A stretch of DNA of 64,000 nucleotides from NCBI GenBank assembly GCA_950295325.1, contig OX485806.1, positions 54,679,169 to 54,743,168 of the forward strand, in the 5' to 3' direction. The DNA comes from Polytrichum commune (lineage: Eukaryota; Streptophyta; Polytrichopsida; Polytrichales; Polytrichaceae). The stretch's first letter is position 1. Every line of letters begins with the position of its first letter. Shown piece by piece: positions 1 through 64,000 of this stretch. The notes under the pieces were generated by a model that did no database searches, was not told the DNA's origin, and saw only the letters and a list, made by a program, of their open reading frames with translations. The position numbers and the translations under genes were made by a program.

Positions 1-1
1 T

Positions 2-1520
2 GTGGATACATTGCCTTATGGATTCGTATTATTGGAGGAGTCATTGGCATTCATGGGGAGTGTTGAAGACCCACGAGAGATGACACCTAAGAATGCCTTG
101 ATACGCCACCCCAAGGACCCTTTACCACTGTGGCGTGATTCCGTCAGCTTATTCAGAAGGTGTGAGGACATTGTCCTCTCTCTCGGTTCTACCACACCAT
201 GTATACCAGATACTCCATCCACGTTGGCACGTCCTATTTTGTGGCGCCCTCCAGACACGGGGATCACTTTGGTGGAGTTGTTTGGGGGCATCGGCACAGG
301 ATTAGCAGCCGTATTGGAGGTTGGCCTCACGGTCAAACAATATGTCTATGTGGACAACTCTTTAGTGTCCACCTGTGTGGCTCGTCACCATCTTCACCAG
401 TTGATGGTATTATACCCCCAGTAGTTACACCCAACTGCCATTCGTGGGTGTCTTTCACGTCTCCCTCATGATGTCACACTCATCAGTGAGGCCGACTTAC
501 GACACTTGGGCTCGGTGGGTATGGTGATTGCGGGATGGCCATGCCAAGGCCATTCACGTGCTGGAGCAGGCCGAGGTTTAGAGGATCCCGGGTCTAGCCT
601 TTTCTGGGACCTCATCCGGCTTATGCAGTGGTGGTTTACCCACCAACCTTCCCTTCCAGGGTATATATTCGAGAATGTACCTTTGTTTGGAGACTTTCGG
701 GACAAGGTGTTGGAAGGCGGTCATTATGTCCGTTAACACCTTGGAGATCCCATTTTCGTGGATGCTGCGAGCATTGGTTCTTATGCCCACCGGCCTCGGT
801 GGATTTGGACAAACCTCATACCGTCATCTACTTTAACTGCAGCATTTTCTGCAGTGCCTCCACCTTTGGATCAGAAGGTGGATGACATCTTGGATCCAAA
901 CCGGACCTCTTTGTCGGTTGTTCCAGATGATTTATCCCCATTGGCATTGGTCAACAAAGTGGGGGCACCACGGAGGGCCTTTCCCACCTTTACGACGTTT
1001 CCACAGTCATTCGCCTTCCGCGATCGGGGCCGGGTATGGTGTGGGATGCTAACACCAAAATCCACACCGAACCGTTGGCTGACAAACGGGAGCAGGCCAT
1101 GGGATTCCGCACTGGCACCACCGCAGCTCCTGGCCTTTCTGAGGGCCAACGACGCTTCGTGTTGGGCCAAAAGCCATGGATCTTCATACTATGGTGTGGA
1201 CTGTTGGTTTATGCCTTGCATTGCAACTGCATCATGCTGACCAGTTGTTCTCTCTGGGGGCAGAGGATTCTAGTCAGAGGGCACAGCAGTCCACATCCAT
1301 GGAGGAAGAAATTGAGGTCATGGTTGGAGAAGCTGAACGAATCTGTCGATTCAAGCAGCAGGTGATAGAGGAGCTCCGAGCTCAACGGATTTATACTGCT
1401 TTGGCTTCTTCACCTCCGGTGGTGGCTTCATCATCACATATTGGTGGTGATGAAAAGGGGATGGACTCTATTGCTAGCACAGAGGTTGGGGGCATGGTTA
1501 ATGCCTCCTCCTCTCATTAG
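2..1520 (+). pseudogene. DNMT3-like cytosine-5 DNA methyltransferase domain of the retrotransposon (decayed)
   Basis: Methyltransferase motifs occur in canonical order. Motif I VELFGGIGTG (SAM binding) is at 272-301. Motif IV GWPCQGHSRAG, with the catalytic Cys of PCQ, is at about 533-565. Motif VI with ENV is at 671-679. A motif VIII-like segment (YAHRPRWIWTNL) follows at about 780-820. A motif X-like segment (GQ.AMDLHTMVWTVG) spans the frame change near 1165-1210. The order I-IV-VI-VIII-X excludes the rearranged DRM type, and the spacing and the SLFWDL and IFENV stretches look most like DNMT3, although DNMT3 usually has PCN rather than PCQ. A Glu-rich, probably coiled-coil tail follows (about 1300-1390). 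Breaks: TAG at 422, TAA at 734, frameshifts near 1035 and 1165. The domain is open at the left edge of the window. Confidence 0.88.
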
Positions 1521-3064
1521 CAGTTAGAGTCTGTGCCAACACCAGGTGGCTCTCTTCTAGTGGAGAGGGAGACCACACAGTTTGATGATTGACCATTGGA
1601 ATTGGGCCCTCATCTCACTGGTGCTGAGGCACAAAAAGTACGAGCATTTATTCGCTCGTACCGTAGGTGTTTTGCTTTTAGTCTTCAAGATCTTGAAGGT
1701 TATAAAGGAAAACCCATCCATATTTAGTTGAAGGACGACCATCCCATTTTTCGGAGACCTTATAGGCTCAGTGTTTCCAAGCGGATTGGCGTTTAGGCGC
1801 GTTGCCGAGAGCTCTTGGCAGCAAGGCTAATCGAACTGTCCAACGGGGAGTATGCTTGTGCTACGGTGATGCCATCGAAGAAGGATATCTTTGGCAATTG
1901 GACGGAGAAGCAAATGTGCGGGGATTACCGTCCAGTTAACCGGAAGACCAAGTCAAATCGGTATCCCATGCCAATCCCGGAGGAGTTGTCCGATGCCCTC
2001 GGATTTGCTCGAGTTTTTAGCACGTTGGACTTGAGATCCGGCTATCACCAACTCCCATTACTTGTGGGAGACCGGGTGAAAACCTCATTTTGGGGAGTTG
2101 ACTAAGATGGGAAGGATCAACTTTACCATTGGAAGTTTCTTCCATTTGGCCTGAAAAATGCGTCTGCCGAGTTTCAGAGAGTGATGGACCAAGTCCTCTC
2201 TGGTTTGCCTTTTGCTCGGTGTTGTATTGATGACGTGATCATTTTCAGCAAAACACCACAATAGCATGTAAGGCATCTTCAAGCCGTTTTTGAGCGATTA
2301 CAGCGGTGGGGATTGCGCTTGCACCATGGCAAGTGCAAGTTTTTCCATGACCGACTAGCATATCTGGATCATATGATTATTCCAGGAGGTCTTGGGGTGC
2401 AGCAAACTAAGGTGGACGCCTTGCAGAAGATTCCGGCACCGGTCGATGTGTCGAGACTTCGTGTTTTCTTGGGCTTGGCGAATTACTATCGGCGATTCGT
2501 CAAGAACTTTAGCTTGATCGCCAAGCCTCTGACCATTCTCAAGAGCAAGGACCAACCTTGGACTTGGGGTCGTGAGCAACAACAAGCATTTGAGACATTG
2601 AAGCAGAAATTGGGTGCGGCTCCGGTGTTTCGATGTCTGGATGTCTCCAAATCCTTCCAGTTGCGTACGGATTGGAGTTCATTGGGTTTAGGAGCAGTTC
2701 TCACTCAGAAGGATGATTTTGGCCGGGAGTATGTTGTTGCTTACTCATCGCGAAGCAACAATACGGCGGAGGCCAATTATTCATCCTATGAGGGGAAGGC
2801 ATTGGCGGTGGTGTGGGCTATTGTCCATTTCCGGCCATATCTTTATGGTCAGCGCTTTACCTTGGTGACTGACCATCAGCCGTTACGATGGCTCATGGAG
2901 TCGGATAAGCTTACTAGCAAGCTCGCCAGATGGGTTTTGTTGCTCCAGGAGTATGACTTTGAGGTGGTGCACCATACTAGCATTACCAACCTGGATGCAG
3001 ATGGACTCTCACGCAATCCAAGTCCTTCGGATGAGGACTTGACCGGGGCCAGGTGGCATGAGAT
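1521..3064 (+). pseudogene. Ty3/gypsy reverse transcriptase and RNase H (decayed)
   Basis: The frame begins with a typical gypsy pre-RT segment and continues through the RT fingers (FSTLDLRSGYHQ near 2020-2055), WKFLPFGLKNA (about 2124-2160) and the catalytic box CIDD at 2223-2234. The first residue of that box is Cys where YxDD is usual. The connection has FLGLANYYRRF (about 2467-2500). RNase H shows TDWSSLGLGAVL (about 2670-2700) and a terminal DADGLSRNP (about 2995-3020). In-frame stops lie at 1590, 1725, 1794, 2103 and 2262, so only pieces remain open, the longest from 2313 to 3287. No protease is seen between the methyltransferase and RT. A frame change near 3065 separates this block from integrase. 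Confidence 0.93.
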
Positions 3065-4667
3065 TGTAATCAAGAGGCGGTTCCAGGTTGGCACGCGGCT
3101 GCTTACCTCACTCAATTTTCTGGTGCACCTGTTGAGGTTCCGATACAGGGCTCGGATGATGAGACTGATCGACCGCAAGCTATTGCGGATATATGGGAGG
3201 ACCTTCCCGTATTGCAAAAGCTTCAGCAGGGGACCTTTCCTTCGTTTACCTCGGCAATGGAAAGGGATAGGATTGGACATCGAATAACAAGGTTCCGTTG
3301 GGAGAACGGTTTGTTATTTCGATTATGATTGGATGGGACAAGGCGTATTGTCCCTAGACCGGATCAGAGGGCCTCCTTGGTGCGACAAGTGCACAAAGAA
3401 CTTGGCCATTTTGGCATACGCAAGACACATTCGATGTTGCGTGGCCAATATTGGTGGACTGGCATGTATCAGCACGTGGCTGCTTATGTCGGGAGGTATG
3501 AAGTTTGTGACCGGGTCAGGTCTAGCTTTAATACCTTGTCACCTTCAGTTACAACCCTTACCTATCATGGGATTGGGCTACCGTTGGTCGCTGGACTTTG
3601 CGGGGCTGTTGGTTGTCACGCCACGTGGAGCAAAGTACGTGTTGGTGATGGTGGAGCATTTTAGCAAGTGGATTGAGCTTGTTGCTTTACCCCAAAACTC
3701 TGCAGAGTTGGCCGCAGCCGCCTTTTTGGATCGTATGTTGGCACGTTTTGGAGCACTGGCTGAGGTATTGACGGACCAAGGGAGGGAGTTCCTCGGTGCT
3801 TTTGAGGAGTTGTGTACTAAAGCGCTCATAGATCACCGCACCACCTCTCGGGATCATCCGGAGGCGGATGACTTGGCTGAACGGGTTGTTCAAACAACCA
3901 AGCGTGGTTTGAGGAAGTATGGATTACTTCGGGGGAGCCACTGGGATTGGGACCTTATGTTGTCTTGGATTGCTATGGGCTATCGATTTAGTAGGCAAGC
4001 CTCATTGGCATCCTACAACCCGTATCAGTTGTTATATGGACGTGAGCCTATACTTCCGAGTTCTATTCGGGAAAAACTAGATCCTATTGTGGATTTGGAT
4101 GACCCTGACATTTGGGCAGAGTGTTTGCAGGAGCGGGCTCAATTCTTCCAGAGGGCCGTACCTATGGTCATGGAGAATTTGTCCATTGCTCAGCACCGTG
4201 ACACATTGCGTTATGCACGCATTCGCAGTGGTGCTTACCGACCTCAGTTGCGGAAATTCCGGCAGGGGGATTATGTTTATCTCCAACGTGAGGCGCCTAC
4301 GACATTGGATGTCAAGGCGGGGCGCACTATCCTTCGGGTGAAGGAGGTGTTGCCGAGTGGTTTGTTGTTGTTGGAAGGCAAGGATGGCAAGGAATGTCGT
4401 GAGCATTCCAAAAATTGTGCCCCATGTCATCTACCTATTGAGGGTGCAATTCATCATGAACTGGCCGTCGTGCCAGAGGGTCTTCCATGCTTTGTATGTG
4501 GAGAGAAGAAAGGAGCGGCTACTATACTTTTATGTGATCAATGTCAACGCGGTTGGTACATGACATGCTTGAGGCCACCCTTGACTTCTCTACCATCTGG
4601 ACAGTGGAGTTGTCCTCGTTGTCGAGGATCTTCGGTACTTGGTGTTTCCACCAATCGTATTCAATGA
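3065..4667 (+). pseudogene. Ty3/gypsy integrase with C-terminal PHD finger (decayed)
   Basis: The N-terminal HHCC zinc-binding part is read in a second frame (about 3380-3530, with HFGIRKTH and a lone VCDRV, one Cys apparently changed to Tyr). A stop lies at 3326 and the frame shifts near 3540. The remainder is an open 444-codon frame from 3333 to 4667, whose first 70 or so codons are out of register. In its numbering the core residues are D88 (RWSLDFAG), D148 (LTDQGRE) and E183 (LAERVVQT), a DD(35)E spacing. A GPY-like region follows (LRKFRQGDYVYL, then LRVKEVLPSGLLLL). The C-terminus is a PHD finger, not a chromodomain. Integrase inserts the cDNA, and its C-terminal domain commonly directs target choice in this superfamily. 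Confidence 0.9.
4488..4622 (+). other. PHD-finger coding segment at the integrase C-terminus
   Basis: Zinc ligands in the 444-codon frame are C386, C389, C401, C404, C412, C427 and C430, with LLCDQCQRGW and SGQWSCPRC as the diagnostic stretches. This matches the C4HC3 plan except that residue 409, where the zinc-binding His belongs, is Tyr (codon TAC at 4557-4559, one C-to-T step from CAC). PHD fingers usually read the histone H3 tail. That this one tethered the integrase to a particular H3 state is inference. Confidence 0.85.
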
Positions 4668-5040
4668 TCATGTGTGGTTTTCATCATCTTATGCCTACCC
4701 AAATGGAAAATGAGGAGTTATGGCTTAGAGACGCAATCAACATGAGGTGGTGGATTTAATTCTTTGGGATCTGATGGCCAAACATCAGAGGCGATTAAGG
4801 ATGGGGCTCACCTTGCACCCAGCCTACAATTCCTTGGAATAACGTTTACCACATTAGTTAGTTGCGGAGCAATCTTTCATTATCCATGCCCTTTAGATTG
4901 GCATTGGTCCTAGCTGCTTGGCGGGACTTCATAGTCAGCTGAGGGAGGGGCATGTCAAGGTGTGTTGTTTATGTGTGACTTTGCTATATTTTAGTGTTGT
5001 TTGTTAATGGTGGTTGGTACTCGAGCTGCAGTGACACACG
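4668..5040 (+). other. 3' noncoding end, polypurine tract and truncated 3' LTR of the DNMT element
   Basis: No ORF of note lies in 4668-4940. GAGGGAGGGG at 4941-4950 is a textbook polypurine tract for plus-strand priming. Two bases later the LTR begins TGTCAAGGTGTG at 4953. LTR-like sequence can be followed only to about 5040, where A/C-rich LINE sequence takes over. The exact junction is uncertain. Confidence 0.7.
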
Positions 5041-6800
5041 ATCGCTATTTACACGACATATCAAACTATGCAACTAATTCATCCAATAAATATCACTTCA
5101 ACCCAAATCCAAGTCAAGCCTATGCCTCATTCACAACAATCATATGCATACATAGCCAAGGTTTCCCACCCACACACTACACCTTCACCCCACAACTCCA
5201 ACAAATCATTCAAGAAGCTCACAACCTACACATACCCACACATAACACCACATTTACCATGAAGCCATAAAAACTTAACATATTGGACAAATGGACGTAC
5301 TCCCCCCAAAACGTCTTACCCACTACCCACACCACCTCTAGTACAAATCCACGATAAACCAATTGACTTTATTCCCCCCAACCACAAAAATACACCTTAT
5401 CCCAAAGCATCTACACGGATGGGACCTTTATCCCACCAGACGATAAAGGAAATGGAAACCTCGCAGGATCAAGATATATAGCCAACTCAACAACATACGA
5501 ATTGCGGAAAAATTCCCAAGGTTTCAAAACATTTTCAGAGCAGAATTATATGCTATTTGGTTAGCACTTGCTAGCACATAAAAAATCAATCACGACATAA
5601 ATATTTTTTATGGATGGCCTCAATAGCATCTACCTCATTAACAACTACGTAAGTCACCCATCTTCCCAATATAATCACCCGGACAAACTGCTAATATCAT
5701 CTATAGTTCAACACATAACATGATTATGACACAAAACAACAATCCAAAAAGTTAGATCTCACACATGAATTAAGGGAAATGACATGGCCGACTCACTAGC
5801 AAATGATGGCACTTCAAAAGGCACCATAACACCCATATTGCGCATACATGTAGCCCACACCATACCATATGGATTAGCTAAACCTTACTCAAACACCAAC
5901 CTAACATGAATAATAAGGAACCTACAAATATTTGTAAAAAACATAACACAATAGGCCACCAAAGAAAACATCATAAATTTCCCACATGCATTAAAAAAAT
6001 GGCTCTCCAATGAGGAGATTCGCCACAAACTCTCTAACCAATTATGGACAAACCCCACAAACTACGGATGCACAAATCACACAACTTTTCAAGTTCCGAT
6101 TTGCCCAATAAATGGGCAATCATAGAAAATATATATGTTGGCTACACACACGAAAACCCCAACTGCACATTATGCCAAATTAACAACATAAATACTTGGC
6201 CGAACTTACTCAATCTATGCAACAATACAATTCTTAAAGGCCTAAGAATTGCAAGACATAATGTCGTTGCCCACCAACTCACCAACCCACTAAAATCAAA
6301 TGTATACACTAAACACCTCACACTCATTAATGTTGGTCACCAACATGGCAACCACCAAGACAACACCATCCCGCCATGGATACTAAGTTGCACATGCAAC
6401 TTTACACAATGTGAATGCCTCACAAAATTAACATTGGGTATTGTTTAATTACCAAGTGTTGCATATGAACAAAATGGTCCACTAATACCTACATTGGACC
6501 TAACCATCCATATCATTGAATTCACGCTTACGCATAATAAATTCCTTGACCAAGGCATACAAACAAAAGAAAACAAATTCAACCCATTAATAGATGCAAT
6601 AAGAGCACAAAGTTGGAATATTAGACCCTTCATAGTTATCATTGCAGGAGTAAGGGGAGCCATTCACACAAAAAACATAGAATTCCTTGAGAATCTACAT
6701 ATCCCCACATCACTAATAAAAAATAATGAAAAACATCCACTGAATAACCATCAAATATCTCACATACCTAGTACTTAATAAGAGAAAACTCGATAATAAA
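5041..6800 (+). mobile_element. LINE (non-LTR retrotransposon) 3' fragment with RNase H and C-terminal zinc-binding domain
   Basis: A/C-rich sequence in which broken frames encode a LINE-type C-terminus. An RNase H begins at YTDGTF (about 5412-5430) and ends with KGNDMADSLANDG (about 5775-5815). A cysteine segment CTLCQINNINTWPNLL (about 6160-6210) is followed by LRIARHN (about 6240-6262). A final conserved block, AGVRGAIH (about 6643-6670), lies in the open frame 6494-6778. Such RNase H plus Cys/His tails are typical of plant LINE-type ORF2 ends. The endonuclease and RT are absent, so the copy is 5'-truncated, the usual LINE insertion outcome. Stops and frameshifts are frequent. Confidence 0.75.
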
Positions 6801-7024
6801 CAAGAACCAATACTCCCCCCACATAGTAAATGAATACCAAAATAATGTAATATATATATATAGACAAACACACACACACACACACACACATACAAGAGCC
6901 CACCCACCGCGAGGTAGGCAGCTAACCCCACCCTGCACCAAGGGGATTCTTGAGTAGGGTAGGACCAATGGGCTCAAATTCACGTCGGATTGCCCAACGT
7001 TGGTTTCGTTTATTTTCTTGTGTT
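6801..7024. repeat. TA and CA microsatellite and LINE-adjacent noncoding DNA
   Basis: Short (TA)n at about 6850-6862 is followed within ten bases by (CA)n to about 6891. The microsatellite may be the simple-repeat tail of the LINE or of its 3' UTR. No gene is seen in the rest. Confidence 0.6.
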
Positions 7025-7265
7025 GGAGAGAGGGAATTATTATATGTAAACATACCTCTCATTCATCCAACAGAAAATCATGAAAAAATATGCAACATGA
7101 AGATTTACTTTTTAAAGTCGTTTTGACACTGGAATGAACTTTAGATACCTCAAATTAGTGTACATGAGATCATTTTAGATGAATCGACAACAAACTTATA
7201 AGGGGATCATGTTTTTATGTTGGATGGATGAGAAATGTCCTTTTACACAATAATTCCCTCTCTCC
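7025..7265. mobile_element. MITE with terminal inverted repeats of about 55 bp
   Basis: The left end GGAGAGAGGGAATTATT is mirrored at the right end (AATTCCCTCTCTCC), and the match continues inward through CATCCAACA. The unit is 241 bp, AT-rich and without coding capacity, as expected for a non-autonomous DNA transposon. I could not identify a target-site duplication, so the superfamily is open. Confidence 0.75.
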
Positions 7266-8068
7266 TGCTCTGCTGATGTAATTAAGGCGAGCTCAACCCT
7301 TGATCTATTCAATAGATATACGGTTTTGGAAACGTCCCTGGGTTGAGGCCCCACCACCACACATGGTGATTATGACTACCTACAGTAATTAGTGAATCGG
7401 ATTCTTAGCGTTCCAAGTTCTCAGTTCTCCAACATGGATTCCACACTAAAACAAGATATATTTACCATTTTGGGCCCATTGGGTTGAAAATTACCTAGAT
7501 TTCGGCCTGTTTATTCAGGGAGCTGCTGTAAGCCTGTGCGGTTGTTATGGCGGCAGATCCGGGTAATACGTAAACGATTTATTCAAATTTGAAATGCCAA
7601 ACCTTTTCGCCTCCTTCTGCACCCATTCCGATCATCCATTGGAACATAGATATGTGTAACATATCTAACATTTGCCCTCTTTATATTATCCTTGTGAGAG
7701 AATACGAAGGCACGTTCCTAACTTAAGCCCAAATGGCGAGAGCGCCGCATTTACTTAGGTGTCTCCTAGGTTTTGGGCTCGACGCCGTGCGGCAGGATTG
7801 GGAGCAGGTCTGAACATACAGGTCGATCATCAGTTCGCATTTACCTAGTGTTGTGGTATTGTGCTTATTGGTTACTTCTAGTGAAACTCGCTACACAGTG
7901 AAGGACGGGTAGGGTTTGGGAGTTACAGGAGAGAGAGGAAGAGGCACGACAGTGCAGCGAGATCGAAGCTGTGTCAGAACTTGGAGGAAGATGATTGTGG
8001 GGGGACGTCTGGTGGAGGTTGTGTGAACGGTGAGGATCAGGGAGAAGGGTGGAAATTGTTGACGAGGG
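7266..8068 (+). promoter_or_regulatory. Promoter and 5' UTR region of the WD40 gene
   Basis: Motifs common in plant housekeeping promoters occur here. Site-II-like TGGGCC/TGGGCT elements lie at 7471-7478 (palindromic TGGGCCCA), 7726-7731 (reverse) and 7774-7779. A telo-box, TAGGGTTT (reverse of AAACCCTA), lies at 7910-7917, close to the likely 5' UTR. No convincing TATA box is seen. An in-frame TGA at 8060-8062 means translation cannot begin upstream of the ATG at 8069. Function is inferred from motif content only. Confidence 0.5.
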
Positions 8069-11000
8069 ATGGATTCGATGAGCAGGGCGAGGATGCAGAG
8101 TAGCCCTAGACCAACATGTGGGCGGCGTGTAGTGGCAGGCAAGCGGCCACGACCTGATGATTTTAAGAATTGTGTTCGAAAGCTGCTGAAGCGGGAGATT
8201 AGCCGCGCAGGGAACTGGGCTTTCAATCGTACGAATTCACAAGAGAAATTTCGAAACTTTCACTTGCAGGTTGCACTTTCACTAGACATCGTGCCCACTC
8301 CATACCCGTTTCTCTTGAGGGCTTTGTGCGTTCCTCACCGAACCATTTCATTGTGGTTCTGGGCAGGTGCAGGGCTTAAGTTTCAACTTGGCCTTCTTAT
8401 TAATGCATAAGTTGAACCTCTGCGAGGACGTGGACATTGTCCCGAAGAGCTCTGTGTTTTATGCTCTTTGATAACTGCAGTTTGTGTAGTCTATGTTCAG
8501 TGGGTTCCCGGAAGAACTCGTTAGCGAACGTACCGTGGAGAGTAGAATGGAGCCTGGAAATGGGAGGGTGTGTCAGAGAGAGTATTGATTTTTTGTATTG
8601 GAGTGGAATAGGGCGGTGACAGTACCAAACCTCTTAACCTGCATTGAAAACTACAGACAGATCTTTGCATGACCTTCCTCAATGTCTAGGCTCTTCTACA
8701 AGGTCGAAGTGTAGTCATTGTTGGAGCTGCTAAAAGTGCTCAAACCCAATTATGGGCTCAAATTCTGCTTAGGAAAGACAATTGTAGTCCATATGTCACC
8801 TTCACCAAGTAATATTGTGGCCCTAGATTATAAGAGGTCCTGTTGAATAGAGTTGGCACATGTGTTGGGATAGCTTCGGTTCGTAAATGTTTACTTGTTG
8901 GCGTTGTCCAAGATTTGGTCACGTTGATGTTGTCTGCCATCATACTCGTAGTCTGGTCGAAGTTGTTAATGATTTGCACCACAGTTGCAGGGGTTGTTTT
9001 AAACTGAGTTAGGTGATTTGATTAATACTGCTGTACTCGCTTGTGCAATGATACGTAGGTGAAGACAATTTACTTACTGCTGTCTCGTGTTGTTGCAGGA
9101 GGAGTTTGACACACATGACCCAAAAGCCCACCATTTCTTAAAGCTACCGTTTCTCAAGAAACGATCACGGATTGTGGAGATCGTTGCCGCTAGAGATACA
9201 GTCTTCGCTCTGACACACTCAGGCATCTGTGCAGCCTTCAGTCGAGGTATGATGATATCTATTCTTGGTTTTCCTACTTTTTGGGTTTGGATACTTTTGT
9301 TTTAGGTCACAGTGTTTTGATGGTGTTTTTTATGTTGCATGATAGATACAAACAAGCGCATCTGTTTTCTCAACATCAGTGCAGATGAAGTGATCCGCAG
9401 CCTTTTCTACAACAAGAACAATGAGTCATTGATTACCGTATCAGTTTATGCCTCTGACAACTTCAGCTCCTTGAAGTGCAGAACGACTCCCATTGAGTGA
9501 GTTCAATTTGAGTTCATTCTGCTTTAGATTGTTGACATTGTGGTTGACAAATGCTGATTGAGGCTTTTAGGAAGTTGTTTGCAGGTCACCTAGGTTAATT
9601 TTGCTTTTCTCAACTTGCAGAATCGCATACTACTATCATGAAACACAGCCATCATTATTCTGCATGTCTTTATGAGAGGGCAATAGGATGTAAGTATGGG
9701 TGTCTTGTTTTTGAGCGAGTCAGCAACAGTTCAACTAGGTCCATCAAACCTTATCAACTGGCAAGCCTGGGAGCCAGAAAGTGTTATCTAGCCGTTATTA
9801 TTCTGCTTCACCTTCATCTAAATGTGAATTAACTTATCTAAATGTGAGTTGTGTGTTATAGATACATACGGAGGGGGCAGCCCGATGCTGGTTTTCCTCT
9901 TTTTGAGTCAGAATCACTTCGGTGGCCTGGTTTTGTTGAATTCGATGATGTAAATGGCAAAGTCCTCACCTATTCTGCACAAGATTGGTATCACTTAACC
10001 CCTATGCAGCTATAGATTTCCATATGTTCTGAGCTTCTCTTGTGAAGTAATTGCAAAACTTGAGTGGTCTTTTGGGGAGCCCTTGAGGTTCACTACACTG
10101 ATTATCCCAATGCGTGCGTGTTACTATCTGAAGTTATGCAGTGTTATCTGAAGTTAACTATTTATCGAGAATGTTATATATTAAAAAGCAAAGTCATTCA
10201 TGTGCAATATTGTGCCTGAACAACCTATTGAACTTTTGGTAGTAAAAATTGAACTCCTGAGTAAGATGTTATTGCACTGCATGACTCCAAATAGTAACAC
10301 GCACTAATTCGGATAATCAGTGTAATCTAGTTTAGATCAACAAGGGTATATTGTATTTTCACAATTGATGTATATTGATGATTCACAAGTGCTGTATCTT
10401 GTCCAGTATTGTTGCATGGGTTACCAGAGAGTGGTAAACAACATTGAATTGTCGATTTTCCATGTGCTATTGAGAATGTGGACAGCATATACAAGGTTTT
10501 TGACTTGAAGAATTACACTATGCTGTACTCCATATCTGATGAACATGTCCAAGAAATTAAGATCAGGTATGCATACATTAAATATTTTTCTTGCACCAAG
10601 TTCTGTAGTTGGCTTTTATTTTATGACCAATAGGATTTTGTAACACATTCTTCAGGGTAAATTTCTCTGCTGTGATCATGGGATATGTTGGGAAAGTTTT
10701 CTGGATTCTGATGAAGGTGAAAGGGAGTGCACTGTTGACTGAACTTTTTTGGCTTTGTAGCTATTGTCATTTTTAGGAACCTTGTTATGTAAGTATGGTC
10801 CAATTGTAGAAGCCCATGTGTTTCACTGTCTTGAAGGCTAATTGTTAGAAGGCATAGATTCTGGCCAGGCTGTTCAGATAGTTTGCTTTGTGGACTGGTG
10901 CCCTTTTTAAATGCAAAGATTGAGGATATTGTGGTTCTGAACATTTCTTTGTGACACGTATGCTTGGACCAGCCCAGGAATCATGCTGTTGATATTTAAT

Positions 11001-12086
11001 CGCGCCCAAAGCCATGTGCCATTGAAGATCTTGTCAATAGAAGATGGTTCAGTGTTGAAAGCTTTCAACCATTTGTTGCACCGGAACAAGAAAGTCGATT
11101 TCATTGAACAATTCAATGAGAAGCTGCTTGTTAAGCAAGAGAATGAGAACCTGCAGATACTTGATGTGTGGTCTTCTTTTCAAAGAACTACTGAATTATG
11201 CTGATTTTTTAGTATCTTGTTGATTAATGTTAATGGTTCAAAGCAGTTGAAAATTCTGTTGTGATATGTGTTTGATAGTACAAATATTTCTAAGTAAATA
11301 GCATATGTTCACAGCCAATACTTTATTGCAAGCATTAGTTGCTTATTGTCAATTGTATGTGGCAGGTAAGGAACTCCCAGCTCACTGAAGTGAGCAGAAC
11401 GGAATTCATGACACCTTCAGCATTCATTTTCTTATATGAGAATCAGCTTTTTCTTACATTCCGGGACAGGACAGTTGCTGTATGGAACTTCAGAGGGGAG
11501 CTAGTGACATCATTTGAAGACCATTTGTTATGGTATCCTGATTGCAATACAAATAATATCTACATCACCAGTGAACAGGATCTCATCATATCTTACTGCA
11601 AAGCCCATCCAGACAACAATGCAGAGGAGCCTGGTGAGTTGCTACTTTTGTAGGTTTGAGGTGGAGAAATTTGTAGATTGTAATGTAGAAATGCTGTTTC
11701 TACAATATTATTTGAAAAGGGAATCACTCCTGTGGATTTGTGTCTGGTTCTTGATATATTTACAAGAAGCTCTGTGTGCCTGGAGAACGCTTGTCATGTT
11801 CATTTGGATACAGGATTCATAATCCCCATCTAGTGACAGAATTGGATCTTTGGGTGCAGTTGGTTCAATCAATATCAGCAATATCTTAACTGGAAAGTGC
11901 CTTGCTAAGATCAGGGCAGATGACCCTAGTGTTGTAATCTGTCCTCTTTCACGGCCAAATTCCTCCAACATCAGAAGCTCAGTACAAGAAGCTCTAGAGG
12001 ATGTTACAGCATTGTTTTATGATGAAGAAAGGAACGAGATCTATACAGGGAATCGACATGGACTAGTCCATGTCTGGTCAAACTAG
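8069..12086 (+). CDS. WD40-repeat (transducin-like) protein, eight exons, 464 aa
   Basis: Exons: 8069-8269, 9099-9246, 9346-9496, 9862-9987, 10486-10566, 10973-11165, 11366-11633, 11860-12086. All seven introns are GT-AG, and the 1395 coding bases stay in one frame to TAG at 12084-12086. The basic N-terminus (RRVVAGKRPRPDDF) is followed by a beta-propeller-type body with EIVAARDTVFAL, FDDVNGKVLTYSAQD, RTVAVWNFRGELV and the final GLVHVWSN. It matches my memory of a conserved, single-domain plant family annotated as transducin/WD40 repeat-like superfamily protein. Its role is not established to my knowledge, and WD40 propellers usually act as protein-interaction scaffolds. No stops or frameshifts are seen, so it is probably functional. 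Introns are short (99-829 bp), unlike the repeat-rich surroundings. Confidence 0.92.
10096..10322. mobile_element. MITE within intron 4 of the WD40 gene
   Basis: CACTGATTATCC at 10096 is mirrored by GGATAATCAGTG ending at 10322. The inverted match extends about 45 bp with few mismatches, including the block GCGTGTTACTAT and its complement. The dinucleotide TA flanks both ends (10094-10095 and 10323-10324), compatible with a TA target-site duplication as in Tc1/mariner-type MITEs. The unit is 227 bp and noncoding. Confidence 0.72.
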
Positions 12087-13748
12087 GTAGCAAGGAGGTG
12101 TTTTGTGGTTTGTTATCCTTTGCCACATCTTTTCGACTTGTATACAGAGCAGGTAGCAGAAACTTTCCTTGGTGTTTTATTTGATATGTAGACATTGTCA
12201 CTTATTTGAATCATGAATTCAATGGTTTAGCATCCCCCTGCTCACATGTAAATTTCATAGGTTTTCTGCTTGAGTGTACCTGACATATTCAATGGAACAA
12301 CTTCTCACTCATTTTCCTTTTGTGGATAAGATTCACCCTCCTGACCTGGTTTGTCAAGGTTTCACATGTCTGTTTTGGATGGAGGTCGTATGTCATTAAT
12401 TATGAGAGCCATGTGTCATGCACGTGTCAGATAGATGCAATCAATTAGCTTGATAGTACATGGGTGCATTTTTGGAAGGATACTCTCTATGGTTTTGATG
12501 TAGAAGACTGACCTGGCTGGGGGCCATGGACCCAGTTTTTTGGTCACTAATTATGTTCAAAAATTTCTTCAAGGTACGTGCATTATGTACCAAGCATCAT
12601 GGTATGGGTGCACCAGATGCTTGGGAACTCCCAAGTCGTAGGGTGTGTACATGCATGTGTAGGTGGGTGGGGGGCGGGGTGAGGTGAGTCATTGCTGTAA
12701 AGTGGAAGGTGGAAGCAATTCCATTCTTTAGGAAGAGTGAGTATGTCCAGAAAGTGGTTGGGATTTGGATGGCTGAGCCAAACAAAGAAGACACGAGGGT
12801 GGAACTTATTTAGCATGCTAAGAGGTGCCAAAATGAGTTCACTCACTTCAGCAGAATATGTTCTTCCTTCATATGCACTACATCTGAGCATACTCAAGAA
12901 GTGGTACGAAATAACCTGAAGTCGATGGTCGATTTGGTTAAAAATAATTCCAAAAATATAAGCCAATTTTTTTGGAAAATCTAGGCATGTTTCATTGAAT
13001 CCAGGCATCCTATCCTTCACAATTGCCAACATATGAAAACATTGTTAAATTCTACGAAACTAAGTAGATGTTTGTTTGTGATTAATTGTAGTCTGGTGGG
13101 AAGCGGAGGAGTCCATGTACAGTAGTCAAGTTCATCCTAACTCATCCTTAAGAAATGGGTAAGCATTAAAGTACAAGACTGTAGAACTTTGTCCGAGGGT
13201 TTACACATGCTGGTATCTTTTTGTGGTATCTCTTACCTTTGTGGTGGAGGTACATTGATTTGCACTCGGCCCATTTTCACACACCATTAAGTTAAGTTAC
13301 CACATATTTTAAGATTATGTTATCTTACCATTGGGTTATATGTTTTCTTTTTTAAAAAGGTCTCAACATTTACGGTAAGTTAGGACATGGGCGTGAGGAG
13401 GGTTAACTTATGTTACACCCTGTATGTAGTGAGATACAAGTTAGAGAAATGGTGTGATTCCAACTTTGCATACAAACATTTAGACTTGCAGACAAACAAA
13501 TTGACTTTGTACAGAGATGTATGGATTTTGTCGGCATACAATTTTGGCAAAACAAACATGTGAACCTTATGGCGGGACCTTGGGGTCCCACATAGACTCC
13601 TTCTCAAAAAGTCATTAATTATTTAATTGTTGGAGTGCTTATGTTGCAACCTAAAGCTAAACATGGGCCTTAAACATGTAGCCGTTGGCTACTGTATCTC
13701 GTTGCATACCGTTCGATCTCTTATTCTCAGCTAAGTTATCTTTGCCCT
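12087..13748. other. WD40 3' UTR and downstream intergenic DNA
   Basis: The 3' UTR starts at 12087. A clear polyadenylation signal is not evident. I see no further gene, only short chance frames and one G-rich run (about 12662-12685). Confidence 0.5.
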
Positions 13749-14148
13749 TGTGAGGCCAAACCCACTACCCTTAAGCGTCCTAGTCCGGGTGATGGTTTTG
13801 AGAATCACATGTGTGATATTGGAACTCGTAGCAACATGAAATGTGGGTTCCACATCAATAAGCTCACGGCTTACTTCAAGTCATGATATTTTATTAATGT
13901 GATCCTCTTGAATAGGTAAATTCTTGGTCTTCTCAAGGGTCCAACCCACAGCCTTGGCTACTGTCACCAAAAAGCCTGCACCCTTCAATTTCGTCCTAGC
14001 CCGAATGGAGAAGTTTATAATGACATGTAGAGATTTCTCTCTTTGTAACACAATGTATGATTCCAATCTATCGTTGGAATATACGCAACTTAGCCAAGTC
14101 TATACTATGTCTTCTTATACTCCTTAATCTCGAAGTTTGGAAGTTTGG

Positions 14149-14393
14149 AAGTTTGGACATAGTCTCGGTTTTTTGGCTCTCAAAAATTCATATGAAGTCC
14201 AAAAAATGAGTTCTTGGTATCCATGGATAGGTAATGAAGTCCTCTACATGAATATGCAATAATATTTCTACTGCCACAAAGTATATGGTCGCAATTCTAC
14301 GCTGTTCCCTTTGAACCTACATTTTTTCACTAGTTTTTGGAAGTTTGGACATAGTCTCGGTTTTCTGGCTCTCAAAAATTCATATGAAGTCCA
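14149..14393. repeat. Direct repeat pair, 192-bp spacing
   Basis: A segment of about 53 bp beginning AAGTTTGGACATAGTCTCGG occurs at 14149-14201 and 14341-14393 with only one or two changes. The first copy is preceded by three short AAGTTTGG units. Confidence 0.7.
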
Positions 14394-14439
14394 ACAAAAC
14401 TAAATGCTTCAATAAGAGACTTTGCACATCCGCATAAGT

Positions 14440-16791
14440 ATAAGGCTAATAAATGTAAATCCAAGTATTCAAACAAAGCCATAAATTGAACTTTAAATCA
14501 TTCACGCCCAACTATTACTAACAAGAGGTCAAGCCCTCTTCAAGGCCAACTAGCCTTGGCTCCTGACCTTACATCCATGCACATACACGTGCTCCTATCT
14601 TACTTCCCACGCACCCACACTTATAACACGTGGAGTGCCAAGGAGCACGAAGGAAAGAGAGGATGAGTGAGGGAAGAATGAGGGATTATATAGTGAGTTT
14701 GAGGGGGTGAGCACCCTCAAGGCTCACGATAAGCCCTCGAGATTTCCTCCTACTTTGTAGGCTCTTATCCTATCTCCTAAGCCTTCCTCCCTCAAATGAT
14801 CAACAAGGATCCTAATTCAAACATTTAACTAACCTTGACTTTCTACCTACCACACTTTACCAAGGTTTGTCCTTCTCCTACTTAAATCCACTCTACAAAA
14901 GCCTAATGATTCAAACTAAGCTTTCTTCAAGCTTCACTCTTTTTATATTTTTATGAATAATCATAAATCACCAAAACACCACTTGTAATGTTTTACAAGT
15001 GTTAACAACCAATGTGGGTATCAATTTTGGGCTCACAGCTACACATGCCCTCAAAAATCTTCTTCTTAAAACCTTGGTCTTGGCCGATGATTCTTCACTA
15101 GTGCTTGTTGCCTCGTTGATGCTATAATGTATCGGCTCCATGGTGCTTCACGTCAACATTGCACTTCAATTCATCCCATTATAAGAACACAAGTGTTAAA
15201 AAACGCTTGTCTCACTTGGCCTTGCTTTCTTTTCCACAAGTCCCTTACAATTCACTCCAAAGTTAACTCCTTAATACAACCCCTAACCCGGCTAGTCTAA
15301 CCAACTAGCCTAACTAGCTAGCCACTAACCCAAGCTTCATTCAAAGTAACCAGCTGGGTCTAACCAGCAGTCACTTCAAACTAACCAGCTGGTCTAACCA
15401 CAGTCACTTAAACTAACCAGCAGTAACTTAGACTAACGAGTTGGATTAACTACAGTCACTTCAAACTAACCAGCTGGTCTAACCACAGTCACTTAAACTA
15501 ACCAGCTGGTCTAACCAACAGTAACTTAGACTAACCAGCTGGGTTTAACCAGCAGTAACTTAAACTAACTAGTTGGGTTAACCACAGTCACTTCAAACTA
15601 ACCAGCTGGTCTAACCACAGTCACTTAAACTAACCAGCTGGTCTAACCAACAGTAACTTAGACTAACCAGCTGGGTTTAACCAGCAGTAACTTAAACTAA
15701 CCAGTTGGGTTAACCACAGTCACTTCAAACTAACCAGCTGGGTTTGACCACAATCACTTAAACTAACCAGCTGGTCTAACCAGCAGTCACTTCAAACTAA
15801 CCAGCTCGGTCTAACCACAGTCACTTAAACCACCAGCTGGGTTTAACCAGCAGTAACTTAGACTAACCAGCTGGGTTTGACCACAGTCACTTAAACTAAC
15901 CAGCTGGTCTAACCAGCAGTCATTTCAAACTAATCAGCTGGGTTTAACCACAGTCACTTCAAATTAACCAGCTGGTCTAACCAACAGTAACTTAGACTAA
16001 CCAGCTGGGTTTAACCTGCCTGCACCGAGTCCAACCTGCCTGCAAACGAGTCTAGCAGCTCCAGGCTTCGGCCAACTACTAACCATAAAATCAAATGCCT
16101 TGATTTAAATACTATAACTCTAAATACTAAAGTCTAAATACTATAAATCTAAACACTATGAGTCTAAATACTATAAATCTAAATGCTAGAAGTTGAATAC
16201 TATGAGCTAAGCACTTGTTTCTAAATGCCTTAAATCAAACACTAACTACATCTAACAATGTAAAGCTAACTTCAAGACTAAATGGTCTTGGCTCTCCACC
16301 TTAAAACCTTGCACACCCACGTTCCCCTTTCTTGCTCCACACACACCCACACTTATAACACATGGGATGCTAAGGGAACAAGAAGGAAAAAAAAAAAAAA
16401 AAAAAAGTGAGGGTTATATAGGGAGAGGAAATGGAAGAGGTGAGCACCCCCAAGGCTCAAGATAAGCCTTTTGATCTTTTCCTACTTTGTAGGCTCTCAT
16501 CCTATCCTCTAAGCCTTCAACTCTTAAACCAACAACATAGATTCCAATTCAAACAATTAACTCAAGGAGCTACCCTTGGTTCACCACACACTACGCTCAC
16601 CTAACTAAGGAACTTTCTTCATGCCGCTAAGCTTCTAATCAACCACTCCACACAAGCCTAAGGCCTAAACATAACTTCACTCAAGCCTCACTATTTTTTA
16701 TATTTTTGTGAATAATCATAAAACATAAAAATATAACTTCTAATGGTTTCAAAGAATTAAGAACACATGTGGGCACCATTTTGGGCTCACA
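14440..16791. repeat. Duplicated LTR 3' segments flanking the minisatellite
   Basis: 14440-15037 and 16260-16791 align along their length. Shared blocks include CACACTTATAACAC, CTACTTTGTAGGCTCT, TTTATATTTTT and the terminal TTTTGGGCTCACA. A run of 20 A residues lies in the second copy at 16387-16406. Confidence 0.75.
15339..16017. repeat. Minisatellite, about 33-bp monomer with 132-bp higher-order period
   Basis: About 20 diverged monomers of the form ACTAACCAGCTGGTCTAACC plus ACAGTCACTTA or AGCAGTAACTTA. A four-monomer block starting GACTAACCAGCTGGG at 15529 recurs at 15661, a step of 132 bp, indicating amplification by blocks of four. The array lies inside the LTR-like unit, between its duplicated flanks. 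Confidence 0.9.
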
Positions 16792-16865
16792 ACCCTCTTG
16801 TTCTCTTTATTCATTTGTGTTTCGTAATCGCTACTCTTTCATAGGCGTTAGTTAGCATAATCATT

Positions 16866-17752
16866 ATGAGCTCGATTGATAGTATAGATGAATGTTTTGA
16901 ATTTCTTGATTCATTCCTACACGATCTGGTCAGATATGATGCGGCCGAAGATTGAAAGAGCAAGCCCATTGCCAATCTCGTGATGGCACTGGATGAGGTG
17001 GAGGCATTCTTGAACATGTTCCTTGATTATGTCTTGGCACAACGGTGGCAACTTTACATCAAGCGTTACTCTATCGAGTTAACATTGGCACCCAATTCAT
17101 CAATGCAATCATTGACCTTGAGGGAGTCGAAGACAGGCCAAAGATCATCATCATTAGGTGTCACGACGACAATGTCCATGCTGCAAGCTGTGGATGTGCA
17201 ACATTGATCAGGTGGAATTGGTGGCTCACATCAGACGGTGATTTGGCGGCAACACCATCTTCCATTAGCAAATCGAAAGGAGACTGCTCCTAATCAGAAG
17301 GTATCATCATGAATCTGATCTAGAGCGGACTGTCGGAGCGCGAGATTCGAGCCATTTTGCCTATCGGTGGCTCAAAGATTAGTCGATTACATAAGGTACC
17401 TACTCATAAAATGGACAATCTTCGCACTCGTCGTCCCCCATGCTTTCGTGCTCATGCACTTTCTGTAGCCGACCTTCTAGTGATAAAGGCAGACGTGCTG
17501 ACGTGGGAGATTGAGGACGGTTTCCCCGTGCCTATCGGCGTCCTAAGTAGTATCTTGAAGGCCACATTCTCTTCGCTCTATGAGCGCTACAAGGCGAATG
17601 TTAAAACCACCAATGACAGTGGTCGCGTTTTATCTTATTCACGCTGGATCCAGTACATTCACATGTTATGACTTGGCCTTCACTTGTCTCAAAGCGCCGA
17701 GGACGTATGTGATTGCTGCGTTCTAATCAAGATTCAGCTCGCGTGCGACGAC
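16866..17752 (+). pseudogene. Unrecognised protein relic, N-terminal part (possible DNA-transposon protein)
   Basis: From ATG at 16866 a frame runs with one stop (about 16953), then frameshifts, into stretches with protein-like composition: ALDEVEAFLNMFLDYVLAQ, then a frame with DLEGVEDRPKIIIIRCHDD, then a 104-codon open stretch at 17357-17671. The last part contains SYSRWIQYIHM, and after a stop at 17671 come LHLSQSAEDVCDCC and IQLACDD. A Cys-containing SAEDVCD.C segment of this kind precedes the catalytic domain in some plant DNA transposases, but that is a weak memory-based resemblance. The relic is cut at 17752 by the solo LTR and resumes at 18591. Confidence 0.4.
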
Positions 17753-18590
17753 TATCGCACACCTCTCCATGAGGAATGCCCGAAAGACCATGAACATAAG
17801 GGGGACCCTGGAATGACACCTAAGACTTGTGGCGTCGTTGGTGAGAGGCCCCAAGACATTTGAGTGTGGGTGAGGGCCCCGGAAGTTGGGAACGCCTCCC
17901 ATCCACGGAGACTAGGAGGCACGAGGATAAGGCCATAAGCTGTACGTAGCTTATGGTGTGTAGATTTTAGAATGCTCAAGAACAGCTCAATCAAAGGTGT
18001 GATCTAGGAGTTATGGCAATTTGAGTGGGGCGTTGTCCCGGGACAACGCCCTGGTACAACAATGGTTTGGGAGTGGCTCCCGAGACTGTCAAAGTTTGAA
18101 CATGCATAACTTCCTCAATATTTGCCCAAATGGGACAAGTGAGAAGTCCATCGGAATCTACGTGAAAGAGAGACAAAAGGTTTCTTGACGATGGGGTAGG
18201 GGCCCCGGCAAAAGTACTAGAGGCTTATATGGGTGAGGTAATATGGCCTCATCCACCCGAGGCCGAACGGCAGGGCCTCCATGGGCTTTGGCCCAATGTA
18301 AGGGCATAGTTAGTATGGTTCGGGTTGTTATAGTGTTGCTCTGGCAACGCAATGATCAACATAAGATTTGACTTCCATTCATGGAAGTCCACATCTAAGA
18401 ATTGGTTACTGATTAAGGGGAGAGTCCCGAAAGCAAAGTAGGAGGGTTGGTTCCCCTCTTATGAACTATAACGTCCAGGGTAAGGAGAGCTAATCATTAG
18501 CATGGCGGAATGCAAAGGGTTAGCGCTCGTGATCCTTGGTAAAAATGAAAATGGGCAAGATTGTTAAGGGGTCTAGCAAGGGTTGCGACA
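17753..18590 (+). mobile_element. Solo LTR of the 970-bp TGTCGC family
   Basis: It starts TATCGCACACCTCTCCATGA and ends AGCAAGGGTTGCGACA, the same ends as the copies at 59238, 48130, 36006 and 41405. Flanking pentamers ACGAC and ACAAC match at four of five positions. No internal region is attached. The sequence is 838 bp, shorter than the other copies through internal deletion. Confidence 0.82.
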
Positions 18591-19568
18591 ACAACCTTGT
18601 CGCTGATGAATGTGAGTTCCTACTTAAAGAAAAGGATATGCATCTAAACTAAGTGTAAGCGTCATATCTTAAATAAGTATTTTAAGTCGTTGCCTCTCCG
18701 TTACACGTTAAACTATTTCTTTGAGATTGATCATGGCCACCTTAACATGCGACTGATGACCTCCTCGCCAAGCAATTCTACCATTGATGTCCCACCATTC
18801 CAACCCGATAATATCGACATTACTCAACAATTGATTCTATCCGATCTCTTTGGCGTCGGTGTTATCACAATCAAGCAGTTAGTGTAGTTGCTGACCCGTT
18901 TACCGATTCCACCTCAAATATTGCTTAGTAGCAAAAAAATGATTTCGCTCTAATGTACTATCCAGCAATTCTAGTATCTCTTTAGTCTCAAATTGAAAAC
19001 AAACAGAATGACGAAGTTCAGCCCTCGACCACGTGCCGAAACAAACGTCATCATGTAGCAATTGGTGCAATGGTTGAATATGCACTGGCGGTAGTTAAGG
19101 CAAGGCCATGACGCCCAAAGAAAGCCAAAACACCGACAATGTCCTCGCAAAAATATGTTCTTACTTATTTCTTCATAAATCCATCTAAAAAACAAGCATG
19201 ATAACCTTAAAAATGAATAAATGCGGCACCCAATTTTTTTTTAACCTGAATGTCCCCGTGTAGCTCATGATGTGAGCAACCGATTGCTGCTTTCGTAGAA
19301 AGAATCGGAGTTATATGGACAATGCTATAGAATATATGCGAGAGCAACGAGCCAATGGGACCTTGGGATCCCGCCATGTGGTTCATGTGTAAGATGAAAT
19401 TCATTGTTTAGAATCATTTTGTATGAACTCTTTATGAAATAAAAATGTGGAAGAAAATACTTGAACACAAGTGAAATGTTATGAATTGTATGAATGTCTA
19501 AAGCAAATCGTGGATCCCATACAAGGTGGCCAAGATGGAGAAGTTAGTCACTACACACCATTACAAAT
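18591..19568 (+). pseudogene. Unrecognised protein relic, C-terminal part
   Basis: Immediately after the solo LTR the frame continues with ADECEFLLKEKDMHLN. If the LTR and one target copy are ignored, the frame before 17753 runs straight into it. Later open patches are FEIDHGHLNMRLMTSSPS (about 18720-18775), an IDITQQLILSDLFGVGVIT patch (about 18815-18870) and QPIAAFVERIGVIWTM (about 19280-19325). Many stops intervene. A copy about 97 percent identical over a sampled 165 bp lies inverted at 39530-40438. I do not recognise the family. Confidence 0.4.
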
Positions 19569-21323
19569 TGTGAGCCCAATTATGTGCCCACATGCGAACT
19601 TGACCTAAAAATATATTAAAACCTTAGGATTCGCATTCACCTGAAGCTTAATTAGAAAGTCAAAGGGAAGGAGCATCGAGGAGTTTGGATAGATTAAGTT
19701 AAGGTATGAAACTTAGAGTTAGGATAGGTGATGAGAAGTTAGAAGCTAAAGTTAGATTTTGTTGAATTAAGGCCCCAACTCTAAGGGCAAGCGGGGGGAT
19801 GAAAGCTAACAAGAGGAATTAGAAGGGCTAAGTTTTCCTAGGAGTCAAGTTGTTTTTGGAAGGGCCAAGTGTTTTTTTGGGAACCACTTGCTAAGCAAGG
19901 GCAGCTAGAGGTAAGGGTAGTTGGAGGCTAAGGTGGAGGATGAGGGGTCTGAGGTTGACGGGGTCCCGTCTCTTTCAGTTGGTTAGCGGCAGCAGTATCG
20001 GAGAGGGGCGCAGCAGCCAGAGCGTGGAAGCCTGCACAAAATCCACGAACATGGGCTCTTTTGGGTGAAGTGTACTTGTAGGGGAGGCTGCTGATCACGT
20101 CGGGGATTAGACAAGCGAGTTGCCGCTGGAAATGTAGCTGGGCTTCAACATAAAGGAAGAAACAGAGAGCTCTGGAAAAAAAAAAAAAAAAAAAAAAACA
20201 TTGAAAACCGAAAGGGTTTCGGCATCAGAGGTTGAGCTGCGAAGGAGGGGATTTTTTGGTTTGAGTTGAGTAACTCTGTGAGGCAAATTCAACCTCTCAC
20301 TAAGCTGGATGAGGGAAACAAGCAAATGGAATGTGATGGTGGATGGCCGAGGTGGGTGTAGTCCTGGGATCTGGATTCGAAATTCGCAGGCCATTGGTAT
20401 TGTCGGGTACAAGAGATTCAGAATCTGCTGGTTAAATTCTCAACTCTGGATGAGTGGGCATGAAATGGCATGAGTGGGTGGGGGTGGATGATGCGTTCGA
20501 ATTTGATGGTTGCAATTGTGGCATTTTGGAGCTAGGCATAATTCTGTGATGAGGTTCTGAGCAGGGGCGAGGAGTGGCTACTCTGGTAGTTGCCACAATG
20601 CGGTGAAGGTGTGCCGCAGCCGCAAAAGGCTGCCTGCCAATCGAGAGGTTCCTTGGCCTAAACCATTGCCTTCCAGCACCGGCTGGAGTGCACCTTGGCC
20701 GCAGGTGATATCAGCAACCGAATTGAGCCCCGAAGGGTCAGCTAAATCTGGGTGCAGCAAGAGGGTAAGGCTGAAGGGGAAGTTGGCTCCCTTGGCCATG
20801 TCCGCATTGGCGGGGTCTGAGACTGGACCTTGGGCGTCCCAAGGCTCGGTGGTATTTCTGCAGGCTGCAGAGGATTGCAGCCACAGTGTGTTGAGGGGTA
20901 GGAGTGTAGGGGCAGGGGTTAAGCTCAACTAGTGAGCGGCAGTTAGGATAGGTGGTTAAAGTGTGGCATTTCAAGTAGGAGAGGGAGTGGGCATGGGCAA
21001 GCCAAAGGTATAATTGGGGTTGCCTCAATGCCATTAGGAAATAGCTTAGGTTAGTTAATCAGCTCTTTGTTGTAGGTTGGAGGCTTCATAGTGGGTGTGG
21101 GTGTTCGTTGGGTGACTATGTGTGGCCATGATTTCAAGAGAAAAAAATATTTTTAAATATTTGTCACCTTGCTTTCTTTGAATAAAAGTGTGCATTTGAT
21201 ATTTATATGGTTGGGGCATTGGGAGTGTGATTCCAAGGGCTGAGGAAGGTCATACAAGTACATGCGAGCCATAGGCTCTCACCCAGAATTACGACGCATA
21301 AGGGTGGGGGTTTATGGCTGACA
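19569..21323 (-). mobile_element. Solo LTR-like insertion of the TGTGAG...CTCACA family
   Basis: In plus orientation it starts TGTGAGCCCAATTATGTGCC and ends TTATGGCTGACA, so the family orientation is minus. Its position is proved by comparison with the uninterrupted inverted copy at 39.5 kb, where the flanks join directly. Target duplication CAAAT/TAAAT (four of five). It contains a run of 23 A residues at 20176-20198 and a G-rich segment at 20580-20930. The open frames there have no recognisable product. Confidence 0.8.
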
Positions 21324-21538
21324 TAAATCTCAACATCTCAAGATGTAGTCTTCCATGTGTGCCATGCACTTGTGCATTGGTATAGCTCTAGCTCTAGGTT
21401 AAGGTCCGGGAAGAGGATGTTGCATTTTTCCAATTCCAACATTGTGGCAGTCAATGGAGAATGTGTTTGAAGAAATCATGTACGACCTTAAATTTGATGG
21501 AGATGAACCCTAAATTTATGAGGTAATCTGTGAGCCTC
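21324..21538 (+). repeat. Continuation of the interrupted relic
   Basis: About 215 bp that join to 19568 in the uninterrupted inverted copy (39323-39530). One frame contains WQSMENVFEEIMYDLKFDGD. This is protein-like but of unknown identity. Confidence 0.6.
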
Positions 21539-22824
21539 TGTGAGCCCAAATTGGTGCACACATGTTCAGTTGATCTTGCAAAGTTGTTTTGATTTGATTT
21601 TGAAATTCTTTTAGTTACTTGAAAACTTAAAAAGAGTGCAAGGATGGGTTTTGGTTTGGAGTTGAGTTTTACTGCGAGTTTAAGTGTTTTGATAGGTTGG
21701 GTGTGAGTGTGTTTAATGAGGGAGAATGAAAGTGTGGAGTGGGACTTGTCGTGAGGTGAGAGCGGGGTTAAATGTTTAGATTAGGCTAGGGTATGTTAGA
21801 ATTAGAGTGAAGGGATGTCCAAATAGGGCTCGCTCGGTGTTCATTGTGGGACAAGGTCACTGTCACCTAGTTTTAACCGGGTCCAGGGGTACCCAAAAGG
21901 TTTCAGTGGCCGTTTCCCGGTCTCTTCTACACAATGCCGCAACCAGGAGGGTTGCGGCAACCGGAACACACAAAGGAGTCCTGCTGACTGGCTTGCAGGC
22001 ACCTCCGCAAAGAGGAGAAGGGGGAGCAGCCAAGAAGCGAGGAGGTTTACGACAAGGAGGCGAGCAATGCTGGGGAGTTGGGACCTGAATGAAGCCACAT
22101 CGATGCTCCAGTGGATGGGGAGGGTGGAAGATTGACTGTGAGTGAGGGGAGGTGGCTGGAAACGCCACCTCTCGGTTGAAGCTTAGAATTCTAGCTGCCT
22201 GACTCGAATTCGGAGTCGGAATTGATCGCAAGAGCAATAAAATCACCACTGGGATTCAACTGTGTGGCTCAGAGAGGGAGATCTAGCTCCGTAGCGCGGA
22301 CAGTTAACCACCTGCCGGGTAACAGCCCGGTGACGGGCATTGACGGGCCGGGCTTGATGCAAACAATGCAGATTCTACGAATACTGTGGACTACTGAAGT
22401 CGGGTACCGAGGCTCATAAGGAGCAGAAGGGGAAGGCCCATGGGCCAGTTGGGTTGTGTATGGGATTAGGCAAGGATAAGTGGGATTAGGCTTAGTTAGA
22501 CGGTAGTTAGTAAGGGTTTAGGACCGGTCCTTAGTGGGGCCGTGGTTCTTGACTCTGATATGTGGCACGAATGGTTGCAAAACATTGAGTCTAAGCTAGG
22601 TGTGATAGGGTAGTGAGTGGGTTAGTGGGTAAAGAGATGTGGATGGGAAGAGAAAAACATTTCTTAATGCTTGTACTTTGTGCTAAGAAATGGAAGGGAT
22701 GATTTGGTGGGATATCTCGTGAATTTCACACATGTCAAGGGTTCAGTGGACAGTTAGCAGTGAATGTGGGCTCTAAGCTTCCACCCGGATTACGACGCTT
22801 AAGGGTGGGGGTTTAGGCCTCACA
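21539..22824 (-). mobile_element. Second solo LTR-like insertion of the TGTGAG...CTCACA family
   Basis: It starts TGTGAGCCCAAATTGG and ends GGTTTAGGCCTCACA, 1286 bp. Flanks GCCTC and ACCTC match at four of five positions, and the inverted copy at 39.3 kb lacks it. The hallmark GGATTACGACGCTTAAGGG lies near the right end, as in its relatives. Frames at 21807-22249 are GC-rich chance frames. Confidence 0.8.
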
Positions 22825-23640
22825 ACCTCAGATTTATTTCCAATGGCAAAGAGGCTCACAATTGAGGATTTTAAACAAAAACATTAGATTATTGATAGAA
22901 AAATTAGCCAAATAACCATTTGGATTAACATGGCTTTAAAAGAAAGACCCTATGAGGTTGGTTGGGTGTATTTTACCCTTGGGGTAAAAATATTAAACAA
23001 GTAGGAAATTAAGAACCAAAGGGGTAAAAAGAAAATGTTCTTTATCTGAATCGGAAATATTAAGGAGTGAGATAGAAGTAGGTAGGTTAAATTGGAAGCA
23101 ACCAATTTCATTGACAAAAATCAAGCGGCGGCAAAAAATCAGTAATTTTGGAAATGGCCAAGGAAGAAAAAAAATGAAGATGACAACTACGTGCATAAGG
23201 AATTTACCAACTACAGCAAGAGGGCTTGGCGGCCACCATTGCCAACCAAAATTCAAATTCAAATTAAATTGAGAATTTTTTTATTAGGGCTTCGGCAAGT
23301 GTGTTGTGAGATGGTGTTCCTCTCTGCATTTAGCACCGAGGGATTAGGTTCCCACCATTCAAGGGGAAGGACCCCTCGGTGAGTGGGAGAAATGGAGGGT
23401 CCAACCCTTCATTCAAGGGGATAAAATTCTTTTTCCCCCCCCACGATTATCTTTTCACTTCGCACGGCGAAGCATTTAAAAATTATAGATGAGAAGAGCA
23501 AACATTCTCCACTTCAATAAAAAAGATAAAAAATATTTTCATTTTATATTGTGGGCGTGAGCCATGTTTGTTGTAGTTAAAATCATTGTAAGTGAGGTAG
23601 TGTATTTTTAAATACACCCTTAAGTTGCTTCCCCATTTTC
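22825..23640 (+). repeat. Repeat Z (LTR-like, begins TGTGAGCCTC at 21529)
   Basis: Three copies occur in the window: here, inverted at 38550-39322, and more diverged and inverted at about 60538-61296. Shared blocks include the TTTACCC...GGGTAAAA region and a GCCAAC segment. A TGTGAGC start suggests an LTR. The other end, near 23640, is not sharply defined. No coding capacity is recognised. Confidence 0.6.
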
Positions 23641-24239
23641 ATTTGAGTATAGTGGATGCAAAATTTGCAATTTAGTTTTGAGTGAGTCTTGCCCTTAAAG
23701 TTAGTTTTTTAACAAGTCTTAGGTTGCTGAAATCAAGATTAGTTAGTAGAAGGTATGAATATTTGAATGAAGGTATTTCAGTTGCCTCTCAAATAATAAG
23801 TATTGACTTTGTAAGCACATATCTATAAGAAAAAAACATATGGTAACTTTAGTATTTGGATGAATTATAGATCTTGTTTTGAAGTTTTTAGAAAATAAAA
23901 GTTTGTTGAAATAAAAGTTAATGAGTAGAAATTATGAAGGTTTGAATGAAGGTGTCTTAGTTGTCTTTCAATTTGTAAGCATTGACTTTGAAAAAAACAT
24001 GTTGTTGCTTTGATATTTATAGGTCTTGTTGTTAACTTTTCAAAATACCAAAATTTATTCCATTTGAAGCTTGTAAGCAAAATTTGTAGGTATTCAAGTG
24101 GAAGGATGTCTAATGCCTTAGAGTTGCCAAAGCCAACTTCCCATTTTTTTTAAATATTTAAGTTGTATTTATTTCAATATGTTATTTTATTAGTTTTCAA
24201 TTGTATAAAAAATGAATAAAAAATAACAAAATAATAATG
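23641..24239. repeat. AT-rich DNA with a diverged 176-bp tandem duplication
   Basis: The segment with TTTGAATGAAGG...AGTATTGACTTTG at about 23740-23810 recurs at about 23915-23990 (TTTGAATGAAGG...GCATTGACTTTG). No gene is seen. Confidence 0.55.
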
Positions 24240-24839
24240 AATTAATGAAGATCTAGGCAAAAAAAAACCTATCGCCAGTCGGGTACCCATCCACCGAGTT
24301 ATTCTTACAACTAATCGAATGTTCCATATTTGAAGGGTATGTGGACTCCTCATCCATCCAATTAAGCAAGTCCACTCATTATTCCGTCAATTTGAGCAAA
24401 GAATAATTGAAAACCAGACACAAAAGTGTAGGCTAGGTTATTTCATGTCATTAGGTTTAGGTTGCCTTGATCCCATGGCTGGTGCATCTGCGTGTAGACT
24501 AGGATAGATTAGGCATTAGATTAGAAAAAATTGATGTAGCTTAGATATTCACCTGAGGTACTTAAAATCTAGGTACAACCTACCAAAAGAATACAACCCG
24601 ATTACTAATTTCCTTCACAAACCGAAGCACTCATGAAATATCATAACATTTGGGTTCGGCTAGGGCACATGCTAAGGCAGACCACCTTCACCGAAGGGCT
24701 TGTGTAGTCTTTTTAGGCTCCCTCGGAGGGGGATGCCCAAAAGCATCACATGATTGGTACATGAAATCAAATCACCATAACATTTTTGAGCTCAATCTTT
24801 TAATTTAAATAAAAAACAATATAGCTAACAGATCCCATT
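24240..24839. repeat. Repeat with inverted copy at 57.98-58.32 kb
   Basis: 24423-24750 matches the reverse complement of 57983-58320 at roughly 80 percent by eye. Shared blocks include GGTTGCCTTGATCCCA, CGTGTAGACTA and AGGCTCCCTCGGA. Class unknown and noncoding. Confidence 0.65.
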
Positions 24840-27090
24840 TGGACCATAATGGGTGGATGAAGAAATCAAAGCTCTTCTTATAGTGAACATATGGAGTGTT
24901 GATTTTAGTTAGTTGAATGCATTTATGCATAATTGGATGTATTGAAGGTCATTTAAATTGAAAAAGAAATCATTTGAGCAATTTGAGGGTGTAAAAATAT
25001 ATTTGAGTTGAAAAATAAAGATGATTTGAATGGTAGAGGTTGGAAAGGAAAATTTTAATTGAAGATAGCTTAATTTGAATGATTTGAAAATGTATGATTT
25101 CAGTGGTTCAAAGGTGCAAATGCATATTTAAGAGTAAGAGGTTTCATTTGAGGTGAAGAAGTTATGACTTGACTTAATTGAGAGCGCAAAGGTATATTTG
25201 AGAAGAAAAAAAACTTGATTTGTATTGATTGAAGTTTTTGAAAACATTGTGTACATATGATCACTTTGAAAAAATTTATTTGAGTGATAAAAGATTATAT
25301 CTCAAATATTTTTTGAGCATAAGATGACATCATTTGAAGGTGTAAATGTTACAGCCATTCAAAAGTTCAACGGAGAGAATTTCAACGTTTGGAAGTTCAA
25401 TTTGGAGATGGAATTGGCTTTTGTTGATCTTTGGGACATTGCTCACAAATCCGAGGGAAATCCACTTTCCAACATTGATCACAAAATGAAGAAAAATTAA
25501 AACGTGCCAAAAAAACAATGTCCATCATTGTATTCAACTTGGCACACAATCAACTTATGCACAGTGAGAGTTGTAAAGGATCATCAGAGGCATGGATGAT
25601 GTTTTGCAACATCCATCCATGAGACAAGGAGCTTATCAAACATTCTTTTTATTTTCCACAAGTTTTTCACATGCAAGAAGGCGATAACTTGTTGGGCCAC
25701 ATCAACAAAATCAAGGCACTTGCAAATTAACTTGCTTATTTGCTTGGAGGTACTTGTAAAAATAAGCTGTTTTTTTCTCGAGAGCTTGTCAACCTCGTAC
25801 AAATGTTTGGTCACCACTTTGGAGACCATCCGATAGAAAACCCGACTATGGAGTACGTAACAACATGTTTGATGCATGAAATATCGAAGAAGATGGAAAA
25901 TAATCGAAGGTAATGATGTCGTATTGATATTGTATCAAAACAAAATGGGCAATCCATCTTCATCCAAAGACATCAAGACGTGCTACTATTGTGGCAACCG
26001 GGCCACATTGTATGTTTTTTATCTAATGCAAAGAACAATGCTAGGGAGAATGTAAAATACATGAAGGATGATGATGATTGTGCATTTGCAATGCAACATG
26101 GAATGCATTCCAATGCCATGTATATGGGGATGATGGATTCATGAGCAACGAAACACATGATTTCATATAGGTTGACATTTGACACATACGAGGTAATTGC
26201 TTCATGTGATGTTCATTTGGGTGATGATAGCATTGTAGAAGAATCAGAATGGGATCCATTTTTATTGAAATACTAGTGATAGATAAAATAAAGAGAATTC
26301 ACATCAAGGATGCCCTCCATGTGTCCAAATTACAAGGAAATTTACTCTTTATGAGCAAACTTTTGTCAAGCGGTGCAATTCAGCCTAATCAAATGCATTA
26401 TGAGACCTATAAAGGAATAATTGTTGCAATAACTCTACATTAAGGCAACTTGTACCAAATGAATTTCACCAAGGTACATGAAGTGGATACGACCAACTTG
26501 GTATAAACATCAACAAAAGATAACACACTTGAGCTTTGGTATTGCTAGCTTGGGCATTGAACACGAAAAATGTTCATGCATTTCAAAGCATGGTGAGTGG
26601 CATGAACCTTGGAAAAATTTCTTGACCCATCTCTTCATTGGTTTGTGAATTGTGCATTGAGGATAAACAACATATGACAATGTTCCTCGATGACGGGGAA
26701 AAACAAGCAAATAAGCCTTTGGAGACTATGCATTCGAACGTGTATGGCCCCATGAATACCACATCCATGGAAATGTGCAAGGTATTTTATTACCTTCATT
26801 GCCAATTTTTTGAGGAAAGTGTGGATGTACATGTTGAAGACAGAAGGAGTTTGTTTGGAGAAATTCAAAGAATTAAGGCCCTTGTGAAAATGCAATCAGA
26901 ACATAAGATCAAGGTGTTTTGGTCAAACAACACTGGGAAGTTTATTTCAAAGAAGTTAAATTTAAATGAAAAATGAATATAACATTCAAAAGCAAAATCC
27001 ACCCTATATAGACCTCAACAAAATAGAGTGGTTGAATGTGTAAATTGCTCTATTGTGAAGATGGCAAGGAGCATGTTACATGGTTCATGC
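24840..27090 (+). mobile_element. Ty1/copia retrotransposon fragment (leader, gag, protease region, part of integrase)
   Basis: After a leader with repeated TTTGA-rich units (24870-25320), ATG at 25326 begins a copia gag with FNGENFNVWKFNLEMELAF. A pre-integrase stretch follows (IHIKDALHVSKLQGNLLFMS, about 26300-26360). The integrase N-terminal part has CELCIEDKQH (about 26641-26670) and SEHKIKVFWSNNTGKF (about 26898-26945), and ends with PQQNRVVE and MARSMLHG (to about 27090). RT and RNase H are missing because opposite-strand copia sequence begins there. Stops are numerous. Confidence 0.85.
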
Positions 27091-30000
27091 TGATGGTATG
27101 GGCTTCTTTATTCCTCTCAAATTTTACTCCTAGGCAATAATGCAACTCACCGAGGTCGCTCATCATAAATGCTTTCTCGAGCTCCGATTTGAGCCACTTC
27201 GATTGGGTTACATTGCTTGCCAATATAATCAATTCATCCACGTAAAGGATTGTAACAAAAAAAACTCACCCATTTTTTTGACGTACAACAAATGATTTGT
27301 TTGGTTCTTCCAAAAACCCTCGTTAATGAAAAATGAACACACATCCTCGGCAATTGCTTGAGCCCATACAAAGCTTTCTTGAGGTTGCACACAAGGTGTT
27401 CATTCCTTTTTGTATGAAACCCTCCAGTTGATCCATGTAGATCCCCACCTCTAATATTTCATTAAAAAATTCCGCTTTTATGTTCATTTGGTGGATCATT
27501 TAGTCCATGGCTACCACAATTGTAAGAATGCATCTTATGGTGATAAATTTGGCCACGGGGGTTAAAAACTCGTTGAAATCCACTCTGGCCACTTTAAAAC
27601 ATCCCTTTGCTACTAACCGTGTTTTTTACCTAACAATTTCACCCGATGGATCCTTCTTGGTGTGGAACACCCATTTGCATTATACACTCTTGCAATTCTT
27701 TGCAAGGTTGGTAAATTCCCACGTACCGTTGGCCATGAGCGAGTCGTACCCCTCTTGCATTGCGGCCTCCCACTTGCTTGTATTTTTGGATCTCATTGCT
27801 TTGCATAAATTCAAAGGATCATCCAAAATGTCATATTGGCCCATTTTTTACTGTATTGGGGTAGAATGTGATTATTCCATCACTCTCCGGGTGAGCACCG
27901 CTCCTCTTAGGATATCTTTTATTTTTGCCAAATCTCTTAACACGGCTGTCATTCTTCGTGGATATTTTGATTGTATTTTCATTTGCAAGCAAGTGATCTC
28001 CCATTTGCTCCTTAAGTTCTTTACCGTCATCACACAAAGATGATTTACAAGATTCGTCCACAACAACCAAAGTGGGGCCTTTATTTCTTTCACTTGGATA
28101 CATCTCCAAATAATTTCCAATGCTTGTGCTATATTCTATGCATACCACATCTTTATTTTATGATTTTTTTGCAAACATATTAGCCTATAGGCATTGGTTT
28201 CCTGACAATAACCCAAAAAAAAAACATTATGTATCCTTTGCATTGAGTTCCATGTTTTTCCCATTCCATGCTTCCTCAAACGTAATGGAGTCCAACGCCC
28301 TCATTGAAGATTGATTTTTGTATGTATACTGCCCAAAACGTTTTGTCGAGGTTTTGAATATGAAGCATGTTCATTGCCATCTTCATGATGGTGTGATTTG
28401 AATGCTTCGCCACTCCATTTTGTTAAGGCATATTCATGGTGGGCATTTGCTTCTCGATGCCATGATCCTTCAAAAAATGATTGATTGCTTTGGAAACAAT
28501 TCCCCACCGATGTCTGACCAAAATGCCATGACTTTGTACTCTAATTGTGTCTTTACAAGCGCTTTGAACTCCTTGAATTTCTAAATCTTTTTTTTTGGAA
28601 TTCAACGTATACAACCATACCCTCCTCAAAAAATCGTCAATGAAGGTCACAAAATACCTTACACCGCCTATGAATGTGTCCTCAAGGGGGACATATACGT
28701 TGGAATGCACAATCTCCAAAGGTTTGTTTGCTTACCTCTTTCTTTGTTTAGAAATGCACGCTTTGTATAACAATGATGATGTGGGGCAAATAATTTTTGG
28801 CAAATTCATTGATGCAAGCTCGGTTGATGTTACATTTCACGATTGCTTCCACAACAATGGATATTTTGATAGCTTTGATAGCACTATCATCACTCATATG
28901 CACATTGTGTGGAGCAATTACCTCATACGTGTCGAATGCATCTTAGGCAAATTCATGTGTTTCGAGGCTATCGATTCCATGCTCCACTTGCACATACTCT
29001 TAGAATGTGCTCCATTACCCATTACAAATGCGTAGTTGTCATCGTTGTCTTTCGCATTCTTTGCATATTATTGCTATTTGTTTTTTTGGTAGCAAAAACA
29101 ACCAATGTAGCCCGGTTTGTCACAATAAAAGCTTGATTTTATACCTTGGCACAGAAATGAATTGCCGCCTTTGCTTTGTCACAGTACCATGGTGGCATTC
29201 CCACCTTGGAATTCATTTTTCTTGCATTTTGATATTTCATGCATCAAACGCGTCGTCAAGTAGTGTATCATAAACTCCTTTATCGACATCATTTCTAAGG
29301 TGGTGATCAAGTTATCATACAATGCCGGCAAGCTCTCAAACGAGGTCATGACAATATTTTTGTCTCTTATAGGTATCTTCGCACAAGCAAGTTGATCCAT
29401 GAACGCCTTGACCATTTTGATGTGGTACAATTAGTCGTCGCCTTTTACATCTTGCAAATAAAACCATTTGTGGCAAATAAAGAGGGTGTTAGACAAACTT
29501 TTTGTCTCTTGAATGTTGCAAATGGTCCTTCATGCCTTTGCGGGTCCTTTACAACTATTGATGTGCGGAAATTGGTTCTCTGCCAAATTGAGGCCAATGA
29601 TAGACATGGATTTTTGACACGTTTTTTGTACTCTTTCAACATTCTCAAATACCTCAGGTTAGATCTTCTATACCTCAAGAAAGTTTTTAAAATACTCACA
29701 TCATTCAAATAAAATATCTTTTACCTCAAATGCCTTCTCTTCACAAATAACTCAAGTTAGATCTTCTACACTTCAAGAGAGTTCTTAAGACACTCAAGTC
29801 ATTCAAATAAGACTTCTTTCACCTCAAATGGCCTACACTCTCAAATAAGTCTTTCAATACTCAAGAAATTCAAATCACATGTTTTTGCATCAAACATAAA
29901 TTCAAGAAAAAACATAAAAACAAAGAAATACTTACAACAACTAAATGTGCCTTTGGACACCTCCAACGTTCCAAAGCCCTGACCCCTCAAGATCCATTCC

Positions 30001-30110
30001 GCAACCTCAAAGCAATCAAATCTCTAGGCAGTTTATATACATGGTGGGCCCATAACCTATTAAATATCAATAAGACTAAAGATAAGATTGCATAAGCATA
30101 TACACATACA
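27091..30110 (-). mobile_element. Ty1/copia retrotransposon, second copy in opposite orientation (5' LTR part to RT)
   Basis: Read on the minus strand. A TATATAAAC box lies near 30037 (5' LTR), then a leader, then a gag piece (29179-29430, with DQLACAKIPIRDKNIVMTSF). An integrase piece lies at 28423-28719 (RYFVTFIDDFLRRVWLY), and an RT piece at 27050-27241 contains ELIILASNVTQSKW and SDLGELHYCLGVKFE. Frames are broken by stops. Gag and leader resemble the plus-strand copy, so both belong to one family. The element is truncated in RT at the junction with that copy. No primer-binding site was recognised. Confidence 0.85.
29641..29828. repeat. 98-bp tandem duplication in the copia leader
   Basis: CAGGTTAGATCTTCTATACC (about 29655) recurs as CAAGTTAGATCTTCTACACT (about 29753), and both units end in ACCTCAAATG. 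Confidence 0.75.
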
Positions 30111-33100
30111 CAAAGGCATATGCATAACATTTGCAATGAGATGATCTCATGCTCCCCTTCCTTTGTCTTCTATTGTTTTTCTCCTTTTCATTGGTTCATA
30201 CAAACAATATGGGATAACATTTATCTCTCTTTGGACTAGGATTGTAGACTTATTCTAACCTTATTGTTTCTCATAACTCTTTCATTATATTTCTATTGGA
30301 TATGAGCAATCTAATGCTTTGCTTTCTACGTACTTAATGGCCTCTCTTATATTTCTAAAAAAATTCTTTTCCAATGACGACTATGCACACACTGACTAGA
30401 TTTTCATAATCATTCCAAGTGTAATTCAAAGTCTTAAATCCAAAGCTCGAGTAGAAGAATGTTTGGTGGTACATCAAGTAATTCCAAGTTTTGACTAATT
30501 TTTAATTTGGGAAACCACATGTTTTCGTTGCTGCCTCTAAGTTTGTTTGATGTTTCCAAGTCTAGATTTCAAATTGTCTTTTGCTTGACTTTCTTGCTTG
30601 AATTTTTGGTATCATTTTTTTAGTTTTTTTAGTTTAGAGTTCAAGTATCTTTTTCCTTGATTTTTTTTTCATTGGTTTATTGGCCGTTTCTGTTAAATTT
30701 TACTTTGATTGACATTTGGGTCGTTTATACTTTTTTTTTTGTTCAACCTTTTGCTCATTTTATGTACTATCTTCTATTTTGAAGTTCCAAGTTTAATCAC
30801 TTTTATGAGTCCTTTGGCTTCCAAAGGTTTGCAACACTCATGTAAGGTGCTCATTGTCCAATAAGGTCCTTTAGGTGCCCCAAGTGCCTTCATATGTAGG
30901 GTCCAAAATTTATAAATCCTTTGATAGGGTGGTTACACGTCCTTTTCCTATCATCAAATGCTTCAATTATCTATTTTAAGTTTTATATGGTGTTATTTTC
31001 TAATTTTGTCTATCTAAATATTTTTTAAAGTAATTAACATATGTTTAATTGATATGTACCCGCGAGGGACATATGGCCCACTACATCCACATGCCTAGAT
31101 GTGTTGTGGTTTTCCGTTTCATCCAATGAAGTCCCATTTGTCACATTCAATTAAAATAAGTTGAGATAATTATGTTCATCCAAAGGATGGTCATCTTTTG
31201 GGCTTGTTGTTTCACCTACTTACTTTCATCTAATAGCATTTATTATTTAACGTGTGTTCCTTACTTACGTTATCAACTTAGTTCATGATCTCAGCTTTGA
31301 TCTCAATTTGGTTCCCAAACTCTGCCTTATTATCGATTTGGCCTCTGTTCTCAAACAAATTCTCAAACTATGCCTTTGTCTTTATCTTTGCAGTCGTTTT
31401 CTTGGCACAACTCGTCTATCAAGTTTTTCTCTTTTGCAACAATGTCTCTTGACTTGATTCTTCTTTCCCGCCTTGTGCAAAGTGAGCTAGGTGGCTCTAT
31501 ACTGTCCTAGTTGTAAGAAGTATTGGTAGCAAAAATACATGAGCCATAAATGATAGATTATACGTGGTAAACTAAGATGGTTAAGTAATTACTACCAAAA
31601 TTGTATGGTAGCACAATCTAAATCTAGTAGCACGTGGTTATTCCTGAATTCACATAGTGTCATAGAGGGATCTCCAAGTAATAAAGTTAGTTTGGTAGGG
31701 TAGATGGAGTATAATCGGTAAGAAAATTTGGTAAGAATTACCGTTATTCAATACACCATTACATGATTCTTTAGGTATGTCTAGACTAACCTATGAACTG
31801 GAAGGTGTTGGCATCGTTATCGTTAGGGTATTCATGATATTGCACGAAGCAAAACAAAAATAAAATAAAATAAATGATAAGTGCGAACTATTTACCAAGG
31901 GAGTAGATGAAGGATTATTTACCACTTGATGATTTAGGACGTGGGGCATGCCTTGGATGTTGTGGGAAAAGAAAATGATGCCAAAAGGTAAAGGGCCAGC
32001 GTAGGTAAAATATCATTCTATAGGATTGTAGTTTACAAAAATTTGAATGAATGGAAGATTGAATGACATCATAGATATTCAAGACGGTTCAAATAGTTTT
32101 GTTATTAAAGATGTAGTTTGTCATTCAACATCACATCTTGGGTTGGTCAGTGGAGGATTGGTCTACACACAACAAGTAAACATTGAGAAGAATATAGGGC
32201 AATGGGGATTACAATGTTACATGCCAATTGATGTGAAACAAAAAGGAAGGTTTGTACACCCAAAAATACCATAAGTACGAGTTGAATCACCAACCACCCA
32301 TCATTCCATTTAGTGATTTTGATCTCATTAAGAGATAGGAGCATGTTGTGCCAAACTAAACATATGGATGATTGCAAAGCCAATTGTACATAATTCAAAT
32401 ATATTTTGTTTGAATGACCAACATTACAACTACATAATACTAGGTGCCATCAAATGTATTTGTTTTCCTCTTGGGGTTTTATGAGTATATGCAGGTCAAT
32501 TGCACATTTTTCACGTTGTTAATTTTGGTACATTTTTTTTCATGAAATGTCCATGTGTGTTGCAAATAGCTATCTATTTGGTGGAAGATTGGGATGTTAA
32601 CTGCAACTCGCAGTCAACTTTGTAGTCTAGGAGTATACGTTAGCATCCTTGACATTGCATCGATGGGGGTTAAATCCTATAGTTTACCCGGGAGTGACTA
32701 ATACAATCAACCCCCTTGCCAACTATCCAAACAATTGCTCAATCAAATTATTATTTTGTAGTTCACATGGTGGTCAACACTGCCTAGCTATTGACTCCAA
32801 AGATTTCAAAAAATAAATCCCAAACGCCCTCTCCTTGCAAAAAAATTCTAGATTGTTGGATTTTATTGGTTAGAAATTTGAATAGTGATTTTTTTTTTCT
32901 TTGGATTTAGTTATTGGCCAATTTTTGGATTGTTTTATATTGATTATTGCAATTAACCTAGAGGTTGCATTGAATTGATCACATACAACTATACACGAGT
33001 GCATGACATATGAAGAACCTTAAGAAATATACACTATTTGGATTTGTATGGTAGTGTCATTAGAATTAAAGCATGTATTTGGTATATTGGCTATGTTGGT

Positions 33101-33348
33101 ATGAAAAAAAAACAACAAATGAACATACATTCATATTGATCATTTGATGGTAGACTTCAAAACAATGATTGCATTTTTATAAATTTTAGGATTAGATGCT
33201 TATGAATTACATACAAGGAATGAAAAAATACTCAACGATTTTAGTGATGAAAGTTAGGATTTTTCATTATACATATAATAGAGGTAGTTGTGAGGTAGTA
33301 TTTTTGTAAATTATCATAGTCAACATTAAAAAATATTTGATTTCATTT
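30111..33348. other. AT-rich DNA without recognisable genes
   Basis: Only short chance frames are present, such as 32047-32274. T-rich tracts lie at 30600-30760. I see no inverted termini or conserved domain. It is probably decayed repeat. Confidence 0.5.
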
Positions 33349-35760
33349 TCAAAAAAATTCAATATACATTGGTGTCATGGCTTGTGTGAGGTACAAATCA
33401 TAAATAAATCCTTTGTTTTGGCAATGGTATCCAACTTGATCCATCTTGACTATGTGTCCTACCCTCAATGAAAAAGGTTGAGGGGCCATTGGACTCAAAG
33501 ATTGTTTATAAATCTTGGCCCTCCCACATGGCCACGGAGAGAGGATTATGGGGTGGCAACATTGAAGCCAACAGAAGAGTTGTGACCGGTGTGAGGTGGG
33601 GTTTTCCAAGGTAAAGGACTCCAAGGTATGGCCCATATGAAGGGGGAGGGGGCTAAGTTCCAACGGGTGTGCTCCAAGAGGAAATGGAATATGCTAGTGG
33701 AGGGACCTACGTGGAACCCACTACTTTGCTCAACATTCCCAAAATTGCATTAGTTTTTGCGTTTGAACCCTCAGTTCCTCCTTAATGGCCAACACTGCAT
33801 GGCATTCTCCTCGGCCATTGTTTCCATCTCCTCATTCATCTTTTGCTTGAACTTAGCATTGAATTCCGCAATAAAAAAAAACACCTTCCCCTTGAATCTG
33901 TTGTATTTTTCATGGTCCACCTCAAGCTAAGCCACGATGTCCATTTTCCCCTTGTCTTTGTCAAAGGCATTGATGATGTCACCCTTATGTGATTCGTTAT
34001 GGGGGGACAATCTTTTCATTTTCATTCTTGTATCACAAAATTTAATGGATGGACGGGAACAATGGTTGAGATCGTTGAAGGGCTCCATTTTGGGGACAAT
34101 GAGTTTGGGTCTCGATGATGATGATGATGTAGAACAACCACCGAGAGTCCCTTGACACTTAAAGCCAGAGGCTCTTGTGTGCAGGACATCTTGGATCATG
34201 CTAGCATAAGACCATGTGCAACCACCCGGGGTGCCTTGAGGTTCATAGCCCAATCTAGGTGGAGGCATAATTGGGGGTAAGATTATGTTCAGAGGTGTAA
34301 TTCTTCAACACCCAACTCTTGAACCATGTCTCATTTATAGGTGGATGAGTTGCACCTCTAGTGACGGGAACTATCTTGTCGTCATCCGTTTCCAATTTAG
34401 GCATGGGTTCCTCCACTATTGGATTGACATCCATCTTCAAATCCAAAATGTCACTGATGTCCATCATGGATGCATTGTCCTTGTGAACTTCATATTCCTC
34501 GTGATCACTATAATCTATGAAATTGTTCACTATGAGCTAAGAATCTGAATCAAAACACCAAACAACAATTCAAATCAATCCTCAAACGTGTGTTTGTAAA
34601 AATCAACTTTCAACATTGAGACATGGTTGGTGTTATTCAAACGACCATTTGTAAAGGCTTTGTTCATTAATAATGTGAAAAATAACAAGGAACAAATGGT
34701 TTACAAACAAATGTTTGTAAGTCAATGTCCAACATTAGGGAAGGAGGTGATGACGAACTTTTGTTCGTAAAGTAAGGTTGCATAACAATCAAGCTTACCA
34801 TTGTTGCATAACTAAATTTGCTACCACCAAAAACATGTATACCATTTTTCCATTCTCAGCCAAACCCCACAATATCTTTATGTAGAATTTCATTTGTGAT
34901 TTACTGTCGGTGAAGATAGAGTACAATGTTTCTCGAAACAACTTTTTGGGAGGAAGATGGACATGCTATACATCTTGCTGAAATGGCCTACCTTCATGGG
35001 TATTTGCGTGTCCCTAAGTTATTGTACATCAAGAATATTAAGCTCACAGCCCCCACCTACTTGTTGCCACATGCCTTGTTCATTACAATGATCCTTTCGG
35101 TCTTGTAAAGCATGTATGTATTGTAGAAAATGTTGTATTTAAACATCATGTTTGGCTTGTAAAAGTTTGTCAAGGCGGCCATCTTTTCCTGTTGGACAAT
35201 CTACAACCAAACATGCAGTTCCCTCATGTCCGATGACTTGAAATTTATGAACTTTGACATGAAAGGATCATAGAAAGACATCATCTTTATCCTATGCCTT
35301 GTACAACTTGGAATGCACCCAAAATCAATGCGTCCAGAAGGGCATCCCTCCGGTCCTCCCGCACTCCCATCATAGAGGACCTATCGTTCCAACTATAGCA
35401 AGAACCCGGCTTGTATTTTGGCTACTTAAAAAATATTCTAGGATAGGGCAATTTTCTCCCAACCATGTTGTCAAGGACATGCACTGCATAATGGAGCAAC
35501 TTAAACTTTGTGAGCCTTTGGAGTGGCCAAAAAACCTCCCTCAAAAATGATGGGGGTATTTTCATCCTTCCAAGCACTATACTTTTCTTCACTCTTTAGA
35601 TCGAATATGTTTTTTGCATTGTATACATCAAAGAATGTTGTCCACATTTTCCATGTCTCTTTGGCAAAATAAATTAGTTTGAGTTCTCACTTTAGCTCAA
35701 GAACCAATTTCATGATTGTGAACTTCATGATGATGGAAGAAAACTAGCCCAACATTGCAT
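33349..35760 (-). pseudogene. Unclassified minus-strand coding relic
   Basis: Two adjacent minus-strand frames, 34255-34530 (acidic, with SDHEEYEVHKDN and INETWFKSWVLKNYTS) and 33927-34268 (with GYEPQGTPGGC repeated as GFKCQGTLGGC), plus upstream patches at 34870-35760 (AKETWKMWTTFFDVYNAKN, MYNNLGTRKYP) have protein-like composition. Stops separate them. I do not recognise the family. A decayed transposon polyprotein is the likeliest explanation. Confidence 0.3.
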
Positions 35761-36005
35761 CAAAAATACTTGCACATTTCACCTAACGTCGTCAATGATA
35801 TGGAATGTTTTGTGAACATTTGTTTTAAGAAATTGATAAATTATAGTGTTTATGACTGGTCATTTGTAAAAATTGATGATGGTAGTGTTTAAGAATAGTC
35901 ATTTGTATACCAATCTTCCAAACTGGCTACTTCACCTTGGCTATTTTTTTTCCTTTCGAGGTGATCTATGTGCAATCCAGACATCTATTCCTACAACAAT
36001 ATTGG
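35761..36005. other. Noncoding DNA before the gypsy 3' LTR
   Basis: No gene or repeat was identified. Confidence 0.4.
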
Positions 36006-36970
36006 TGTTACAACCCTTGCTAGCCCTTTAATTAAACCACTTTCATTTCTAACAAGGGTCACGAGCATTAACCCTTCATATTCCGCCATGCAAATGGTTA
36101 GCTCCCTATATCGTGGACCTCTTAGTTCATAGAAAAAGGACCAACCCTCCTATATTTCGATTTGGGACTCATTGTTTAATTGGTAACCAATGATAAGATG
36201 TGGATTTCCATTCATGGAAATCCAATCTTTAGAGTATCATCAAGTTTCTGGAGCAACACTACAACAACCCCAACCATATTAAGCAACTGTACCCCCCACG
36301 TTGGGCTAATGCTCGTGGAGGCCATGTGGTTCGGCCTCGGGTGGGTTTGGCGGCCACACCGCCTCATCCATATACACTTTTAAGAATTTTTGCAGAGCCC
36401 TTATCCCATTGTCAAGAAACCTTATGTTTTTCTACCAAGAGTTTGGGGCCAAGTAGACATTTTCCCTTAGTTGTTGGAGTTGGAAGCCCCCAATAGTTTC
36501 CGAACACCATAATATCTTTGTATGATCTTTGATACTAAAAAACAACCACTCAATCATCATTTACGCTTCACATAAATATCGATAGACTCCTAACGTGCCT
36601 CATTTGGGCAAGTATTGAAAAAGTGATGCTTGTTTAAACCTTGGCAGTCCTGGGAGCCACTCCCAGGCCACTCAAATTACCACTAGGACAGCACCCCACT
36701 CAAATTGCCATATCTCCTAGCTCACACCTCCATTTGAGGTGTTATTGAGAATTCTAGAATCAATACGCCATAAGCTATGCATAGCTCATGGAATTAGCCT
36801 TGTGAATCAAAGTCTTTGTGGGTGGGGGCGTTCCCAACGCCCGGTGCCATCGCCCACTCTAGGATTATTTGGGCCCTCTCACCAACGGCGACACAAGTCC
36901 GGGGTGTCACTCCAAGGTCCTCCTTGGGCCCATGGTGTTTTGGGCACTCTTCATGGAAAAGTACAAAACA
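36006..36970 (-). mobile_element. 3' LTR of the minus-strand chromodomain gypsy element (970-bp TGTCGC family)
   Basis: Ends are TGTTACAACCCTTGCTAG on the plus strand and GGAAAAGTACAAAACA. On the minus strand the LTR begins TGTTTTGTAC and is preceded by GGTGGGGGTGAC (36971-36982), a polypurine tract. This supports minus orientation and the link with the integrase upstream. 965 bp, no matching target duplication at 36001-36005. Confidence 0.78.
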
Positions 36971-36982
36971 GTCACCCCCACC

Positions 36983-37739
36983 AAACGGAGTTGATGCCCT
37001 CATTGACTATACTCCTAATCGGCAAACCACTTCTCAAGTTGCCATCCTGTATGGTGCGACCGCCACAATGCATCTTCAAATTTGGCATAGTCGCAAAGGT
37101 GTCATTCCTAGGTGGTCCATTAGAGACCTTGGATCTTTCCTCCAAGGACCTAACCCCCAGTAGACCCACCTACTTTGGGATTCACTTGGGTTGCCCCTCC
37201 TTTGGGGCCTCCCATGTTAGGCTCGTATGGCATAACTTGACTCATCTAAGCCAGACCTCAATGCTTCCACTAAGTTGTCTCAATTGCAACTCCAAAATAG
37301 ATTTCCATTAGTAAGCCACGCCTCAATCGCACCGAGGTGATGCCAAATCTCGCCCGACTCCACTTTGGTCTATCGAGATATGGGTTCATGATTCCCATGC
37401 CCTAACTCTCGTTAGCTTGGAAGTAACATATTTATGAGCACACGCCATCACCTTGCCCCCACCCAGACAAACCCATGGCTAAGAGGTTTTATTGTTTTTA
37501 TCCAAGGACCCTCCAAACCATGGCCCCCAATTACTCGGCTTACCCAACCTAGTATGTCATGTCTATTCTCCCTCTTCCAGTAACCAAACACAACTACAAG
37601 ACTAGAACCTAATCTCATACTCTTATGTTTGTACCATTAAAGTTGGATTTTATTGCCTTAAACTAGAAAACCAGTGCATGTTGTGGAGGGCATTGCCTCC
37701 AAGCTAAGTGTCCTACTAGTATTTCTCCCCCATTAAGGG
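36983..37739 (-). other. 3' noncoding region of the chromodomain gypsy element
   Basis: Between the chromodomain and the polypurine tract. Open frames on the plus strand (36739-37311) continue out of the LTR and look fortuitous. 37560-37720 has a similar copy at about 49465-49620, so this 3' region is shared by two elements. Confidence 0.55.
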
Positions 37740-38549
37740 AGATTGATGTCCTTATCAGTGCCTACATTTTTTTTAATTGAAATTTGTAGCCCTAGTTTCT
37801 TCAAAATGCTCCACCATTCCTTGGCGTTCACCATGTTTCTTGTTGCTACCCAAGTGGCTTCTTTCTCATGGTATCCTCGCCATTTCACCAAGTTTTTTTT
37901 TTTCTTTCACTTGGGCAACCCATATTAAGGATGCCCTCTACCTCATATTCCAAATGACCTCCTACAACGTCGAGAGGTGGCCTAATCACTTGCTTGCAAT
38001 TGGTTCACAAGGTGTCTTCCTAAAATGACTTTAGTAGTGAGAGATGGAATGTAGGATGCACTTGATTTAGGACGGTAACTCCAACATATACATGTCCTTG
38101 ATCACTCGGTTCACAATGAAACATGGAGCTCCACTTTTTTGACATGAACTTTGGAGTGAGGCCTTCGGGCAAGGTGAAGTTGTTCAGATTCAACAACACC
38201 TTTTAGCCCACCTCGTACTTCAAATCCTCCGGCATTGACTTGTTTTTTGTAGATCTTTCGGGTTTTCTCCACCAACAATTTGGTCATCTCCATCACTTGT
38301 TCACACTTCTTGATCAAGTCCTCACCATCTTGGTTGAAATCTAGTGTTGAATGTGCCCCCTTGAGAGCTAGGTTAGTAAGTTGGAGCACATCCACTTCAT
38401 AAACTACCACGAAAGACAACCCCTTGGTCGCCAAGTATGTGGCTACATGGCAACTAAACTTTGTTCTACCCACATAGTCCGCCCAATCTCCTTGGTCCGC
38501 CCCCACCAAGTTCTTCAAGTATTGGTTCGAGAGTCCATTCAAGTATTGA
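37740..38549 (-). pseudogene. Gypsy integrase C-terminus with chromodomain (decayed)
   Basis: The minus frame 38111-38572 contains GADQGDWADYVGRTKFSCH and HSTLDFNQDGEDLIKKCEQV, the end of the integrase core and GPY region of a plant chromovirus. Further on, about 37790-37960, another frame holds LVKWRGYHEKEATWV and NMVNAKEWW, a chromodomain. Chromodomains bind methylated histone H3 and steer chromovirus insertion (established). The integrase core upstream is replaced by the inverted repeat insertion. Frameshifts and stops are present. Confidence 0.85.
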
Positions 38550-40438
38550 ATTTTAGTTGGCATGGTGGCCACATGACCCTGAACGTTGTCGTCATCTTCA
38601 AGTCTTTTCCTCCTTGGTCATTTCTAAAATTACTCATTTTTTGTCGTCGCTTCATTTTTGTAAATGAAATGTTTGCTGGAATTGGTTGCTTTTGTAACGT
38701 GTATTTACTTATTTATTTACTATTTACTATTTACAACCTCTAGTTCAACTACATTCCTTTATTAGAAGACTAGAGGTGCCACCCTAGGTGCTCTAGTAGT
38801 TCTAAAAGTAAAAGGAGTCACTACTACTTGAGACTATGGTCTTACCCTAGGCTATCACCTCGTAAGTAATGACTATGAATTCACTATACTTAGAGTTATC
38901 CTAAAGGCGTGGAGGGAGAGCTAGTTAAGATATCTTGAACTACTAGTTGAAAGGAGCCTCAATTCATAGTAGTATCTAGTATATAAGCTCTAAGGTTGGG
39001 TGGAACATGCCTATTGAATCTCATTATTGTGAGATATGTTACAGCTTCCAATTTAACCTACCTATTTCTATCTCACTCCTTAATATTTCCGATTCAGATA
39101 AAGAACATTTTCCTTTACCCCTTTGGTTCCTAATTTCCTACTTGTTTAATATTTTTACCCCAAGGGTAAAATACACCTAACCAACCTCGTAGGGTCTTTC
39201 TTAAAAAGCCCTGTTAATCTAAATGGATATTTGGCTAATTTTTCTATTAATAATCTAATGTTTTTGTTTAAAATCCTCAATTGTGAGCCTCTTTGCCATT
39301 GGAAATAAATCTGAGGCTCACAGATTACCTCATAAACTTAGGGTTCATCTCCATCAAATTTAAGGTCGTACATGGTTTTTTCAAACACATTCTCCATTGA
39401 CTGCCACAATGTTGGAATTGGAAAAATGCAACATCCTCTTCCCGGACTTCAACCTAGAGCTAGAGCTATACCAATGCACAATTGCTGAACACATGGAGGA
39501 CTACATCCTAAGATGTTGAGATTTGTAATGGTGTGTAGTGACTAACTTCTCCATCTTGGCCACCTTGTATGGGATCCACGATTTGCTTTAGATATTCATA
39601 CAATTCATAGCATTTCACTTGTGTTCAAGTATTTTCTTCCACATTTTTATTTCATAAAGGGTTCATACAAAATGATTCTAAACAATGAATTTCATCTTAC
39701 ACATGAACCATATGGCGGGATCCCAAGGTCCCATTGGCTCGTTGCTTTCGCATATATTCTATAGCATTGTCCATATAACTCCGATTCTTTCTATGAAAGC
39801 GGCAATCGGTTGCTCACATCATGAGCTACACGGGGACATTCAGGTTAAATTTTTTTTGGGTGCCGCAATTATTCATTTTTAAGGTTATCATGCTTGTTTT
39901 TTAGATGGATTTATGGAGAAATAAGTAAGAACATATTTTTGCGAGGACGTTGTCGGTGTTTTGGCTTTCTATGGGCGTCATGGCCTTGCTTTAACTACCG
40001 CCAGTGCATATTCAACCATTGCACCAATTTCTACACGATGACGTTTGTTTCAACACGTGGTCGGGGGCTGAACTTTGTCATTCTGTTTGTTTTCAATTTG
40101 GGACTAAAAAGATACTGGAATTGCTGGATAGTACATTAGAGCGAGATCATTTTTTTGCTACTAAGCAATATTTGAGGTGCAATCTGTAAACGGATCAGCA
40201 ACTGCACGAACTGCTTGATTGTGATAACACCGACGCCAAAGAGATCGGATAGAATCAATTGTTGAGTAATGTCGATATTATCGGGGTGGAATAGTGGGAC
40301 ATCAAAGGCAGAACTACTTGGCGAGGAGGTCATCAGTCGCATGTTAAGGTGGCCATGATCAATCTCAAAGAAATAGTTTAACGTGTAACGGAGAGGCAAC
40401 GACTTAAAATACTTATTTAAGATCTAATGCTTACACCT
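38550..40438 (-). repeat. Inverted copy of the 18.64-23.3 kb relic and repeat Z
   Basis: Blocks Z (38550-39322), middle block (39323-39530) and relic C-terminal part (39530-40438) occur in reverse order and orientation relative to 18640-23300. They lack both solo LTRs found in that copy, but have a different one at 38693-39043. The copy sits inside the chromovirus, between its RT and integrase remnants. A sampled 165-bp stretch differs at 4 positions. Confidence 0.85.
38693..39043 (+). mobile_element. Small solo LTR, 351 bp
   Basis: Ends TGTAAC...GTTACA are perfect inverted termini. Flanks GCTTT and GCTTC match at four of five positions. The copy at 23.09 kb reads straight through the site. 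AGTATATAAGCTC near 38976-38990 is a plausible TATA box, giving plus orientation. The size suits Ty1/copia. Confidence 0.8.
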
Positions 40439-41404
40439 AGTCTTGTGCAACACAATTAATGTTGCCACATTTCCAAGCAATTCACTATGGTAAAGAATTA
40501 TTTCTCATAAGTGGCCGGCTTGTTTGACAACCATCAAGCTTCATGCTTTTATATGCAATAGCCATCCATCTTGCATGAACACTCCACCAATGGCAAATCA
40601 CCAATGAACTGGTGGTAGTAGTTGGCTAGGCCAAACAATGATCTAGCCATTTTTGCGTCAATGGCCGCATCCATTCTTGCATTGCCTTGACCTTCATCAT
40701 TTCCATCCACCAACTTCATTCGTCACCATATAGCTCAAGAACTCAATCTCTTATTGAGCAAAGTTATTTTCCACTCCTGTTGGTAACCTCTTGAGCAACA
40801 CATTGGTGAATACAACTTTGTACATTGCCAATACCCCACAAATGTGATTCGAGGAAGGCCCATCTTTCCTAGCCTACCCATGAGTTCTTTGGAGTTGCTC
40901 CAATCAAATCTTGATCACTAGTTGTTTATTTTCCATTTGGTTCATTGAAACCAAATTCAACTTAGCTCCACCTACCATAGGATTCCTTGTCAATTTCAAG
41001 CTCATTATGGCACATCACAATTTTTTCCATTATGGCACATCACAAGCACACCGCAAGCGTATTGGCTTGCACCTCACATCTACCATGTGAGTTTCAAAGA
41101 AGATGACCTTTACATTGACATACTCCTCATCTATTTCACATAGTTGTAATCCTCACAAAAATCCAATGTCCCATATTAAAATGTTACATGCATCGCCATC
41201 TTTTTGACCTCATGCGGTTTGGCTTTTGCAAACCGAACCTTGATGGGTTTGTCCGCTCTAGGTGTCGGCAAATCCCAACTCCATTGTGAGCTTTGGGCTC
41301 ATGAAAAAGTGTGTTGCATTATTGTCAACCCATGACATATTTTTTGCATTGATTCGGGCCATGAGCTACAAAACACTTGGCCTTGGCTTAAGGCTACTAG
41401 TCTT
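40439..41404 (-). pseudogene. Gypsy protease and RT/RNase H remnants of the chromodomain element
   Basis: On the minus strand, about 41190-41340 encodes a retropepsin-like piece (VDNNATHFFMSPKLTMELGF in one frame, then IKVRFAKAKPHEVKKMA in another). About 40570-40660 encodes ARSLFGLANYYHQFIGD, the RT-RNase H connection motif. Most of RT is deleted. No gag is seen between this block and the 5' LTR. Confidence 0.75.
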
Positions 41405-42269
41405 GGCCCGTTAGTTCCCCATACTAATGACCTTTTAGTTCATAGCAGGGGACCAACCCTCCTACACTTGCATTCGGGACTCACCGTTTAATTGGTAACC
41501 AATGATAAAATTTGGACTTCCATTCATGAAATTCCAATCTTTAGTTGATCATCGTGTTGTCAGAGCAACACTACAACAACCCGAACCATACTAGGCAACT
41601 AGGCCCCCCATATTGGGCCAATGCCCGTGGAGGCCGTGTGGTTTGGCCTCGGGTGGGTTTGGCGGCCACACCGCCTCATCCATATAAGCCTCTAGGAGTA
41701 TTGGCAAACCCTGTCAAGAAACCTTATGTTTTTCTAGCAAGAGTCGGGGCCAAGTAGACATTTTCCCTTAGTTGTTGTGGTTGGAAGCCTTCAGCACCTT
41801 CTAAACACCATAATATCCTTGAATGATCTTTGATGCTAACACAAAACTAATCCATCGTCATGTACGCTTCACGTAGATGCCGATAGACTCTTCATATGCC
41901 CCGTTTGGATAAGTATTGAGGAAGTTATGCATGTTCAAACCTTGACAGTCCCTGAAGCCACTCCCAGGCCACTGCTGCATCAAGGCGTTGTCCCGGGACA
42001 GTGCCCCACTCAAATTGCCATATCTTTTAGCTCACACTTGTATTTAAGGTATTCTTGAGAATTCTAGAATCCACACCCAATAAACTAAATATAGCTCATG
42101 GTTTTATCCTCATGGCTCCTAGTCTCCGTAGGTGGGGGGCGTTCCCAACACCGGTGGGAGGTTCCCACTTGGGGCCTCTTACCAATGGCGCCACAAGTCC
42201 TGGGTGTCACTTCGATGTCCCTTTGTGTCCATGGTGTTTTGGGCAATCCTCATAGAGAGGTGCGCAACA
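41405..42269 (-). mobile_element. 5' LTR of the chromodomain gypsy element (970-bp TGTCGC family, end-truncated)
   Basis: The right end GAGAGGTGCGCAACA matches the family 5' end in minus orientation. The opposite end (AGCAAGGGTTGCGACA) is missing, so homology starts near 41405. It lies beside protease remnants, so a deletion has removed the LTR end, primer site and gag. Confidence 0.72.
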
Positions 42270-43499
42270 TTTTTCCAGCCAAAAGTTATTTTTCATTTAT
42301 TTTTAAGTTTACAAATAGATTATTTTAAGATTCACAATTCTTCATGAATGAAAATATCCTAATTATTTATCCTAAACATCTAATTAATCCAACACAACCT
42401 TAATTGTCGTAGACTAGGAATATAAAACCCTTTAAGAATAGGTGTCCTATTAAAAATCAATTCAAAGTGGACTAAAAACTAATATGACATTTTTAAATTG
42501 ATTTTTTTTTTTGAAAAATAAAGAGATGAAATTTTTGTTAGCTACTTCACAAAAAATGTTAATAACTCTTAGTTTTATTTTTAGAATATAACATGACTAG
42601 TCAAAATAAATAAAAAATCTTCAATATCTATCTAGAAATATAAGTCCATAGAAAATAAACACTCTAGCAAGTTGGGGTGAAGTTACAAATTCAAGAGTAC
42701 CAAAACAAATGTTGTCACACGAAATCGCCTATAACTTCTAAACAAAGTTGTCAATATTTATTAGAATAATGATTTTAGAAAGAAGATTTTAATAGTTATA
42801 TATGCATATAGGATATATTAGATTTGGATTTTTAAGTCAAATGTGATAAGCTTTTGAAGTATGCTATCCCTTTTGGCCCAAATGTACTAACTAATGTGAC
42901 ATTCTTAAGAAAGTAATATACTTTACCAACAAAAATTGCTTACCATTATGTATGTTCATCTCTCAAGTATAAAATCTCATTTTCTTGCTCAAAAATTCTA
43001 TAATCAATTTTTATCCCAAATATTTTCTTCCACGTATGCGCCTATTCACACTTCATGTGACTTCTTTTAATCAATTTCCATATAATTTATTTATTTTCAC
43101 TTATGCGGCTATTATTATGTCTTATGAGTTTCTATACATAGTATTTTTCAAGTAATAAGTTATCTCTTAATCACAACCTCTTGACTCAATGGTGTCTATG
43201 CCAACAATTTGTTTGCCTCTACCTTAAATAAATATGGAAAAAATTTAAGCTTGAATGTTTTTTACCTTCAAAATGTTAAAGGTATTTGACCTAGTTCTTG
43301 TAGCTTAACTCATGTGATAAAATGTGTGTGTACTAGAATCCTAACTCTATATGTAGTGAGAAATATAACCTAACATGTGTTTCCATTAGATTACTAAACT
43401 TTTTTTCTTGGAAAAAAATGAAAATGGCCTACTACAATCTTAAATGGGAGCACATATCCTCCATCTCCAAAATGTGGTACAATTTTCTTTAAGATATTC
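42270..43499. other. AT-rich DNA without recognisable genes
   Basis: No frames above about 60 codons and no clear repeat boundaries. Confidence 0.5.
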
Positions 43500-46400
43500 C
43501 TATGCATTATCTAGTAATGAGGAATTTAATGAGAATTGCCAAAAATCCATTTTTTGGCCTTCATTGTCTTCCACCTTTTTTTTTTTACCTAGGTGAGATT
43601 TCTTGCATGTTATTAATTAAAAAATTGACCCCGCCTTTCCTACATGGCTCACCAATTGTGCAAGAGACTTCAAATCCCATGGACGCGGCTTACTAGTCTT
43701 AAGAGGCCCATTAATTTCCCTTTTATGTTTCTACCCAACCACCTTCAATACCCTCGGGGTATCCTTGTTTATATTTGTTTTGATGCTCAAATGATGCATG
43801 ATTTGATGGACAACTTATACCCAAACCCCCAAACATTTTAAATTGTCCAGTACCCAAGACAAACCATGGCTTACCCTACCCACGTGGTTTCTTGCCCAAT
43901 TCCCTTGCTAGTTTATTGTGTTTTTGTTGGCATTTGGTTTTTTTATTTATCTTCTAGCTACTTCATTTTGGTGTTGTTTTTGAAAGATGAATAACATTCT
44001 ATTTATTGGGAGAGATTTTTAGCATTGATGACCTTCACAATATTAGAATAAGTGGTGCTAAGATACGATTGCCATCAATGGTCTAATGTATAATGAATTT
44101 TATTTTTCTAACTGAATAGACATTTTGTTGGGTTCAAAATTTTCCATTGAGTAGCATCAAGCCAATCTTCCAAATATCATATGTTTAAGAATTAAGTCAG
44201 AGAGAGTTTATTTTGAATGATTAGTGTAGATGTATTGATGGCCTTGGGTGTAAATAAAAACTTGACTATAATTCATAGGATTTGTGATCTTTGCCCTAAG
44301 GGAAGAAAATTGAATCATGAATATCTTCCCTATACTATGTTTTGAAGCAGGGTTGGGAAAGAATGTTAATAGATTTCTATACATTTATGAACAAAATTAA
44401 GTACATTTTGAATAGATTAAATTTTGGCTCCCATTTCTAGCCAATTCAATTCACAAACAAATTGATGAAGTGATCAAAACAAAAATCCGAGTAATCAATT
44501 GCACAACTGTGAAGCCAAAAAATGAAATAGAATTAGGGTTGCGTTCTGACCAGTTTTAGTGGACATGAGCCAATATTCTATAGCGCATTGGAGGAAGGAT
44601 GTAGGGGGTAAGATTGAAATACAAAGAAGATGGCGTTCCAAACTTCTTGCAAATTGAGACAAAAAGACGTTGTTATTATCTATGTCTTCTCTATGTCACT
44701 ATATGTCACTCTTGTTCTTAGTCTTTTTTGGTTATCCTTTATCTTTGGTCTTCTCCTCAATTGGTTGATGGTACAGAGGTACAAACTCCTCAGGCGTTGG
44801 AAGAGCTTTGCCCTCTTCCCTCTGCGTCTCTCGGACCGCTTGGCTCACCTCCCAGTGTATTTGCCTTTCTCTTTGCTACTCACTCTCTTTGATTAAATCC
44901 TTTCCTAGTTGTTTTATTTTTCTTCACTTTCTCTTTCATTCGGGAGCTCTTCATCGTTATTTGCATCATTATTACCTTCATGTTTGTTCTTGGAATCCAT
45001 ATCACTACTATTGGATGTGCTATCACCTTTCAAATTATCTCTATCATCATCTTTTTATTCTTATTTTATTGCCACATTTTGGGCTTTAATCACTACACAC
45101 ACATTGGGGGTAACTACATTTGCTCCTACTATGGGCTTTGTGTTGTTGTTGGGATATATTCCCATTTTTTGTTGATGTCTTATAGAAAAAATTGTATTAT
45201 GGCATCATGTGCTCTAACTATTTACAATAGTAACATTCGTCAGCGTTGCCTTCTTGCCATAATAAGCCATGTTACCCAATTGTTGGCGCTGCATTGTTGT
45301 CAATATTATCCATCATATGTCACGGATATTCAAATTGCATGTGGTTGATAGGTCCCTTAGGACATCTCAAGTAGAGATATCCAATTTGTCCTCGGTAATT
45401 TTGGCCTTGCCAAGGGTATGGTGCATCCCTTTTATAGTTGTTATTGGTTTTATAGTACTAGTCACTGTGGGTTTTTTCATTCCTACAATATTTAATTCCT
45501 TGAAAGGAGCCTCCCGCTTCCCATTGCTAATAGTTGTCTTGGTATGGGGGTTTTTCATCTCTCCTATACTCTAATGTTGGAAGTGGTCTTATACGCGTAT
45601 CATCAAGTTTTTTTCTTATAGGAGATTCTCTCTCGCTATTGTTGTTCAGTTGAAGTTGTATTTGAATTAAGACATATTTCCTCTCCCGAGGTCACTAAGC
45701 CTCATGTCTCTCATATACACATTTGTTGGTGTTATGGGTATTGCATTGTTTCAATTGACACTCTTGCACACAATGTCCGGGGTTTTGGCATCTTCGGCAC
45801 ACTACCTCCATTCGATATCGCCTACCTCTTGGAGCAATTTCCATTAACTACGTTATTAGAGCCTTGACCACTTCCTTAATATCATATCATTTGCCTTTTG
45901 GCCTTTTTTTTTGGCCTTCGTCATCCAATTTGTCAATACTGTTTTCAATATCACTATCTTCTCATTCTTTCTTTTTCCAATCGTCCTATCTCTACCTTGT
46001 AGGCCGATGCCTTTGTTGTGGCCTAATCGTCGCTAGGTAACAAGGCCACATACTAGGCTAGTTTTTTTTCTAAGCCAATTTAGAAGCTGAGTCTTTTTGG
46101 ATTGTTCGTCTAGATCCAGGTTGATCTTGGAGGCTGCCATCATTATTTTTTCATAAATTCTTCTATCAATTTATTTTTTGTTTCACATGTGATAAACTTT
46201 CAATTATTTGTCCTAGCAATTTTTTGGTTCGGCCTTGTTGGACAAAAACCATTATCATTATGTTCCAAGTTGTAAAATGCCCGGCCGTAAATTGAATATA
46301 CTACCCTAGGGCCTATTTTTTTAAGGTTACCAAAAATAACTAGAGTTTGATTGGGTTGGCTACCTCTTGATTTGCCATGCAAACAGTCTTGAACTTTTGT

Positions 46401-47150
46401 TTGGATGTGATGTTGTTTCCCACGCATTGGGTTTGTCGTCCTTTGAATAGTTCATCTATAATGCCTCTCATCTTTTTATTATCTTTTTTTTCAATTATTT
46501 CTTCATCAAACTCAGAATTCACGTCATGTTATATTCATTAAATGTGCCTTCAATGGTTTTTTTAATTATTTTTATTTTTATTATTAGAAGGTGGTGACCT
46601 ACTTCCTTTCTTGGAATTTTTCCTTTCTACATTAATACTACTAGGCTTGATAGTATAGATGGTTCTTAGGTTGGCTTTCCCACACTAATCCAAAGTTCAT
46701 CCTAACTCAATTCATTCAATCCTTCTTAATTTTTCCATTCCTTATTAATCAATTGATGAAAGTTAATTTTTCATCATGTTTAGTTGATAGGGTTTTCTAA
46801 TCTAACCAACTTAGTAGATTTTATTATCACAAGACTATAATGTTTATGGTAACTATAATCGTAGGTTATTTGTATTATTTATCTTCCATTTTTCTTTTGT
46901 CCTCTCTCATTGCCCCTCATAGGCTTGACAATTGTCAATAGTTTTGTCTTTCTTTATTTTTCATCTGCCTCAACTATTGCCAAGAGTTTCTTGTCGCTAG
47001 ACAATACCTTTCCTTTATCATATATGTCATCGGACAATCACTCTACATTGTTGCTCGAGATGACCCCTCTCGAGGCGCAATCAGATTATGGTTTCATTTT
47101 GTTCTTTCTTGCATAGTGCTCACTCCATCGCTCTACACTAAATGTTATAT
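43500..47150 (-). mobile_element. Gypsy gag relic, related to the 49-57 kb element
   Basis: On the minus strand, about 45175-45245 encodes NADECYYCK followed by LEH, a degraded CX2CX4H zinc knuckle. The frame 46200-46427 (GPRVVYSIYGRAFYNLEHN) resembles the retrotransposon gag core. The bases around 45235 (TTCGTCAGCGTTGCCTTCTT) match those at about 54165 in the larger element. No RT or integrase is found. Plus-strand hydrophobic frames at 44630-45570 are antisense to it. Confidence 0.5.
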
Positions 47151-48129
47151 TCTCTCGCACTCTCGCTACTTAGGTTAACCTTCTTCGCTTTCTTGCTCTA
47201 ATTGCTTGATTTCAAAAAGGTTTTAACATTCAGATGATCGTTACAGAACATTTAATTTATACCGACGATAGTTTTCACTCTTGATTTCCCAATCTAGTTC
47301 TTTACACATTCACGCTCTCTTGATTCTTGTTCATTTTTTTAGAGCTTATTCTTCTTTTTGATTCAAACTCTCTTTCACTTTGTGGTTGATCAATTTTCTC
47401 TCAATCTCTACCTACTCTTATCAATTCTTAAATACTCACTTTCCCAATATTGACTTGCTCAATTCTTCTCACAACTTCAAGCTTCGTCAATTGTAATCAC
47501 AACAATAGACAATGCTTTTCAATTTCTCATTAAGTCAATCAAAACAACCAAATTTTTTGACCAAGTTTCGGTCCTTCAAAGTAAATATTATTTGAAATAA
47601 TGATATACTAAAACGAGGATTGATAATCTTGCGGTGACAACTCAATTAACATAGAAAGTAGTTTAACTATTGTCTTCACACAATCTTTGTGCTAAGGGAG
47701 ACAAATTGGCTTAGTCTAACTATTCTCTCAAAGTTGCCTACATCAATACTTGCCTACATCCCTCCCGCTAGGCTCAACAAGGATTACAATAGTCTTTGTA
47801 AGCAACTATGGGCACCTACATTCATGCGTATAGTTATAAGCACCTTCCATAGCCTATAATTAATTATTTTCATTTGTCTGGATGTTATTCCATTCTCCTA
47901 CTACATGTCTGCCCATAGTTTAACTATTTGGCCAAACATTTGACACACATCCACTATATACAATGACAATCTAAATCTAAGTAGGTTGGTATTTCAATAG
48001 GATAATGATCTTTAGCACACGAGCAAGATTGTGCAAAAATGGTTGGCATCACAATCATTTCAACTCCTTCAATGGCATGCACAATCTTTGGATTTGAATC
48101 CCATTGAACACTTTGGACACTTTCCAAAC
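47151..48129. other. AT-rich DNA without recognisable genes
   Basis: Only chance frames. It may include leader or LTR remains of the gag relic. Confidence 0.4.
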
Positions 48130-49101
48130 TGTCGCAACCCTTGCTAGCCCCTTTGACAATCTTGCCAATTTTTAATTCTAGCAAAGGTTACGAGTGCTAA
48201 CCATTCGCATTCCGCCATGCTAATGGTTAGCTCCTCCTACCCCGGACCTTATAGTTCATAGGAGGGAACCAACCCTCCTACTTTGCTTTCGGGACTCACC
48301 CCTTAATCGGTAACCCATTCCTAGATGTGGACTTCCGTCCATAGAAGTCCGATCCCATGTTGATCATCGCGTTGCCGGAGCAACACTACAACAACCCGAA
48401 CCATACTAGGCAACTATGGTCTCACATTGGGCCAATGCCCATGGAGGCCGTGCCGTTCGGCCTCGGGTGGGTGAGGCCACACCACCTCACCCATATAAGC
48501 CTCTAGGACTCTACGCGGGGCCCCTACCCCACCGTCAACCAACCTCTTGTCTCTCTACCAAGAGTTGGGGCCAAGTGGACATTTTCCCTTAGCTGCTGGG
48601 CCTCGAAGCCCCCAGCAAGTTCAGACCATCATAACTTCCTTGTATGATGTCTGATGCTAACACAAAACCACTCCATCTTCATTTACGCTTCACGTAGATG
48701 CCAATGGACTCCTCACTTGCCCCATTCAAGCAAGTATTGACAAAGTTATGCCTGCTTCAACCTTGGCAGTCCCGGGAATCAGTCCCAGAAACTGCTGTAC
48801 CAGGGCGCTGTCCCGGTCCAGTGCCCCACTCAAATGGCCATAACTCCTAGCTCACACCTCCGATTGAGGTGTTCTTGAGCGTTCTAGAATCACCACACCA
48901 TGAGCTACGCGTAGCTCTTGGCCTTACCCTCATGCCTCCTAGTCTCCGTGGGTGGGAGGCGTTTTCAACGCCCGGGGCCCTCACCCACACTAGGATCACT
49001 TGGGCCCTCTCACCAACAGCGCCACAAGTCCCGGGTGTCACTCCGGGGTCCCCCTTGTGCCCATGGTGTTTTGGACACTCCTCATGGAGAGGTGCACTAC
49101 A
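48130..49101 (-). mobile_element. Solo LTR of the 970-bp TGTCGC family
   Basis: Plus-strand ends are TGTCGCAACCCTTGCTAG and GGAGAGGTGCACTACA, 972 bp. Flanks CAAAC and CAAAT match at four of five positions. No polypurine tract or pol sequence adjoins it, so it is solo. Confidence 0.85.
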
Positions 49102-49649
49102 CAAATGGCGTTTGAATGAATTTATGAATCCTCCAAGAGATATCCAAAAATTGCAAGAGCATGTGTATGCAATGTATCCCAAGTTTAATGAACATGATTG
49201 CATGGCGCTTTATAAGAGCTCACCATGAAGAATTGATGTTTTGTTAAAAAATAAGGATTACTGGACCAATTACTAAAGATTTTGTACACAATTTGAACAA
49301 AAATGAGTATCCATACATAGTATCTCATTTGGCTTTGGAACATATTATTTTACTATCAATGTAATGTGAAATTTTGCATACATGTGCACAAATTTGTGCA
49401 ATATCATATGCAATTTTCAAATATTTAGAAAACATATCTGTGAAATGTTTGTGGTGTTTGTTGAAGTTCGGCATATTTATTCTCCCTTTTCCACTTACCA
49501 AACACAAGTATAATACTAAGACCTCATATCAGATTATACTCTTAGTATGTTGTGTATCATTTCTCATACATGTTTTGGAGGGCATTCCCTCCAAATTAAG
49601 TGTGCTACTAGCGTTTTCCGGCATTGGCTTATGTTATGTAGCATTTTTG

Positions 49650-51179
49650 GGTTTTTTCCAACAACAATTTGGATATAATGATTAGTGTTTTGTGCTATAT
49701 TTGGCCACCAATAAAGGCCCTTGATTATTTGTTCCATTTTGCATATGAGTTAAGGTCATTACCATTATGGTCGTGTACCATTTTGATTGGATGTTTGATT
49801 TGGTATCCCACAATATATATTTGATTTTCTCCATTTCCAAATTCTTTGTGTAATTCTCCTTCTTCTATGTAGTAAATTTTGTGGTATTTTGTTGTCAATT
49901 TTTGTTTTGTATAAGCCTTGTTATTCCTTAATTCTTCCGTAAGTCAAATATTCCATGATTGGCATCCGTCAATCTTTAAGGGTATTATTTCCCTTTGGTA
50001 TTTTGAAAGTACTACCCTTTAGTTGATTGCATGTGTGACCATTTTTAACGTAATCTCAAATGTCAAGACCAATGGTAGGCTAGCAAAAACTCCATGACAG
50101 AAAAATTCCAACATTTTATTGGTTGTCTAGTGTTCTCCGAGAAGTTCGTCAAAAAATTTTCTTATCCAATTTTTTGGAAGGCATGATTGAGGCCCTTCAC
50201 TTGCAATAATTTTCTTCATTCTTTTTTTCCTTCGATGGTGAAAAATCGATTTCGATTTGCAATTTGTTCTTGTTTTTTATGGGTCAATTTGTCATGGTTT
50301 ATTTTTCAAAATTCTAAATAATCAATGGAGGGGTTGCTCCAATGTGTTAAAGATTCTGCACTTAATGTATTTTTAGGTTTTTAATTCATAGCTTCTCATT
50401 TGGTGTTGGTGTCAAGCATACATTCTTTACATTCGTATTTAACATGATATCTGATGTCCACTTCTATTGTAGGCCACCACAACTTCGTGTTAGGCATATT
50501 TGAGTATCTCCATTTGGAAGTAACCTTGACAAGGTTCCCCCCTTTAGAAAGGATTGTTTGCATTTGTTTGCCCATCGTGTTTGTTTCTCCTTGGTAATAT
50601 TGTCCCCTAGTATTTAAAGTATGGCGTTCTCTGGTTTGTCACGTTGTTTTTTTTGTAGTAGATTCATCTCCTAATATCGAGTTTGGTATTAGGGCGTCGT
50701 TTTCTTGGTTATGTATCGGTCTTTCATTTTTGTGAGTAGATTGAGCATTTTTCACAATAATTTGTTATATTTTTTTCTTGTTGGCCACCAATAAAGCCCA
50801 GTTAACAGTTAACATCCAAGTGTTTTAAAAGGTTTGATGACTTCCTTCTTGTTTGTGTGCATCTGCGATTATCACCTCGATGATTTGTCCAACTATACAT
50901 GTTTTTGGTTCTCCACTTGGATTGAATTGTACCAATTTATCATCATCTATCATGTATGGTTCACTTGCTCTTCTTATGTGTGTTTGTTCTTCTTTTGTAA
51001 CTTTTGGTGATAATAACCTCCCATGCTTAAGATATTAATTATTTCAGTGGTTTTCTCCAATCCTTTCCTGGTTGTACATGTACCATATACATTTTCTAGG
51101 CATGGTGTGTCGTTTCCTCTACTTATATTCATTAATTTGATTGTTTTGCATGTATGTAGTCATCTTCAAGTGTTTCAAT
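49650..51179 (-). pseudogene. Degenerate integrase region of the Tat-like element
   Basis: It occupies the place of integrase after RNase H. Only faint traces remain (for example a YCEKCSIY stretch near 50750), and stops occur every few dozen codons. The call rests mainly on position. Confidence 0.35.
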
Positions 51180-51919
51180 GCAAAACAAATTTGCATCCGG
51201 TAGTTGGTCGTTCACTCATGTAGGTGGTTCTCCATTATCAATGCGAGAAAGGTGATCCGCCATAACATGATGTATTCCAAGCGTGTATACAATCTCAAAG
51301 TTGTATTATTGTGGAAAAAACATCCACCTTGAGATTTTCCCTGAGACTATAGGTCTATCTATCAAATATACTAAAGCTTGGTAATCCACATAGAACACAA
51401 AATGATTAGCCAAGAGGTAGTGTTAGAATTTTTTTACCGAATATACCATTGCTAATGTTTCTCGTTTAGTTGTACTATATTTTTTCTCTACTTGATTTAG
51501 TAACTGGTTTGCGTAGTAGATTGGCAAGTCAATTTTCTCATTTGCATTTTGTGTTCATAGCCTTGTAATGGCTATGTTTGATGCATCACAATAGACATGG
51601 AATTCCATTGACCAATTTGGAGCCATCAATAAAGGTGTTGTAGTTAAAAACCTCTTAACTAGCTCAAATGTTTGTTGGCATGGGGTTGTCCATTCACATG
51701 CTTTATTTTTTTGAAGAAAACATAAAAAGGTCTTGTAATATGTGCAAACATCCATATAAATTGCCTATGGTACGTTACCGAGCCTAAGAAAGCTTGTACG
51801 CTTTTGACATTGGTTGGTGGTGGTAAATTTTGGATGACAGAGAATTTTTTGGGATCTATCAATAATTCTTCTTTGCAAAACATGTGGCCAAGGAGTCTTC
51901 CCGAGGTTACGCAAATCAT
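51180..51919 (-). pseudogene. RT connection and RNase H of the Tat-like element
   Basis: Minus frames 51659-51919 (LLGHMFCKEELLIDPKKFSV, VQAFLGSVTYHRQFI) and 51555-51755 (FHVYCDASNIAI, the RNase H first Asp) are followed by ADHLSRIDNGEPP near 51220-51260. Joined frames are interrupted by stops and a frame change. Confidence 0.8.
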
Positions 51920-51939
51920 GCATTTCTTCGGATTAAGAC

Positions 51940-52691
51940 TTAATCCACACTCTCCGCATCGTTGAAGAAAAACTTAAGGGGATTGATGTGAACTGCCTTT
52001 GTTTTATATACACTTAAATTGTCTAGAAATATTTTCATAAAATCATTCAAATATTTTGCAAAAAATGTCATTATTTCTCTTTGAAAGGTAGATGGTGCAT
52101 TTAGTGACATGACCTTAGTAGCATTGATTCCCCATTTTGTAATGAAACATGTTTTTGGTTGACCTTCCGGAGCGATTTTCACTTGGTTGTAAGCATTAAA
52201 TCCATCTAATAAAGTTAACATCTCATGACCGGCTAACGTTTTGGTGATCTCCTTTGTAAATGATAATGGAAATGGGTCAGACTTTGTCATCCCATTAAAT
52301 TTCCGTTAATCCACACATATTTTTAACGTCCTGTTCTTTTAATGATCAATCACTATAGGTGAGAGCCATTATGCTCTATCTATCAGATATATCAATTCAA
52401 CCTTGAATAGTTTGTCGATTTCATTTTTAATTTTGCTACATAATTTGGATTCATATCATACTTATTTTGCTTGATTGGCTTGGTATTAGGCTTGAGTTCT
52501 ATTTTGTGCTCACAAATATGAGGTGGTATATGTTTTATGTCTTCATACATCCATGCAAACACATCTTTGTAATCCCTTAGTATCTCAATTAATTGTTCCT
52601 CATAGGTAGTGTCAAGTTCCCATCCTATTCTTATTATCTTGGGATTTTTTGTTGCTCCAAGGATTTTTTTTGACCATGTCTTCATATTCAA
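51940..52691 (-). pseudogene. Reverse transcriptase of the Tat-like element
   Basis: Minus frame 52392-52691 carries the pre-RT and N-terminal part. Frame 51940-52290 has LTLLDGFNAYNQVKIAPE and a catalytic region reading FMKIFLDNLSVY, where the second Asp of the DD pair has become Asn. The polymerase would therefore be inactive even without the stops. Confidence 0.85.
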
Positions 52692-53099
52692 TGTTCCAAC
52701 TAGAAATCATTTTTCTTTTTACCGTTTTGGATGTTGGTGTCCGATCAAATACTTATCCTCTTTATTCATTTTATAAAAGTGAGATGAATAAACCGGATTT
52801 TCTCCCACATGTTATTTTTGCTTAGAAATCATTGCTTTGAGTTTTGAAATTTGTTTTCCATACTTCTTGTTAGTTTTTAGGGTTTTTCTTTGAGTGGTGT
52901 TGTGGCATCAATATTCTCCATGCTTTCTTTTTCAATGTTGGCCACTCGGCTTCATATAGTTGTTTTAATCTTTCAACTTCCACATCTGCTATGTGGTGTA
53001 AGCTTTGTAAAACTTGATAGACTACGTGCTCATGCTCATTTGTTAGTCTGGATTCCTATGCATAGCATTCAATATTAAGTGGTCTTGATGAATATAGAA

Positions 53100-53500
53100 A
53101 CTTTGGTCTTTGATTTGTACCGATGCATACATCCATCCCTTCTTGGTATAAAATTAAATGATTTTTCCCCAAACATGCTTGGCACATACTTGAGTAGTTA
53201 TTCTCTTAATTCTCCAATTTGAGTACAATTACAATAATTTTAAAGGTCAACCCTCCAATGTTGATTTTCAAATTCTTGATAATTCCAAATGATGTCATTT
53301 TTCTTTGGTATGCCATTTTCATTGCAAATGGTAATGCTTCAAGGTATTTCTCCAAGCTTAGTTTCTACATTAAAGTATATGTGATTATATTCACTCCCGA
53401 TCCTCCATCTAATAACACACTATGTATTATCTTATTTTGGGCCCATACTATGATCATAGGTATCTCTTCATCAAAATCCTTTGTGGTTAAGAGGTATGTT
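53100..53500 (-). pseudogene. Retropepsin-type protease of the Tat-like element
   Basis: The minus strand encodes HSVLLDGGSGVNII (active-site D-G-G in place of the usual D-S/T-G, as is common in this lineage) followed by LKINIGGLTFKIIV and MCQACLGKNH. In-frame stops occur. Confidence 0.75.
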
Positions 53501-53750
53501 TGAAGGCTTTCTTGCAAATCTCATCCACTTGTATGGATTGCTTTAAGTACTTTTCTTTTGCAATAGAAGGCTATCTCCAATAGTTTCCCTATCATTATAT
53601 TAGATTGAGTTGAATTTAACACTCTCTTGATTTGCCCAACCGTTGATTGGGGTTTTTTTACTTTTGCTTTATTTTGATGCTCTGCTCCAAGATCTCTTGG
53701 CACTAGTAGATCTTTGCATGTTTCTTGTTGTAATTCTTTGATTATATCAA

Positions 53751-56684
53751 TTATTTGGAGGTGAATCTCATGTTTTTTCTTCCATTTAGAGTCATATGGT
53801 GTTTTTTGCACCTTTTGTGACTTTTCCCTTTTACGCCTCTTCTTTGGCTCATTCTCATTTTTGCTTTATTCCTAGCTATTTTTGTCACATATTTCCACAA
53901 TATTTTGTTCATCTTTATCATTATCACTATCACTATCATATGAGTTTTTACCCCTTGCTTCTTCTTTCTCATTTTTTTAATTGTCTGTTGCATTTTTTTC
54001 CGTAGAGTTTTTCTTGTCATTGCTCTCTGGGCTCTTATCATTACATTCACACTTGGTGTTACCGCATTTTCCGCCATTGTGGATTTCTTTGAGTATTCAA
54101 TTGCATGTTGTTTATGCTTTCTAGAAAATGAACATGTTATGACCCTGTTGGTGAGAATAATAGCATTCGTCGACATTGCCTTCCCATCGTGGTAGGCTTG
54201 TGTGTTCGATTCTTGGCGTAGCTTTTTGGCTCATACTATCCATCATCCCTTTGGGGTATTCCAATTTTCCATGACTAATATGTTGTTTGGGTTGCTTGGA
54301 TAGAGGTATGTTTCATCCTTTGGGTAATATTGGCTTCAATAGGGAAATATTGCATCATTCTGGTATGGATTGTTATACAGATATTGAACTCCTTTTTGGT
54401 ATTCTTGCCTGTAATACGGGTATCCATCATCCCTTTGATTATCTCTCCTTTGATAGGGGTATATGTTATCTCACCCATTCTCTTTGAACCGCAATTACTC
54501 ATCATTCTTTGCTCGTGGAGGAGTTATTTCAGCTTTCAACAATTGTTCATTTGTGGTTGTACTTGATTCACATCATATCTCATTTCTATTATCATGTCTC
54601 TCATATACACATTCATTTGTGTTGTGGTCGGTGCGATTGCGATTTGAGCAAAAGTTTGATTGACATTCATTTGGATAATGGCTTTCATTGCAGCATCTTC
54701 GGCAAGTGACTCCCATCCTAAACTTTTGGCTACCAATGGCCAATCTTTCTATCCATAGTTTTAGAATTTTTAAGTTGTCCTTAGTGATATCGATTTATTA
54801 AATTTAAATTTTTTTTTTACTTCTTCTTTCGATTGTCCTCATCGGAATTGCTACTGGATTCTTCATTTGAATATTTTTCCCTCATTTTTACCTTTTTCAT
54901 ATTTCCTATCTTTATTTTTGTACAGAAGTAAGTGTTTTTTTCACAATGTCACTTGGTATTATATTTACATATTTTTTGCACTCTTTCCTTAGTCTATTTA
55001 TAAACCAAGTTTTTTTAATTTGTTCTCCGAGTGCTAGATGAATTTTTGTTGCTACCACCATTACCCACTGATTTTTTTTATTTTTTATTTTTACATGCAA
55101 TAAGTTGTTGATACTTTTTTTTTTCCGATTTGGTTGATCAGAATCGTTGTATGAAACTTGTTCTTATGTTATTCCAATTCATAAAATGGTTGGCGGGAAA
55201 TTGAGTGTACCATTCTAGTGTTTTTTTTAGGGTTACCTGAAATAACCTTAATTTTGCTGCATCAATCCCTTTTTGTTTTCCTTAACATATTTTGACAAAT
55301 TTTGTATGAAGGTGTCGGGGTCACTTTTCCCCTTGTATGTAGGTAGAGGTATTTTCCCTCTTCTTGGCAAAGGTGGTACAACCCTCAACATTGCCATATT
55401 AGTACCACTTCCTCTACATCCGGAATCTCTAAGATTTTTCCGTAGTGGAATTGTTCCGGAATTGGTTGTTTTTTCATAAAATCGTTATTGATGTTCTCTC
55501 TTCACTTTATATTTGTATGGGTTCTTCACTAGTCAAAAATTAGGTTCCCATTAGATTCTCTTATGATTCTTGGTAAAAATCTAGATTTTAAAGGATTCCC
55601 TCTATAGTCTTTGTTTCAAATGTTCATGATTTTTATTATTTATTTTGTTGATCCTGGACCCGTAGGATAGTTGTTGATCTAGGTTTTTGTCAGTATTTGA
55701 TAATGATAGTGAGGATGATCTAGATAGTTCAAGACCTTCGATTTTTGCCCTTACACGTTTTTTGTAACATTCTGCTCATTCTTTTCTTAGTCTCACGGTT
55801 TTTTTTTCTGTGTTATTGGGGTTTACTCCATGTTGTATATGATTAATGTGATTACGTTTGGCCTCAACCTCTCTCCTAAATGATGGCAAACTACTCCGCT
55901 CTCTAGTGTCTTCCTTTTTGTTATACATTAACACTACTTAGCATGACCTTAAATCACCTTAGTCGGCCCTCTCGGCTTCAACTATGTGCATCTATATTCA
56001 CCTATTTGCTAATGTTTTCCTTAATACACATTTCTTTTCTTCTTTTGACTCAATTTAATTTTATCCTCTTCCCTGATTGAATTTTTTTGATAGATCTGTC
56101 TCAAGATTTTGACTTCGTTCCTCCTCGCTCATTATTCTTTAATTTCCCTGGATCGTTATAAAAAATCATTAGTACCTTTTCAAAATAAAAATTGTATTAT
56201 AATTATTTTTGTGGGTGGTGGTAACCTCTATGACTTGTGGCGTCCTTAGCCCACATTCCGATTCCAATTATCCCATGATTCCATACATTTGAGAATTTAT
56301 CCACTTGTAGCTCTTCCAATAGTTCGTTTATTCTCCTATCAAACTGAAAACGATAAGTAAGTCCAAAATTTTTATGAGATTTTTTGTTTCTTTCTTATTA
56401 TATACTTTGTTCATGTTCCACATTAAGTCGTGGAACCTCTTTACTCTTTTCCATTGAGCTAGTATCTTATTATTCCAACTAGACTTTGGGTATTCCCACA
56501 GCCAACGATTCACGAGTCTTTTAGTATCTGTGTCTTTCACAAGATCATTAATTATGTACGACTTATTTACGTTTGTATTCTCCACACTTTGCAAAATCTC
56601 CCTTCTTATAATTTGACGTGTCAAGTGGTTCATTGAAGTAATTTTGTTTGGAGCTCTATCACGGTATGTGGCATCGGTGGCCAC
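53751..56684 (-). pseudogene. Gag of the Tat-like element
   Basis: Minus frames include 56328-56684 (N-terminal, no domain recognised), a gag core near 55120-55260 (AKLRLFQVTLKKTLEWY, QFPANHFMNW), and a degraded zinc knuckle near 54140-54180 (ECYYSHQQGHNMF, with one Cys replaced by Ser). The basic frame 53751-54176 follows the knuckle. Several stops are present. Confidence 0.65.
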
Positions 56685-57000
56685 AACTTATCCGTGGGAT
56701 TTCATTCATTTAGATTTGGATGGATGAATTCTAGAAGTTGGAGAGATGTTCCTAAATAAGGAACCTCCTCCTTAGCTTGGCATTCTTGCCAAGTCAAGCC
56801 TTGTGAGTGAGTGTATAGAGAGGGTTTGTTTGAGGTGAAGATTGCATGTTTATGCAATAAAATCTTAAGTTCTTCTCCTTTTACTTACAATCATGGATTC
56901 TCCCATGATGGAGTGAGAGACAACTTGATTCATTATGTGCATTTGAAGAGAGAATTAGAATTTTTACTAGGGTTTGACTATCTTCCTTCTCGTTTGGCAA

Positions 57001-57982
57001 TAATCATTTTTATTTTATTTTTATTTTTCTCTCTTAAGATATAACATGAAAAAAAAACGCAAGCACAAGGAGTGGCAAAGTTGCAGAGTGTTAGAACAAA
57101 AAACATCGCGGATTTGGAAAGTTATAAGAAGAATTTTTTTTTGTGAATGGCACATTAAAGTGACTTATGATGATGAATCGTTGAATTGTCCACAAAATTT
57201 CTTGTCAATTAGTCGCTTGCAATTTTGGATTCATGCCATTGAGCTCTAAGATAGCACTATTGATTCTAATTCAAATATAAATTCATTAATTAAATAAAAA
57301 AGAGAAGAAGGAGATGACTTTGGGAGCTGAAACCCTTGGTTGGCTCCGGTAATTCTTGGCTGTAACGGCCATCCGGCTTGCAGCAGGCAGACAATCCCTC
57401 CCTCCTCCCTTCTCCCTCTTTCCTTCTCTTCCCCCCCCTGTCTAGGCCCATACCTATATCCGTTGTCTCCCCCCCTTGTCCCCCCTTCCTTCCTTGTCTA
57501 GGCCCTTCCCTCTCCCCTTTCTTTCCCATGGCAAGCGCGGTTGTGTGCAGTCTATTTCAATTCATGCTTAAGTGTTGTTTGAAGAAGAAGATCCAGTGTT
57601 GGAATTACATTATTTTTTGTATTTTGTTTTGGTATCTTCCCCCGTGGCGAGTTATGTTGCTGGAAATTATTGGCATTGTCCTATTTTGTATTATGCTAGC
57701 TTGTGATAAGGTATCGTGGAGTGAGGTCGGAGTGTTTACCGACGGAATTTTTGTGTGTGCACCAAATGGGCAATATTTGTATTCCCTAATGGTGAGGTTG
57801 GGTTAATGACCAATAAACCATAAGGTTGGTGGTGGTTGTAAGTGCAAGTTTTTTTTCATATTTTTTATTTTTATGTTGATATTTGATTAATGTAGATTGT
57901 TGGCTGGAGTTACATGACTTATTATGAATTTTTGGTTACAATTCAAAGCCAATATTATCATTCTCCATTTTCTAGAAGCATT
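57001..57982. other. Pyrimidine-rich tract and unassigned DNA
   Basis: 57396-57530 is strongly C/T-rich on the plus strand. A plus frame 57378-57806 runs through it. Its second half (from ATG 57528) is hydrophobic (YIIFCILFWYLPPW, IIGIVLFCIMLA), but nothing supports it as a gene. Confidence 0.35.
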
Positions 57983-58320
57983 GGAAGGTTGATTGTGGTG
58001 TTTTTGGGCACCCCCTTCCGAGGGAGCCTAAAAATACCGCACATGCCCTTCGGTGAGGGTGGCCTGCCTTGGCAGGTGCCCAAGCCGAACCCGGGTGTTT
58101 TGATATTTAATGGGTGTTTTGGGTTTACGGAGGAATTTGATAATCGCGTCGTATCCTTCCGATAGGTTGTGCCTAGATTTTAAGTGCCTAAGGTTATTAT
58201 CAAGTTTCCTAACTTAATGCCTAATCTATCATAGTCTACACGCAGACGCACCAGCCTTGGGATCAAGGCAACCTAACCCTAATGAATGAAATAATCTTAA
58301 GTTTTACCTTGGGCCACCTC
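57983..58320 (-). repeat. Inverted copy of the 24.42-24.75 kb repeat
   Basis: Shares CGAGGGAGCCTAAAAA, CTACACGCAGA and GGGATCAAGGCAACCTAA with the other copy in reverse orientation. Confidence 0.65.
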
Positions 58321-59237
58321 TAATTCTTTACTTCATATATATGAAATTCACTAAACGGGGGGACCTTAATTAAGTCCCACCCTCTCAACCTTCATTCTTA
58401 GTTTATGGTTGATTGAATAAAGCCTATGTTACTAAGTTCATAATTTATGGCATCACCACCTACCTATTTGGTGCACACCCTATCTCAAACCCTTCAAGGC
58501 CCTCTGTGGGTTCTTTGAAGGTTGATTGATATTTACACCCTCCGATCTTTGTCGTCGGAGGGGTAGTTTCAATTCTCCGAGTTAAGTTTCCGGTTGGTTT
58601 TTGCCCACGGGGTCGTACGAATTTTGTTGGTTATTAATTAATTTAACACGGTTTGACCACGAAAATTGAACTTGATGGGACCGGAGAATAATGCAACATG
58701 TGTATTCAACTTGCACAATCTTCAAGGGTTGGGGCCATCACCTTCAACCCTTGAGGCCAACAACATGATGGTGGTTTCATGGGTCATTACTCCCACTTTA
58801 CCACCTATCAACATACACAGTGGTCATGCCAGTGATTAACCCGGCTTCACCACACACGAACGAGCTATGAATGGAAAGCTACTACCACAACATTTAATCG
58901 AAAGGCTCCGCATACATGGGAGTTAGATGCCCCCCTAGCCTTACATGGATAGTTGGATTGGGGTGAAAATTTACCTTTGCCGCATTTCCTCCATTCCTAA
59001 ATTGAATGGTGTAGGGTTAAAAAACTTACCGAGTGACTCCCATCTAGGTTTGGTGATGGTTGGTGTGGAATCCCTACTCCAACGCTAGGCCGCCCACAAC
59101 ACCAACTCGTACCCGCCAACCTTGGATGGACAAACCTCTTCTCGTAAGGCAGCAGACATCCCTTCGCTTAAACGACCACAACTTTTATTCACAAGAAAGT
59201 CAACTCTTATATTTTAAGAGGCAGCTATGATACCTTC
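58321..59237. other. DNA without recognisable genes
   Basis: No frame of note. The right end contains TTTTAAGAGGCAG, which belongs to the tandem repeat that continues at 60212. Confidence 0.4.
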
Positions 59238-60211
59238 TGTCGCGTACCTCTCCATGAGGAGTGCCCGAAACACCATGGGCACAAGGGGAACCCCAGAGTG
59301 ACACCCGGGACTTGTGGCACCGTTGGTGAGAGGGCCCAAGTGATCCTAGTGTGGGTGAGGGCCCCGGGCGTTGCGAACGCCTCCCACCCATGGAGACTAG
59401 GAGGCATGAGGGTAAGGCCATGAGCTATGTGGAGTTCATGGCGTGGTAATTCTAGAATGCTCAAGATCACCTCAAGCCGAGGTGTGAGCTAGGAGTTATG
59501 GCCATTTGAGTGGGGCGCTGTCCCGGGACAGCGCCCTGGTACAGCAGTGCCTGGGAGTGATTCCCGGGACTGCCAAAGTTCAAACAGACATAACTTCCTC
59601 AAGATTTGCCCAAATGGGGCAAGTGAGGAGTCCATAGGCATCTACGTGAAGCGTAGATGAAGATGGAGTGGTTGGTTGTTCTGATCAGACTTTATACAAG
59701 GAAGTTATGATGGTCTGAAGCTGCTGGGGGGGTTCTAGGCCCAGCAGCTAAAGGAAAATGTCCACTTGGCCCCAACTCTTGGTAGAGAGACAAGAGGTTG
59801 GTTGACGGTGGGGTAGGGGCCCCGCGTAGAGTCCTAAAGGCTTATATGGGTGAGGTGGTGTGGCCTCACCCACCCAAGGCCAAACGGCACGGCCTCCATG
59901 GGCATTGGCCCAATGTGAGGCCATAGTTGCCTAGTATGGTTCGGGTTGTTGTAGTGTTGCTCCGGCAATGCGATGATCAACATAGGATTGGACTTCCATG
60001 GATGGAAGTCCACATTTGGGAATTGGTTACCGATTAAGGGGTGAGTCCCGAAAGTAAAGTAGGAGGGTTGGTTCCCCTCCTATGAACTATATGGTCCGGG
60101 GTAGGAGGAGCTAACCATTAGCATGGCGGAATGCGAATGGTTAGCACTCGTAACCTTTGCTAGAAATAAAAATTGGCAAGATTTTTAAGGGGACTAGCAA
60201 GGGTTGCGACA
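59238..60211 (+). mobile_element. Solo LTR of the 970-bp TGTCGC family with perfect target duplication
   Basis: It starts TGTCGCGTACCTCTCC and ends AGCAAGGGTTGCGACA, 974 bp. CCTTC lies immediately on both sides (59233-59237 and 60212-60216). The best-preserved copy and the reference for the family. Confidence 0.92.
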
Positions 60212-60537
60212 CCTTCATTCAAACACTCATAACTTTCACTTTTTAAATCCGATTGTAACAAACTTATACTTTCTAGAAAACTAACAACACGAATTATAAT
60301 GCGTTAGAATATCAAAAAAATTGAATCATTTCTCTTTTAGTTATGCGCTTGCAAAGTCAGCGCTTGTAATTTAAGAGGCAGGTGAGACACCTTCATTCAA
60401 ACACTCATAACTTTTGCTTCCTAATTTTGATTCTAACAAAAAATTTGGAAAGCTAATATAAAGGGCTACATTCACTCAAAATGTGAAGGCTAACTTGTAG
60501 TATTTGTGTCCACTATACTTGCTTGAAAGTGACACAA
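60212..60537. repeat. 178-bp tandem repeat interrupted by the solo LTR
   Basis: CCTTCATTCAAACACTCATA starts at 60212 and again at 60390. TTTAAGAGGCAG precedes both the solo LTR (about 59215) and the second unit (about 60370). The LTR therefore landed inside a short tandem array. Confidence 0.75.
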
Positions 60538-61296
60538 CTACTTAGGGGTGTGTTAAAAAATACACTACCTTCTCTCAAGAGTTCTAACTATAAGAATTCT
60601 AATTTATACCTATATTGAATGAATGATATTTTCTTTTCTCCTTTTAAATACAATTCTCGAGGGCTTTGCCGTGCAAAAAATAAAAATTTGGAACGATTAT
60701 TGAAAGGGGAAGAGGGGGATTTTATCACCCTTCAAATGAAGGGTTGGGCCCTTTCTCCCTTCCGCTCACCGAGGGGTGTTGTTTCTTGAACGGTGGCAAC
60801 CAAACCCTCGGTGGCGAAAGGGAGGAGGGATGCCACCTCACACCCCACTTGCTCAAGCCCTTAGAAAGGCTTTTCCATTTCTGTTTGAAAATCATTTTTA
60901 GTTGGCAAGGGTGGCAACATGGCCCCCTTACCCTAGTTGGCAAAATCCCTTACGCTCGTAGTTGTCAATTTTTTTTTGGCCGCTTTCGGAATTACCCTTG
61001 TTTTGTCGCCGCTTGACTTTTGCTTGCTTGATTTGATTGTTCCTAATTTAACCTACCTACTAACTAGCCTAATACTTTCACGCTTCCGATTCGGGTAAAG
61101 GGCATTTCCATTTTATTCTTTCGGTTTTTAAGTTCTACTTGCCTAAGAGTTTTACCCCAAGGATAAAACACCCCTAGCCAACCTACCTTAATTTAAATGG
61201 TTTTTTTGCTAAATTTTCCTATTACTAATCTAATGATTTTGCTAAAATACCTCAATTATGAGCCAAATTGCCGTTGGGGCAATTTTGACGCTCACA
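60538..61296 (-). repeat. Third, diverged copy of repeat Z
   Basis: In reverse orientation it begins TGTGAGCGTCAAAATTGCCC (ending at 61296) and contains the same TTTACCC and TAATCTAATG blocks as the copies at 22.8 and 38.6 kb. Confidence 0.65.
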
Positions 61297-61395
61297 TCGA
61301 TCCTCTGATCTCTTAGACGTTGAGTTAGTATAGCACCTGACGAGGTTTTTCAACCTACTTCGGCATGAAATACTATCATTCGGTCTCATGTTCTT

Positions 61396-61874
61396 TTGGT
61401 AGGAACCTTTGACGTTATGAAGGAGGAGACACGAAGTGGAATCCGAAACCGGTTATTTGATCAAGCAAGAACCATTTCCCTGCAATATTGGAAAATTCGG
61501 TTTAAGACGAGGCTGAGGGCGAGACGTCAACACAATACCAGTTTTAAAGACTTATATTTGTTCAAGCCTTTATCCCAACACTTGAAACACGGAGTACTCC
61601 AAACCTTTGAGCAATGGAAAGATGTTCATTGGTTGGAGTTGTGGTATGTGGAGTGATACCGAGATACTCAAATGGAGTTGGTTGTTACATTGAAGAAAGA
61701 CACGGTTTCAAATTCTTCAGCCGTTTGTGTAGCTAACTCGGAGACATTGGAGGAGATATTTGTAGTGCATGTGGAGGAAATTTTTCCTGATGAATATGAG
61801 GAGAAGGTTCCTGCCTTTGAATTCATAAGTACGTTGAGCCCAATCTTTTCACTCTCCCATTATGCCCAGTCTGC
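61396..61874 (+). pseudogene. Unclassified ORF with one internal stop, cut by an LTR-like unit
   Basis: 61396-61656 (86 codons, basic) is separated only by TGA at 61654-61656 from an in-frame continuation whose Met at 61672 opens an acidic stretch (VHVEEIFPDEYEEKV). The continuing frame enters the LTR-like unit at about 61875 and stops at 61887. The charge shift and lack of other stops suggest a former coding region. No family is recognised. Confidence 0.35.
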
Positions 61875-63150
61875 ATGTCAGTCCTAAACCACCCACCTTT
61901 AAGCGTCGTAATCCAGGTGAGGATTCACGACTGACATATGCTAGAATGCATGCTTGTGACATTCCTAATGTAAACCCCCCTTCCCGGAGCAAGATAATTC
62001 TCCAAACACACCCCTTTATTCAAAAGTAATTAAGTTGAGAGCGCTTAGAAGCACTCCCATCCCTTCCTAATGTCAACCATAACCAACTCAAACCCTTAAA
62101 CTACCTTGATTATACTACTAACTACCAACCCCCAACCCCTAAGCCCTACACTACTTGTCTTTTGCACTGTTGGCTGATTGTCCTAATTCCCTAATATTGA
62201 TTCCCCCTAACCAGTACCTCCTTGTACCACCAAGTCTCACTACCAACCAAGGGTCGGTACCCTGCCCCTACTGTCCAACACCTTGGCCGCGTTCCAGCAG
62301 CTGTCCCGACGCCCCGGCACCTGTCTCCCCTTGCACTCCCTCGTCCACTGCCCTCTCAGGCTCACCCACAATTCAGTCGCCACCATGTTCTATTCGGTTT
62401 GCAATTAAACCCAGCAGTTATCCATTCCTCGGTGAATCCCAGGCATAATGCTACCTGGGCCATGTCCACCCAATTCTGGGGAACCCAAATTTATCCCGCA
62501 GGTCTGCAATAAAAATGTGGTTCCTGGGAACTTCAACCAATTCGCCAAGGAGGTCAAACACTTCCCAATGTAGATCGAGCCTCCCCGAACCAGTGCCCAT
62601 TCAGTTTTGATTTGTCAGATGTTTCTTCAGCAGGATTTGTCTTCGAATCCGAGAGATCCATTCGAACTTCCCCACCCCATTAACATGCTTGCTTGCAACT
62701 ACGCCCACCCAATTTTGTACAACCCCGGTTCAAGAGGCAGCATTGCTTCCACAGGTGGGTTCAGTTCCCTTACTCACCCGCATTCCCTTGCTGGTGCCTT
62801 GACCTCCACCCTCGCCCTCTTGTTGCCACACTCCCTCATTCATGCTCTCTTGGCGCCTTGCAGCTCTCTGCCGCACCATCCTCTTACATCAGTCCTACCT
62901 CAGAGTTCCGGCCTTACCCATCCTTCCTGCACTCCCTCCTGGTGCTGCCCAGGTGCCTATTTTCCTTCCCAGCCGCCAAAAATCTCCTTCGCCGCTCCCC
63001 TGGTACGGCATTTCATGGTTTTTCGGTGAGAGAGAGAGTTCTTTGAGAACTAGCAACCTCCTAACGGCCCTAGCTGATCCGAGGCCCGGGAATTTCTAGG
63101 GGTGCAGTGATGCCCCCTCAGAATGAGCACCAACCACTCCTAATTCAAGC
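61875..63150 (+). mobile_element. LTR-like unit of the TGTGAG...CTCACA family (right end uncertain)
   Basis: It starts TGTCAGTCCTAAACC, and the hallmark CACCTTTAAGCGTCGTAATC follows at once. TTTATTCAAAAGTAATTAAG near 62020 also has an equivalent in the 19569 unit. A GC-rich core at 62230-63080 gives long but low-complexity, proline-rich frames that I do not regard as genes. The CTCACA end was not found, so the unit may be truncated near 63150. Confidence 0.55.
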
Positions 63151-64000
63151 AATTAAAAACCCCGCTCCTTGAACCCAAGGCCTAATCCGACAATCCCCTG
63201 GCCCTGTCGTAGCACGGTGGTAACGTATTCAGTTAATTAACCTAATTAACGCGTAAAACGTCAAAACCGCGCCGAGTTCGTTCCCACGAAGAACCTGCGG
63301 TTGTTTACAATACAAGAGAGGGGAAAAACTTTCACTCACACACACACACAAGAAACACCAGAAACTAAATTAACACAAATCGGATTAAGAAATCCGGGAT
63401 ATTACGGAAATTATAGCACGGAAATTTCCGCCTTCCCGGTAGTGGACCGAGGTAGGGAACACAACACAAAGTATGGACAAACTCCCACCCTAGAGTAGTA
63501 ACAACAATAGACTCAGCGTCCTGAATCCATAGTATAACAACTATATACACTCCATTCTAAGATTCCTTATTACGGGTCATGACTTTCGGGATAAGGTTTC
63601 TGCGATAGAGGTAGCGGATCTGACCTGTATTTCCACTATCCGCTAGATTTTTGACCGTGTCACAAGGACCATAATTCTAGTGTTTTAGGCTAGAATGCTC
63701 AGAGAGACTTGGTAGTTGTTCATCAGGATTTCACCCTTTGGGTTGATTTCTTAGGGTTGTCTCCCTATCTCCACTTCCTCTTTCTAACTACTGCTCCCTT
63801 AGACTAGTGCTTCGATGGGGGCAGCCCTCCCTCGAGAAGGTGTCCCGCTCAAGTATCCGACGCGTGCCAACCCCCCTTTGACGGGGGAAAGGTGGAGGAA
63901 GTTTTGGGTCTACAAAACCAGCCTGATCCGCTTTCCGTGATGGCACAGTTTCCACTATACCACACGCGGAAATCGAATCCTCCCTCGAGAAAGGTGGAAA
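63151..64000. other. Unassigned DNA to the window end
   Basis: A short (CA)n run lies at about 63335-63350. CCCTCGAGAAGGTG (about 63830) recurs near the window end as CCCTCGAGAAAGGTG. No coding region is recognised. Confidence 0.4.

Follow-up and report, generated by a model that had tools for sequence, protein, structure and literature searches.

A dead Ty3/gypsy copy in Polytrichum commune and its family: a DNMT3-class methyltransferase, a PHD-finger integrase and split repeats suggestive of circular integration

The window, a stretch of 64,000 nucleotides from the moss Polytrichum commune, begins within a dead copy of a Ty3/gypsy retrotransposon that carries a DNMT3-class cytosine methyltransferase (DNMT) and an integrase with a C-terminal PHD finger. 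This copy probably represents an abundant and recently active family that would rely on stop codon readthrough, self-primed reverse transcription, integration from a circle and PHD tethering. A broader proposal is put forward tentatively. It holds that a green-lineage group of gypsy elements with DDE integrases may combine self-primed reverse transcription with integration of circular DNA, through a cut at a palindromic junction inside the repeat, thus joining a repeat plan of the DIRS kind to integration of the retroviral type, and that the DNMT as writer and the PHD finger as reader may have stayed together through two domain orders. As a writer of cytosine methylation and a chromatin reader occur in one element, self-marking by a transposon becomes directly testable. 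Furthermore, the element ends are at odds with the standard LTR scheme, and on their evidence circular DNA would be able to serve as a productive substrate for integration.

The window copy has the form A-internal-B and a total length of 9,711 bp, of which the decayed 3′ half occupies 1..5058 on the + strand, as do all the features given below. The first-pass annotation had placed the element at 1 to 5040, which is near its true 3′ end but misses its 5′ end, located with the A repeat, in L070, 4,653 bases upstream of the window. All Pfam domains of the element lie on one strand within 1-4667 and relatives are built alike, in agreement with the same annotation's description of a Ty3/gypsy element with a DNMT and a PHD integrase. 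The broken DNMT (2..1403, tblastn pieces against the intact relative L001) runs in frame 2 to about 1030, in frame 1 at about 1027-1203 and in frame 3 at about 1170-1403; it matches PF00145 (DNA_methylase) on 425-733 (E 1.7e-9) and contains an in-frame TAG (422..424) and an in-frame TAA (734..736), after which the frame changes. ORF1 ends at TAG CAG TTA (1518..1526), a readthrough context of the tobacco mosaic virus type, UAG CAR YYA. Downstream lie the reverse transcriptase (RT; 1797..2366), which is broken between 2105 and 2265 and matches PF00078 on two pieces with E values of 0.0083 and 0.0015, both below the Pfam cut-off, and RNase H (2565..2954; PF17919, E 1.1e-31; PF17917, E 2.1e-36). 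The integrase is split across two frames, with its H2C2 zinc-binding domain in frame 2 (3359..3523; PF17921, E 2.1e-16) and its rve core in frame 3 (3579..3860; PF00665, E 2.3e-14). It is followed by the PHD finger (4488..4622; PF00628, the second-best Pfam family on its frame, with E 9.7e-9 for that protein). The purine-rich tract GAGGGAGGGGCA (4941..4952) sits immediately 5′ of the B repeat (4953..5058), whose end, ...TTTACACGACA, forms the 3′ terminus of the copy at 5058; A2 and B2 are missing from this end. The flanks, TATA and TATC, are alike at three of four bases. Because of the stops in the DNMT frame, the frame shift, the integrase in two frames and the replacement of a PHD histidine by tyrosine, this copy is a dead member of its family. 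A scan of the window for tRNA and Rfam matches at default thresholds returned none.

At least 92 relatives are present in the same genome, and further relatives were found in liverworts and metagenomes; the viral contig collection searched contained no relative. L001 (RVT_1, E 4.3e-31) was the only true relative from one genome-contig scan and is filed under a bacterial MAG, presumably as a contaminant. When intact, ORF1 comprises gag (CCHC), an aspartic protease and the DNMT3-class methyltransferase, and ORF2, behind a UAG, comprises RT, RNase H, a DDE integrase and the PHD finger. The order RT-RNase H-integrase, with H2C2 and rve, is that of Ty3/gypsy elements. With the DNMT on the gag-protease side and the PHD finger on the pol side of the UAG, the product is not one uninterrupted polyprotein as had been annotated at first; what holds of that claim is that the same element carries both domains. 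The family is abundant and looks recently active, given that in several copies the paired repeats are identical and the frames open.

The end repeats are split in the order A1-internal-B1-A2-B2. Ordinary LTRs were considered and rejected, as A1 stands at the 5′ end and B1-A2-B2 at the 3′ end, with no two complete identical LTRs. Target duplications measure 4 bp in all 14 copies with both ends within the fetched pieces. A self-complementary priming site of 13-16 nt begins at offset 0 after A in 13 of 14 copies, as it does in L001, and both of its sides change in sequence between lineages; one copy has a match of 9 nt, no better than shuffles, and another copy was unscorable. A purine tract precedes B1 in 18 of the 20 sampled 3′ pieces. 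The A2/B2 joint is exact, and the B1/A2 palindrome is present, in every copy compared (13/13), the palindromic joint being GACAGCTGTC. As far as sequence can tell, the split repeats, 4-bp duplications, priming site and palindromic joint together imply, short of proof, integration from circular DNA. In the proposed route, the RNA 5′ end would fold back and prime reverse transcription immediately after A, and second-strand synthesis would begin at the purine tract before B, yielding a cDNA with B+A as its LTR. As genomic copies start with A and finish with B (A...B, not B...A), the two ends of the cDNA would be joined into a circle, in which integrase would cut the internal palindrome GACA|GC|TGTC. 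Cutting would then yield, with a duplication of 4 bp, either A-internal-B-A-B or the A-internal-B form of the window copy. Retroviral integrases have been described as cutting palindromic 2-LTR junctions (PMC1905944, PMC1180852). Against this route stands the lack of A-B-A-internal-B copies among the 5′ pieces, since a 2-LTR circle cut at random would be expected to yield these as well. Also against it, A1 of one copy (idx 2) differs from its own A2 at 2 sites and from the A2 of another copy at 1. The corresponding comparison of B repeats, within and between copies, ended in ties for most copies.

Among the alternatives, a DIRS/Ngaro-like origin of the split repeats survives best, and is nevertheless judged unlikely. 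The RNA would span A1 to B2, the internal B1-A2 would serve as the template that completes and joins the ends, and the DDE integrase would merely replace a tyrosine recombinase. Such an origin is consistent with A1-internal-B1-A2-B2 being the order of split direct repeats, with the absence of A-B-A-internal-B copies, as expected of a directional cut or join, and with the likening of the repeats of a Klebsormidium element to DIRS (PMC5890265). The position of the purine tract exactly before B1 and of the priming site exactly after A argues against it, since by ordinary retroviral logic the LTR would then be B+A, and B2 would not be copied. Integration from a circle is the preferred reading.

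The stop between the two ORFs is a candidate for readthrough. UAG followed by CAR YYA is the readthrough context of tobacco mosaic virus (PMC2754532), and it lies 5′ of ORF2 in L001 and in 18 of 20 genomic copies; the remaining two are without it at the expected place, which counts against readthrough. Relatives whose frames are open retain the UAG between DNMT and pol. A fraction of ribosomes may read through this stop, so that the DNMT would be made at the level of Gag and packaged, and could methylate the cDNA of the element or its target. That ORF2 is instead translated by restart or from a spliced RNA, in keeping with its separate frame in the majority of copies, is improbable: in L001 the two ORFs share a frame and are separated by the stop alone, and the six nucleotides CAR YYA after the stop are constant across lineages in which synonymous change is near saturation.

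The methyltransferase itself is assigned to the DNMT3 class, the closest among solved cytosine methyltransferases by both profile and predicted fold. The DNMT tree was built without host DNMT3 and resolves groups, not origin; no Klebsormidium DNMT sequence was among the matches of the searches for relatives. Four proteins have a second domain order, with the DNMT immediately N-terminal to the integrase and a PHD finger again present, and in these CKD, CED or CQD replaces CQG and motif I is altered. Such changes would suit a DNMT that is no longer an enzyme and persists within Gag for a structural role or for binding nucleic acid, an idea to which we give still less credence than to translational restart. 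Relatives of the window type retain the core motifs GIGTG, PCQ, ENV, HRPR and LGQ, the dN/dS of the DNMT is 0.26 at unsaturated dS, and a retrotransposon DNMT has been described as capable of de novo CG methylation (PMC5890265). A putatively active enzyme is favored for these relatives. As a possible trace of methylation, CG-specific decay was sought in the window copy, and no CG excess was found: C-to-T changes affect 11/148 CG, 11/127 CHG and 30/419 CHH sites, and G-to-A changes affect 11/148 CG, 29/154 CHG and 35/615 CHH sites. The single high value is that of G-to-A at CHG.

The PHD finger occupies the integrase C-terminus, the place at which chromoviruses carry a chromodomain; by Pfam, L001 ORF2 and the window contain no chromodomain and a PHD finger instead. 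The coupling of DNMT and PHD in one element, as first annotated, is supported and recurs across many copies and several organisms. A zinc-ligand histidine is kept in 56 of 57 relatives (those whose PHD was caught by the search pattern) and is tyrosine in the window copy. Both DNMT and PHD look to be under constraint. A tryptophan forms part of the usual H3K4me3 cage of PHD fingers, and acidic residues are usual in readers of unmodified H3K4. The PHD here is without this tryptophan, and in the window lineage also without the acidic residues, leaving the PHD of that lineage with no clear ligand signature. The finger may tether integrase to histone H3 tails, in the manner of the chromodomain in chromoviruses, and on the first-pass proposal would select a chromatin state.

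The recurrence of DNMT with PHD across two domain orders suggests a functional pairing and not a one-off capture. The two domains also share one frame in the distant relatives P0203 and P0204, and DNMT is contiguous with RT in P0196 and P0199. Copies lacking either domain, a case raised in the first-pass annotation, were not found, as the DNMT lies 5′ of RT-RNaseH-integrase-PHD in all 20 sampled genomic copies. A chance junction, with a DNMT pseudogene or separate insertion beside a PHD-bearing gypsy element, might be read from the several frames of the window copy, but is excluded by these 20 copies and opposed by single open frames for gag-protease-DNMT and DNMT-RT-RNaseH-IN in unrelated contigs (P0173-P0178, P0196).

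Several known systems resemble this element in part. DIRS and Ngaro elements are tyrosine-recombinase retrotransposons with split direct repeats, and the A1-internal-B1-A2-B2 arrangement is shared; the element described here differs in its DDE integrase and 4-bp target duplications, and the two ORFs of L001 have no Pfam match to a tyrosine recombinase and do contain rve. Tf1-type elements are self-priming, through a site behind the 5′ repeat that is complementary to the RNA 5′ end. In the present element, the stretch directly behind the 5′ repeat is complementary to a segment inside that repeat, the candidate RNA 5′ end, but the integrated ends differ from those expected of reverse transcription. 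REM1 and TOC1 of Chlamydomonas, both odd retroelements, could also be relevant. SymbioLINE and SymbioDIRS of dinoflagellates share a DNMT captured by a retroelement, but are described as LINE and DIRS classes, unlike this gypsy element (PMC5890265). Chromoviruses, such as the Tcn1-type elements of mosses, also belong to Ty3/gypsy, occur in non-seed plants and carry a module that binds chromatin after the integrase, but are described with a chromodomain and ordinary LTRs and without mention of a DNMT (PMC3350952), where the present element has a PHD finger, split repeats and a DNMT. The closest counterpart is KnitGypsy-Dnmt3 of Klebsormidium nitens (de Mendoza et al. 2018, PMC5890265), a DNMT3-gypsy element reported to have the gypsy domain set, a DNMT3-class enzyme in its own ORF and under purifying selection, and repeats described as DIRS-like, the counterpart of the split direct repeats here. 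Its DNMT is placed in the Pol ORF, whereas here the DNMT ends the gag-protease ORF before the UAG, and the main text on it, figures aside, does not mention a PHD (PMC5890265). DNMT3-gypsy elements with DIRS-like repeats are thus already known, and the present element is a variant with new features, which include several bryophyte and metagenomic hosts, a second domain order, a self-complementary priming site, measured 4-bp duplications and a palindromic joint.

The decayed Ty3/gypsy copy at the beginning of the window measures 9,711 bp in total, starting 4,653 bases upstream of the window and ending at position 5058. Between positions 1 and 4667 on the plus strand, Pfam pieces of a C5 DNA methyltransferase (DNMT), a reverse transcriptase (RT), an RNase H, an integrase (IN) and a PHD finger follow one another in this order. 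The frames are broken by a TAG (422-424) and a TAA (734-736) within the DNMT and change thereafter, and a Tyr replaces a zinc-ligand His in the PHD finger. The first-pass annotation had proposed that a single gypsy element couples a DNMT with a PHD-finger integrase, a proposal open to the objection that other copies might lack one or the other, and the family in the same 407.8 Mb assembly bears this coupling out. With the integrase-PHD piece as a query, 92 of 2,277 candidates were scored, all 92 matching at E ≤ 0.001; an open frame of 1,047 or 1,048 residues is listed for 25 of them, and in four of the 25 the match contains a stop. The DNMT count covers 20 of the 92 copies, sampled as fetched pieces, and this sample is not random, because 15 copies were picked for frames of the 1,047/1,048-residue type and five for their older look. 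In 17 of the 20, a single stretch at the expected place aligns with at least 388 of the 462 residues that make up the DNMT part in L001, which is a complete window-type relative. In the remaining three the DNMT is displaced or split by insertions, and the fetched pieces of one such copy, idx 15, do not include the first 217 of 531 residues. All 20 sampled copies therefore have DNMT sequence together with the RT-IN-PHD module. The DNMT frame is stop-free in the fetched piece of 12 copies, and in 15 the 3' piece contains a frame of at least 1,035 residues.

Pairwise comparison of the DNMT gave a dN/dS of 0.26 between two lineage a copies, where dS is unsaturated (0.18), and, across lineages a and b, of 0.16. 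In this cross-lineage comparison, the PHD finger gave 0.10 and the integrase 0.02, values that are rough because dS is 1.6 and more; several pairs with L001 were saturated. Very close copies are uninformative (DNMT dN/dS 0.46 at dS 0.016; one replacement in the PHD finger at dS 0). For the linker that follows the DNMT, two comparisons yielded 0.77 and 0.88 and two others 0.28 and 0.09, which makes it only a partial neutral control. Between the copies L010/L030 and L014/L034, the integrase is nearly identical (dS 0.01) whereas the DNMT has diverged (dS 0.18), which, from the sequences, points to mosaic copies through recombination.

By sequence, the closest solved PHD fingers include those of CHD4, PHF12, ATXR5, Lid, WSTF, PHF21A and UHRF1. 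A Trp two residues before the zinc-ligand His is typical of H3K4me3 readers; it was not found in any of the 57 relatives scored, all of which have Gly or Ala at this position. H3K4me0 readers typically carry acidic residues just ahead of the core; 29 of the 57 have them, and the window copy lacks them.

L001 is a 9,285-base contig (CADCWO010000201.1), in which ORF1 (gag-protease-DNMT; 3-3491, running off the contig edge) and ORF2 (RT-RNase H-integrase-PHD; 3492-6635) share a frame and are separated by a single stop. At this border, a TAG followed by CAR YYA is found in 18 of the 20 copies, the window copy and L001, and was not found at the expected place in two older copies. TAG CAA TTA is the variant of most members of the window's lineage, TAG CAG TTA occurs in the window and one copy, and TAG CAA TCA characterizes the second lineage and L001. 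Readthrough in tobacco mosaic virus is described as requiring these six nucleotides 3' of the UAG (PMC2754532), and we infer readthrough at the UAG of the element. If so, the DNMT would be produced at the level of Gag, and the integrase-PHD part at a lower level.

The repeats at the element ends are arranged as A1-internal-B1-A2-B2, with A of 333-334 nt in lineage a and 432-434 nt in lineage b, and B of 105-107 nt. A1 is nearer to its own A2 than to that of another copy in 12 of the 13 copies compared; the exception, idx 2, differs at two sites from its own A2 and at one from another. A deletion disturbs the comparison of idx 7. Among the B repeats of the 13 copies, three pairs are closer within the copy, eight are ties, one (idx 2) is the reverse, and one (idx 19), whose B is not cleanly excisable, was unscored. 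The clearest case is idx 12, in which neither repeat differs within the copy, compared with at least five differences to any other copy for A and at least seven for B.

In the genome, the element has the termini TGTCACG...ACGACA. For 14 copies the fetched pieces include both ends, and each of the 14 is flanked by a perfect 4-bp target duplication. A G-rich tract lies immediately upstream of B1. Directly 3' of A, a stretch of 13-16 nt could pair by complementarity with a site within A in 13 of 14 scored copies and in L001, one further copy being unscored; shuffled controls reach at most 11 nt, and the 9 nt of idx 7 do not exceed its own shuffles. Both sides of this site covary between the lineages, and it is mutated in the window copy. 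By ordinary reverse-transcription logic, the G-rich tract and the priming-type site would mark B+A as the LTR made by the RT, yet it is A and B that form the termini after integration. Within each lineage, the copies agree at the A2|B2 joint (13 of 13). Where B1 meets A2, all 13 copies compared share the palindrome GACAGCTGTC, as do 16 of all 20 sampled 3' pieces. The simplest reading is a joining of the cDNA ends, after which the integrase would cut the B1/A2 palindrome and remove GC. Palindromic 2-LTR junctions are reported to be cut by the integrases of HIV-1 and foamy virus (PMC1905944, PMC1180852). No A-B-A arrangement at the 5' end was seen in the sampled copies, which counts against a random cut. 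The window copy has a single A at its 5' end and a single B at its 3' end, a form that could stem from a one-LTR circle or from B1 x B2 recombination; its flanks, TATA on one side and TATC on the other, fit an aged 4-bp target duplication.

Behind the element, positions 5059-7000 are strongly skewed between the strands (about -0.4 and -0.3 for GC, about +0.27 for AT), and a tandem array with units of ~33 and ~132 bases lies at 15340-16016. Repeats at 17752-18592, 36004-38541, 41410-42271, 48126-49112 and 59235-60213 are common to the surroundings of other copies and are presumably other transposons. The window also contains a second piece of this family, an older 5' fragment, 72-83% alike, which comprises an A repeat and leader followed by the gag start (56656-57173, 57538-57989, 61302-61788) and is split by ~3.3 kb of other sequence.

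Beyond this genome, the integrase-PHD search returned 194 proteins at E ≤ 0.001, and the 120 matches listed include Klebsormidium nitens, Calypogeia fissa, Marchantia polymorpha, Sphagnum fallax and Tetrabaena socialis. A regular expression caught the PHD finger in 57 of these 120, the others being shortened, diverged or overlooked by it. Four (P0065, P0070, P0075, P0105) have C-terminal tails of ~320-360 residues behind the PHD finger, in which a Pfam search gave no match at E 0.001. DNMT searches returned 51 and 35 proteins, with Marchantia, Calypogeia and Closterium among the named hosts, and layouts were mapped for 40 DNMT relatives. A gag-CCHC-protease-DNMT order with similar C-termini is found in P0173-P0178, P0183-P0186 and P0188, and, without the gag part, in P0187. 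DNMT and RT are contiguous with no stop between them in P0196 and P0199, and joined in P0195, a Marchantia gene model. P0203 and P0204 follow the order RT-RNase H-DNMT-integrase-PHD, and P0202 and P0205 the order DNMT-integrase-PHD; these four stand apart in an unrooted DNMT tree (support 100/99, with a long-branch warning). DNMT and PHD finger thus occur together in two domain orders. P0153, part of a DNMT fused to part of an integrase, looks like a deletion product. L001, a eukaryotic retroelement filed under a cyanobacterial MAG, and P0131, likewise filed under a bacterium, look like binning contamination.

In the open-licence literature, judged by titles and abstract openings, no report of gypsy elements with split repeats was found, nor, among the matches listed, of a gypsy integrase with a PHD finger or of DNMT-gypsy elements of bryophytes. 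A K. nitens gypsy element with a DNMT3 and DIRS-like repeats has been described, and de novo CG activity is ascribed to retrotransposon DNMTs (PMC5890265); that some DNMT3s sit in retrotransposons is restated, with citation of that work, in PMC12344493. The main text of PMC5890265 mentions neither a PHD finger nor a chromodomain, and because this concerns the main text only, the K. nitens element may carry a PHD finger as well. Moss elements have been described with a chromodomain, the part of PMC3350952 drawn on here leaving PHD fingers unmentioned, whereas the window-type family has a PHD finger.
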